Origin: Bacilli bacterium | GTDB taxonomy: Bacteria; Bacillota_I; Bacilli_A; RF39; UBA660 | Assembly (NCBI GenBank): GCA_017512495.1 | Contig: JAFWGF010000015.1 | Coordinates: 1-41,949, forward strand | Length of the DNA: 41,949 nt | Reading direction: 5' to 3' | In this document: positions 1 through 41,949 of the stretch, piece after piece | How the letters are laid out: the number at the start of each line of letters is the position of its first letter | Numbering within the stretch: the first letter of the stretch is position 1 | Translations under genes and position numbers: made by a program | The notes under the pieces: generated by a model | Databases searched by the model: none | What the model was told of the DNA's origin: nothing | What the model saw: only the letters and a program-made list of their open reading frames with translations

Positions 1-3000
1 GAATCTGGTTATTACAATTCAATAAGTAGTATAACAACAACAAGTGCTAGTGGAACATATTATGTAGATGCTACTGCTATTTATGGATCTGATTTTGATA
101 GAATAACTAATACTAACAATAAACTAGGGGTATATTATAATGCAACTACAACTTATGGTGGAACAATTAGAGCCGGAACTGATAAACCAAAATATATGAC
201 TACAATCATTAAAAGCGGAAAATTTGGTGAGGCTACTACAGAAGCTGCTTCAGGAGTTTATGTCGGTGGACTAACTGGTGGTAGTATTTATAATCCTGCT
301 GAATTAATTGTTGAAGGTGGAGATATCTTCAATATCAATGGTGGACCGTTAGTTGCTAGTAGTGTAAAAGCTAATAATATTATTTATATAAATATCAAAG
401 GTGGAAAAGCTGACTTTATCTTTGGTGGAGCGGCCCTTAGTACAACTTACGGGAATCGTATTATTAGTGTTACTGGTGGACAGATTGATTATTCTGTCTT
501 TGGTGGATCTAATGGTACTGCCGGTGGAAATGGTGATGGTACTCTAGATGGAGATTCATTTATCTATATTGGTGGAGATGCTGTTATTGGCGATAATACT
601 TCTGCTGCAGCAATTTGGGGTGCTGAGGCTGGTTCAGTATTTGGTGCTGGTAATGGTAATGCAAGCTATGGTACTATCGGATCAGTTAATAACGCAAAAG
701 TTATTATTGATGGAGGAGCCACAGTAAAGAAAAATGTCTATGGTGGTGGTAACTTTGGTGCAGTCGCAACAAGTACTAGTTCATCAAATTCCACAACTAA
801 TGTAAAAATAAATAATGGAAATATTAAAGGTTCAGTATATGGTGGTGGAAACAACAATGGTGCTGGAAGAAGTGCCACAACAGCTACTGTAAATATTGAA
901 ATGAATGGTGGTACAGTTGATAAATCAATATATGGTGGATCATGTGCCAAAGGAATCGTTTATGGTAATGTCAATGTAAACATTGATGGAGGAACGGTAA
1001 AAACCGACGTTTATGGTGGTGGTGAAGGTGGTTATAGTCAAGTAGGAAATGTAACTAACCAAGGTACTTATGTTTCTCAAAATGTCAATGTAACAATTGG
1101 TAATAATTCTAAAGCAACAACTCCGCGAATTGAAGGAAATGTTTATGGAGGATCTGCTTTTGGATCAGTAAATGGAACAGCTAATAATGGTTCTGCAACG
1201 GCTACTTATAAAACTAATGTTGTTGTTAACAAAGGAACAATTGTTAATAATGTCTTTGGTGGAGGTAAAGGTGGTACAGTTGATAATGTAACTTATACTC
1301 CGAAAGAGTATGGAGATATAACTGTTACTATTAATAATGGATCAATTGGAAAAGTCTTTGGTGGTAACGACTTAATGGGAAGTCCTGGTAGAAATGATAC
1401 CGTATATCTAAAAGGTGGAACTATTGGTAATGCCTTTGGTGGAGGTAATAATACAGGACAAACTACAACTAATATTTATTTACAAGGATCAACTATTACT
1501 AATAATTTATATGGTGGATCTAATGAAAGTGGAAGCATTACAACAGCAAATGTGACAGTAACATCAGGATCAGCTCAAAATATCTTTGGTGCCAATAACT
1601 TAGGAGGTTCTACTACGACAACAAATGTTGATGTTAGTGGCGGAACAGTTTCTCAAGGCGTTTATGGTGGAGGAAACCGAGTTGGAGCTGGGACAACAAA
1701 TGTTGATATTACTGGTGGTTCTATTACTTCAGTATATGGAGGATCTAATCAATTAGGAACAGTTAATCAAACTAATGTAACTATTAATACTAATCAATCT
1801 ATAACTGATGTTTATGGAGGAAACAATGCCGGTGGAACAACAGTTGCAAGTAATGTAGACATTATTTCAGGAACAATAAGTAATGTTTATGGTGGAGGAA
1901 ATCAAGCTACTACTGGATCTACTGATGTAGACATGAGTGGAGGAACAGTCGGTAATATGTTTGGTGGAGGTAACTTAGCTGATGTTACTGAAACAGATAT
2001 TAACATAACCGGTGGAAATCTTACTAATGTCTATGGTGGAGGAAATGCAGCTGACGTTACTGCTGATACTACTGTAAATATTCAAAATGCTACCGCAACA
2101 GGCAGTGTCTTTGGTGGAGGAAATCAAGGAGAAGTATTAGGAAATAGTGAGATTAAAGTTAAAAATACCGCAGTAAACGGAAGTGCTTATGCTGGAGGAA
2201 ATGAAGCAGATGTTAAAGGTAACACAACAATTACTATAGAAGGAACTAGTGTTATTGGAACAGCTACTACACAAGTACCAAATGGATCAGTGTTTGGTTC
2301 AGGTAACTCTGCAGGAACTGGTTCAACAAACTCAACAAAAACGGCAACTGTTAATATTGTTGGTGGAACAGTTTATGGAAATGTTTACGGTGGAGCCAAT
2401 ACTTCAGTTGTTAATGGAGTAGCTAATGTTAATATTGGAACATCAGCAGTTAATCAATCTGGATTAACTGAAGGAAACATTTGGATTAAAGGAACAGTTT
2501 ATGGTGGTGGAGAATCCAATGCCGCTGGTTCTGCTGAATATGACTATACAGCCATTTCAGTAACTCAAGGTATTAATATTACTATAAATGGTGAAGGCTA
2601 TGCTAATAATAATCATACCTTTAAGCTAAATGGATCAATCTTTGGTTCAGGAAATGCCTCATCTTCTGCCGGAGATTCAACAATTTATATTAAAAAATTA
2701 GGTACTTTAGCAGAACCTAATGATAACTTATCAATTCAAAGAACGACTTATTTAACTATCGATGAATCAGTAATTCATCTAACAGGTGCAAAAGATATAA
2801 CTAATAAATACGAAAACGATTTATACTCATTTAACATGATTGGAAAAGTGGTAAATGAACAACCAGTTGGTGGATTAGTACTTAAGAACAATTCAACAAT
2901 TTTACTAGATTATAATGCTAACCAATTAGTTTCATTTACTTCAGCAGTAGATGTTAATGGTAATCAACAAGTCGCAACTGTTGGAATTAATGATAGTACT

Positions 3001-5319
3001 CATACAGTTACTAAGAATGTTGATAATAGACTTTATATGTTAGCTGGTAAAAACTTAAATATCGCTACAGATCCTGATGCTACTGATTATGGAAAAGTAA
3101 CAGGAATGACATTCTTTGGAATTTATCGTAACTCTGCTGGAAATATTGATGAAACAGGTATGTATGGTACTAATTTCACATATGGTTCCAGTGCTTCTGG
3201 ATCTGAGGTAGTAATTGGAAGTTCATATGTTTTGGGATTACACCATGCTAATCATGATATAACTGTAGATGGATTCTATACTAATTATTTAGAAGATACA
3301 ACAATTAAAACTGCATATATTGAACCGACCCCACCTAATGTTGACTACTATAGATGGCAAATAGGTACAAATTCGATTGAATATGAATTTACTATGACAG
3401 CATCTAAGTACTTATCAATGGGTACTAATTCATTATCATTAATCGATTTCCCTAATGGAGATACAAAATTTATTGTTCTTGATTTTGATTCATCTGAATT
3501 AAATTCAGATTTAACAATGGTTGATGAAAATGAAGTACCTAAATTTGCTAGAGTTGGATCTGATGAATCTAAAAAGTTCGGTTTAAATATGAAGAGTGAA
3601 TCAACTGAATGGACATCTTTCAATAAAACTACATTCTTAAGTGAAGATAATGGAACGTATACCGGTGACGAAATATATCTAACAAGTAGTGATGCAGGAG
3701 CTCCTAATTTAGCTTTCTATTTATATCATGCTAAAAATATTGAAATGGAAGGTGACTTAGGAACAGTAATTATTACTCTGGAAGCTGAAACTCCTAAAAA
3801 TGGTTATGAAGTAGAAACCCATTATGTAACTATTAGAATAAATATTGAAGCTATTACATATTCTGATGGTAATCACTATGATGCTAGTATCACCTATGGA
3901 AAGAAATATTCAATGCCGGTTACTACTCCTGTTAATATTACTCCAAAATCACAATTTACAGAGTATTATTCATTAATAGTTAATGATGAATTAAAAGATA
4001 TTTATGGTAATAATCATGACTATTATCGTACTTTAGTATCTAGTTATGTTCTTCCAGTAGGTACAACAATTAGTTTTATTGATTTATCTGGATTGACTCC
4101 TAAATATTATTACTATGAAGTTAATAGTACTAATTATCAGCAAAAAGTAACTCAATTAGCTACGGATAACGAAGTGTCGTACCGGTTGTCAGACTTCCTA
4201 GCAATGGATACTACGACCGCCTCGAATAAGTATAATGACACAGCTAAAAACCTGGAATATTATGATAATGATATGGAAATGGCCTATGAAGAGTTCCTAT
4301 TCATATTTGATTTTAAAGGTGCCAACATTACTACAGCTCAATTAGATAATGAAATGTTATTTGAACTTCGAACTGATGATGATAGAACTGCAGTTACAGT
4401 ATTAGACAAACGTCAAGAAGACCGAGACATGGTATTTAATATCCATACAACAAGTAATATTGCGTTAAATCAAACAGTAAATACTGCTAATACTAATTTC
4501 TATTATGATGCAGTTAATACAACAGTTTATAGTACTCAGGTATCATATAGTACTGGTGGTACTAATCAGAAAGTAATCGATACTAACTATGAAGCAAGTA
4601 GTATGGGTGTTAATATTCAATTATTCGATAATCAAGGTACAAGTGTCAGTTCATCAATGTTATCAGGTACTAAAATTACAATAAATAATGTTGACTATTA
4701 TGTTGATAGTGATGGTGTATTTAGAATAAAACTTGCAGATAAAGTTTCTAACGTAATTAGAAATATGGATATTACTGTAGATTCTCTTTTACCAGCAGGT
4801 ACTTATACTATGAAGTTTTCAATTATTGCTTCTTCTGATGGATTACATGTATCAGACTTGAATGTACCGACATTTACGCAAACAATTCAAGTAGTAAATG
4901 CTGATAATGTTATAACTGTGTCACATGATGATAAAACAAAGATTTATTATGGTGATACAAAAGTCAATGAAGCTGGTAATAAGATTAATACATATCAGGT
5001 AAAATATAGTTCATCACTACAAAATGCAAACTTAAGATTAAGCATTTACAAGAGAAAAACTGATAGTTCAACTGAAACAGGCTATACAGAAATTGAAGCA
5101 TCTAAGCTTTTTGCAAATCAATTCACTGGAACAGGTTCAACAATATATCCATACGAAGTAGTATTACCATTTGGTGTATCTCCTTATAACATTCCTCTTA
5201 CAGTTAATGAAAATGCTAAGAGTGGAACATATAAGTTGGTATTTAAACTATGTGATGGTGATCAAATTGTTGATACTGACGATGCTTACTTAATCGTCAA
5301 AAAACCAGTTGTTTCGTAA
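1..5319 (+). CDS. Giant secreted glycine-rich repeat surface protein (5' end outside window)
   Basis: The frame is open from base 1, so the gene is cut by the window edge; 1772 residues are visible and the ATG at 196 is not a real start. The first half carries about 26 units, roughly 20-45 residues apart, each centred on a motif such as VYGGGN, VFGGGN or VYGGSN. Between motifs run short alternating hydrophobic/polar strands rich in Asn, Thr and Gly (for example VNIDGGTV), which suggests a right-handed beta-solenoid. The second half (from about base 2700) lacks the motif and looks like a chain of beta-rich, Ig-like domains. The C-terminus (...VKKPVVS) has no LPXTG motif, sorting tail or membrane helix, so the means of surface attachment is not visible. 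A signal peptide would lie upstream. A gap of 35 bases without a terminator leads to a signal-peptidase-like gene, so the two are probably co-transcribed. Likely role: adhesin or matrix scaffold (inference). Confidence 0.8.
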   Translation, partial: ESGYYNSISSITTTSASGTYYVDATAIYGSDFDRITNTNNKLGVYYNATTTYGGTIRAGTDKPKYMTTIIKSGKFGEATTEAASGVYVGGLTGGSIYNPAELIVEGGDIFNINGGPLVASSVKANNIIYINIKGGKADFIFGGAALSTTYGNRIISVTGGQIDYSVFGGSNGTAGGNGDGTLDGDSFIYIGGDAVIGDNTSAAAIWGAEAGSVFGAGNGNASYGTIGSVNNAKVIIDGGATVKKNVYGGGNFGAVATSTSSSNSTTNVKINNGNIKGSVYGGGNNNGAGRSATTATVNIEMNGGTVDKSIYGGSCAKGIVYGNVNVNIDGGTVKTDVYGGGEGGYSQVGNVTNQGTYVSQNVNVTIGNNSKATTPRIEGNVYGGSAFGSVNGTANNGSATATYKTNVVVNKGTIVNNVFGGGKGGTVDNVTYTPKEYGDITVTINNGSIGKVFGGNDLMGSPGRNDTVYLKGGTIGNAFGGGNNTGQTTTNIYLQGSTITNNLYGGSNESGSITTANVTVTSGSAQNIFGANNLGGSTTTTNVDVSGGTVSQGVYGGGNRVGAGTTNVDITGGSITSVYGGSNQLGTVNQTNVTINTNQSITDVYGGNNAGGTTVASNVDIISGTISNVYGGGNQATTGSTDVDMSGGTVGNMFGGGNLADVTETDINITGGNLTNVYGGGNAADVTADTTVNIQNATATGSVFGGGNQGEVLGNSEIKVKNTAVNGSAYAGGNEADVKGNTTITIEGTSVIGTATTQVPNGSVFGSGNSAGTGSTNSTKTATVNIVGGTVYGNVYGGANTSVVNGVANVNIGTSAVNQSGLTEGNIWIKGTVYGGGESNAAGSAEYDYTAISVTQGINITINGEGYANNNHTFKLNGSIFGSGNASSSAGDSTIYIKKLGTLAEPNDNLSIQRTTYLTIDESVIHLTGAKDITNKYENDLYSFNMIGKVVNEQPVGGLVLKNNSTILLDYNANQLVSFTSAVDVNGNQQVATVGINDSTHTVTKNVDNRLYMLAGKNLNIATDPDATDYGKVTGMTFFGIYRNSAGNIDETGMYGTNFTYGSSASGSEVVIGSSYVLGLHHANHDITVDGFYTNYLEDTTIKTAYIEPTPPNVDYYRWQIGTNSIEYEFTMTASKYLSMGTNSLSLIDFPNGDTKFIVLDFDSSELNSDLTMVDENEVPKFARVGSDESKKFGLNMKSESTEWTSFNKTTFLSEDNGTYTGDEIYLTSSDAGAPNLAFYLYHAKNIEMEGDLGTVIITLEAETPKNGYEVETHYVTIRINIEAITYSDGNHYDASITYGKKYSMPVTTPVNITPKSQFTEYYSLIVNDELKDIYGNNHDYYRTLVSSYVLPVGTTISFIDLSGLTPKYYYYEVNSTNYQQKVTQLATDNEVSYRLSDFLAMDTTTASNKYNDTAKNLEYYDNDMEMAYEEFLFIFDFKGANITTAQLDNEMLFELRTDDDRTAVTVLDKRQEDRDMVFNIHTTSNIALNQTVNTANTNFYYDAVNTTVYSTQVSYSTGGTNQKVIDTNYEASSMGVNIQLFDNQGTSVSSSMLSGTKITINNVDYYVDSDGVFRIKLADKVSNVIRNMDITVDSLLPAGTYTMKFSIIASSDGLHVSDLNVPTFTQTIQVVNADNVITVSHDDKTKIYYGDTKVNEAGNKINTYQVKYSSSLQNANLRLSIYKRKTDSSTETGYTEIEASKLFANQFTGTGSTIYPYEVVLPFGVSPYNIPLTVNENAKSGTYKLVFKLCDGDQIVDTDDAYLIVKKPVVS
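257..2670 (+). repeat. Coding repeat region: Y/F-G-G-G/S-N units
   Basis: DNA encoding about 26 degenerate copies of the (V/I)(Y/F)GG(G/S)N turn motif inside the giant surface protein. Recurring words are tatggtggagg and tttggtggagg. Unit spacing varies and is not an exact DNA tandem repeat, which suggests old, diverged duplications under protein-level selection rather than recent slippage. Confidence 0.75.
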
Positions 5320-5354
5320 AAAAATATATGTTAGAATTAGGATGGTGATAAGAA

Positions 5355-5969
5355 ATGAGAAGAGTTGGTTCCTGGATATTAGGAATAATAGAAGCTTTAA
5401 TTATCGTATATGTAATTTTCTTAACAGGCTGTTTATTATTTATTAATGACTTCGGTCATACACAATTTGGTAATTATACATTAATAGAAGTAGATAAAGG
5501 ACAAGCTACATTACTTGATAATGTAGAAGAAGGAGATCTTTTAATAATAAAAGATGGAAATGATATTGTTAAAGGAAATGTTATCTATTATTACAGTGTT
5601 ATTAATGATAAATACTTTATAAAAAGAGCTGCAGTAACAGAAATAAAAGATGATGGATTTGGGGCTATATATTCATTAGATATTGCTAACAGAGGAGAAA
5701 CTGCAACTGTAAATGATAAAAAAGTAATAGGTAATTATGCATCAGTTCATCGTAAATTGGGTAAGGTACTAACTGTACTAGAATCAAAAGTAGGTTTCTT
5801 ATTCTTAGTACTATTACCAATGATGTGTATCTTTATCTACCACGTATATTCATTTATAGTAATTCTAAAATTTGAAAAAGTTGATCCTGAAGAGCAAGAA
5901 GAAGATGATATAGAAGTACTTGATGAACCAAAATCATCAAAGAAGAAAACAAAAAAAAGAAAGAATTAG
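5355..5969 (+). CDS. Signal peptidase I-like membrane protein lacking the catalytic serine
   Basis: 204 residues with ribosome site GGATGGTGAT ahead of the ATG. The layout matches small Firmicute S26/SipW-type peptidases: helix at about 8-30, extracytoplasmic domain with EEGDLLIIK at 58-66 (the 'GDLV' strand), FIKRAA at 88-93, VIGNY at 124-128, a second helix at about 145-170, and an acidic-then-lysine-rich cytoplasmic tail. It aligns well with the gene at 11951 (VIGKVVGVVP; ITHRI). Where that protein has the nucleophile (SESMIP), this one reads KGQATLLD, with no Ser between residues 7 and 80. The Lys90-Arg91 pair fits the general-base position of bacterial type I peptidases. Most likely a catalytically dead homologue acting as chaperone, adaptor or regulator for the giant protein upstream. 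A Thr nucleophile (Thr52) cannot be excluded. Confidence 0.7.
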   Translation: MRRVGSWILGIIEALIIVYVIFLTGCLLFINDFGHTQFGNYTLIEVDKGQATLLDNVEEGDLLIIKDGNDIVKGNVIYYYSVINDKYFIKRAAVTEIKDDGFGAIYSLDIANRGETATVNDKKVIGNYASVHRKLGKVLTVLESKVGFLFLVLLPMMCIFIYHVYSFIVILKFEKVDPEEQEEDDIEVLDEPKSSKKKTKKRKN

Positions 5970-5989
5970 GAAACTAATTCTTTTTTTTG
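5960..5989 (+). terminator. Intrinsic terminator after the signal-peptidase-like gene
   Basis: AGAATTAG (5962-5969), loop GAAA, CTAATTCT (5974-5981), then a T-run to 5988. The stop codon TAG lies in the left arm. It separates the giant-protein unit from the next promoter. Confidence 0.9.
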
Positions 5990-6011
5990 TGTTAAAAATA
6001 TCTTATATTTG

Positions 6012-6040
6012 TTTAATTTAAATAATAATTATGGTATAAT
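6012..6040 (+). promoter_or_regulatory. Extended -10 promoter for the TasA-like trio
   Basis: TGGTATAAT at 6032-6040 is a perfect extended -10. A weak TTTAAT sits 17 bases upstream (6012-6017). Transcription would start near 6047, just ahead of the AGGGTGA ribosome site. Confidence 0.7.
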
Positions 6041-6063
6041 TTAATCAAACTAGGGTGAAGTTT

Positions 6064-6654
6064 ATGAATGATAGAAAAAGATCAGTTTTAGTCGCAATAT
6101 TATTAATATTTTGCTTTATATATTTAGTAGTTAGAGCTAGTCATGCCGCTTATGAATCATCTATTTCTGGTCAAGCAGAGAATGATCTAGCTAATTGGTC
6201 TATTAAAATTAATAATCAAGAAATAAATCAAGGGGTAACAAATCCAATAGCTTTGAATTATACAGTTACTGATTTAACAAATGTTAGATCAGGTAAAGTA
6301 GCTCCCGGAGCAAATCTTAGTTATCCAATTACAATAGATGCTTCTGGTAGTGAAGTAGCTATTAAACTTACTTTTTCAATCGAAGATAAAAGTGTTGATC
6401 CAGATAAATTATTAACTTTAACTAGTGTTAATTCAAGTGATTTAACTGTTGTTAGAGTTGGAGTGTCTAGCTATAGTGCAATTATTCCTAAGGCAAGTTT
6501 AAGTGGTACAAAAACAGTTACTCTAAACTTAACATGGGTAGATGATGGTTCATCAGTAGAATATACCGATGTAATGACTGATGATGATTTTGCAGAAATA
6601 GAAGTTAGTGCCATTCAATATGCTGGAGAGACTTTAACTCCATATAGTGGATAG
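6064..6654 (+). CDS. SipW-substrate/TasA-like secreted protein
   Basis: 196 residues. The ATG at 6064 is chosen because AGGGTGA (6052-6058) is correctly spaced from it; the in-frame GTG at 6055 lies inside that site. The N-terminus is basic (NDRKR), then a hydrophobic helix, then RASHAAYESS, a leader with an Ala-X-Ala type cleavage point. The mature part opens with NWSIKINNQEI and continues as a beta-sandwich-like Thr/Ser/Val-rich domain, with LTWVDDG near the end. The same landmarks (KWNIKINNEI, YNWLDDG) occur in the minus-strand gene 13331-13927, so the two are paralogues. The family resembles TasA/camelysin-like proteins matured by SipW-type peptidases. No cell-wall anchor. First gene of a three-gene unit. 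A fibre or matrix subunit role is inferred. Confidence 0.75.
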   Translation: MNDRKRSVLVAILLIFCFIYLVVRASHAAYESSISGQAENDLANWSIKINNQEINQGVTNPIALNYTVTDLTNVRSGKVAPGANLSYPITIDASGSEVAIKLTFSIEDKSVDPDKLLTLTSVNSSDLTVVRVGVSSYSAIIPKASLSGTKTVTLNLTWVDDGSSVEYTDVMTDDDFAEIEVSAIQYAGETLTPYSG

Positions 6655-6665
6655 TAGGTGATTTT

Positions 6666-7265
6666 ATGGAAAGAAATAAAATAATCGAATCTTTAGGTGT
6701 AGAAAAAACAAAAAGAATATTAAAAGCTACTCTAATATTTGTTTTCATTCTATTACTTAGTTTCTTCTTTGCTCAATCATATGCAAAGTATGAATCAACA
6801 GCTAAATTAAGTACGAATATAGATAAAGCAGTTTATTTATTAAAAGATGAAAAGCTTACTTTTAATATTGATCCTAATGCTATAGTACCTAGTGATACAC
6901 CATATACATATACTTTTACAGTATCCAATCATAATGGTCAAATTAATGGAGATATGAATTTAAGATATTATATTCAATTGAAGACAACTACTAATTTACC
7001 AATAACAGTTAAATTAGTAAGAAATCAACAATATAGTAGTAGTGCTACTAATATTGCTCAAGGATTTCAATTGAAACAAGATGAGGATAATGCATGGTAT
7101 AAATTATATAATCCAAGTCCTACATATGAGTTTCAATACAATTCACCAAGAACTGATACTTATGTCTTAGCAGTTGAATATCCAGCAATATATAAAACTT
7201 ATTTAAATTATGCTGGTGTACCAGAAAATATAGAAGTTGCGATTTATTCTGAACAAAAAGTTTAA
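6666..7265 (+). CDS. SipW-substrate-like secreted protein
   Basis: 199 residues, 11 bases after the previous gene, ribosome site TAGGTGAT. A cytoplasmic stretch of about 22 residues (ERNKIIESLGVEKTKR) is followed by a helix ending FFFAQSYAKYEST, i.e. the S/A-Y-A-K-Y leader shared by several proteins here, with cleavage expected after AYA/SYA. The mature domain is beta-rich, with YTYTFTVSNHNG and LRYYIQLKTTT strands, the kind of 'donor' sandwich seen in TasA-like proteins. No cysteine, no anchor. Exact role unknown; co-transcription with the genes on both sides suggests subunits of one extracellular structure. Confidence 0.7.
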   Translation: MERNKIIESLGVEKTKRILKATLIFVFILLLSFFFAQSYAKYESTAKLSTNIDKAVYLLKDEKLTFNIDPNAIVPSDTPYTYTFTVSNHNGQINGDMNLRYYIQLKTTTNLPITVKLVRNQQYSSSATNIAQGFQLKQDEDNAWYKLYNPSPTYEFQYNSPRTDTYVLAVEYPAIYKTYLNYAGVPENIEVAIYSEQKV

Positions 7266-7275
7266 GGAGAATTAT

Positions 7276-8214
7276 ATGAAGTATATTAGACAACATAAAA
7301 AACTTAGTATTATTACCCTAATAGTTTTAGTAGGGCTTTTAATAGTGGGTCTTGCTTATGCTAAATACTTCTTAAACATCATAAATAATTATATTTTAGA
7401 AACCAAGAAATTTTATTTTAATAGTTCAGTCTTAACAGTAAATAATAAGCATTATCAAATAAATAACTGGGATGGAGTTAGTTCTTATCCTATAACGGTA
7501 GATTTGAATAATAGAAAGAACGCTGAAAGATATACAACTAGTGATATTACTTATAGTATACGTGTTGAATGTGATAATACTAAATTAATTTGTACAGCAA
7601 GTAAAAGTTCAGGAATTATTTATCAAAATACTCATACTGATAGTTATCAAATAACTGTTACTCCTAGAACTAACTTTTCAGCTGGTGAATCAGTAAGTGT
7701 TACTACTTATGTGGAATCATCATCACCTTATGTTAAACAGTTATCAGCTACGTATGAACTTAATGTAGTAAATAGTAGATTTACATATAATATTGATGAT
7801 ACAGCTGGAGACTTGATTTTAAACTTAAACTTAACTAATTCAATGGCTTATTATGAAGTAGAAGAAGCTTTTGGTAATTATAGTGCTGGTGATGAAATAA
7901 CAAAAGATGTTTATGAAACTTTAACTGATAGTCAAAAAGATAAGTGTTTCTCAGCTAAGGTAACATTAACATTTGATCCAAACGTAGTTATCTTAGATTC
8001 TACTGATGAATCAATAAAAAACAGACTATCGAGTCCATATCAAACCACGACAATTAGTGGTAATAGTTATGTGTCGAAATATGCATTTAAAGTTGATGCC
8101 GCGACTAATAAGAAAATAATTTTCTATAAAACTAATAGATATGCTAATTACACTTATCCAATAAAAAATCCAAGTTCAATAGTACAGGTGGATGTAGTAT
8201 TAGCTCGTGAATAA
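7276..8214 (+). CDS. SipW-substrate-like secreted/anchored protein
   Basis: 312 residues from the ATG at 7276, which has a strong AAGGAGAA site (7264-7271); an in-frame TTG at 7237 would overlap the previous gene and has no such site. Leader: RQHKKLS, hydrophobic helix, then GLAYAKYFLN. The mature part is larger than its neighbours and seems to hold two beta domains, the first with SITYSIRVECD-like strands and the second from about residue 165 (RFTYNIDDTAG). Two cysteines fall close together (VECDNTKLICTA), which could form a disulfide. No wall-sorting signal. Third gene of the unit; a new promoter follows. Confidence 0.7.
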   Translation: MKYIRQHKKLSIITLIVLVGLLIVGLAYAKYFLNIINNYILETKKFYFNSSVLTVNNKHYQINNWDGVSSYPITVDLNNRKNAERYTTSDITYSIRVECDNTKLICTASKSSGIIYQNTHTDSYQITVTPRTNFSAGESVSVTTYVESSSPYVKQLSATYELNVVNSRFTYNIDDTAGDLILNLNLTNSMAYYEVEEAFGNYSAGDEITKDVYETLTDSQKDKCFSAKVTLTFDPNVVILDSTDESIKNRLSSPYQTTTISGNSYVSKYAFKVDAATNKKIIFYKTNRYANYTYPIKNPSSIVQVDVVLARE

Positions 8215-8240
8215 AAATACTTTTATTAGATAGTTATGTA

Positions 8241-8249
8241 TGCTATAAT
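8241..8249 (+). promoter_or_regulatory. Extended -10 promoter for the AAA+ operon
   Basis: TGCTATAAT at 8241-8249, a perfect TGnTATAAT. The predicted start of transcription (about 8256) is only about 9 bases ahead of the GTG at 8265, so the first message is nearly leaderless if GTG is used. Confidence 0.7.
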
Positions 8250-8264
8250 TTAAGAGAATAGATA

Positions 8265-9290
8265 GTGGGTGATAATATTAATAATATAGTTGCTTCATAC
8301 AAAAAATTTAAGACAGGTTATCTAAATAAATTAGGAAAAATTTTATATAATTCAAAGCAACCAGAATCTGTTGAAATACTTGATAGATATATTAATAATT
8401 ATTTCAATGCTAAATTTTATGATATTTATGAAACTGTAGAAGATGGCACTCCATTTTCTTTTGAAGTTTTACAAGAAGAATATAATGGTTTAGAAATAGA
8501 ATTATTAGAAACATATGAAGGACTTACTAAGCAAGTTAAAGAATTAAAAAAAGTAGCTTACTTCGTATGTAATTTGGATGGAATATATAATTCAGAAGAA
8601 GATTTACAGAAACTGATTGAAGAAGAAGTAGTAAAAGATAAATATATTAAAATAATTTTAGGTAATAAAAAAGAGCAGTTTATTAAAGAATTTATTACAA
8701 TGTCTAATAAAGAGAATAAAATATTAGAAACTAATTTAGATGAATTCTTTGAAATAACTACTCATAAACAAGAATCTTTAGCACTTATTGATATGACTTA
8801 TAATATTAAAGTACTAAATGGTTATCGTAAAACTTTAGTTAATCAAGTTTATAAAGATCAAAAATTATATTTAAAGAAAGCAATTAATATTTTAGATAAA
8901 ATTGCCTTTCAAATTTTAAAAGATAAATGCTTAGGATTAGATGATCAATTAGAATATATTGTATTACTAGAAAGTGGTGCGATAGTAGATGGGGATTTTG
9001 CTAAAGAAATAAAAGATATTATTAATGATAAATTAGTTAATAAAAAGCTAGGAATAGCTTTACCAGATGAGATTTTATTTACTAGAGAAAAGATCTTTAA
9101 AAACGATGTTAAATTATCATGTTTTAGAGATATGACTTATGTAAATGAAATAGAAAAGAAATTTGCTTCAGTATTAGCTTTACCAATTGAATACTTTATA
9201 GTTACTAATTATAAGACCAAAAGAGAAGCTGATATAATTGCTTATGCAGAAACTGAAAGCAGAATAGTAATATATGAGGAGGAAGAATAA
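8265..9290 (+). CDS. Unknown helical protein, coupled to the AAA+ ATPase
   Basis: I do not recognise this 341-residue protein. No signal peptide or membrane helix is visible. It is acidic and lysine-rich, mostly alpha-helical, with possible coiled-coil stretches (for example ELLETYEGLTKQVKELKK and LYLKKAINILDKIAFQ); the last ~60 residues look more mixed alpha/beta (PIEYFIVTNYKTKREAD...). The start is uncertain: GTG at 8265 would be almost leaderless, while GTGGGTGAT (8265-8273) looks like the GGTGAT ribosome site used all over this window, spaced for an ATT codon at 8277. Its stop overlaps the ATPase start (TAATG), which implies translational coupling and a shared complex. Possible adaptor or substrate-recognition subunit (inference). 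Confidence 0.7.
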   Translation: MGDNINNIVASYKKFKTGYLNKLGKILYNSKQPESVEILDRYINNYFNAKFYDIYETVEDGTPFSFEVLQEEYNGLEIELLETYEGLTKQVKELKKVAYFVCNLDGIYNSEEDLQKLIEEEVVKDKYIKIILGNKKEQFIKEFITMSNKENKILETNLDEFFEITTHKQESLALIDMTYNIKVLNGYRKTLVNQVYKDQKLYLKKAINILDKIAFQILKDKCLGLDDQLEYIVLLESGAIVDGDFAKEIKDIINDKLVNKKLGIALPDEILFTREKIFKNDVKLSCFRDMTYVNEIEKKFASVLALPIEYFIVTNYKTKREADIIAYAETESRIVIYEEEE

Positions 9291-10831
9291 TGAATACATT
9301 TATAAGATTTCTATATGAATTTATGTCTGTATTCTTTGAGGGGTTCATTGGAATGTTCAAGGGCGTTGTCCTAGGATTCATTCAAATGTTTAATATCAGA
9401 GAATATGGTTATGTAATATCTATGTATAGAAAAGATTTTCATATGGGTGAATGGATTCTAGTAGTAATAGCTATTATTGTATTAGTAATAGTGTTAGCCT
9501 TAATTGTATTACTAATTTGGTTCATTGTTAGAAAATATATTAGATTTAGAAAAACTCTAGTAGAACAAGAATCTATGCTAGAAGAGATTGGAAACTTACA
9601 TAAAGAAGTAGCTAAGTTATCCAATGAAAAAGATAAATTATTAGCCATGAAGGTTTCTCAATTAGGATTAAAACCTGATGAAGCAGAAGTGCTTAGTGAA
9701 GAAGAAACTGGAGAAGAGACAGAGAAGAAAGAAGATGTTGTTGACTTATCTAATATCAGATTTAGTAAGCTACATGAAATTGATGTTGAATTTGCTAACT
9801 ACAAACCAGTTAATTATGGTAATACATTTACTTTAGAGGAATTAGTTGAACATTTTAGAAACTTTGCTGCATCTAAGTTAAGACTTTACTATACAACTGA
9901 AATGATTAGATTATTTATATCAGGTTTAAGCTGTACTAGACTTGTTATCCTACAAGGTATTTCTGGTACTGGTAAAACTTCCTTAGCTTATGCTTGGGGT
10001 AAATTTATTAAAAACGATGCAATCATTGCTTCAGTACAACCGTCTTGGAGAGATAGAACCGAGTTATTTGGTTACTTCAACGAGTTCACTAAGAAGTTCA
10101 ATGAGACAGACGTTTTAAAAGGTTTATACAAAGCTAACTATACTGATGATGTATATGTAACTGTACTGGACGAAATGAATATCGCCCGTGTCGAGTATTA
10201 TTTCGCAGAAATGTTATCTATTCTAGAAATGCCTAGTCGTGATGAATGGATAATTGAGTTAGTTCCTAGTACATGGGATAGTGATCCAAAATTATTACAT
10301 AATGGTAAATTACAAATACCTGGAAACATGTGGTATATCGGTACAATCAATAACGATGACTCTACATTTGCTGTTACTGATAAAGTGTACGACCGTGCTA
10401 TGCCGATAGATATCAATGATAAAGGTCAAGTATTTGAACCAGAAGATAGAGATGCTCTAGATATTAATAGTTCTTATCTAGAAGGATTATTTGAAGCTGC
10501 TAAGGCTAAAAACAAATTGTCTGAGGAAATGGAAAAGAAAATAGAAGATATGGACAATTATGTTATTAAACATTTCCGTATAGCTTTCGGTAACCGTATT
10601 GTTAAACAAATGCGTGATTTCGTAGCTACTTTCATAGAATGTGGTGGTACTGAAGTTGATGCAGTAGACTACTTCATTGCTAGAAAGATCTTTAGAAAAT
10701 TTGAGCAGTTAAACATTGCTTATATTAGAGATGAAATTGATGACTTCGTTAAATGGTTAGACCAAGCATTTGGTAAAGAGCACTTTAATGAATGTAAAGA
10801 CTACTTATTAAGACTTAAGAAGATGGTATAA
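9290..10831 (+). CDS. Membrane-anchored McrB-like AAA+ ATPase
   Basis: 513 residues. Residues 3-34 are an amphipathic/hydrophobic segment; a strong membrane helix lies at about 54-80 (ILVVIAIIVLVIVLALIVLL), then a short coiled coil (90-120) and an acidic linker (130-152). The AAA+ module follows: Walker A GISGTGKT (223-230), the McrB-like SWRDRTELFGYFNEF (252-266), Walker B VTVLDEMN (290-297), a sensor-1 stretch GTINNDDST (351-359) where McrB has its MNTADRS motif, Arg369 (VYDRAMPI), and a helical lid with FGNRIVKQM. This places it in the McrB/AAA_5 group. Classic McrB is soluble and carries a DNA-binding N-domain; here that domain is replaced by a membrane anchor. All catalytic motifs look intact. 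It sits between the unknown coupled gene and a DUF2357 gene. Likely a membrane-bound remodelling motor, substrate unknown. Confidence 0.85.
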   Translation: MNTFIRFLYEFMSVFFEGFIGMFKGVVLGFIQMFNIREYGYVISMYRKDFHMGEWILVVIAIIVLVIVLALIVLLIWFIVRKYIRFRKTLVEQESMLEEIGNLHKEVAKLSNEKDKLLAMKVSQLGLKPDEAEVLSEEETGEETEKKEDVVDLSNIRFSKLHEIDVEFANYKPVNYGNTFTLEELVEHFRNFAASKLRLYYTTEMIRLFISGLSCTRLVILQGISGTGKTSLAYAWGKFIKNDAIIASVQPSWRDRTELFGYFNEFTKKFNETDVLKGLYKANYTDDVYVTVLDEMNIARVEYYFAEMLSILEMPSRDEWIIELVPSTWDSDPKLLHNGKLQIPGNMWYIGTINNDDSTFAVTDKVYDRAMPIDINDKGQVFEPEDRDALDINSSYLEGLFEAAKAKNKLSEEMEKKIEDMDNYVIKHFRIAFGNRIVKQMRDFVATFIECGGTEVDAVDYFIARKIFRKFEQLNIAYIRDEIDDFVKWLDQAFGKEHFNECKDYLLRLKKMV

Positions 10832-10832
10832 T
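10824..10832 (+). promoter_or_regulatory. Possible internal extended -10 promoter
   Basis: TGGTATAAT overlaps the stop codon of the AAA+ gene and lies 28 bases ahead of the next ATG. It has no good -35. It could give extra expression of the DUF2357 and signal peptidase genes, or be chance in AT-rich DNA. Confidence 0.3.
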
Positions 10833-10860
10833 ATAAATTGATTAAAAATGGGGTGATGCT

Positions 10861-11949
10861 ATGGATGAAGAGAAGAACTTTCTCGAGAGTATTAATTCAA
10901 CTTTAAACATTGATCGAGACTATGTTAATCAAAAGTTTGATTATGAATGGTTAGATAGAATCGAAGAAACTATTCCTTATCTTGATAATATCGTTAGAAA
11001 CCCTAAACGATTCATTATCAATGAAGAAGAAGTAGTTAAAGTAGAATTAGCTCGTAAAACAACAGTTGAATCAATTATTCACCTTACACAGCACACTAAT
11101 TTAATTCAAGATTATGATGAAAAAACTAGTGATGTAAAACCATCAAAAGTCTTAAATATCAATCGTGATGAATCACTTGATACATATGAAAATAGATTTA
11201 TTTTCACACTATTAGGAAACTTAGATTTATTCTTTACTCAAAGAGTAGAACAATCTGGAGATAAATCACGTTTTAGTGATAAGAAAATTATTAAATATGT
11301 AGGTAATGCTAAAGTAGGTACTGAAACAATAAATGTTGATATCGATGTAAACTCATTTGATAAAAACGAAGAAGAAGTAAGAAATGCTAATGGGGAAAGT
11401 TTCTCTGAAAGAGTTGCTAAAGTTAAAATTCAATTAGATGGTTTTAAAGCTTCTGAATTGTTTAGAACTTTAACTAAATTACATGTTTCACCAGTACGTT
11501 CACCGATTAGAAAAACTAACGTAATTTTGAAGAATCCTAATTTCCAAAAAGCAGAGGAATTATGGAATTATATTCAATTATTTAAATCAAAAGATAAAAA
11601 AGAACAGTCTAAGATGAATTACTATGATGATGGAGTAATTAAACAAGACTATAATTCAGTATTCTTAATGTTATATAATTATAATAAGTTAATCAGTACT
11701 GAAAAACCTAATACTAAGTTTGAAAGAAAAATAGGGGAAATGAGTGAAGCTTTTATTAACAATATACTTGATAGTAGTGAATTAGTTAATGAAGATGATC
11801 TAAAAGAAATATTTATTAAAAAGATAGATAAAATCAAAGAAGAGAATATAAGAAAATATGCAAGTATATTCGAAATATTTGATAATAGATTATCTAGAGA
11901 AGCAGAAAAGTATTCAGACTTATTAATGTATATGGAAAAAGAGGATTAA
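10861..11949 (+). CDS. DUF2357-type (McrC-like) protein without a nuclease domain
   Basis: 362 residues, ribosome site GGGGTGAT. The segment RDESLDTYENRFI (102-114) is the hallmark of DUF2357 proteins, followed by the LHVSPVRSPIRKTN region and a conserved AEELWNYIQLF helix. In known systems DUF2357 proteins pair with McrB-like ATPases and usually continue into a PD-(D/E)XK nuclease. Here the chain ends about 130 residues after that region with helical, charged sequence, and I see no PD...ExK motif. No membrane helix. Directly downstream of the membrane-anchored ATPase, so it is probably its activator or partner (as McrC is for McrB), but not a nuclease. The family call rests on motif recognition without a database search. 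Confidence 0.65.
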   Translation: MDEEKNFLESINSTLNIDRDYVNQKFDYEWLDRIEETIPYLDNIVRNPKRFIINEEEVVKVELARKTTVESIIHLTQHTNLIQDYDEKTSDVKPSKVLNINRDESLDTYENRFIFTLLGNLDLFFTQRVEQSGDKSRFSDKKIIKYVGNAKVGTETINVDIDVNSFDKNEEEVRNANGESFSERVAKVKIQLDGFKASELFRTLTKLHVSPVRSPIRKTNVILKNPNFQKAEELWNYIQLFKSKDKKEQSKMNYYDDGVIKQDYNSVFLMLYNYNKLISTEKPNTKFERKIGEMSEAFINNILDSSELVNEDDLKEIFIKKIDKIKEENIRKYASIFEIFDNRLSREAEKYSDLLMYMEKED

Positions 11950-11950
11950 G

Positions 11951-12511
11951 ATGAAAAACAAATTTAAAGTATTTACAACTATTAAAACAGTATTTGATGT
12001 AGTAATTATTGCAGTAATTGCAGTATATATATCAGCTATATTAATCCAACGTGTATCTGGTAATAAAAGTGTATTGGGTTATCGTATGTTTAATGTAGCT
12101 TCTGAAAGTATGATTCCTGTATATAAAATTAATGATATTATAGTTGTTAAAGACTGTAATCCAACTGCTTTACAAATAGGTGATGATATTGCTTATATTG
12201 GTAAAGATAATAGCTTAAATGGAAAGATTATTACCCATAGAATTATTGATATAGATAATAGTAAAGGGGAATTAACTACTAAAGGAGTTAACAATGATTT
12301 AGTGGATCCATCTATTACTACTAAACAAGTTATTGGAAAAGTAGTAGGTGTAGTACCATTTATATCATTTATTAATAAGTTAGTTATGACGCAAGCAGGA
12401 TTTTACTTTTTAATATTTGTACCAGTAGTTTTAATTGCTTGTATGGAAATAGCTGAAACAATAATAGAAGGAAAAATAGAGAAGAAGGAATTAGTAGAAA
12501 TAAAAGATTAG
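11951..12511 (+). CDS. sipW: SipW/ER-type signal peptidase I
   Basis: 186 residues, starting one base after the previous stop. Helix at about 14-33, then the nucleophile motif ASESMIP (Ser53), the strand NDIIVV, ITHRI with His96 at the general-base place (His instead of Lys marks the ER/archaeal/SipW type), TTKGVNNDLVDP (108-120) with the conserved Asp residues, VIGKVVGVVPF, and a C-terminal helix near 147-167. The complete Ser/His/Asp set argues for an active enzyme on the outer face of the membrane. SipW of Bacillus matures the biofilm proteins TasA and TapA; the six full-length leader-bearing proteins in this window are its natural candidate substrates. Being in one operon with the AAA+ ATPase and DUF2357 proteins ties those to secretion. 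The name sipW is by type, not proven orthology. Confidence 0.88.
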   Translation: MKNKFKVFTTIKTVFDVVIIAVIAVYISAILIQRVSGNKSVLGYRMFNVASESMIPVYKINDIIVVKDCNPTALQIGDDIAYIGKDNSLNGKIITHRIIDIDNSKGELTTKGVNNDLVDPSITTKQVIGKVVGVVPFISFINKLVMTQAGFYFLIFVPVVLIACMEIAETIIEGKIEKKELVEIKD

Positions 12512-12526
12512 GAATGAGTTGATAAA

Positions 12527-13288
12527 TTGAAGAAAAAGATTAATCGACAATTTACTGAGGCAGAAAAAGAATACATTAGAAAGAATAAAAAAATTCTTCT
12601 TATTCGTAGTGTCTTAATGTTAGGCTTTTTACTAGTGTTTAATGTCTTTGCCTGGTTTATATATGTTTCTAAAGTTAATACTGAGATGGATATTAAAGCA
12701 CTTAGTTGGGATGTTGTGTTCTCAGAAGGTGGTAATGCCGTTAAGGATGTTGTAATTGCTTTAGATGTATATCCAGGAATGGAAGAGTATACACATACTA
12801 TTTCTGTAACTAATGCTAGTGAAACAGCAGCTAATTTATTCTTTGATACTAAGAGTGTTACTCTATTTGGTTCGGAGATGTTAACAGATACTACTATGAC
12901 TGAAGCTCAAAAAGAACAATTTTTAATGACTGTATTGCCTCTAACTATTCAATATCAATTCGGAAATACAGTAATGCAACAATCTACACAATCATCATTT
13001 ACAGTTAAAATAAACTGGGAATATGAAAATAATAATTATTATAAAGTACCAGCTATATTTGGATATAGTGCTGATTTAACATATTATACTAAGAGTGGTA
13101 GTACTTATACTGTGACTGAGGTAACTGGTTCAACATATAACGCATTAAAGAATTCACTTTATTTAACTAAAGATGATATTGATAGCTATATAGGAGAACA
13201 ATGTGGATATTATCAAAGAGCTAATGGTAAAAGTTGTTTAGTACTAAAAGGAGAACTAGTAGCAGAACAATCTCAAGCAGGAAGTTAA
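12527..13288 (+). CDS. Membrane-anchored TasA-like protein
   Basis: 253 residues from a TTG start with GAGTTGAT upstream, 15 bases after the signal peptidase. A basic cytoplasmic tail (KKKINRQFTEAEKEYIRKNKK) precedes a helix at about 27-48, then VNTEMDIKALSWDVVFSEGG, which is like the start of mature TasA-type domains. Further on, PGMEEYTHTISVTNASETAANLFF-type strands suggest a beta-sandwich with donor/acceptor edges. The helix ends in WFIYVSKV without a clear Ala-X-Ala, so it may stay anchored, perhaps as the base of a fibre. Two cysteines near the end (EQCGYYQRANGKSC) could pair. Last gene of the operon, with a terminator directly after it. Confidence 0.7.
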   Translation: MKKKINRQFTEAEKEYIRKNKKILLIRSVLMLGFLLVFNVFAWFIYVSKVNTEMDIKALSWDVVFSEGGNAVKDVVIALDVYPGMEEYTHTISVTNASETAANLFFDTKSVTLFGSEMLTDTTMTEAQKEQFLMTVLPLTIQYQFGNTVMQQSTQSSFTVKINWEYENNNYYKVPAIFGYSADLTYYTKSGSTYTVTEVTGSTYNALKNSLYLTKDDIDSYIGEQCGYYQRANGKSCLVLKGELVAEQSQAGS

Positions 13289-13302
13289 CCTGCTTTTTTT
13301 AT
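13275..13302 (+). terminator. Intrinsic terminator of the AAA+/signal peptidase operon
   Basis: AAGCAGG (13275-13281), 7-base loop, CCTGCTT (13289-13295), T-run to 13300. The left arm lies in the last codons of the upstream gene. Confidence 0.9.
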
Positions 13303-13303
13303 G

Positions 13304-13332
13304 CAAAAAAAAGAAAGGTATTACCTTTCTTT
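13304..13332 (-). terminator. Intrinsic terminator of the minus-strand TasA-like gene
   Basis: An inverted repeat AAAGAAAGGTA/TTACCTTTCTTT (13310-13332) with an A-run to its left, which reads as a T-run on the minus strand. It stands back to back with the plus-strand terminator, so the convergent genes are isolated from each other. Confidence 0.85.
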
Positions 13333-13927
13333 AACTTCTTGTTTGTGTTAGATGGAAAGTTACTAGAATATCAGCATTTGAAGTACCACTAACAGCTGCG
13401 GTAGTATCATTTTGATTATTCATCGCATCAGTACCATCATCTAACCAGTTATAATAAATTCTAATTGTTGTAGATGCAGTGTTATGTTGAATAGTACCAG
13501 TTATTGTATCGCTAGTAACAGTTGTTGTAGTGTTAAAATCATTAACGGAGTAAGCATAAATGTTTAAATCTTCTATAGTATACGAATTATATTTAGAAAT
13601 GCCAATTTCATAAGTGAATGATACATCTGCATTAGTCGCATCGATATTAACATCAAAGTAACCAGTACTTCCTGGAGCTAAGACATTACTATTAACATAA
13701 TTATTAGCTACTATTGTAGGAGTAATATGATTAGTAAGAGTAGTTTTATTCGCAATAATTTCATTATTTATTTTAATATTCCATTTGGCGATAGTGTTGT
13801 CTACTTGAACAGTAGCAAACTTACGATACTTCGCATATGCTTCTTGGAATAAGAAGATAAATACTAAACAGAATAATAAGAAAACTAGTATACGTTTTTT
13901 ATTAGTATCTTCAGTACGCGTACTCAT
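13331..13927 (-). CDS. SipW-substrate/TasA-like secreted protein
   Basis: 198 residues on the minus strand, ribosome site AGAGGTGGGAG ahead of the ATG. Leader: basic start (TEDTNKKR), hydrophobic helix, then FQEAYAKYRK with cleavage expected after AYA. The mature domain begins KWNIKINNEIIANK and carries YNWLDDG near its end; both match the gene at 6064-6654 (NWSIKINNQEI, LTWVDDG), so it is a paralogue kept in opposite orientation at the edge of the island. Thr/Asn-rich, beta-type composition, no cysteine, no anchor. Its own promoter and terminator suggest separate control from the operon it faces. Confidence 0.75.
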   Translation of the reverse strand: MSTRTEDTNKKRILVFLLFCLVFIFLFQEAYAKYRKFATVQVDNTIAKWNIKINNEIIANKTTLTNHITPTIVANNYVNSNVLAPGSTGYFDVNIDATNADVSFTYEIGISKYNSYTIEDLNIYAYSVNDFNTTTTVTSDTITGTIQHNTASTTIRIYYNWLDDGTDAMNNQNDTTAAVSGTSNADILVTFHLTQTRS

Positions 13928-13941
13928 ACACTCCCACCTCT

Positions 13942-13947
13942 ATTATA
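13942..13947 (-). promoter_or_regulatory. -10 element of the minus-strand TasA-like gene
   Basis: TATAAT on the minus strand, 14 bases ahead of the start codon. A convincing -35 is not seen, and the implied leader is short. Confidence 0.45.
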
Positions 13948-13997
13948 ATTTTATCATAGATAGAATAAAAACCAATAAAAAACTCTAAAAAATATTT

Positions 13998-14023
13998 AAA
14001 AACAGTAAAATTTTACTGTTTTT
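13998..14023. promoter_or_regulatory. Perfect 26-base palindrome between divergent genes
   Basis: Thirteen bases (13998-14010) are followed directly by their exact reverse complement (14011-14023); the core is ACAGTAAAATTTTACTGT. It lies between the promoters of the minus-strand TasA-like gene and uvrA, where no transcript is expected to end, so an operator for a dimeric regulator is more likely than a terminator. It does not match the Bacillus LexA box (GAAC-N4-GTTC). Confidence 0.5.
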
Positions 14024-14057
14024 GTATAAAATAAGTAATGATAAAAGATTAAATATT

Positions 14058-14066
14058 TGATATAAT
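14058..14066 (+). promoter_or_regulatory. Extended -10 promoter for uvrA
   Basis: TGATATAAT at 14058-14066, a perfect extended -10, 17 bases ahead of the start codon, with the GGGAGGTG ribosome site in between. Confidence 0.7.
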
Positions 14067-14083
14067 AAGCGGGAGGTGTTAGT

Positions 14084-16897
14084 ATGGATAAAATTATTAT
14101 CAAAGGAGCACGAGAAAATAATCTTAAGAATATTAATATAGAACTACCTAAAAATAAGTTAATTGTAATGACAGGTTTATCAGGAAGTGGTAAATCTTCT
14201 TTGGCGTTTGATACTATATATGCTGAAGGACAAAGAAGATATGTAGAGAGTTTATCTGCTTATGCTAGACAATTCTTAGGTGGATCAGAGAAACCTGATG
14301 TTGATAGTATAGAAGGATTATCTCCTGCAATTTCTATTGATCAAAAAACAACTTCTAATAATCCTCGTAGTACAGTTGCTACTGTAACAGAAATATACGA
14401 TTATTTAAGACTTTTATATGCTCGTGTTGGAACACCGATATGTCCTAATCATAATATACCTATTACTAGTCAAAGTGTAGAAGAAATGACTAATAAAGTA
14501 CTTGAATATCCAGAAGGTACAAAGATAATTATTATGTCACCAGTAGTTCATGGAGAGAAGGGTACACATAAAGATTTATTAGATAGTCTTCAAAAAGAAG
14601 GTTATATAAGAGTACGTATTAATGGTGAAATGTATGATTTGAGTGAGAATATTGAACTTGAAAAGAATAAAAAAGATAGTATTGAAGTAATAATAGATAG
14701 AATAGTTATTAAAGAAGGTTCTAGAGGAAGAATCTTTGAAGCTATTGAACAAGCTACTAAACTTAGTGGTGGGAAAGTAGTTATAAGTATTTTAGGGGAT
14801 AATGCTCGTGAGATAGTTTTTTCAGAACAATTTGCTTGTCCATACTGTGAATTTAGCCTACCAGAATTAGAACCTAGATTATTTAGTTTTAATGCTCCAT
14901 ATGGAGCTTGTCCTGATTGTAAGGGATTAGGAGTAAAACTACAAATAGATGAAGATTTGATTATTCCCGATAAAACATTGAGTTTAAATGAAGGAGCAAT
15001 TAAGACTTTAACAGATGATCCAGAAGCTATTGAATTCATGGAATTAGAATGCTTGTGTAAGCATTATAAGATTGATATGAATAAATCTTGGTCTAAACTA
15101 ACTAAAAAGGAGCAAGAATTAATACTGTTTGGTAGTGATGAACCAATTAGAATTAAATATCAAACTAAAGGTGGTATTCAAAGAGATAAAGCTGATTTCT
15201 ATGAAGGAATAATTAACAGATTAGAAAGAAGATATATGAATACTACATCTACATGGATTAGAGATTGGTTAGAAAACTACATGGTAGAACACACTTGCGA
15301 TACTTGTCATGGGGCAAGATTAAATGATTCTGTACTTTGCGTTAAGGTAGGTAATAAAAGCATTTATGAAATGACTACTATGAGTATTAAAGAATTGCAT
15401 AAGTTTTTAACTAATTTAAAGTTATCTGAAGAAAAGAAAACAATTGCTGAATTGGTTTTAAAAGAGATTAATTCTAGATTAGAATTCTTAACTAATGTGG
15501 GATTGGAATATCTAACTCTAAATAGAAGTGCAGGAACTCTATCAGGTGGAGAAGCACAAAGAATTAGGTTAGCTACTCAAATTGGCTCACATTTGACAGG
15601 TGTATTATATGTTTTAGATGAACCTAGTATTGGACTTCATCAAAGAGATAATGAAAAATTAATTAATTCAATTAAAGAAATGAGAGACTTAGGAAATACA
15701 ATTGTTGTAGTAGAACACGATGAAGAAACGATGCTTGAAGCTGATTATTTAGTTGATATTGGACCGGGAGCTGGTGATTCGGGTGGAGAAGTAATTGCTG
15801 CTGGTACACCAGAAGAAGTAATGAAAGTTAAGGAATCAATTACAGGTCAATATTTAAGTGGCAAAAAATGTATTGAAGTTCCTAAAAAAAGAAGAAAAGG
15901 AACTGGTAAAAAATTATCAATCAAGGGAGCTAGTGAGCATAACTTAAAGAATATTGATGTAGATATTCCTTTAGAAACATTTACTTGTATTACAGGAGTA
16001 TCAGGATCAGGTAAATCTACTCTTATTACTGATATTTTATGTAAGCAAGTTTCTAAAGAAATATATAATTCAAAAGAAAAACCTGGAAAATTCAAGAAAA
16101 TAGAAGGAATTAATAATCTAGATAAGATAATTGCAATTTATCAAAATCCAATTGGAAGAACTCCTAGAAGTAATCCGGCTACTTATACAAGTGTGTTCGA
16201 TGACATAAGAACACTTTTCACAACTACAAAGGAAGCTAAAATGTATGGTTTTGAGAAGAATAGATTCTCATTCAATGTTAAGGGTGGTAGATGTGAAGCA
16301 TGTCGTGGAGATGGTGTTAAGAAAATAGAAATGCACTTCTTACCAGACGTTTATGTACCTTGTGAAGTGTGTCATGGAACTCGTTATAATAGAGAGACAT
16401 TAAGCATAAAATATAAAGATAAGAATATTGCCGAAGTATTAGATATGAGAGTTACAGAAGCATTAAAATTCTTTGAAAATGTTCCAAAAATAAAAAGAAA
16501 ATTACAAGTATTAGAAGATGTAGGGTTAGGTTATATCAAATTAGGACAAAGCGCCCCTACTTTATCTGGAGGAGAAGCAGAAAGGGTAAAATTAGCTAAA
16601 GAATTACAAAAGAAGGCTACAGGAAAAACACTGTTTGTCTTGGATGAACCAACAACAGGGCTACACACTGATGATATTAAGCGCTTACTTGCAATTTTAC
16701 AAAAAATAGTCGATAATAAAGATACAGTAGTAATTATTGAGCATAACTTAGATGTTATTAAATCCGCTGATTATATAATAGATTTAGGTCCAGAAGGTGG
16801 AGATGAAGGTGGAAAAGTTGTTGCTACTGGAACACCAGAAGAAGTTGCTAAAGTGGATGAATCATATACTGGTAAATTCTTAAAGAAAGTACTTTAG
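14084..16897 (+). CDS. uvrA: Excinuclease ABC subunit A
   Basis: 937 residues, the usual UvrA length. It finds bulky DNA lesions and loads UvrB in nucleotide excision repair. Two ABC modules are complete: first Walker A GLSGSGKSS and signature LSGGEAQRIRLA; second Walker A GVSGSGKST and signature LSGGEAERVKLA, each followed by VLDEP. Zinc-binding cysteine pairs are present (CPYC...CPDC in the first module; CDTC; CEAC...CEVC in the second). uvrB is not adjacent in this window. A short gap leads into the YvlD-like gene, and the genes to whiA lie on one strand with tight spacing, so they may form one long transcript. Confidence 0.98.
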   Translation: MDKIIIKGARENNLKNINIELPKNKLIVMTGLSGSGKSSLAFDTIYAEGQRRYVESLSAYARQFLGGSEKPDVDSIEGLSPAISIDQKTTSNNPRSTVATVTEIYDYLRLLYARVGTPICPNHNIPITSQSVEEMTNKVLEYPEGTKIIIMSPVVHGEKGTHKDLLDSLQKEGYIRVRINGEMYDLSENIELEKNKKDSIEVIIDRIVIKEGSRGRIFEAIEQATKLSGGKVVISILGDNAREIVFSEQFACPYCEFSLPELEPRLFSFNAPYGACPDCKGLGVKLQIDEDLIIPDKTLSLNEGAIKTLTDDPEAIEFMELECLCKHYKIDMNKSWSKLTKKEQELILFGSDEPIRIKYQTKGGIQRDKADFYEGIINRLERRYMNTTSTWIRDWLENYMVEHTCDTCHGARLNDSVLCVKVGNKSIYEMTTMSIKELHKFLTNLKLSEEKKTIAELVLKEINSRLEFLTNVGLEYLTLNRSAGTLSGGEAQRIRLATQIGSHLTGVLYVLDEPSIGLHQRDNEKLINSIKEMRDLGNTIVVVEHDEETMLEADYLVDIGPGAGDSGGEVIAAGTPEEVMKVKESITGQYLSGKKCIEVPKKRRKGTGKKLSIKGASEHNLKNIDVDIPLETFTCITGVSGSGKSTLITDILCKQVSKEIYNSKEKPGKFKKIEGINNLDKIIAIYQNPIGRTPRSNPATYTSVFDDIRTLFTTTKEAKMYGFEKNRFSFNVKGGRCEACRGDGVKKIEMHFLPDVYVPCEVCHGTRYNRETLSIKYKDKNIAEVLDMRVTEALKFFENVPKIKRKLQVLEDVGLGYIKLGQSAPTLSGGEAERVKLAKELQKKATGKTLFVLDEPTTGLHTDDIKRLLAILQKIVDNKDTVVIIEHNLDVIKSADYIIDLGPEGGDEGGKVVATGTPEEVAKVDESYTGKFLKKVL

Positions 16898-16907
16898 GGG
16901 TGAAATA

Positions 16908-17336
16908 ATGAGTGCTAAAAAAGTAGTACAAAAAAGTAAACAAAATTTTATAAAATTCATGGATTGGGTTTTATATCTAGTAGGCTATACACTTGTATTT
17001 ATTTTAGTTACTAGTTTGTTTAAAACTATTTATATTGATAGTGATCATTTGATTTTTTGGTCAATTATCATCGTAGTAATAATTTATCTTTTAAATAAAA
17101 CAATAAAGCCTATTTTAGTTACTTTAACTATTCCAATTACTGGAATAACATTAGGTTTGTTTTATCCGTTTATTAATGTGTTCATTTTAAAATTAGTCGA
17201 TTGGATACTAGGTTCACACTTTCAAATTACTAATATTTTTGTCGCAATACTTGCTTCAATTCTTTTGTCTATAACTAATTTTATTGCAGAACAATTAATG
17301 AACAAAATAATTGTTAAGGTAAAGAAACATGGATAG
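16908..17336 (+). CDS. YvlD/phage-holin-4-like small membrane protein
   Basis: 142 residues with four predicted membrane helices. The stretch LNKTIKPILVTLTIPI followed by TGITLGLFYPFIN matches the signature of the YvlD family (annotated as phage holin family 4, although it is a chromosomal envelope protein). The function of the family is poorly known. Its end overlaps the start of lgt by 8 bases, so the two are translationally coupled. Confidence 0.75.
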   Translation: MSAKKVVQKSKQNFIKFMDWVLYLVGYTLVFILVTSLFKTIYIDSDHLIFWSIIIVVIIYLLNKTIKPILVTLTIPITGITLGLFYPFINVFILKLVDWILGSHFQITNIFVAILASILLSITNFIAEQLMNKIIVKVKKHG

Positions 17337-18123
17337 TATATTATTTGATTTAGGATTTATACAAATAAAATGGTATTCTTTCTTAATATTAATCGCCACA
17401 ATCATAGGCTATATATTAGTATTTAAAGAGGCTAAAAAGAGAGGTATATCTAATGATCAATTAAATGACTTGTTATTTTATTTGTTCATTATAAGCATCA
17501 TAGGAGCTAGACTTTATTATGTGCTATTTAATTTAAAATACTATCTTAGTGACCCATTAGAAATATTTGCCATGTGGCATGGTGGTTTAGCTATTCATGG
17601 AGGTATAATTGCAGGATTAATATACTTAATAGTTTATTCTAAAAAGAAGAAACTAAATCTATTTTTAATGACTGATATATTAGTAGTACCATTAATACTT
17701 GCTCAAAGTATTGGTAGATGGGGTAATTTCTTTAATGGAGAAGCATTTGGAAGAATAGTATCATTAAAATTCTTAAGAAATATACATTTACCACAATTTA
17801 TTATTGATGGAATGTATATTAATGGTGCTTACAGAGAACCAACATTTCTTTATGAATCAGTTTTATCAATCATAGGTTTTCTAGTATTAATAGTTATTAG
17901 GAAGAAATTAAAGATAAAGACTGGTACTTTAACAGGAATATATCTTATTTGGTATGGAATAGAGAGATTAATTATTGAAACATTTAGGTCTGATTCACTA
18001 ATGTTAGGACCTTTAAAGATAGCTCAAATTATCTCAATTATTGGAATAATTGGTGGGGGATACCTAATTGTAAAAACAAAGAATAACAAATTATATGTCA
18101 AAGATAAATTAATTGTTAAGTAG
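17329..18123 (+). CDS. lgt: Prolipoprotein diacylglyceryl transferase
   Basis: 264 residues, multi-pass membrane enzyme that moves diacylglycerol from phosphatidylglycerol to the lipobox cysteine of prolipoproteins. Diagnostic motifs: WHGGLAIHGG (83-92) and SIGRWGNFFNGEAFG (127-141), the latter with the essential Arg/Asn/Glu; EPTFLYES and WYGIERLIIE further on. Length is near the family norm (about 260-290). Overlaps the preceding membrane gene and is followed by yvcK after 8 bases. Confidence 0.97.
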   Translation: MDSILFDLGFIQIKWYSFLILIATIIGYILVFKEAKKRGISNDQLNDLLFYLFIISIIGARLYYVLFNLKYYLSDPLEIFAMWHGGLAIHGGIIAGLIYLIVYSKKKKLNLFLMTDILVVPLILAQSIGRWGNFFNGEAFGRIVSLKFLRNIHLPQFIIDGMYINGAYREPTFLYESVLSIIGFLVLIVIRKKLKIKTGTLTGIYLIWYGIERLIIETFRSDSLMLGPLKIAQIISIIGIIGGGYLIVKTKNNKLYVKDKLIVK

Positions 18124-18131
18124 GAGGATAT

Positions 18132-19088
18132 ATGAATAAAAAAGTAGTTGTTATGGGTGGAGGAACAGGAATTTCTTATTTACTTAGAGGACTTAAAGAC
18201 TTCCCAGTAGATATCACCGCAGTTATTACTGTTTCAGATAATGGTAGATCAACAGGTAAATTAAGAGAAGAATTCCATATTCCTGCAGTAGGAGATATTA
18301 GAAAAGTAATTACTAATTTATCTGGAACTGATGAAGCAATTAAAGATATGATGTCATATCGCTTTAAAACATCTAGTGATTTAGATGGTCATGCAGTAGG
18401 TAATTTAATATTAACTGCTATGTTAGATATAACAGGCTCATTAAAAGAATCAATTGCTCATTTGTGTAAGTTGTTGGATGTAAGACATAAAGTATTACCT
18501 ATATCTGAAGAATCTGATTTAACTTTAATGGGGTTAGATAAAGATGGTAATATTATTGAAGGAGAAGAGCAAATAACATTAGCTCATCGTCAATTTGAAA
18601 AAATATTCTATAAGAATGAACCAAAAGTATTACCAGAAGTATTGGATTCTATTAAAGAAGCAGATTTAATAATCTTTAGTATGGGAAGTTTATATACTAG
18701 CGTTTTACCTAATATAATTTGTAAGGATGTAAAAAAAGCTTTTAATGAAGCAAAAGCTCCTATCATGTACTTATCTAATTTATTTACTCAACCGGGTGAA
18801 ACTGATGGATTTACTGTAGGAGACCATGTTAAGCTACTAAATCGTTATTTAGACAAAAAGAAAGTAGATGTAGTTATCGCAAGTAATACCAAAATATCTG
18901 AAAAAATGGCTAAGAAATATGAAACAGAAGAGCAAAAAGATCCAGTTTTAATTGATTATTATGAATTAAAAAAGATTGGTGTAGAGCTAATTGAAGATGA
19001 CTTAATTATTAAAGATGAAGATCATACTTTAAAACATAATAGTTTAAAACTAAGTTCATTAATCTTTTCATATTTAATGAGGAAATAA
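18132..19088 (+). CDS. yvcK: YvcK/CofD-like gluconeogenesis factor
   Basis: 318 residues. MGGGTGISYLLRGL at the N-terminus, then TVSDNGRSTGKLREEF and VGDIRKVI, are the family's UDP-sugar-binding core. In Bacillus YvcK is needed for growth on gluconeogenic carbon and for cell shape. GNLILTAML and FSMGSLYTSVLPN also fit. Ribosome site AGGAGG. Its stop overlaps the whiA start by one base (TAATG), the same order as in Bacillus (yvcK-whiA), here without yvcJ upstream or crh downstream. Confidence 0.95.
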   Translation: MNKKVVVMGGGTGISYLLRGLKDFPVDITAVITVSDNGRSTGKLREEFHIPAVGDIRKVITNLSGTDEAIKDMMSYRFKTSSDLDGHAVGNLILTAMLDITGSLKESIAHLCKLLDVRHKVLPISEESDLTLMGLDKDGNIIEGEEQITLAHRQFEKIFYKNEPKVLPEVLDSIKEADLIIFSMGSLYTSVLPNIICKDVKKAFNEAKAPIMYLSNLFTQPGETDGFTVGDHVKLLNRYLDKKKVDVVIASNTKISEKMAKKYETEEQKDPVLIDYYELKKIGVELIEDDLIIKDEDHTLKHNSLKLSSLIFSYLMRK

Positions 19089-20029
19089 TGTCTTATACAG
19101 TATCAATAAAAGAAGAAATAGCTAATATTAAAAGTAGTAATTCAGAACTTATTGCTGAATTATCAGGGTATATTAGAAATAATGGTATTATTACAAGTAA
19201 GAAAGTAACTATGACTACTGAAAATAAAGCAATTGTAGATCATCTAGTAGAATCTTTAAAAGATATCTATAATGTAAGAGCTAAAGTAGATATTGTTGAA
19301 AATTTAAATTTTAGTAAAAATGACTTATATCAAATAACTATTGAGGATAATTTATCAAAAGTATTAGAAAAACTAGGTATTTGGGATACAGATGGTAAAT
19401 ATTTAGGTGTTGTTCCAGAATATATAGTAGGTGGAAATGAAGAAATAAGAGCTTATTTAAGAGGTGTATTTGAAGGTGTTGGAAGTATTAATGATCCACA
19501 GACTTCTAGATATCATATGGAATTATTAATTAATAAGTCCAAAGAAGCTGTCTTTGTTCAAAAATTATTAAATATATTTGAATTAAATGCTAAAATACTA
19601 AGTAGAGATAAAGGTTATATGATTTATATCAAAGAAGCTGAAAAGATAAGTGATTTCTTAAAAATACTAGGAGCTAATAAAGCAGTATTATACTTTGAAA
19701 ATGTAAGAATTTATCGTGATCAAAAGAATAAAACTAATCGACTAAATAACATGGAACAAGCTAATATAGATAAAGTTATTCAAACAGCTACTGAACAATT
19801 GAAAGATATTCAAGTAATAGAAGATAATGATGGAGTTATGTTACTAGATGATAAAACTAAAGAGACTTTAGAATATCGTAAGAAATATCCAGAAGCTTCT
19901 TTAAAAGAATTAGCAGAAATAATATCAATAGAAACTAATAAACCCATTACTAAATCAGGACTTAATCATAGATTAAGAAAGATTAAAGATTTAGCTGAAA
20001 GATTTAATAAACAAAAGACCAATGAATAG
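19088..20029 (+). CDS. whiA: Sporulation/cell division regulator WhiA
   Basis: 313 residues. The N-terminal half is the LAGLIDADG-endonuclease-like fold without catalytic function (YLRGVFEGVGSIND is the remnant of the motif); the C-terminal half is the DNA-binding part with YPEASLKELAEI and ITKSGLNHRLRKI. WhiA affects division and chromosome segregation in Bacillus and sporulation in Streptomyces. Translationally coupled to yvcK. Confidence 0.95.
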   Translation: MSYTVSIKEEIANIKSSNSELIAELSGYIRNNGIITSKKVTMTTENKAIVDHLVESLKDIYNVRAKVDIVENLNFSKNDLYQITIEDNLSKVLEKLGIWDTDGKYLGVVPEYIVGGNEEIRAYLRGVFEGVGSINDPQTSRYHMELLINKSKEAVFVQKLLNIFELNAKILSRDKGYMIYIKEAEKISDFLKILGANKAVLYFENVRIYRDQKNKTNRLNNMEQANIDKVIQTATEQLKDIQVIEDNDGVMLLDDKTKETLEYRKKYPEASLKELAEIISIETNKPITKSGLNHRLRKIKDLAERFNKQKTNE

Positions 20030-20038
20030 GTCTTTTTG
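20013..20038 (+). terminator. Intrinsic terminator after whiA
   Basis: AAAAGACC (20013-20020), loop of 8, GGTCTTTTT (20029-20037). The stop codon is in the loop. It ends the uvrA-whiA block. Confidence 0.88.
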
Positions 20039-20082
20039 TTTGTGTGAATACCTAGTTCCTATAAAAAACAAATAAGAAAATA

Positions 20083-20088
20083 TATAAT
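20083..20088 (+). promoter_or_regulatory. -10 element of the 20107 gene
   Basis: TATAAT in a very AT-rich stretch, 18 bases before the ATG. No firm -35. Confidence 0.4.
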
Positions 20089-20106
20089 TAATATAGGAGA
20101 ATAGGT

Positions 20107-21255
20107 ATGAGAATAGATAAAGATAACATAAAAATTGTTTTAATTTTATTAGTAGTATGTCTAAGTCTAGGATATGCTTATATTAATAGTGATTTAAATA
20201 TCAATGGAACAGCTCAGGTAAAACATGCTAATTGGGATGTACATTGGTCTAATATACAAGTAAAAACAGGTAGTGTAAGTGCGTCTGCTCCAACAATAAG
20301 TAATCAGACTACAGTAACATATTCAATAACATTAACTAATCCAGGAGATTATTATGAATTTACTGTAGATGCAGTAAATGGTGGACAAATAGATGCGATG
20401 ATAGATACAATTAGTTCTAAATTAAATAATAATCCTATTACTAATTTACCGGCATATTTAAATTATACTGTTACATATGTAGATGGTGGAGAAATACAGC
20501 CAAATCATCAATTGTTGCATAATACTACTGAAAAATACAAAGTTAGAATAGCATATAGAAGTAATATAGAAGAATCACAATTACCGACATCTAATCAAAC
20601 TCTAAATTTTCAGTTCACAGTAACATATAGACAAGCTACAACAGATGCTGTTCCGAAAACATTTACAGGTACTATATATGCTTATAACTATAATCAAGTT
20701 ACGATAGGAGATACTATTCCAACTACTAATACATATTGGATTATGTATGTTTCTACAGATAGCGAACCACTAAGGATTTTTCCATATTATTATACTTACT
20801 CTAATGAAGCAGAATGTACGGCAATCGTTGGTCAAATTGTCGATTCTTATTCAGGAAAAAGAGCAAGATATTGTGCTCCATCACAATCAATTGATCCTGA
20901 AGATTTACGCATTAACTATTATTTAAAATATGAATTAACAAATGGAGTAGTAACAGATATTCATGTGTGTTTTTTATCAGACAAAGAGTATTGCCTAAGC
21001 GGAGGTAGTTCAGCATATCAAAATAATGTGAGTATTTTAAATTCAACACCTAATAGAACATGGTTTGAAAATAATGGTTTTGGATGTAATGGTGATTCAT
21101 CTAGTTTTCAATGTAGTTCTACTATTCCTATGAGATTAACGATTCAGTTATATGCAGATGGAACAGTTCAAGTGTGGGGAGTAAATTCTTGGCTTTGTCA
21201 GGTTTGGTTTGATACTGATACTAATAAAATGACCTCATTTTGTATGCAAGATTAA
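20107..21255 (+). CDS. Secreted protein, LNINGTA family, with cysteine-rich C-domain
   Basis: 382 residues. A short N-terminus and one helix end in LGYAYINSDLNINGTAQV. The first domain, to about residue 178, is beta-rich: NWDVHWSNIQVK, PGDYYEFTVDAVNGG, YKVRIAYR, FQFTVTYRQA. The partial gene at 41311 repeats all of these at roughly 60% identity, so they are paralogues; both resemble SipW-type substrates. The second domain (about 180-382) holds eight cysteines (AEC, RYC, HVC, EYC, FGC, FQC, WLC, SFC), which suggests up to four disulfides in an exported domain. Own promoter and terminator, away from the secretion island. An adhesin-like role is only a guess. Confidence 0.7.
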   Translation: MRIDKDNIKIVLILLVVCLSLGYAYINSDLNINGTAQVKHANWDVHWSNIQVKTGSVSASAPTISNQTTVTYSITLTNPGDYYEFTVDAVNGGQIDAMIDTISSKLNNNPITNLPAYLNYTVTYVDGGEIQPNHQLLHNTTEKYKVRIAYRSNIEESQLPTSNQTLNFQFTVTYRQATTDAVPKTFTGTIYAYNYNQVTIGDTIPTTNTYWIMYVSTDSEPLRIFPYYYTYSNEAECTAIVGQIVDSYSGKRARYCAPSQSIDPEDLRINYYLKYELTNGVVTDIHVCFLSDKEYCLSGGSSAYQNNVSILNSTPNRTWFENNGFGCNGDSSSFQCSSTIPMRLTIQLYADGTVQVWGVNSWLCQVWFDTDTNKMTSFCMQD

Positions 21256-21276
21256 GGACAGTAGTCCTTTTTTTGT
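21254..21276 (+). terminator. Intrinsic terminator after the 20107 gene
   Basis: AAGGAC (21254-21259), loop AGTA, GTCCTT (21264-21269), T-run to about 21274. Confidence 0.9.
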
Positions 21277-21325
21277 TTCATAGTGTAAAGTGCTGAAATT
21301 ACTCATATAATTATAGACAAAGGTA

Positions 21326-21334
21326 TGTTATAAT
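21326..21334 (+). promoter_or_regulatory. Extended -10 promoter for the nucleoside kinase
   Basis: TGTTATAAT at 21326-21334; the ribosome site AAAGGTGG follows about 15 bases later. Confidence 0.65.
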
Positions 21335-21364
21335 TATTACATAGAGTAAAAGGTGGCTGATAAA

Positions 21365-23020
21365 ATGATAGAAACCATAGAAGTAATTATAAATAATAAG
21401 AAGTATACTTACAATAAAGATATCGCTTTATATGAAATAGCTAAAGATTTCGGTGATAAGTTTGATTTTCCAATTCTTATTGCTAGAGTAGGTAATAGAT
21501 TAAAAGAATTATCACATACACTTAGCGAATCTTGTGAACTTGAGTTTTTAGACTTAACATCTAGGGAAGGAAATGCTGTTCATATTAATGGATTAATCTA
21601 TGTAATGGTTTATGCAGTTAAGAAGTTATATGGTAAGAGTGCCAATATTACTGTAGAACATTCTTTAGATAAAGGTATTTATATAGAGTCAACTTTTAAA
21701 CTAGATGAAGAAAAAGTAAAAGAAATAAAGAAAAAGATGCAAGAAATAATAGCTGAAGATAAACCGATTGTTAAAATGAACATTGATCGTTTAGAAGCTA
21801 GAAAATATTTTGAAAGTGTTGGAGATACTGCCAAAGCTGGAGTAATGCGTTATAATACTAATAATTATGTAACACTATATCGTTTGGGTAATTTATATAA
21901 TTATTTCTATAATTTAATGCCTACTTCAACGGGACTAGTAAAAGATTTTGACTTAACGTATATTAAAGATAATGGATTTATCTTAAGATTCCCAACTGTA
22001 TTTATTCACGACAAAATAAAGAAATATGAACACCATCCAATGATGTTTGAAGTGTTTAAACAATATCGTGATTGGGGTAAAAAATTAAGTATTTCTACAT
22101 CAGTAGATTTAAATAGAGTAGTCTCAACAGGAAGAATAAGTGACATGATTAAAATAGATTCTACTATTTATGATCATAGAATTATAAGTATTGCGAAAGA
22201 AATTAGTGATAAAAAAGATGTTAAAGTTGTCTTAATTGCTGGACCATCTTCATCAGGAAAGACTACTACATCTAAGAAATTATGTATGTATTTACGTTTG
22301 TTTGGATTAAATCCTAAAGTGCTAGCAATGGATGATTACTTCGTTGAAAGAGAAGATACTCCTAAAAATCCTGATGGATCATATGATTTTGAATGTTTAG
22401 AAGCTGTAGATTTAAAGTTATTTGATAAGCAGGTAGCTGAGTTACTAAATGGCAAAGAAGTGCTTCGTCCATCATTTAATTTCACTTTTGGTAAAAAAGA
22501 ATATAATGAAACCATGCAAATGGATGAAGATGATATCTTGGTAATAGAAGGTATTCATGCTCTAGATACTAAAGTATTAACAAACATTCAAAGGAACAAG
22601 AAGTATAAAATATATATTTCTGCTTTAACTGAAGTAAATATTGATAATCATAATCGTGTTTCAACTACTGATAATAGATTATTAAGAAGAATTATTCGTG
22701 ATAATAGAACTAGAGGTTATTCAGTAGATGATACTCTTGAAGCTTGGATAAGTGTTAGAAATGGAGAAGAAAAGTGGATTTTCCCATATCAAGATGAAGC
22801 TGATGTTTTAATTAATTCAGCAGCATCTTATGAAGTTGGTGTCCTTAAGACCTATGTAGAACCATTATTATATTCAGTACATAGTGATTCACCATACTAT
22901 GAGGAAGCTAAAAGATTAATTGATATTTTAAGAGCCTTCTTACCAATTCCATCTGATGCTATTCCTGAAGATGCAGTTATTAGAGAATTTATCGGAGGAA
23001 GCTATTTCAGTGTAGATTAA
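21365..23020 (+). CDS. TGS-domain uridine kinase-like nucleoside kinase
   Basis: 551 residues. The ATG at 21365 is taken because AGGTGG (21351-21356) is well spaced from it; a GTG at 21353 lies within that site. Residues 1-60 form a TGS-like domain and about 60-220 resemble the second additional domain of threonyl-tRNA synthetase (HHPMMFEVF region after it). The C-terminal third is the P-loop kinase: GPSSSGKT (293-300), then AMDDYFVERED, PDGSYDFECLEA and VIEGIHAL, as in uridine kinases. This domain order is the Firmicute 'Udk-related nucleoside kinase' family; the natural substrate is not certain. Monocistronic between two terminators. Confidence 0.88.
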   Translation: MIETIEVIINNKKYTYNKDIALYEIAKDFGDKFDFPILIARVGNRLKELSHTLSESCELEFLDLTSREGNAVHINGLIYVMVYAVKKLYGKSANITVEHSLDKGIYIESTFKLDEEKVKEIKKKMQEIIAEDKPIVKMNIDRLEARKYFESVGDTAKAGVMRYNTNNYVTLYRLGNLYNYFYNLMPTSTGLVKDFDLTYIKDNGFILRFPTVFIHDKIKKYEHHPMMFEVFKQYRDWGKKLSISTSVDLNRVVSTGRISDMIKIDSTIYDHRIISIAKEISDKKDVKVVLIAGPSSSGKTTTSKKLCMYLRLFGLNPKVLAMDDYFVEREDTPKNPDGSYDFECLEAVDLKLFDKQVAELLNGKEVLRPSFNFTFGKKEYNETMQMDEDDILVIEGIHALDTKVLTNIQRNKKYKIYISALTEVNIDNHNRVSTTDNRLLRRIIRDNRTRGYSVDDTLEAWISVRNGEEKWIFPYQDEADVLINSAASYEVGVLKTYVEPLLYSVHSDSPYYEEAKRLIDILRAFLPIPSDAIPEDAVIREFIGGSYFSVD

Positions 23021-23047
23021 AAAAAGACCACTATTTGTGGTCTTTTT
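23021..23047. terminator. Bidirectional terminator between convergent genes
   Basis: AAAAAGACCAC (23021-23031), loop of 5, GTGGTCTTTTT (23037-23047). It serves the nucleoside kinase on the plus strand and the small ribbon-helix-helix gene on the minus strand, whose last codons form one arm. Confidence 0.9.
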
Positions 23048-23219
23048 CGTCGATATCATATTCTAAGCAAGCCTCAATCATACTAATGATGACATTATTA
23101 AAGGAAGTTTCATTATCTTTAGCAATTTCTTCCACTTTTTTTGCTAAATCTTCTTTTATATAAAGTGATTTATATACAGAAGATTCTTTTTTTTGAGTCT
23201 TTTTAGGAACAAATTTCAT
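23031..23219 (-). CDS. Small ribbon-helix-helix (CopG/Arc-like) protein
   Basis: 62 residues from the ATG at 23219 with AGGTGAT directly upstream; a GTG nine bases earlier lies inside that site. After a basic start (KFVPKKTQKKE) come a short strand (VYKSLYI), helix A (KEDLAKKVEEIAKDNE) and helix B (SFNNVIISMIEACLEYD), the ribbon-helix-helix layout of dimeric DNA-binding repressors and antitoxins. No toxin-like partner is next to it, so a plain regulator is more likely than a toxin-antitoxin pair. Confidence 0.65.
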   Translation of the reverse strand: MKFVPKKTQKKESSVYKSLYIKEDLAKKVEEIAKDNETSFNNVIISMIEACLEYDIDEKDHK

Positions 23220-23335
23220 AACTATCACCTATCTATATTTTATTATTTCCTTTTATTAAAAAATATATTAGAAAAATATACTAGAAATTTCTGATATAAT
23301 ATGATAGTATGTAAATAGAAAGGAGAATCGAAATA

Positions 23336-23815
23336 ATGGAGACAAAAAAATGTAAGAAGTGCCAAGAAGAAATTAACAAAAAAGCAAAAAAGTGTCCTAA
23401 GTGTGGATCAAAACAAGGAATGCCAACATGGTTGATTGTGGTAATAGTTATAATTGTAATTAGTATAATTGCCAGTACTGGCGAAAGTAGTTCTTCTTCA
23501 CCTTCAAAAAAGAAAGAAGGAGGAAGTGCAAAAGACACCAATGAAAAATTCACTTTATTAGAGCATCAAAAATCGGATGAATCAAATCAATATTTTATGT
23601 ATATTGAAGGAAAAATAAAAAATAATAGAGATAGAGATATGTCTTATGTCCAAGTAACATTCACAACATACGATGCTGAAGGCAATACACTTGGAACTTG
23701 CTTAGATAATAACAGTGGACTTCAAGCTAATGGCACTTGGAAATTTAAAGCTATTTGTTCAGAAGGTGTAGATAAAATAGACCACTATGAATTAAAAGAA
23801 ATAACAGGTTACTAA
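23336..23815 (+). CDS. Zinc-ribbon membrane protein with FxLYD-like domain
   Basis: 159 residues. An N-terminal zinc ribbon (CKKC at 6-9, CPKC at 20-23) faces the cytoplasm, one helix follows at about 31-46 (WLIVVIVIIVISIIAS), then a Ser/Lys linker and an extracytoplasmic beta-domain of about 90 residues with YIEGKIKNNRDRDMSYVQV and the TYDAEGNTLGT turn, typical of FxLYD domains. Such proteins are common in Firmicutes; the role is unknown. Ribosome site GAAAGGAG. A terminator follows directly. Confidence 0.7.
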   Translation: METKKCKKCQEEINKKAKKCPKCGSKQGMPTWLIVVIVIIVISIIASTGESSSSSPSKKKEGGSAKDTNEKFTLLEHQKSDESNQYFMYIEGKIKNNRDRDMSYVQVTFTTYDAEGNTLGTCLDNNSGLQANGTWKFKAICSEGVDKIDHYELKEITGY

Positions 23816-23847
23816 AAATATCCACAGAATTGTGGATATTTTTTTGC
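23814..23847 (+). terminator. Intrinsic terminator after the zinc-ribbon gene
   Basis: AATATCCACA, loop GAAT (23827-23830), TGTGGATATT, T-run to 23845. Confidence 0.92.
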
Positions 23848-23876
23848 TAAATAATGTCAAGTAAGTAACTAACTTA

Positions 23877-23905
23877 TTGAATATAAAAAAATATGAATAT
23901 ATAAT
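23877..23905 (+). promoter_or_regulatory. SigA-type promoter for gap
   Basis: TTGAAT (23877-23882), 17-base spacer, TATAAT (23900-23905). AAGGAGG follows at 23912-23918. Confidence 0.75.
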
Positions 23906-23924
23906 AAAAATAAGGAGGCTAAAA

Positions 23925-24926
23925 ATGATAAAAGTAGCAATTAATGGATTCGGAAGAATCGGAAGATTATGTTTTAGATTAATGGAGGAGAACCCTGATT
24001 TTGAAGTAGTAGCTATTAATGATTTAACAGATGCTGCTCAATTAGCTTATTTATTGAAATATGATACTAATCATAGAAATTATCGTATTGATGAAATAAG
24101 TAATGACGATGAAAATATCATTGTAGGTAATAGAAAAATCAGAGTATATGCTGAAAAAGAACCTAATGCATTACCATGGGGAGATTTAGATATAGATGTG
24201 GTATTTGAATGTACTGGTCTATTTACTAGTGACGAAAAAGCTCAGGCTCATATTGATGCTGGTGCTAAACATGTAATTATTTCTGCTCCTGCTAAGGGAG
24301 ATCTTAAGACAATAGTTTATAATGTTAATCATGATATATTAACTGGAGAAGAAAAGATTATTTCTGCAGCTTCATGTACAACTAACTGTTTAGCTCCTGT
24401 TGTAGATGTACTTGATAAAGAATTTGGTATTGTTAAAGGTTTTATGACTACAGTACATGCTTATACTAATGATCAAGCATCATTAGATATAGCTCATAAA
24501 AAAGGTCATATGGCTCGTAGAGGTCGTGCTTGTGCAGCTAATATCGTTCCTGCATCAACTGGTGCTGCTTCAGCAATTGGTCTAGTTTGTCCTAATCTAG
24601 AAGGTAAATTAGATGGAACTGCAATGCGTGTACCAGTACCAACTGGTTCAGTTGTAGACTTAACTTTGGAATTAGGAAAGAATACTACTGCTGAAGAAAT
24701 TAATGAAGTATTAAAGATGCATACTAATGAAACTTTAGAATTTACAATGGATCCAATTGTTTCAAGTGATGTAATTGGAAGACGCTGTGGATCACTAGTT
24801 GATGGATTATCTACTAATGTTTTAGAGGTAGATGGAAAACAACTAGTAAAAGTAGTATCTTGGTATGATAACGAAATGAGTTATACAGCTCAAATGGTTA
24901 GAACAGCTAAATATTTGATGAAATAA
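23925..24926 (+). CDS. gap: Glyceraldehyde-3-phosphate dehydrogenase, type I
   Basis: 333 residues from the ATG at 23925, six bases after AAGGAGG. Catalyses NAD-dependent oxidation and phosphorylation of glyceraldehyde 3-phosphate in glycolysis. NGFGRIGR (7-14) binds the dinucleotide, Asp33 (INDL) favours NAD, and ASCTTNC carries the catalytic Cys151. SWYDNEMSY near the end is also diagnostic. An upstream in-frame TTG at 23877 is part of the promoter, not the start. Monocistronic here, 1.7 kb from pgk, whereas many Firmicutes keep gap-pgk-tpi together. Confidence 0.97.
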   Translation: MIKVAINGFGRIGRLCFRLMEENPDFEVVAINDLTDAAQLAYLLKYDTNHRNYRIDEISNDDENIIVGNRKIRVYAEKEPNALPWGDLDIDVVFECTGLFTSDEKAQAHIDAGAKHVIISAPAKGDLKTIVYNVNHDILTGEEKIISAASCTTNCLAPVVDVLDKEFGIVKGFMTTVHAYTNDQASLDIAHKKGHMARRGRACAANIVPASTGAASAIGLVCPNLEGKLDGTAMRVPVPTGSVVDLTLELGKNTTAEEINEVLKMHTNETLEFTMDPIVSSDVIGRRCGSLVDGLSTNVLEVDGKQLVKVVSWYDNEMSYTAQMVRTAKYLMK

Positions 24927-24928
24927 AT

Positions 24929-24952
24929 AAAAGCATCTTAAGATGCTTTTTT
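24929..24952 (+). terminator. Intrinsic terminator after gap
   Basis: AAAAGCATCTTAAGATGCTTTTTT with its centre at 24939/24940; the ribosome site of the next gene follows at once, so some read-through may feed it. Confidence 0.85.
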
Positions 24953-24962
24953 AGGAGGCTAT

Positions 24963-25586
24963 ATGAAAAAGAATATATATAGATATTTTAAATTTAAAAG
25001 AATTATGCTTCCTATAAATATAGTAGGTTTAGTACTAGATGTATTATTTATGGTTGTCTGGACAATTAAACTAGTTCAAAGACATAATCCAATTAATAAA
25101 GGAATAATTAGTACATATTTGTTTTTTATAGTACTATTAATAATTATTTTGATATTTATAATAAACTATATAGAAAGTATTAAAAAATATAATGAGACAG
25201 TTGAAAAAGGTAAAAAAGTGCCTGGGACAATAAAAGAAATAATTGAAACAGAAGATCCGGCTGCCACAGATGGACCTCATATAGTATATTGCTTATTAAT
25301 AAAATATAAAGATCCTAATACTAATGAAGAAATTGAGTACAAAACCCCAATTTTAGGAATTAATCCCTATAGAAAACTAAAATCGAATAAATGTAATGTT
25401 TATCTTTATAACGGAGAAATACTACCAGAAGACTTTGAATTAACAAATAATATAGAAGAGTGTTATTTTAAAGAACCTGAGAATAGTTTGACTAAAGGGG
25501 AAAGAATAATAGCGAAAGTGGCATTAATCTTATTATTTATAATATTAGCTATTATGATTGTTTCTATTATTTCAATGGCAATATAA
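24963..25586 (+). CDS. Unknown membrane protein (three helices)
   Basis: 207 residues, not recognised with confidence. Two N-terminal helices (about 15-38 and 49-69), then a soluble domain of about 90 residues (VPGTIKEIIETED...IVYCLLIKYKDPNTNEEIEYKT) and a C-terminal helix (186-205). The soluble part has the 'X-G-T-I-...-Y-x-Y' style of DUF3592-like domains. Ribosome site AGGAGG lies directly behind the gap terminator and there is no clear promoter, so it probably relies on read-through. Confidence 0.55.
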   Translation: MKKNIYRYFKFKRIMLPINIVGLVLDVLFMVVWTIKLVQRHNPINKGIISTYLFFIVLLIIILIFIINYIESIKKYNETVEKGKKVPGTIKEIIETEDPAATDGPHIVYCLLIKYKDPNTNEEIEYKTPILGINPYRKLKSNKCNVYLYNGEILPEDFELTNNIEECYFKEPENSLTKGERIIAKVALILLFIILAIMIVSIISMAI

Positions 25587-25619
25587 TTAGAAATAAGTTG
25601 CGCAATCGAGTATGGAAAA

Positions 25620-25656
25620 TAAAAACAAATAAGTTTAACTTATTTGTTTTTTTTTA
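25620..25656. terminator. Bidirectional terminator between convergent genes
   Basis: ACAAATAAG (25625-25633), loop TTTAA, CTTATTTGT (25639-25647), then a T-run of about nine; on the left is an A-run, so it also works for the minus-strand gene. Confidence 0.85.
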
Positions 25657-26568
25657 TTTGTATCTTGTTTCCAATGCTATTCTATCCATTTCATCATCAT
25701 CAGGCATTATTTCTTCACTTTCAAATAATGTTTTGACATCATTCTTATCTTCATCATTTATATAATGACTAAAGAAATCATAATGAATATCATTATTTTG
25801 ATAAGTAAGAGGATCAATCATCCACTTAAATAAATCTAAATCATTATGTCTTAAAATAATATTAGACATTGAACGAAGATCATCACCGCTATAGTGTTTA
25901 CTTGTATAATCAACACCATCCATTATATCTTTAAATTTTCCAATATATAAACCATAAGCTATTCCTGCCATTAATTCTACTAATGCTTCATCAATTTTAT
26001 ATTGAATATTCATTTTTTCTCCAACTTTATCATTGGCAAAATATAAATCCTCTAATTCATTTTTACTTAAATCTTGATAAGGAGCAACATTAGCTTTTGA
26101 ATCATCAATAGAGCCTAATAATATATCTTGATTAGGATCCATATATTTGTCTTCAAATTCAGTACTGTTTCTTATAAATCTACCTTGATCATAGAATACT
26201 GGGTCAATAGTTTCAGTAGCTTTACTAGGAACTTGTGCTAAAATCATTCTATTCGCATGAAATCTTTCATGAACACAAGTTACTAATAACTCACTATCAT
26301 CAATTGAATTACGATATTTTTTATTAAGTAGAATTAAGCCTTCACTTAAAATATAGTCTTTATGCTTTTGAGAAATATCAAGCTTCTCTACAAGACTTTT
26401 CAATTCAGGGCTTTCGGCGCTATGAAATAAACCGGGAATAGGCCCCAATTTATCAAAAGCCATTAAACAAGCATTTGAAGAAACGTATCTTTCTCCGTTT
26501 AAACCTAAATTGTTTACAAAATTACTAATAATTTTATCAGTAACTGTTTTTAACTCAGCTATTTCCAT
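25654..26568 (-). CDS. Putative HExxH metalloprotein, soluble
   Basis: 304 residues, ribosome site TTGGTGAT. I do not recognise the family. Key feature: VTCVHERFHANR, giving His100-Glu101-x-x-His104, the zinc-binding motif of metallopeptidases, in a predicted helix. About 90 residues later DEALVELMAGIAYG (193-206) offers Glu194 or Glu198 as a third ligand, as in gluzincins. No signal peptide or helix, so it would act in the cytoplasm or leave by another route. C-terminal third is acidic (DEDKNDV, PDDDEMD). Could also be a phage/toxin-like minimal protease. No partner gene is adjacent; it faces the unknown membrane gene and diverges from pgk. Confidence 0.5.
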   Translation of the reverse strand: MEIAELKTVTDKIISNFVNNLGLNGERYVSSNACLMAFDKLGPIPGLFHSAESPELKSLVEKLDISQKHKDYILSEGLILLNKKYRNSIDDSELLVTCVHERFHANRMILAQVPSKATETIDPVFYDQGRFIRNSTEFEDKYMDPNQDILLGSIDDSKANVAPYQDLSKNELEDLYFANDKVGEKMNIQYKIDEALVELMAGIAYGLYIGKFKDIMDGVDYTSKHYSGDDLRSMSNIILRHNDLDLFKWMIDPLTYQNNDIHYDFFSHYINDEDKNDVKTLFESEEIMPDDDEMDRIALETRYK

Positions 26569-26641
26569 AATATCACCAATTATATTGTAATACAGAAATA
26601 AATATATTTACAAGAAAATGATTTTTTTTAATGTCAAAAAA

Positions 26642-26650
26642 TGATATAAT
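26642..26650 (+). promoter_or_regulatory. Extended -10 promoter for the pgk-tpiA operon
   Basis: TGATATAAT at 26642-26650, with the AGGAGAA ribosome site 11 bases later. Confidence 0.65.
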
Positions 26651-26673
26651 TTATTTGATAGGAGAATTAAAAA

Positions 26674-27846
26674 ATGAAAACAGTAAAAGATATAGATATT
26701 AAAGATAAAAGAGTAATAATTAGATGTGATTTTAATGTACCAATTAAAGATGGTAAAATAGTAGATGATACTAGAATTGTAGAAGCATTACCTACAATTA
26801 AATATTGTTTAGATAATAACTGTAAGATTATTTTAATGTCACATTTAGGAAGAGTAAAAGAAGAAGCTGATTTAGAAAAGAATAATCTACTTCCTGTAGC
26901 TAACAGACTTTCTGAATTATTAGAAAAAGATATTTTATTCAGTGAAAAAACTAGAGGAGATGAATTAGAAGAACTAGTTAACAGCTTAGTAACAGGAGAT
27001 ATTTTATTAATTCAAAATACTAGATATGAAGATTTAGATGGTAAAAAAGAAAGTAGTAATGATCCTGAATTAGGTAAATATTGGGCTAGTTTAGGAGAAG
27101 TATTTATCAATGATGCTTTTGGTACTGTACATAGAGCACATGCTTCTAATGTTGGAATAGCTAGTAATTTACCATCTGCTTTTGGATTTTTAATTGAAAA
27201 AGAATTAAAAGCATTAAGTATTTTAGACAATCCAGAACATCCATTTATAGTAGTTTTAGGAGGTGCTAAAGTTACTGATAAAATTGGTGTTATTGAGAAT
27301 TTAGTAACTAAAGCAGATAAGATTTTAATTGGAGGAGGAATGGCTTTTACTTTCTTAAAAGCACAAGGATTAGAAATAGGTAAATCTTTACTTGATGAAG
27401 AAAGCCTTGACTTCTGTAATAAGATTTTAAAAGACTATAGTGATAAGATTGTTTTACCAGTAGATTGTGCTGTTACTAATGAATATACTAATGATGAGGA
27501 ATATCGATTGAAAGATATTAATAATATTAATAGTGATGAGATGGGACTTGATATTGGAGATAAAACAGTAAAATTATTTGAAGACAACTTAAAAGATGCT
27601 CATATTGTTGTGTGGAATGGGCCATTAGGTGTATATGAATTTGATAAATATAAGAAAAATACTGATAGATTATTAAAATTTATCGTTGATAATAATATAA
27701 AGACTTTGTTAGGTGGAGGAGATATAGTTGCTGCCGCAACTACAGCTGGTTATAAAGACAAAGTTTATCATGCATCTACTGGTGGAGGCGCAACATTAGA
27801 ATATTTAGAAGGTAAAAAGCTTCCTGGAATAGAAGCTATTAAATAA
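26674..27846 (+). CDS. pgk: Phosphoglycerate kinase
   Basis: 390 residues, normal length. Transfers phosphate from 1,3-bisphosphoglycerate to ADP in glycolysis. N-domain: RCDFNVPIKDGKI, SHLGRVK, RYEDLDGKKESSNDPELGKYWASLGE region and NDAFGTVHRAHAS. C-domain: LGGAKVTDK, WNGPLGVYE, GGGDIVAAA and STGGGATLEYLEG, which bind nucleotide. First gene of a tight run ending in tpiA. Confidence 0.98.
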   Translation: MKTVKDIDIKDKRVIIRCDFNVPIKDGKIVDDTRIVEALPTIKYCLDNNCKIILMSHLGRVKEEADLEKNNLLPVANRLSELLEKDILFSEKTRGDELEELVNSLVTGDILLIQNTRYEDLDGKKESSNDPELGKYWASLGEVFINDAFGTVHRAHASNVGIASNLPSAFGFLIEKELKALSILDNPEHPFIVVLGGAKVTDKIGVIENLVTKADKILIGGGMAFTFLKAQGLEIGKSLLDEESLDFCNKILKDYSDKIVLPVDCAVTNEYTNDEEYRLKDINNINSDEMGLDIGDKTVKLFEDNLKDAHIVVWNGPLGVYEFDKYKKNTDRLLKFIVDNNIKTLLGGGDIVAAATTAGYKDKVYHASTGGGATLEYLEGKKLPGIEAIK

Positions 27847-27869
27847 ATATTTAAAGTAAGGTGATTAGG

Positions 27870-28361
27870 TTGAGTATACGAAAAGTAATTTTATTAGATC
27901 CCTATAATGATAAAATGATAGAACAATTATCATCATTTGAAGAAGAAAATAATATTAATGATTCAAATATTACAAAACTTTTGAATAAAATTAGAAAAAT
28001 ATCTAGAGAAAAGTATTTTGAACAAAGAAAAAAATCTAATGAAATAGAAGAAATATTATTTGTAAAAGAAGATTCAAAAATAAGGGACTATTGTCATATA
28101 TATGGAGAGAAAGATCGTAAGATATGTACGGTATCTTTTCCTAGAATAGATGTTAGAAGAAGAACTATTATTCCATTAATAGTTTCGTATACTCAAAATG
28201 ATTTAGGAATTAAAGAAACATTTATTAAAGTTGATCCTGAAGATAAATCTATTATTAAAGATTTAGATTATTTAGGATATGAATCATTAGGAGAAAATAA
28301 TGGTAATATCATTTATTTAAAAGAACAGGAGTTAGAGGAAACAAAACAAAGGATGATTTAA
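27870..28361 (+). CDS. Small protein with GNAT-like C-terminal half
   Basis: 163 residues from a TTG at 27870 chosen for AAGGTGAT (27858-27865) upstream; a GTG at 27861 would sit inside that site. The first 70 residues are helical and charged. The second half has a run of strands and helices (EEILFVKED, KICTVSFP, IIPLIVSYTQNDLG, ETFIKVDPEDKSII, LGYESLGE) that follows the end of a GNAT acetyltransferase, including a 'lone-residue then GYE' final turn, but the acetyl-CoA P-loop (Q/RxxGxG/A) is not evident. A degenerate acetyltransferase or fold mimic. No gap to the next gene, so co-translated with it. Confidence 0.5.
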   Translation: MSIRKVILLDPYNDKMIEQLSSFEEENNINDSNITKLLNKIRKISREKYFEQRKKSNEIEEILFVKEDSKIRDYCHIYGEKDRKICTVSFPRIDVRRRTIIPLIVSYTQNDLGIKETFIKVDPEDKSIIKDLDYLGYESLGENNGNIIYLKEQELEETKQRMI

Positions 28362-29363
28362 ATGAATTTATTAAAAAATATTAAGAAAAATGCTGTTTTC
28401 TTATTATTAATAACTGGAGTCGTCTTATATATAGTATTAAAAGATGATTTTAATGGTATAGTAGATGCGATGAGTAATATTGATGTTAAATATATACTAG
28501 TAGCTTTATTTTTCTACTGTTTATCAGTATCTTTAAAAGGATTTGCTAATTATTTAATTATTAATGATAAGAGTAAAATAGATTTAAAAGAAGCTATTAA
28601 ACATAACTTAATAGCTCAGTTTTTTAATGGTGTAACTCCTTTCGCAACAGGAGGTCAACCAATGGAAATATATATGACTACTGAGCATCATATTCCTTTA
28701 GCTAAAGCAACAAATCAAGCTGTACAAAGTTTTATCTTTTATCAGATTGCTTTGGTTATTTGTGGTATGTTTGCAGTTATTTATAATTCTATTTTTCATA
28801 TATTTCCTAAAGTTAAATTACTACAACATTTAATATTATTGGGTTTTATTATTAATATTATAGTAGCTATAATACTATTATTAATTTCATCATCTAAGTC
28901 AGTAACTAAAAAGATAAGTGAGGTAGTAATAAAGATATTAAGAGTTTTTAAAATCAAACATAATGAAAAAGAAATATGTAAGAAATTTGATGATTATTAT
29001 GAAGGGTTTAAAGAGTTAAAAGGTAGAAAATACTTAACTATTACTGGGGTTTCATTAAATATTGCAAGCCTATTATGTTTATATATAGTTCCATTATTTG
29101 TTCTATATAGTATGGGTAACTTCTATAGTTTAACAGTAGTAGATACAATAACTGCAGCTGCTTATGTTTATGTAATAGGAGCTTTTGTACCAATTCCTGG
29201 AGCTAGTGGTGGTATTGAATATGGATTTACTCAATTTTATGGAAACTTTATTAGTGCTGGAACGCTTTCAGCAGTATTAATTGTTTGGAGATTTATAACC
29301 TATTATTTAGGTATGATTGTTGGAGCTTTATTATTTAGTTTAGAGGAGAAGGTGAAAAAATGA
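28362..29363 (+). CDS. UPF0104/LPG-synthase-type multi-pass membrane protein
   Basis: 333 residues, about eight predicted helices. The family hallmarks are present: NGVTPFATGGQPMEIY and FVPIPGASGGIEYGF. Relatives include the flippase half of MprF and AglD-like proteins acting on lipid-linked substrates. The soluble synthase half of MprF is absent. Begins on the base after the preceding stop and ends in an ATGA overlap with a glycosyltransferase that probably makes a glycolipid, so transport or handling of that lipid is a reasonable inference. Confidence 0.82.
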   Translation: MNLLKNIKKNAVFLLLITGVVLYIVLKDDFNGIVDAMSNIDVKYILVALFFYCLSVSLKGFANYLIINDKSKIDLKEAIKHNLIAQFFNGVTPFATGGQPMEIYMTTEHHIPLAKATNQAVQSFIFYQIALVICGMFAVIYNSIFHIFPKVKLLQHLILLGFIINIIVAIILLLISSSKSVTKKISEVVIKILRVFKIKHNEKEICKKFDDYYEGFKELKGRKYLTITGVSLNIASLLCLYIVPLFVLYSMGNFYSLTVVDTITAAAYVYVIGAFVPIPGASGGIEYGFTQFYGNFISAGTLSAVLIVWRFITYYLGMIVGALLFSLEEKVKK

Positions 29364-30595
29364 GAATAGGAATTTTCTCTGAAACTTATGCACCATATAT
29401 TAGTGGCTTAGTAACCAGTGAGATAATGTTAAAAAAAGCTTTAGAAAAGCAGGGTCATGAAGTATATGTAGTAACTGCTAATCTAGAAAGCTTCAAGTAT
29501 GAATATGATGAAGAAGAGAGAGTTTTAAAAATACCGGGTATTCCTACAGGTATTTATGATTCTAGAATGACTAGTATTTATCCTATTCCAGCAGTTAATA
29601 AGATCAGAAGCTGGAAATTAGATGTTATTCATTCTCAAACTGAATTTGCGATTGGAACTTTTGCTAGATTAATAGCTAAGCAATATAATATTCCATTAGT
29701 TCATACATATCATACTATGTATGAAGATTATATCTACTATATAACTAAAGGATACTTTGAAAAATCAAGCAAGAAATTAGTAGAATATTTAACTAAATTC
29801 TATTGTGATAAAACGGCAACTGAATTAATAGTTCCTACTACTAAGACATATAAGTTATTTAAAGAGAAATATAAAGTTGAAAAGAATATTAATATTATTC
29901 CTACTGGTATTGAAGTAGAAAGATTCTTTAAAGAAAATGTTGATACTAAAGAATTAGTAGTTTTAAAAAAGACATTAAGACTGGATAAAAAAGACTTTAT
30001 TATTTTATTTGTAGGAAGATTAGGAGAAGAAAAGAATGTTGAATTCTTAATTGAATCACAGAAGAATCTAGTTAAAACACATCCTAATATTAAACTAATT
30101 ATTGTTGGTGATGGACCAGATAAAGAAAAATATGAAAAAATGACTAAAGATTTAAAATTAGAAGATAGTATTATCTTTACTGGTAAAGCAGCATGGGAAG
30201 AAATGCCTTATTATTATCAGATAGCTAATGTATTTGCTACTGCATCTAAGACTGAAACACAAGGACTTACTATTATTGAGGCAATGGCTTCTAATGTTGT
30301 ACCTGTATGCATGAAAGATGAAGCATTTGAAAGTATGATAACTGATGATTTGAATGGAATTCTATTTACTAATAATAAGGGATATGAAGAGGCTATTTAT
30401 AGATTGTATGATAATCCTGATGAATTAGATAGATTTAATAATCAGGCTAGGATACAAGCTGAAACTTATAGTTCTAAGTACTATGCAGATAGGGTACTTG
30501 CAGTGTATAATAGAGCTATAAAGACTAAAGAAGAAGAGAATAGATTTGGAATAATTTCTAAAATTGCCAAGAATATAAAGGGGAGATTAAAATGA
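29360..30595 (+). CDS. GT4-family glycosyltransferase, probably glycolipid synthase
   Basis: 411 residues with GT-B fold. N-domain: RIGIFSETYAPYISGLV, HSQTEFAIGTFAR, THTYHTMYEDY-like segment (VHTYHTMYEDY). C-domain: FVGRLGEEKNVEFLI, IVGDGPDKEKYE, and the donor-binding ATASKTETQGLTIIEAMAS with the E-x7-E pattern. This resembles diacylglycerol glucosyltransferases of mollicutes and streptococci (alMGS/CpoA type). It would act at the inner face of the membrane; the C-terminus is basic (AKNIKGRLK), suitable for membrane contact. Overlaps both neighbours by four bases (ATGA). Confidence 0.85.
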   Translation: MRIGIFSETYAPYISGLVTSEIMLKKALEKQGHEVYVVTANLESFKYEYDEEERVLKIPGIPTGIYDSRMTSIYPIPAVNKIRSWKLDVIHSQTEFAIGTFARLIAKQYNIPLVHTYHTMYEDYIYYITKGYFEKSSKKLVEYLTKFYCDKTATELIVPTTKTYKLFKEKYKVEKNINIIPTGIEVERFFKENVDTKELVVLKKTLRLDKKDFIILFVGRLGEEKNVEFLIESQKNLVKTHPNIKLIIVGDGPDKEKYEKMTKDLKLEDSIIFTGKAAWEEMPYYYQIANVFATASKTETQGLTIIEAMASNVVPVCMKDEAFESMITDDLNGILFTNNKGYEEAIYRLYDNPDELDRFNNQARIQAETYSSKYYADRVLAVYNRAIKTKEEENRFGIISKIAKNIKGRLK

Positions 30596-31278
30596 TTGTA
30601 GCACTTAATAATAAAAGCAATCTCAATATTGAAGAGTATAAGAAGTATGTAGAGGAATTGAGTAAGATTTATTTTAGAGGTAAATTAATTCTTTGTCCTA
30701 ATTACCTTAATTTGACTGAAAAAGTTGATATACTTTTAGGTGCACAAAATGTATCACCATATACTGAAGGTGCTCATACTGGGGAGATTGCGGCTAGTCA
30801 ATTAAGTGCTATTGGAGTTAAATATTCTATAGTTGGGCATAGTGAAAGAAGAAGTATTGAAAGTGAATCAGAAATATTTGATAAAATAAAACGTTTGCTT
30901 GAAAATGGTATGTCTCCAATACTTTGTGTGGGAGAAAAGCAAAACGAAAGAGAAAAAGGCGCAACTAAAGCAGTTTTAGGAAAACAATTATCTTCAGTAG
31001 TTAATTATTTAACTGAAAATGAAAGAAGTAATGTTATTGTTGCTTATGAACCAGTTTGGGCTATTGGTACAGGTTTAATTCCTACTAATGAGGAAATAAA
31101 CGAAGCAATTAGTTTTATTAAAACTAAACTTCCTAATAATAAAGTATTATATGGAGGAAGTGCTAATGAAGAAAATATTGATACTTTAAAAGAAGTAGAA
31201 GTAATAGATGGATACTTAGTAGGAGGTTTAAGTTTAAAGCCAGATAAGCTACAAATATTCTTAGATAAATTAAGTTAG
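30592..31278 (+). CDS. tpiA: Triosephosphate isomerase, compact
   Basis: 228 residues, shorter than the usual ~250. Interconverts dihydroxyacetone phosphate and glyceraldehyde 3-phosphate. Active-site residues are kept: Asn6/Lys8 (ALNNKSN in place of NWKMN), His83 (SIVGHSERR), Glu153 (AYEPVWAIGTG), phosphate loops LYGGSAN and LVGGLSL. The shortening is mainly in the first 60 residues and some loops, so it is probably active. Last gene of the pgk unit, ATGA overlap with the glycosyltransferase. Confidence 0.95.
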   Translation: MIVALNNKSNLNIEEYKKYVEELSKIYFRGKLILCPNYLNLTEKVDILLGAQNVSPYTEGAHTGEIAASQLSAIGVKYSIVGHSERRSIESESEIFDKIKRLLENGMSPILCVGEKQNEREKGATKAVLGKQLSSVVNYLTENERSNVIVAYEPVWAIGTGLIPTNEEINEAISFIKTKLPNNKVLYGGSANEENIDTLKEVEVIDGYLVGGLSLKPDKLQIFLDKLS

Positions 31279-31285
31279 ACACATT

Positions 31286-31319
31286 GGACAAGTTCGACAA
31301 AACTTGTCCTTTTTTTTTC
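31286..31319 (+). terminator. Intrinsic terminator of the pgk-tpiA operon
   Basis: GGACAAGTT (31286-31294), loop of 6, AACTTGTCC (31301-31309), T-run to 31319. Confidence 0.93.
31293..31299 (+). promoter_or_regulatory. Possible 0A box upstream of spo0A
   Basis: TTCGACA is the exact complement of the Bacillus Spo0A box TGTCGAA. It falls in the loop of the terminator, about 55 bases before the spo0A -10. A 7-base word like this should turn up a few times by chance in this window. Confidence 0.3.
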
Positions 31320-31348
31320 TTTAAATTTTATAAGTAATATTATATAAT

Positions 31349-31354
31349 TATAAT
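31349..31354 (+). promoter_or_regulatory. -10 element of spo0A
   Basis: TATAAT at 31349-31354 (a second TATAAT overlaps at 31343-31348). The start codon at 31382 follows with GAGAGGAGA as ribosome site. Confidence 0.5.
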
Positions 31355-31381
31355 GCGTGGTAAATGATGAGAGGAGAAAAT

Positions 31382-32155
31382 ATGAAAAAAACAAGAGTAT
31401 TAGTAGTGGATGATAATAAGAATTTAGTAAGTATGATTAATGATTATTTTAAAGATAATCAAAACATTGAAGTAGTATTAAATGCCTCAGATGGCAAGGA
31501 AGGAATTGAATTAATAAGTAAGCATAATGATGAATTTGATTTGATTATATTAGATTTAATTATGCCTAAAAAAGATGGATTATCAGTACTTGAATATATG
31601 GATAAAAACAATATTATAAAGAAAATAATTGTTTTAACTTCATATAATGAACAAGATACTATAAGAAAAGTATCAGAACTAGGGGCTAATTACTTTATGT
31701 TAAAGCCTTTTGATTTGCCTGACTTAGAAAATAAAATTATTAGTGTTATTAGTGATAATGAAAAGAATAAATCAATTGATCTATTCAATAATAATCTACA
31801 AATATCTATAACAAAGACATTACATGAATTAGGAGTACCTTCTCATATTAAAGGATATCAGTATATAAGAGAAGGAATATCTCTAGTCTATAAGAATCCT
31901 GAAATAATAGGTGGTATAACCAAAGAATTATATCCAGAAATAGCTGATAAATATGATTCAACTGTATCTCGTGTAGAAAGGGCAATAAGACATGCGATTG
32001 AGGTTAATTGGAATCGAGGTAATTGGGATTTAATGGAAGATATTTTTGGACATAGTGTAGATATTGATAAAGCTAAACCAACTAATTCAGAATTTATTGT
32101 AACAATAGCAGATAAATTAAGATTAGAATTTACTAAACCGTTAATAAGCAATTAA
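31382..32155 (+). CDS. spo0A: Sporulation master regulator Spo0A
   Basis: 257 residues from the ATG at 31382, which follows GAGAGGAGA; two upstream ATGs lie in or before that site. Receiver domain: acidic pair Asp10/Asp11, phospho-acceptor Asp58 ([12 protein letters not shown]), Thr86 (VLTSYN), Lys108 (LKPFDL). Linker about 120-140. The C-terminal effector domain is unmistakable: [30 protein letters not shown], recognition helix [15 protein letters not shown] (197-210) and [18 protein letters not shown]. When phosphorylated it binds 0A boxes to start sporulation and alter biofilm genes. Spo0A is found in endospore formers and their relatives. Monocistronic, convergent with rpsD. Confidence 0.97.
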
Positions 32156-32183
32156 AAAAAGAATCTAAATTAGATTCTTTTCT
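32154..32183. terminator. Bidirectional terminator between spo0A and rpsD
   Basis: AAAGAATCTAA/TTAGATTCTTT (stem 32161-32168 with 32170-32177), A-run left and T-rich right. Confidence 0.85.
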
Positions 32184-32184
32184 T

Positions 32185-32787
32185 TTACTTATTATAGAAT
32201 TCAACGATTAATGATTCATTAATATCAGCATTAAGTTCGTTTCTTTCAGGCATTCTTACATAAGTAGCTTCTTTCTTACCTTCATCATAAGTAATGAATT
32301 CAACTCTCTTATTAACTTTTTCAAGAGCTTCATTAACTACTTTTAAGTTTTTATCATCTTCTTTTAATGAGATAACATCTCCAGGTTTACATCTGTATGA
32401 TGGAATATCAACTTTCTTTCCATTAACAGTTACATGTCCATGGTTAACTAATTGTCTAGCTCCACGACGTGTATTTGCAAAACCAATACGGAATACTAAG
32501 TTATCTAATCTAGATTCTAATAATCTTAAGAAGTTAGTACCATGAATACCTTTCATTTTAGCAGCTTCATCGAAAGTCTTTCTGAATTGTCTTTCATTAA
32601 CTCCATACATGAAACGTACTTTTTGTTTTTCTTTTAATTGAGTACCATAATCAGAAAGTTTACCTTTACGATCATTTCCATGTTGTCCAGGACGATATGG
32701 ACGACGAGCTAATTCTTTACCAGTTTCACTAATAGAAAAACCAACACGACGAGCTTTCTTATAACTTGGTCCAGTATATCTTGACAT
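32185..32787 (-). CDS. rpsD: 30S ribosomal protein S4
   Basis: 200 residues. The second ATG (32787) is chosen, since the GGAG site is seven bases ahead of it and only one base ahead of the first ATG (32793). Starts [13 protein letters not shown]; no CxxC zinc motif at the N-terminus (the C-minus form). [10 protein letters not shown], the S4 RNA-binding domain ([29 protein letters not shown]) and the C-terminal VEFYNK fit. Primary 16S rRNA binder; in Firmicutes it also represses its own messenger through the leader. Confidence 0.97.
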
Positions 32788-32793
32788 TTGCAT

Positions 32794-32941
32794 TCTCCTT
32801 TCTTTATCTTACAAATCTTGAATTAATTTAGCCATATCTTAGGGAGTTTTCCTTTCACTAAACAGCCTTTCAATAAAATCGCTACTTTAATATGAAAAAC
32901 ACTTTAAAATATTCTAAATTCGCTGTTTCAAGGAATTTGCA
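32794..32941 (-). promoter_or_regulatory. Candidate S4-binding leader of rpsD
   Basis: About 147 untranslated bases between the promoter and rpsD. On the minus strand TTCCTT-G-AAACAGC (near 32934-32922) can pair with GCTGTTT...AAGGAA (32866-32860 and just beyond), a long-range helix closing a domain as expected for a self-regulated S4 leader. I could not fold it fully or check a covariance model. Confidence 0.55.
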
Positions 32942-32947
32942 TTATTA

Positions 32948-32976
32948 ATTATATGTGAAAAGTGCTTATATGTCAA
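32948..32976 (-). promoter_or_regulatory. Consensus SigA promoter for rpsD
   Basis: On the minus strand TTGACA (32976-32971), 17-base spacer, TATAAT (32953-32948): both hexamers perfect, the strongest-looking promoter in the window, fitting a ribosomal protein gene. Confidence 0.93.
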
Positions 32977-33006
32977 GCAAATATCCTTTGTTATCAATAT
33001 TTATTG

Positions 33007-33015
33007 TGCTATAAT
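33007..33015 (+). promoter_or_regulatory. Extended -10 promoter of the 33038 gene
   Basis: TGCTATAAT at 33007-33015; a weak TTTGTT lies at 32987-32992. It is divergent from rpsD. Confidence 0.65.
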
Positions 33016-33037
33016 AACATTAAGGTGATAGTATAAA

Positions 33038-33505
33038 ATGGAAAATGAAGTATATGTAACTGGTGTATATATATCAGGTGTTGCGAAAAGACCTGATTTA
33101 GTAAATCAACCATGTGTTTTAGTTTGTAAAGAAGAAGGCTTTGTTCTAAGTGTTTTATCAGGAGAAGAGGCAGAGGCATTTAATTTCCCTTATAATAATA
33201 TTGATAATATTACTATTAATAATAGAGTTTTAGTTTCAGAAAATAATGGCCTAGATAGAAAAGATCCTAGAACGTATGAGAATTTGCTAGGTTTTGCATT
33301 ATTTGGAGTAAAAGGCTATGCTTTAACAAAAACTGCTGAACTTAGTAATCAAGCATTTCGTAATACTATTGGCAAAATGAATTATAGTAATGTACAAGAG
33401 TTATTAGTGGAATACCATACGGATGAAGGAAATAGAAGGCTATTAATAACTATTAATAGTGATCCTAGAGAATTAATAGGATATTTTAATAATATTAAAA
33501 AATAG
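33038..33505 (+). CDS. Unknown soluble protein, possibly PH-like fold
   Basis: 155 residues, ribosome site AAGGTGAT. Not recognised. No leader or helix long enough for a membrane. The first 60 residues are strand-rich (VYVTGVYISG, PCVLVCKEEGFVLSVLSG, FNFPYNNIDNITI) and the end is a helix (DPRELIGYFNNIKK), an order that recalls bacterial PH-like or GRAM-like domains. Middle section (GFALFGVKGYALTKTAEL) is small-residue rich. It precedes ezrA by 72 bases with a separate promoter for the latter, so no operon link is shown. Confidence 0.55.
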   Translation: MENEVYVTGVYISGVAKRPDLVNQPCVLVCKEEGFVLSVLSGEEAEAFNFPYNNIDNITINNRVLVSENNGLDRKDPRTYENLLGFALFGVKGYALTKTAELSNQAFRNTIGKMNYSNVQELLVEYHTDEGNRRLLITINSDPRELIGYFNNIKK

Positions 33506-33544
33506 ATATTTGTTCTTAAATAGTAGAAAAATGTCTATTAAGTG

Positions 33545-33553
33545 TGATAAAAT
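33545..33553 (+). promoter_or_regulatory. Extended -10 promoter for ezrA
   Basis: TGATAAAAT at 33545-33553, 24 bases ahead of the start codon; the AGAGGTGAAG ribosome site follows. Confidence 0.5.
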
Positions 33554-33577
33554 ACATATGAGAGTAGAGGTGAAGAT

Positions 33578-35290
33578 ATGCAAGGACAATTTCTTATTAT
33601 TGGTTCAGCCGTAGTAATAGCTATTATAATTGTTATTGTAATTCTTCATATTGTAAAAAAGGCTGAAATGAAATTTTATCGTAATAAAGTAAAAAACTTA
33701 GAAATTCAACGTAATATGGTTGCTTCTACTCCAGTATTACTTGAATTATCTAAAGTAGAACCAATAATTAAAAATGATAAGATGGAAGAAAAGTATAATC
33801 GTTGGCAAGAAAAGTTTGAGAATATTAAAGGTAAACGTTTAACCGTAATTGATGATATGTTAATTGATTTAGATGTTTATGTAGATAAAAGAGACTACAA
33901 ATCTTGCGGTTATCGTATTGCGAAAACAGAAATTGAAATTTATAAGGTTCGAGAAGCTGCTGAACATCTGCTTGAAGAGATAAAAGATATTACTTTAAGT
34001 GAAGAAAAATATCGAGCTATTGTTATAAAGTTAAAAGCTAAATATCGTAGCCTAAATAAAGAATTTAATGAACATCGAGAGTTATATGATTTTATGCAAG
34101 AAGCAGTTGAGATGCAGTTAGAGAACATCGAAAGAACATTCTTAGATTTTGAACATATTATGGAATCTAATGATTATAATGAAGTAGTTCATGTTTGTAA
34201 AGCATTAGATACTATGATAGATCATATGGAAATAGTTATTAATGAATTACCAGACATTTTATTGATGGCTAATAAAGTAATTCCTAACCGAATGAAAGAA
34301 GTAGCTAATACTAATAAAGAAATGCTTGAGAAAGGCTTTGTTCTTGATTATTTAAATATTGATTATAATATTGAAGAATCTAAAAAGAATATCGATAAAA
34401 TATTAGAAAGAGTAAAAGTACTTAATCTAGAAGGATCAATGTTCGATTTAAAAACTATGTTGGAATATTATGATTCATTATTTGTAGATTTTGAAAAGGA
34501 ACGTCTTTCTAGAAAAGTATATGAAGAAACAGTAGTAGACTTTAAAAAGAGACTTGATAGAACCAATACTCTAGTAAGTGATGTTTATGATCAATTAGAT
34601 GATATTAAAAATATGTATGATTTAAATGATGAAGATGTTGAAATAATTCATGAAGTTAATAAAACTTTAGTTATGATTAATGATGATTATAAGAAAATGA
34701 TAGCTAAAGATGAATCTAAATCTAGTCCATATTCAATGTTAAATGAAGAAGTTGATACTTTATCTGATCGATTGACTAAGATGGAAGAGGATTTTGATGT
34801 AGCATTGAAGTCATTAGGTAATATGTATGATGATGAAGTAAGAGCTAGAGAACAATTAGGTGAAATTCAAGAGTTCTTAAAGGAATCCAAGAATAAAATG
34901 CGTAATTATAAATTACCAGTCATTAGTGATAATTATTTTGTGCAATTAAGTGAAGCAAATGAAGCTATTCATGAAGTGATTAAAGAATTAGAGAGAAAAC
35001 CAATTGTTATTAAGACTTTAAATACTAGAGTAGATACAGCTAGAGACTTAGTTTTAAAACTATATAATACAACAACAGATATGATTAAAACTGCTCAGTT
35101 AGCAGAAAAAGCAATTGTGTATGGTAATCGTTATAGAAGTTCATTTGAAGATGTAGATAAAGGTTTAAATGATGCAGAAGATTATTTCTACAAAGGTAAT
35201 TATAAAGAATCATTAGATATAGCTATTAAAGTTACATCTTTGATTGATGAAAATATTTATAGAAAGTTGATGAGTGTTTATGAAAAATAA
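33578..35290 (+). CDS. ezrA: Septation ring formation regulator EzrA
   Basis: 570 residues, the normal EzrA length. One N-terminal helix (about 4-26) places the N-terminus outside and a long coiled-coil, spectrin-like rod inside the cell. The early EEKYNRWQEKFENIK stretch and the evenly spaced heptad runs (about 90-560) are typical. EzrA binds FtsZ and limits Z-ring formation away from mid-cell. Order ezrA then thiI also occurs in Bacillus, with different genes between. Its end overlaps the next gene by 11 bases. Confidence 0.93.
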   Translation: MQGQFLIIGSAVVIAIIIVIVILHIVKKAEMKFYRNKVKNLEIQRNMVASTPVLLELSKVEPIIKNDKMEEKYNRWQEKFENIKGKRLTVIDDMLIDLDVYVDKRDYKSCGYRIAKTEIEIYKVREAAEHLLEEIKDITLSEEKYRAIVIKLKAKYRSLNKEFNEHRELYDFMQEAVEMQLENIERTFLDFEHIMESNDYNEVVHVCKALDTMIDHMEIVINELPDILLMANKVIPNRMKEVANTNKEMLEKGFVLDYLNIDYNIEESKKNIDKILERVKVLNLEGSMFDLKTMLEYYDSLFVDFEKERLSRKVYEETVVDFKKRLDRTNTLVSDVYDQLDDIKNMYDLNDEDVEIIHEVNKTLVMINDDYKKMIAKDESKSSPYSMLNEEVDTLSDRLTKMEEDFDVALKSLGNMYDDEVRAREQLGEIQEFLKESKNKMRNYKLPVISDNYFVQLSEANEAIHEVIKELERKPIVIKTLNTRVDTARDLVLKLYNTTTDMIKTAQLAEKAIVYGNRYRSSFEDVDKGLNDAEDYFYKGNYKESLDIAIKVTSLIDENIYRKLMSVYEK

Positions 35291-35897
35291 TAAGGGATTA
35301 GGAAGATTTGAAACAATAATAATAGTTTTATTATTACTTGTAGTATTTGCTTTTTTATTTAAAGTATTATTAGATAGTGTATCTGGAGAAGATTTTACTG
35401 CTATGCGTGAAGATGCAATTAGTTTTGGAAAAACAGTTAATACAAATGCTAATTTTTATCATGATTCAAGTATTATAAGTTTAGGAGAAGCTATAGGAGA
35501 GAAAACAATTAAAAAGATTAAGAATCCTGTAGGTAGTGGATATTGTGATGAAACAGAATCAAAAGCAGTAATGGATGGTGATAAATACTTAATAACATTA
35601 CGCTGTGGAGATTATTTAATAGAAAAAGAGCCTATTACTAAAATTGATAAAGCTAAAATTTATAAAGTTAGCGAATGGCAAGAAAAAGAAATAGAAGGTG
35701 CTGAAAAGACAACTCTTTATAATTGTAAAGATAATGATAAAGAAGTATATCCAGAATATTATGATGAAGCATATTTTGTTTATAAGATTAATCAAGATTA
35801 TCAAGAAGAACATTATGCAGCTAGTGATGTTTCAACTTCATGTACTGTATTAACAAAAGATGTTTATAGAACAAAAGAAGAGTATAAAGAGAAATAA
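35280..35897 (+). CDS. Prepilin-like membrane protein of unknown function
   Basis: 205 residues from the ATG at 35280 (a GTG six bases earlier is less likely). The N-terminus KNNKGLGRFETIIIVLLLL has the layout of a type IV prepilin leader: short basic stretch, Gly6, then a residue at +1 (Leu7), Glu at +5 (Glu11) and a long hydrophobic helix. The extracytoplasmic part is acidic/lysine-rich with four cysteines (GYC, LRC, YNC, TSC) that may form two disulfides. No prepilin peptidase or pilus motor is in the window, so it could simply be a single-pass anchored protein. Overlaps ezrA by 11 bases, so probably co-translated with it. Confidence 0.55.
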   Translation: MKNNKGLGRFETIIIVLLLLVVFAFLFKVLLDSVSGEDFTAMREDAISFGKTVNTNANFYHDSSIISLGEAIGEKTIKKIKNPVGSGYCDETESKAVMDGDKYLITLRCGDYLIEKEPITKIDKAKIYKVSEWQEKEIEGAEKTTLYNCKDNDKEVYPEYYDEAYFVYKINQDYQEEHYAASDVSTSCTVLTKDVYRTKEEYKEK

Positions 35898-35920
35898 AAC
35901 AACCTAAGGTTGTTTTTTTC
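35897..35920 (+). terminator. Intrinsic terminator after the prepilin-like gene
   Basis: AACAACC (35898-35904), loop TAA, GGTTGTT (35908-35914), T-run to about 35919. Confidence 0.9.
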
Positions 35921-35957
35921 TTTATATATGTGTTAAAATATGCGTGGTGGTGATACT

Positions 35958-37142
35958 ATGGATAGAGTTATATTAATTAAGTATGGTGAATTAACTACTA
36001 AGAAAAGTAATAGAAATTACTTTATTAATACTCTATATAATAATATTAAAAACAAATTATCTGATTACAATGTTAATATTCATAAAGATAGAGCAAAGAT
36101 GTATATAGAGTTTGAAGATAAAGATTTAGAAACTATTAAAAGTATTATTAATAAGATTTTTGGTATCCATACTTATCATATTGCTTATATAGTGGAATCA
36201 AATGATAAAAGTATTCAAGAAAAGTTATTAGAAATAATAAAAACAAAAGAATTTAAAACTTTTAAAATAGAAGTAAAGCGTAGTGATAAGAAATTTCCTA
36301 TTACTAGCCAAGAATATAATCATGTATTAGGAGGATTAGTATTAAGAAATACTTCTAATGTTACTGTAGATGTCCATAATCCAGAATTAAAAATAAAAGT
36401 AGAAATAAGAGAAGATAAAACATTTATTTATTTTGATAGTTATAATGGAGCTGGTGGATATCCTACTGGTACTCAATCTAAAGGAATGTTAATGTTATCA
36501 GGTGGAATAGATTCTCCAGTAGCTGGTTATTATGCTTTAAAAAGAGGAATGAAATTAGATGCTATTTATTTTGAAGCTATTCCTCATACTAGTATAGAAG
36601 CTCGTAATAAGGTAATTAGTTTAAGCAAGAAACTAGCTCTTTATACTGATTATATTAATCTACATGTCGTTAATTTTACTCCGATTCAAGAAGAAATATA
36701 TAAGAATTGTCGAGAAGATTATTGTATTACTATTATGAGAAGAATGATGTATCGTATTGCTTCTAAACTATGTGAAAAATATAAAGGTTTAGTTATTGTT
36801 AATGGAGAAAGTGTTGGACAAGTAGCTAGTCAAACTTTAACTAGTATGAGAGTTATAAATGAAGTTACTAATATACCAGTAATCAGACCAGTAGCTTGCA
36901 TGGATAAAATAGAGATAATGGATGTTGCTAGAAAGATAGATACTTATGATATTAGTATTATTCCTTTCGAAGATTGTTGTACAGTATTTGTACCAAAGCA
37001 TCCAGTAATTAATCCTAAGTTAGAAGTAGCTATAAAAGAAGAAAATAAATTTGATTATGAAAAACTAATAGAAGAAGCAGTAAACACTGTTAATACTATT
37101 AAAGTAGATAATAAAGAACAAGAATATAGTGATTTATTATAA
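35958..37142 (+). CDS. thiI: tRNA 4-thiouridine / thiamine sulfurtransferase ThiI
   Basis: 394 residues from the ATG at 35958, preceded by GGTGGTGAT; an ATG at 35940 is upstream of that site. N-terminal ferredoxin-like and THUMP domains ([15 protein letters not shown], then the 60-165 region), then the PP-loop ATPase with [12 protein letters not shown] (SGGIDS at 181-186). The C-terminal rhodanese domain of enteric ThiI is absent, as in Bacillus, so sulfur must come from a separate cysteine desulfurase. Two adjacent Cys (FEDCCTVF) may help catalysis. It makes s4U8 in tRNA and supplies sulfur for thiamine thiazole. Confidence 0.95.
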
Positions 37143-37195
37143 TTTATAGTATTAAATTGGTAAAACTTCACAACCTAAATATAGGAGGTGAAATT

Positions 37196-37465
37196 GTGCC
37201 AAAAAAGAAAAATAGAAAGCAAAATGCTTCTATGAAAGTAAGAGTTCCTGGAGCTAGAGATTCCATTGATAAAATGAAGTATGAAATAGCTAATGAATTT
37301 GGAGTTAATCTAGGAGCAAATGCTAGTAGTAGAGAAAATGGACTTGTTGGTGGTGAAATGACTAAACGCTTAATTGAAAATGGTATGACAAAGTCTAAAT
37401 CTTCTGCTAATTCAAATAATAATAAAAAACAAACTAACAAAAGAAGTAAAAAGAAAAGTAAATAA
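37196..37465 (+). CDS. Alpha/beta-type small acid-soluble spore protein with basic tails
   Basis: 89 residues from the GTG at 37196, six bases after AGGAGGTG. The core [16 protein letters not shown] followed by [19 protein letters not shown] is the alpha/beta SASP signature, including the germination-protease site (YE-IANEF). In spores these proteins coat DNA and protect it. Unusual: the core is flanked by a basic N-terminus (PKKKNRKQN) and a 25-residue Lys/Asn/Ser tail (KSKSS...KRSKKKSK), while family members are normally about 60-75 residues and lack such tails. Short gap after thiI; no separate promoter was recognised, though a SigG site could be missed. Confidence 0.88.
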
Positions 37466-37467
37466 CT

Positions 37468-37500
37468 AAAAGCTATTAACAAATGTTAATAGCTTTTTCT
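37468..37500 (+). terminator. Intrinsic terminator after the spore protein gene
   Basis: GCTATTAAC (37472-37480), loop AAAT, GTTAATAGC (37485-37493), then T-run to 37498. Confidence 0.92.
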
Positions 37501-37509
37501 ATGTATTTA

Positions 37510-37538
37510 TTGTATTTTTTTAGCTTTTTTGATACTAT
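37510..37538 (+). promoter_or_regulatory. Promoter for ackA
   Basis: TTGTAT (37510-37515), 17-base spacer, TACTAT (37533-37538) with the TG of an extended -10 at 37530-37531. Confidence 0.65.
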
Positions 37539-37562
37539 ATGTATGGTGACAAGGAGGATTAT

Positions 37563-38759
37563 ATGAAATTATTATGTGTAAATGCTGGTAGTAGTTCTTT
37601 AAAATATCAATTATTTGAAATGCCAGAAGAGAAAGTATTAATTAGTGGTTATATTGAAAAGATTGGCTTAGAAGATAGTTTTTGGAATACTAAAGTAAAT
37701 GGAGAAAAAATAAGAGGAGCTAAGTATTTAAAGAATCATACTGAAGCTGTTCAAGTATTATTAGACGAGCTTATAGAACATAAAGCAGTTAAAAGCTTAG
37801 ATGAAATTAAAGGTGTAGGACATAGAGTGTTACATGGTGGAGAAAAATATTCTGATTCAGTATTAATTGATGATCAAGTAATTGCTGATATTGATGATTT
37901 AACTAAATTAGGACCTCTTCATCATCCGGGAAATTTAGCTGGAATTAGAGCTTTAAAAGATGTATTACCTGATGTACCTATGGTAGCTGTTTTTGATACA
38001 GCTTTTCATCAAACTATGCCTAAAGAAAACTATTTATACCCAGTACCATATGAATGGTATTTAAACTATGGTGTTCGTAAATATGGATTCCATGGTACTA
38101 GTCATAAGTATATTACTGTTACTATGCAAGAGAAGTTAGGTAAGAAAGATGTTAATTTAATTATTTGCCATATTGGTAGTGGTGCTAGTATAAGTGCTAT
38201 TAAAAATGGTAAATGTTTTGATACTACAATGGGTATTACACCGTTAGATGGTTTAATGATGGGTACTAGAAGTGGTGCTATTGATCCATCTATCTTAGAA
38301 TATGTATGCAAAGAAAGTGATATGACTATAACTGATGTAACTAATGCATTAAATAAGAAAAGTGGTTTATTAGGTATTAGTGGATTTAGTGATAGTAGAG
38401 ATGTTGAAAATGCTGCTAAAAATGGTGATGAAAGAGCTGTTTTAGCACAACATATGTATAATGATAGAGTAGCTAAATATATAGCTGATTATTATCTAGA
38501 ATTAGAAGGAAAAGTAGATGCAATTGTTTTCACTGCAGGAGTAGGAGAAAATGGAATTGGACCTAGAGCAGAATTCTTAAAGAGATTAAAACCATTAGGA
38601 GTTAAAATGGATGAAAAAGCTAATGAAAAAATAGCTAGTTATAAAGATCAACAAGAAGGTATAATTTCTGCAAAGAGTTCTTCTATACCAGTATATGTAG
38701 TTCCAACTAATGAAGAATTAATGATTATTAAAGATACATATGAATTTTGTAAGAAATAA
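37563..38759 (+). CDS. ackA: Acetate kinase
   Basis: 398 residues from the ATG at 37563 after AAGGAGG. Makes ATP from acetyl phosphate, the last step of acetate fermentation. Motifs: NAGSSSLKYQLFE, GHRVLHGGEKY, FDTAFHQTMP, RKYGFHGTSHKY, HIGSGASISAI, TPLDGLMMGTRSG, FTAGVGENG and a C-terminal PTNEELMI. All active-site regions look intact. pta is not next to it. Monocistronic. Confidence 0.98.
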   Translation: MKLLCVNAGSSSLKYQLFEMPEEKVLISGYIEKIGLEDSFWNTKVNGEKIRGAKYLKNHTEAVQVLLDELIEHKAVKSLDEIKGVGHRVLHGGEKYSDSVLIDDQVIADIDDLTKLGPLHHPGNLAGIRALKDVLPDVPMVAVFDTAFHQTMPKENYLYPVPYEWYLNYGVRKYGFHGTSHKYITVTMQEKLGKKDVNLIICHIGSGASISAIKNGKCFDTTMGITPLDGLMMGTRSGAIDPSILEYVCKESDMTITDVTNALNKKSGLLGISGFSDSRDVENAAKNGDERAVLAQHMYNDRVAKYIADYYLELEGKVDAIVFTAGVGENGIGPRAEFLKRLKPLGVKMDEKANEKIASYKDQQEGIISAKSSSIPVYVVPTNEELMIIKDTYEFCKK

Positions 38760-38783
38760 AAGGATTATTTAATCCTTTTTTTA
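38758..38783 (+). terminator. Intrinsic terminator after ackA
   Basis: AAAAGGATT, loop ATTT, AATCCTTTT, T-run to 38782. Confidence 0.9.
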
Positions 38784-38798
38784 ATTAGAATAATATAG

Positions 38799-38804
38799 TA
38801 TAAT
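38799..38804 (+). promoter_or_regulatory. -10 element ahead of the DHH phosphoesterase gene
   Basis: TATAAT, 43 bases before the start codon; no convincing -35. Confidence 0.4.
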
Positions 38805-38846
38805 ACTAATATAACTATTTAGTTATAATTAGATAGGAAATGAAAG

Positions 38847-39815
38847 ATGTACAGTGAATTAATAAAAAGAATAAAAGAATTTGATACTATTGTAATTGCT
38901 AGACATATAGGTGTTGATCCGGATGCTCTATGTAGTCAGCTTGCTCTACGTGATTCTATTAAATTAACATATCCAGAAAAGAATGTTACCGCAATAGGAA
39001 CAGGTAGTTCTAAGTTTATTCATATAGGTAAATTAGATAAAATAGAAAAGCATGATAATGCACTATTAATAGTATGTGATACACCAGATAAGAAAAGAAT
39101 AGATTCAGCTAATCCAGAAGACTTTAAATATTCAATAAAAATAGACCATCATCCTTTTGTTGAAAAGACTTGTGATTTAGAAATTATTGAAGATGAAAAA
39201 ACTTCTGCATGTGAAATTATTATGCATATTATAAAAGAAACAGAATTAGAATGTAATACTGAAGTGGCAGAATTGCTATACATGGGTTTAGTATCTGATT
39301 CTAATCGTTTCTTATTTAATAGTACAACTCCAGAAACATTTAGATTAGTAGCTGAATATATAGAAAAGTATCAAATAAATATTATAGATGCTTATCATAA
39401 ACTATACCTAAGACCTCTAAATGAAGTTAGATTAGAGGGATATATTTCTTCTAATATGAAAGTAACTAATAATCATTTAGGTTATATTGTAATAAGTGAT
39501 GAAATTATAAATAAATATGGTGTAGATAGTGCTTCAGCAGGTAATATGGTTAATAATTATAATTTTATTAAAGAAATTATGGTGTGGTCTACTATTACAG
39601 AAGATATTAAGAATAATCAATATAGAGTATCTATCAGATCTAGAGGACCAGAAATAAATAAAATAGCTGAAAAGTATAATGGTGGAGGACATAAAATGGC
39701 TGCTGGAGTTAGAGTAAAAACTTTAGATGAAGCCATAGAAGTAATAAAAGAATTAGATTTATATCTTCAAGAGTATTATGGAAATACAAGTGAGGGGAAT
39801 AAAAATGATAATTAA
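38847..39815 (+). CDS. nrnA: DHH/DHHA1 phosphoesterase, NrnA-like
   Basis: 322 residues. The DHH domain has ARHIGVDPDALCSQLAL, VCDTPDKKR, KIDHHPF and GLVSDSNRFLF, metal-binding motifs I-IV; the DHHA1 domain ends in GGGHKMAAG. This matches NrnA (nano-RNase and pAp phosphatase) by length and motif order; the cyclic-di-AMP enzyme GdpP would have extra domains, absent here. Degrades 2-5 base RNA fragments and pAp in the cytoplasm. The 3' end overlaps engB by 11 bases. Confidence 0.85.
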   Translation: MYSELIKRIKEFDTIVIARHIGVDPDALCSQLALRDSIKLTYPEKNVTAIGTGSSKFIHIGKLDKIEKHDNALLIVCDTPDKKRIDSANPEDFKYSIKIDHHPFVEKTCDLEIIEDEKTSACEIIMHIIKETELECNTEVAELLYMGLVSDSNRFLFNSTTPETFRLVAEYIEKYQINIIDAYHKLYLRPLNEVRLEGYISSNMKVTNNHLGYIVISDEIINKYGVDSASAGNMVNNYNFIKEIMVWSTITEDIKNNQYRVSIRSRGPEINKIAEKYNGGGHKMAAGVRVKTLDEAIEVIKELDLYLQEYYGNTSEGNKNDN

Positions 39816-40401
39816 AGATGCCAATTTAGATATTGTCGCAACAAGAAGAAGTCAATATCCAGATGATAATAAACCAGAGTTTTTACTAGTAGGTAGAAGT
39901 AATGTAGGAAAGAGTAGTTTTATTAATTCTATTCTAAGTAGAAAGAATTTAGCTTATACTTCTTCAAAACCAGGAAAAACTCAAACACTAAACTTTTACG
40001 GTGTTAATAATATGTTTTATTTAATAGATGTTCCAGGATATGGCTATGCTGCAGTTGATAAGAAAACTCAAGCTAAATTTGGAATGATGATAGAAGAATA
40101 CTTAGAGAAAAGAGATCAATTAAAAAGAGTATTTATGTTAATAGATTTTAGGCATAAACCAACTGAAGATGATTTGTTGATGTATAATTTCTTAAAGTAT
40201 TATAATCTTCCAGTAACAGTAATTGCTACTAAAGCTGATAAAGTAACTGGTAGTAAAAAACAAAAGAATTTAAAAGTTATCTTAGATACTATGGACTTAG
40301 TAGTAGGAGATGACTTAATAGTATTCTCTAGTGTAACTAAACTAGGAGTAAAAGATGTCTTAGACAAAATAGAAGATTTAGTTAATGAAGATATTATTTA
40401 A
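39805..40401 (+). CDS. engB: Ribosome biogenesis GTPase EngB/YsxC
   Basis: 198 residues from the ATG at 39805 (GAGGGGAA ahead of it); an earlier ATG at 39778 lacks a ribosome site. G1 GRSNVGKSS, G2 KPGKTQTLNF, G3 DVPGYGYA, G4 TKADKV and G5 FSSVTKLG are all present. Essential in Bacillus for 50S subunit assembly. Co-translated with the DHH phosphoesterase gene. Confidence 0.96.
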   Translation: MIIKDANLDIVATRRSQYPDDNKPEFLLVGRSNVGKSSFINSILSRKNLAYTSSKPGKTQTLNFYGVNNMFYLIDVPGYGYAAVDKKTQAKFGMMIEEYLEKRDQLKRVFMLIDFRHKPTEDDLLMYNFLKYYNLPVTVIATKADKVTGSKKQKNLKVILDTMDLVVGDDLIVFSSVTKLGVKDVLDKIEDLVNEDII

Positions 40402-40424
40402 TTCATATATTTTTACTATGAATA

Positions 40425-40453
40425 TTGAAGTAGAATGAAATATCTTGTATAAT
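40425..40453 (+). promoter_or_regulatory. Promoter ahead of the 40545 gene
   Basis: TTGAAG (40425-40430), 17-base spacer, TATAAT (40448-40453). It implies a leader of about 85 bases. Confidence 0.75.
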
Positions 40454-40544
40454 TTAAAAAGAAAATTAAAACTAGTGTTTTTTGCACAGAATAGATCAGG
40501 GGAAAATGAAAGATTAAATCTTTAGAAGTGTGGTAGGTGTTTAT

Positions 40545-41243
40545 ATGAAACATAAAACTAAAGTTATTTTAACAACTATATTTGTAATCTTTGATATTGT
40601 TTTACTAGGAAGTATTATAATAATTAGAGATGCAACTATGAGAAATAACTTATATAAAGAAGCTAATTTACTCGCAAAACAAGATTTTACTCAAGATAGA
40701 TATAATACTAAGTTAAAGACTAGTGGAAGATATGGTAAGATAGAAAATACTATGAAAAGTTATCTAGATGATTATGCAGTAACACTACAAGGAATAGCTA
40801 AAGATATTCATAATGATAGTCTTACTCAAGTATTATCATATAAGAATTATGAAACAGATGGACCAGAATTTAAAAAGTCTATAACTTATCTAAGTAATTC
40901 TAAAAAAGAATTTAATAAGAAAGTAGATAAGTTAATATCCAATTCAAAAGAAAATAGTATTATTAATTATGATAAAAGTAAATTATCTAGTACTCGTAAT
41001 CTAGATATCTATAAAGACTTGATGTTAGATGATAAAATGATGGCTAATTTTGAAGATACACAAACTACATTAAATGAGACAAAAGTAAGAATGAATAATA
41101 TTTATGATACAAGTAGTAGTATTCTAGAGTTTCTCGCTAAGAATAAAGACAATTGGAAATTAGAAAACGGAGAAATTAAGTTTAAAACACAAGCTTTATA
41201 TGATGAATATAACAATATGATTAATAAGTTAAATAATAAATGA
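40545..41243 (+). CDS. Unknown single-pass membrane-anchored helical protein
   Basis: 232 residues from the ATG at 40545 (TAGGTG upstream; a GTG at 40530 precedes that site). One N-terminal helix (about 6-27, LTTIFVIFDIVLLGSIIII) followed by an outside domain that is almost all helical and lysine/asparagine-rich, with no cysteine and no known motif. Stops in TGA. Between two terminator/promoter boundaries, so a single-gene unit; the long leader holds a tiny open frame. Function unknown. Confidence 0.6.
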   Translation: MKHKTKVILTTIFVIFDIVLLGSIIIIRDATMRNNLYKEANLLAKQDFTQDRYNTKLKTSGRYGKIENTMKSYLDDYAVTLQGIAKDIHNDSLTQVLSYKNYETDGPEFKKSITYLSNSKKEFNKKVDKLISNSKENSIINYDKSKLSSTRNLDIYKDLMLDDKMMANFEDTQTTLNETKVRMNNIYDTSSSILEFLAKNKDNWKLENGEIKFKTQALYDEYNNMINKLNNK

Positions 41244-41262
41244 TCCTAAGGATCATTTTTAT
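41238..41262 (+). terminator. Intrinsic terminator after the 40545 gene
   Basis: AAATGATCC (41238-41246), loop TAA, GGATCATTT (41250-41258), short T-run. Confidence 0.88.
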
Positions 41263-41290
41263 TGTGGAAAGAATAAACATGTAGTATACT
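41262..41290 (+). promoter_or_regulatory. Promoter for the 41311 gene
   Basis: TTGTGG (41262-41267), 17-base spacer, TATACT (41285-41290), followed by the AGGAGGG ribosome site. Confidence 0.6.
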
Positions 41291-41310
41291 TTTATCATAG
41301 GAGGGATAGT

Positions 41311-41949
41311 ATGAGAAGAAGAAAATTTTCTAGAAGAAAAAAACAAAGTGTAGTATCAATCATATTAGATTTAATTCTCATACTAGGAATAGGATATGCT
41401 CTCATCCAAAGTAATTTAAATATAAATGGAACAGCTAATATGGGAGCACCCACATGGAATATTCATTGGGAGAATGTCCAAGTAAAAGAAGGATCAGTAA
41501 GTGCATCTACTCCAACAATTAATAGTGCTCAGACTACAGTAACATATTCAGTAGTATTAAATGTTCCAGGAGATTATTATGAATTTACTGTGGATGCAGT
41601 TAACTCAGGAACAATAGATGGAATGATAGAGAGTATTACATCTAAACTTAATGGAACAACAATAACTAATTTACCAGATTATTTAGAATATACAATAAGT
41701 TATGCAGATGGTGTTCCATTAGCAGTCAATCAATTACTAGCAGCAGGAACAACTGAAACATATAAAGTAAGAATAAAATATCGAGATGATATAGAATTAA
41801 ATCAGATTCCAGCAACTAATCAAAGTTTACCATTTCAATTCACAGTTAAATATCGACAAGCTGATGATGCTATAGAGGTAAATCATCCATATTTATATAA
41901 TATCTTAAAAACTGCAGCAGATGAAGGAACATATGCTAAGAAGTATACA
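41311..41949 (+). CDS. Secreted protein, LNINGTA family (3' end outside window)
   Basis: 213 codons visible, open to the window edge. AGGAGGG precedes the ATG. Basic start (RRRKFSRRKK), one helix, then GIGYALIQSNLNINGTA and a beta-rich domain with TWNIHWENVQVKEGSVSAS, PGDYYEFTVDAVNSG, YKVRIKYR and FQFTVKYRQA. The same elements in the same order occur in the gene at 20107 at roughly 60% identity, so this is a paralogue. The cysteine-rich second domain of that protein is not reached here; after YRQA the sequences diverge (VNHPYLYNILKTAADEG), so the second domain may be different. Confidence 0.75.
   Translation, partial: MRRRKFSRRKKQSVVSIILDLILILGIGYALIQSNLNINGTANMGAPTWNIHWENVQVKEGSVSASTPTINSAQTTVTYSVVLNVPGDYYEFTVDAVNSGTIDGMIESITSKLNGTTITNLPDYLEYTISYADGVPLAVNQLLAAGTTETYKVRIKYRDDIELNQIPATNQSLPFQFTVKYRQADDAIEVNHPYLYNILKTAADEGTYAKKYT

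Follow-up and report, generated by a model that had tools for sequence, protein, structure and literature searches.

A clade of McrB proteins called CoCoPALM is named in one paragraph of the eLife 2024 census of McrBC systems (Bell et al., 94800; PMC11090510). As that paragraph describes it, an FtsB-like transmembrane and coiled-coil segment is fused to a McrB-like NTPase and the proteins are associated with a signal peptidase, with more deferred to a later paper. That later paper was not found in the literature searched. A link between a membrane-anchored branch of McrB and signal peptidases is thus already published, in the outline that the census gives (PMC11090510). In a second system of interest, type IV pili, the hexameric ATPase PilB is promoted by FimX, an EAL protein with no catalytic activity (PMC5595344). 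The literature searched contained no relevant paper joining McrB with SipW or TasA.

Here we describe a locus in a window of 41,949 nucleotides (the whole stretch of DNA analysed, from contig JAFWGF010000015.1 of a Bacilli bacterium) that is very probably a CoCoPALM/fibre-export module. Two questions meet in this operon: what the membrane-anchored McrBC branch without a nuclease does, and how fibres that depend on SipW obtain energy or are timed. The unit that joins them comprises a putative motor, its activator, an EAL-fold scaffold, an active and a dead peptidase, and the cargo.

Gene content and extent of the operon

The features of the locus are collected in Table 1. The five open reading frames in 8265-13288 were confirmed from the ORF list, and the TAATG overlap (9288-9292), the intergenic gaps of 29, 1 and 15 bases and the single final terminator (hairpin, 13275-13295) all agree with the original prediction, which took these genes to be a five-gene operon. 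The genes stand, but their extent as an operon does not. Upstream of them are the genes for a giant protein with repeats, for a SipW copy predicted to be inactive (5355-5969) and for three further exported proteins. There is no terminator-like site on the + strand from 5000 to the hairpin at 13275, and all such sites found in 5000-14200 fall within 13275-13332, where this operon and the convergent gene end. Genes from before 5355 are thus likely to belong to the transcription unit, which ends at the hairpin.

Table 1. Features of the export locus, with positions in the window
Position	Strand	Feature	Evidence or remark
1..5319	+	C-terminal part of giant protein	open frame from base 1; contig start falls inside gene
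5355..5969	+	SipW paralogue, predicted inactive	NCBIfam SipW E=2e-4; TIGR02228 E=1.3e-4; alignment
6055..6654	+	exported protein, SipW-type signal anchor	hydrophobic N-terminus, then HAAYES
6666..7265	+	exported protein, SipW-type signal anchor	SYAKYES
7237..8214	+	exported protein, SipW-type signal anchor	LAYAKYF
8265..9290	+	EAL-fold protein (formerly "unknown helical protein")	AlphaFold2 model, Foldseek
9290..10831	+	McrB-like AAA+ NTPase with N-terminal TM helix and coiled coil	NCBIfam, PDB sequence match
10861..11949	+	DUF2357 (McrC N-terminal domain) protein, helical C-terminus, without nuclease	Pfam, model
11951..12511	+	active SipW-type signal peptidase, Ser53/His96	TIGR02228 79 bits
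12527..13288	+	exported protein, SipW-type signal anchor	NVFAWF
13275..13295	+	terminator-like hairpin, then T run, at operon end	
13331..13927	-	further exported protein, SipW-type anchor, convergent gene	EAYAKYR

The giant protein contains repeated units resembling GG-x-[YF]-GGGN and has no match in Pfam; its counterparts at the same position in relatives are about 1970-2020 aa long. Relatives of the 7237..8214 product are about 310 aa, and its place directly upstream of the EAL-fold gene is conserved. The place of the convergent gene is also conserved.

A McrB-like NTPase and a partner without a nuclease

By sequence, the AAA+ protein (513 aa) matches only McrB of E. coli in the PDB (6hz4, E=5.5e-6, residues 205-417), and it is matched by the NCBIfam McrB model NF008457 (E=4.8e-6). 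It contains a Walker A motif (GISGTGKT), a Walker B motif (LDEMN) and the motif NNDD, which is invariant in 21 aligned sequences and fits both NxD followed by D, NxD being the form of the GTPase motif given for CoCoPALM, and NxxD. A transmembrane helix at about residues 56-80 is kept in relatives. A stretch resembling a coiled coil comes after it, and residues 58-128 match FtsL/DivIC weakly. A Pfam search found no DNA-binding domain in the N-terminus, where the helix and coiled coil are located. The protein thus belongs to the McrB group and carries a membrane helix in place of the DNA-binding domain, as had been predicted.

The DUF2357 protein (362 aa) matches PF09823 over residues 16-135 (E=9.8e-11). 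An AlphaFold2 model built from 48 sequences (mean pLDDT 79, pTM 0.54) is all-helical after residue 259 and has no alpha/beta nuclease core. Since the model also matches no PDB fold at E<=1e-3, we see no nuclease fold in this protein; the earlier claim that it lacks a PD-(D/E)XK nuclease agrees with the profile, model and fold searches. A PDB profile search with its alignment returned designed proteins alone (best E=0.0023), aligned to the helical part.

Sequence similarity to McrB and DUF2357 could point to ordinary McrBC restriction of modified DNA. That explanation has a negligible probability: the nuclease domain was not found, which already contradicts it, a membrane helix holds the N-terminal place of the DNA-binding domain, and no restriction neighbourhood was seen among the mapped loci. 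The part that cuts DNA is lost, a membrane anchor is present and the neighbouring genes nearly always encode exported proteins resembling surface fibres, so the motor probably powers or gates the export of fibres and does not cut DNA.

A degenerate EAL fold in the third subunit

The EAL-fold protein, encoded directly upstream of the AAA+ gene, is the third subunit of a trio with the AAA+ and DUF2357 proteins. The earlier description of it as helical holds for its N-terminal domain. The C-terminal domain is instead predicted to have an alpha/beta EAL fold. In a Foldseek comparison of the AlphaFold2 model (pLDDT 88.4, pTM 0.85) with the PDB, the top five matches were all EAL domains (E=9.5e-5 to 6.3e-4), the best being 6hq5 (E=9.5e-5, prob 1.00) and others including BifA (TMt 0.50) and FimX.

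The predicted EAL kinship is significant by fold only, and the sequence is degenerate. The Pfam EAL model matches two relatives below its cut-off (E=0.011 and 0.037). By hhalign, the family aligns with EAL over the same region without significance (E=0.058, score 19.5), and the GGDEF control scores not far below (E=0.1, score 16.0), so this sequence test is no evidence alone. The EAL catalytic and c-di-GMP residues (EAL, DDFG, K, E) are not conserved: there is no invariant column among 40 relatives. A PDB profile search with the alignment of this protein gave chance matches alone. A degenerate EAL protein from another locus (L232), tried as a sequence bridge, is a real EAL protein (E=8.2e-14) and does not match the family in the window.

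In 19 proteins the EAL-fold protein is the C-terminal part of a fusion, and the N-terminal part is a SipW with the Ser/His pair. The topology of SipW would place the EAL-fold protein in the cytoplasm. These features suggest that the fold of a c-di-GMP enzyme was turned into a structural part.

We found no EAL domain in the genome to which the window belongs, and one GGDEF match, in a protein of 685 aa. This is the size of GdpP, which we presume it to be. Real GGDEF-EAL or EAL genes can share the locus in relatives without the EAL-fold protein. EAL proteins occur in five such named loci (L141, L146, L147, L153, L155) and in none of the loci with the EAL-fold protein, a complementarity that is confounded with lineage. 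Two GGDEF-EAL genes precede the export genes in L214-L220; the catalytic motifs of EAL are retained in the first, the second being degenerate. The loci L213-L221 were picked because an EAL gene is near, so their number is no frequency.

Conservation of the unit

The nuclease-less, membrane-anchored motor is carried by related gut bacteria. Of 145 family genomes, 41 encode a homologue of the DUF2357 protein. The AAA+ profile matches 91 of 392 genomes of the phylum; some of these matches are to AAA+ proteins of a related but distinct architecture, and a few are marginal. In named genomes, 520 encoding stretches were confirmed by a scan. The best 80 of the 520 were kept and come from MAGs labelled Bacilli, Clostridia, Oscillospiraceae, Erysipelotrichaceae and Mollicutes.

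We mapped 107 distinct loci. The gene directly after AAA+ is DUF2357 in 101 of 105 loci, the gene directly before AAA+ is that of the EAL-fold protein in 89 of 104, and a SipW gene follows DUF2357 in 84 of 100. The median gaps are 3 bases (EAL-fold/AAA+), 15 bases (AAA+/DUF2357) and 1 base (DUF2357/SipW). The gene order is found in about 100 loci and is not unique to one genome. The predicted association of the AAA+/DUF2357 pair with SipW-type peptidases and exported proteins was scored in named loci with five genes on each side, and both lie at most five genes away in all 52 (52/52). By chance, a SipW within five genes is expected in less than 5% of loci, an estimate that takes each genome to have about five SipW genes. 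Because these loci share descent, the neighbourhood counts are not independent.

Active and predicted inactive signal peptidases

The SipW-type peptidase of the five genes (11951-12511) is intact, as first described: its TIGR02228 score is above the cut-off and the catalytic Ser and His are present. The pair is kept in all 94 SipW copies that adjoin DUF2357 (94/94) and in 18/18 counted copies fused to the EAL-fold protein. Further upstream, SipW homologues lack the pair in 76 of 111 cases, mostly both residues, by alignment. The paralogue in the window (5355-5969) has Gln and Ala at the catalytic Ser and His positions. An active SipW is paired with a fully dead one in 48 of 70 distinct loci with enough context, and in several more of the 70 a copy is missing His alone in the alignment.

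SipW genes are present in 138 of the 145 family genomes, with an estimated five or so per genome where the AAA+/DUF2357 pair occurs. The DUF2357 protein is in 41 of these 145, and SipW secretion in itself therefore does not depend on the motor.

The fusion of the EAL-fold protein to active SipW, the median gap of 1 base between the DUF2357 and SipW genes and the GGDEF-EAL genes of related loci would all suit the main rival reading, in which the AAA+ ring gates SipW and is no assembly motor. The NTP state and the EAL-fold protein would then time cutting and the release of fibres. We consider this unlikely. A few loci have no SipW nearby (L063, L065, L132, L136), and gating leaves the trio loci among them (L063, L065) unexplained. 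A hexameric AAA+ also seems more than a gate needs.

The exported proteins

A signal-anchor motif, A-x-A-x-[YFW], is common to the exported proteins. The last of the five genes was originally said to encode a TasA-like anchored protein; the basis for this is the SipW-type signal anchor and the beta-rich sequence. No exported protein has a TasA or camelysin family match in Pfam, NCBIfam or the PDB, and kinship with TasA was rejected on these searches. Only the signal-anchor motif is shared, so we use "TasA-like" as a description.

In trio loci without an adjoining SipW, the gene after DUF2357 encodes a transmembrane protein of 421-441 aa. A hidden peptidase was considered for this position and rejected: the protein has a cytoplasmic tail of about 95 residues and has D-x-D-x-D-G repeats, and its C-terminal, TasA-like domain is homologous to exported proteins of other loci. 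The loci without SipW thus still encode a protein homologous to the cargo, and the type of cargo may be more constant than SipW.

Membrane-anchored AAA+ rings often pull proteins from the membrane. The cargo here is membrane-anchored before cutting, and the ring could be a form of membrane quality control that pulls failed or excess signal-anchored precursors from the membrane for degradation or a second attempt at export. This use of the ring is rather improbable, and no protease domain or protease gene was seen in the conserved unit.

Genomic context and defence systems

Relatives of the pair are not located in defence islands. Nine PADLOC families matched among 88 sampled flanking proteins of the AAA+ loci (E<=1e-10), each in 1-3 proteins, and the same 88 proteins belong mostly to housekeeping Pfam families. 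Beyond the operon, the window contains uvrA, lgt, whiA and glycolysis genes. The full-length membrane form of the AAA+ protein is absent from the plasmid and phage collections searched; there, the AAA+ domain alone finds distant relatives.

The PADLOC candidate model PDC-M26A matches the AAA+ protein at 126 bits, and no paper naming PDC-M26 was found in the literature searched. This match, the patchy presence of the pair (41/145 genomes) and the defensive roles given to related McrB branches in the census (PMC11090510) would be consistent with an anti-phage system able to sense what happens at the cell surface. We consider such a system improbable, as the unit has no effector or nuclease, the flanks are mostly housekeeping genes and the full-length form is missing from plasmids and phages. 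The match may serve as a warning that PDC-M26A flags as defence what looks like a surface-assembly machine.

A proposed role in fibre assembly

It was originally proposed that the motor had been taken over for envelope work. The context strongly supports this, with no defence islands, no nuclease fold in the DUF2357 protein and the gene order in about 100 loci. Taken whole, the envelope reading is only partly supported: the signal-peptidase link was already published, and the choice between extraction, folding and assembly as the specific activity is one that we infer. The EAL fold, the dead SipW and the SipW fusions had no place in the original proposal. The best explanation of the whole is a McrBC-derived motor that would serve export and assembly of SipW-dependent TasA-like fibres, to which we give about an even chance. 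A motor-driven assembly step, taken by itself, is possible at slightly less than that. Four results count against the whole: the cargo matches no TasA family, EAL kinship is significant by fold and not by sequence, most family genomes have SipW but lack the motor, and a few of the loci have no SipW nearby.

From the conserved unit, the lost nuclease, the anchor, the EAL fold, the SipW fusion and the active/dead pair, we infer the following mechanism. The AAA+ protein would form a hexamer on the cytoplasmic face of the membrane, anchored by its N-terminal helix. The DUF2357 protein would bind the ring and stimulate NTP hydrolysis, as McrC does for McrB, and the EAL-fold protein would tie the ring to SipW. 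The ring may engage signal-anchored TasA-like precursors by their cytoplasmic tails and pass them to SipW and on into the fibre as it grows. The dead SipW may serve as a holder or chaperone that binds precursors but does not cut them. Where a lineage has real EAL or GGDEF-EAL proteins, c-di-GMP may provide additional control. We tentatively suggest a new class of fibre-assembly machine, in which polymerisation of TasA-like subunits would be powered by an AAA+ ring derived from McrBC, with DUF2357 as its activator and a degenerate EAL protein as a scaffold tied to SipW. The pseudo-SipW would act as a chaperone for precursors, and c-di-GMP would exert control in some of the lineages.

Comparison with known systems

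The locus resembles CoCoPALM, as outlined in the census, in its McrB-like NTPase domain, in the FtsB-like transmembrane helix and coiled coil on the NTPase, in the DUF2357 partner in the operon and in the signal peptidase neighbour. The main text of the census describes CoCoPALM without TasA-like cargo, an EAL-fold subunit, SipW fusions or an inactive SipW, all of which are present in the locus or in its relatives. Four features are in no paper searched: the EAL-fold subunit of the trio, its fusion to SipW, the pair of active and dead SipW (nor any inactive SipW), and the EAL or GGDEF-EAL genes in relatives lacking the EAL-fold protein.

E. coli McrBC, a Type IV restriction system, also has an AAA+ protein and a DUF2357 activator domain encoded by adjacent genes. 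The locus differs from it in having no PD-(D/E)XK nuclease or DNA-binding domain, and in having a membrane anchor and export neighbours. As in the tapA-sipW-tasA fibre operon of Bacillus, the exported proteins are beta-rich, carry a signal anchor and are encoded together with an ER-type signal peptidase of their own. The Bacillus operon has no motor, whereas the window encodes a second, dead SipW and cargo that matches no TasA family.

By analogy, the closest functional parallel is FimX with PilB. The ATPase family, the pilin and the peptidase are different in that system, and c-di-GMP binding is not expected in the genome of the window. In both cases a non-catalytic EAL protein would accompany a hexameric NTPase in the cytoplasm, which builds fibres from membrane-anchored subunits.

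The 1.37-Mb genome contains ten SipW-type matches; SipW export is expanded well past the operon in the window. The giant Gly/Asn-rich repeat protein at the contig start has no Pfam match and no sortase motif; relatives encode proteins of about 2000 amino acids at the same position. In class relatives chosen for a nearby EAL gene, the export genes are preceded by a GGDEF-EAL gene pair, with EAL motifs that are intact in one gene and degenerate in the other.

Features in the window and in loci of relatives
Feature	Location	Strand	Remark
Giant Gly/Asn-rich repeat protein, partial	window 1-5319		contig begins within gene
Two adjoining GGDEF-EAL genes	L214-L220, some 2-7 kb in from the start of the locus, or from its end where reversed		class relatives
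Transmembrane protein after DUF2357	L063:10604-11905		no SipW in locus
Transmembrane protein after DUF2357	L065:1771-3036	-	no SipW in locus
Transmembrane protein after DUF2357	L070:3697-4968		no SipW in locus

Each of the three tabulated transmembrane proteins contains D-x-D-x-D-G repeats, and its C-terminal domain is TasA-like. Locus L231, also without SipW, carries an AAA-DUF2357-AAA tandem adjoined by two transmembrane proteins, each of more than 1000 amino acids; an AAA+ profile search of the phylum's genomes found similar close AAA+ pairs elsewhere.

PADLOC annotates the AAA+ protein of the window (9290-10831) as phage-defence candidate PDC-M26A (126 bits), a label that may misname loci like this operon.
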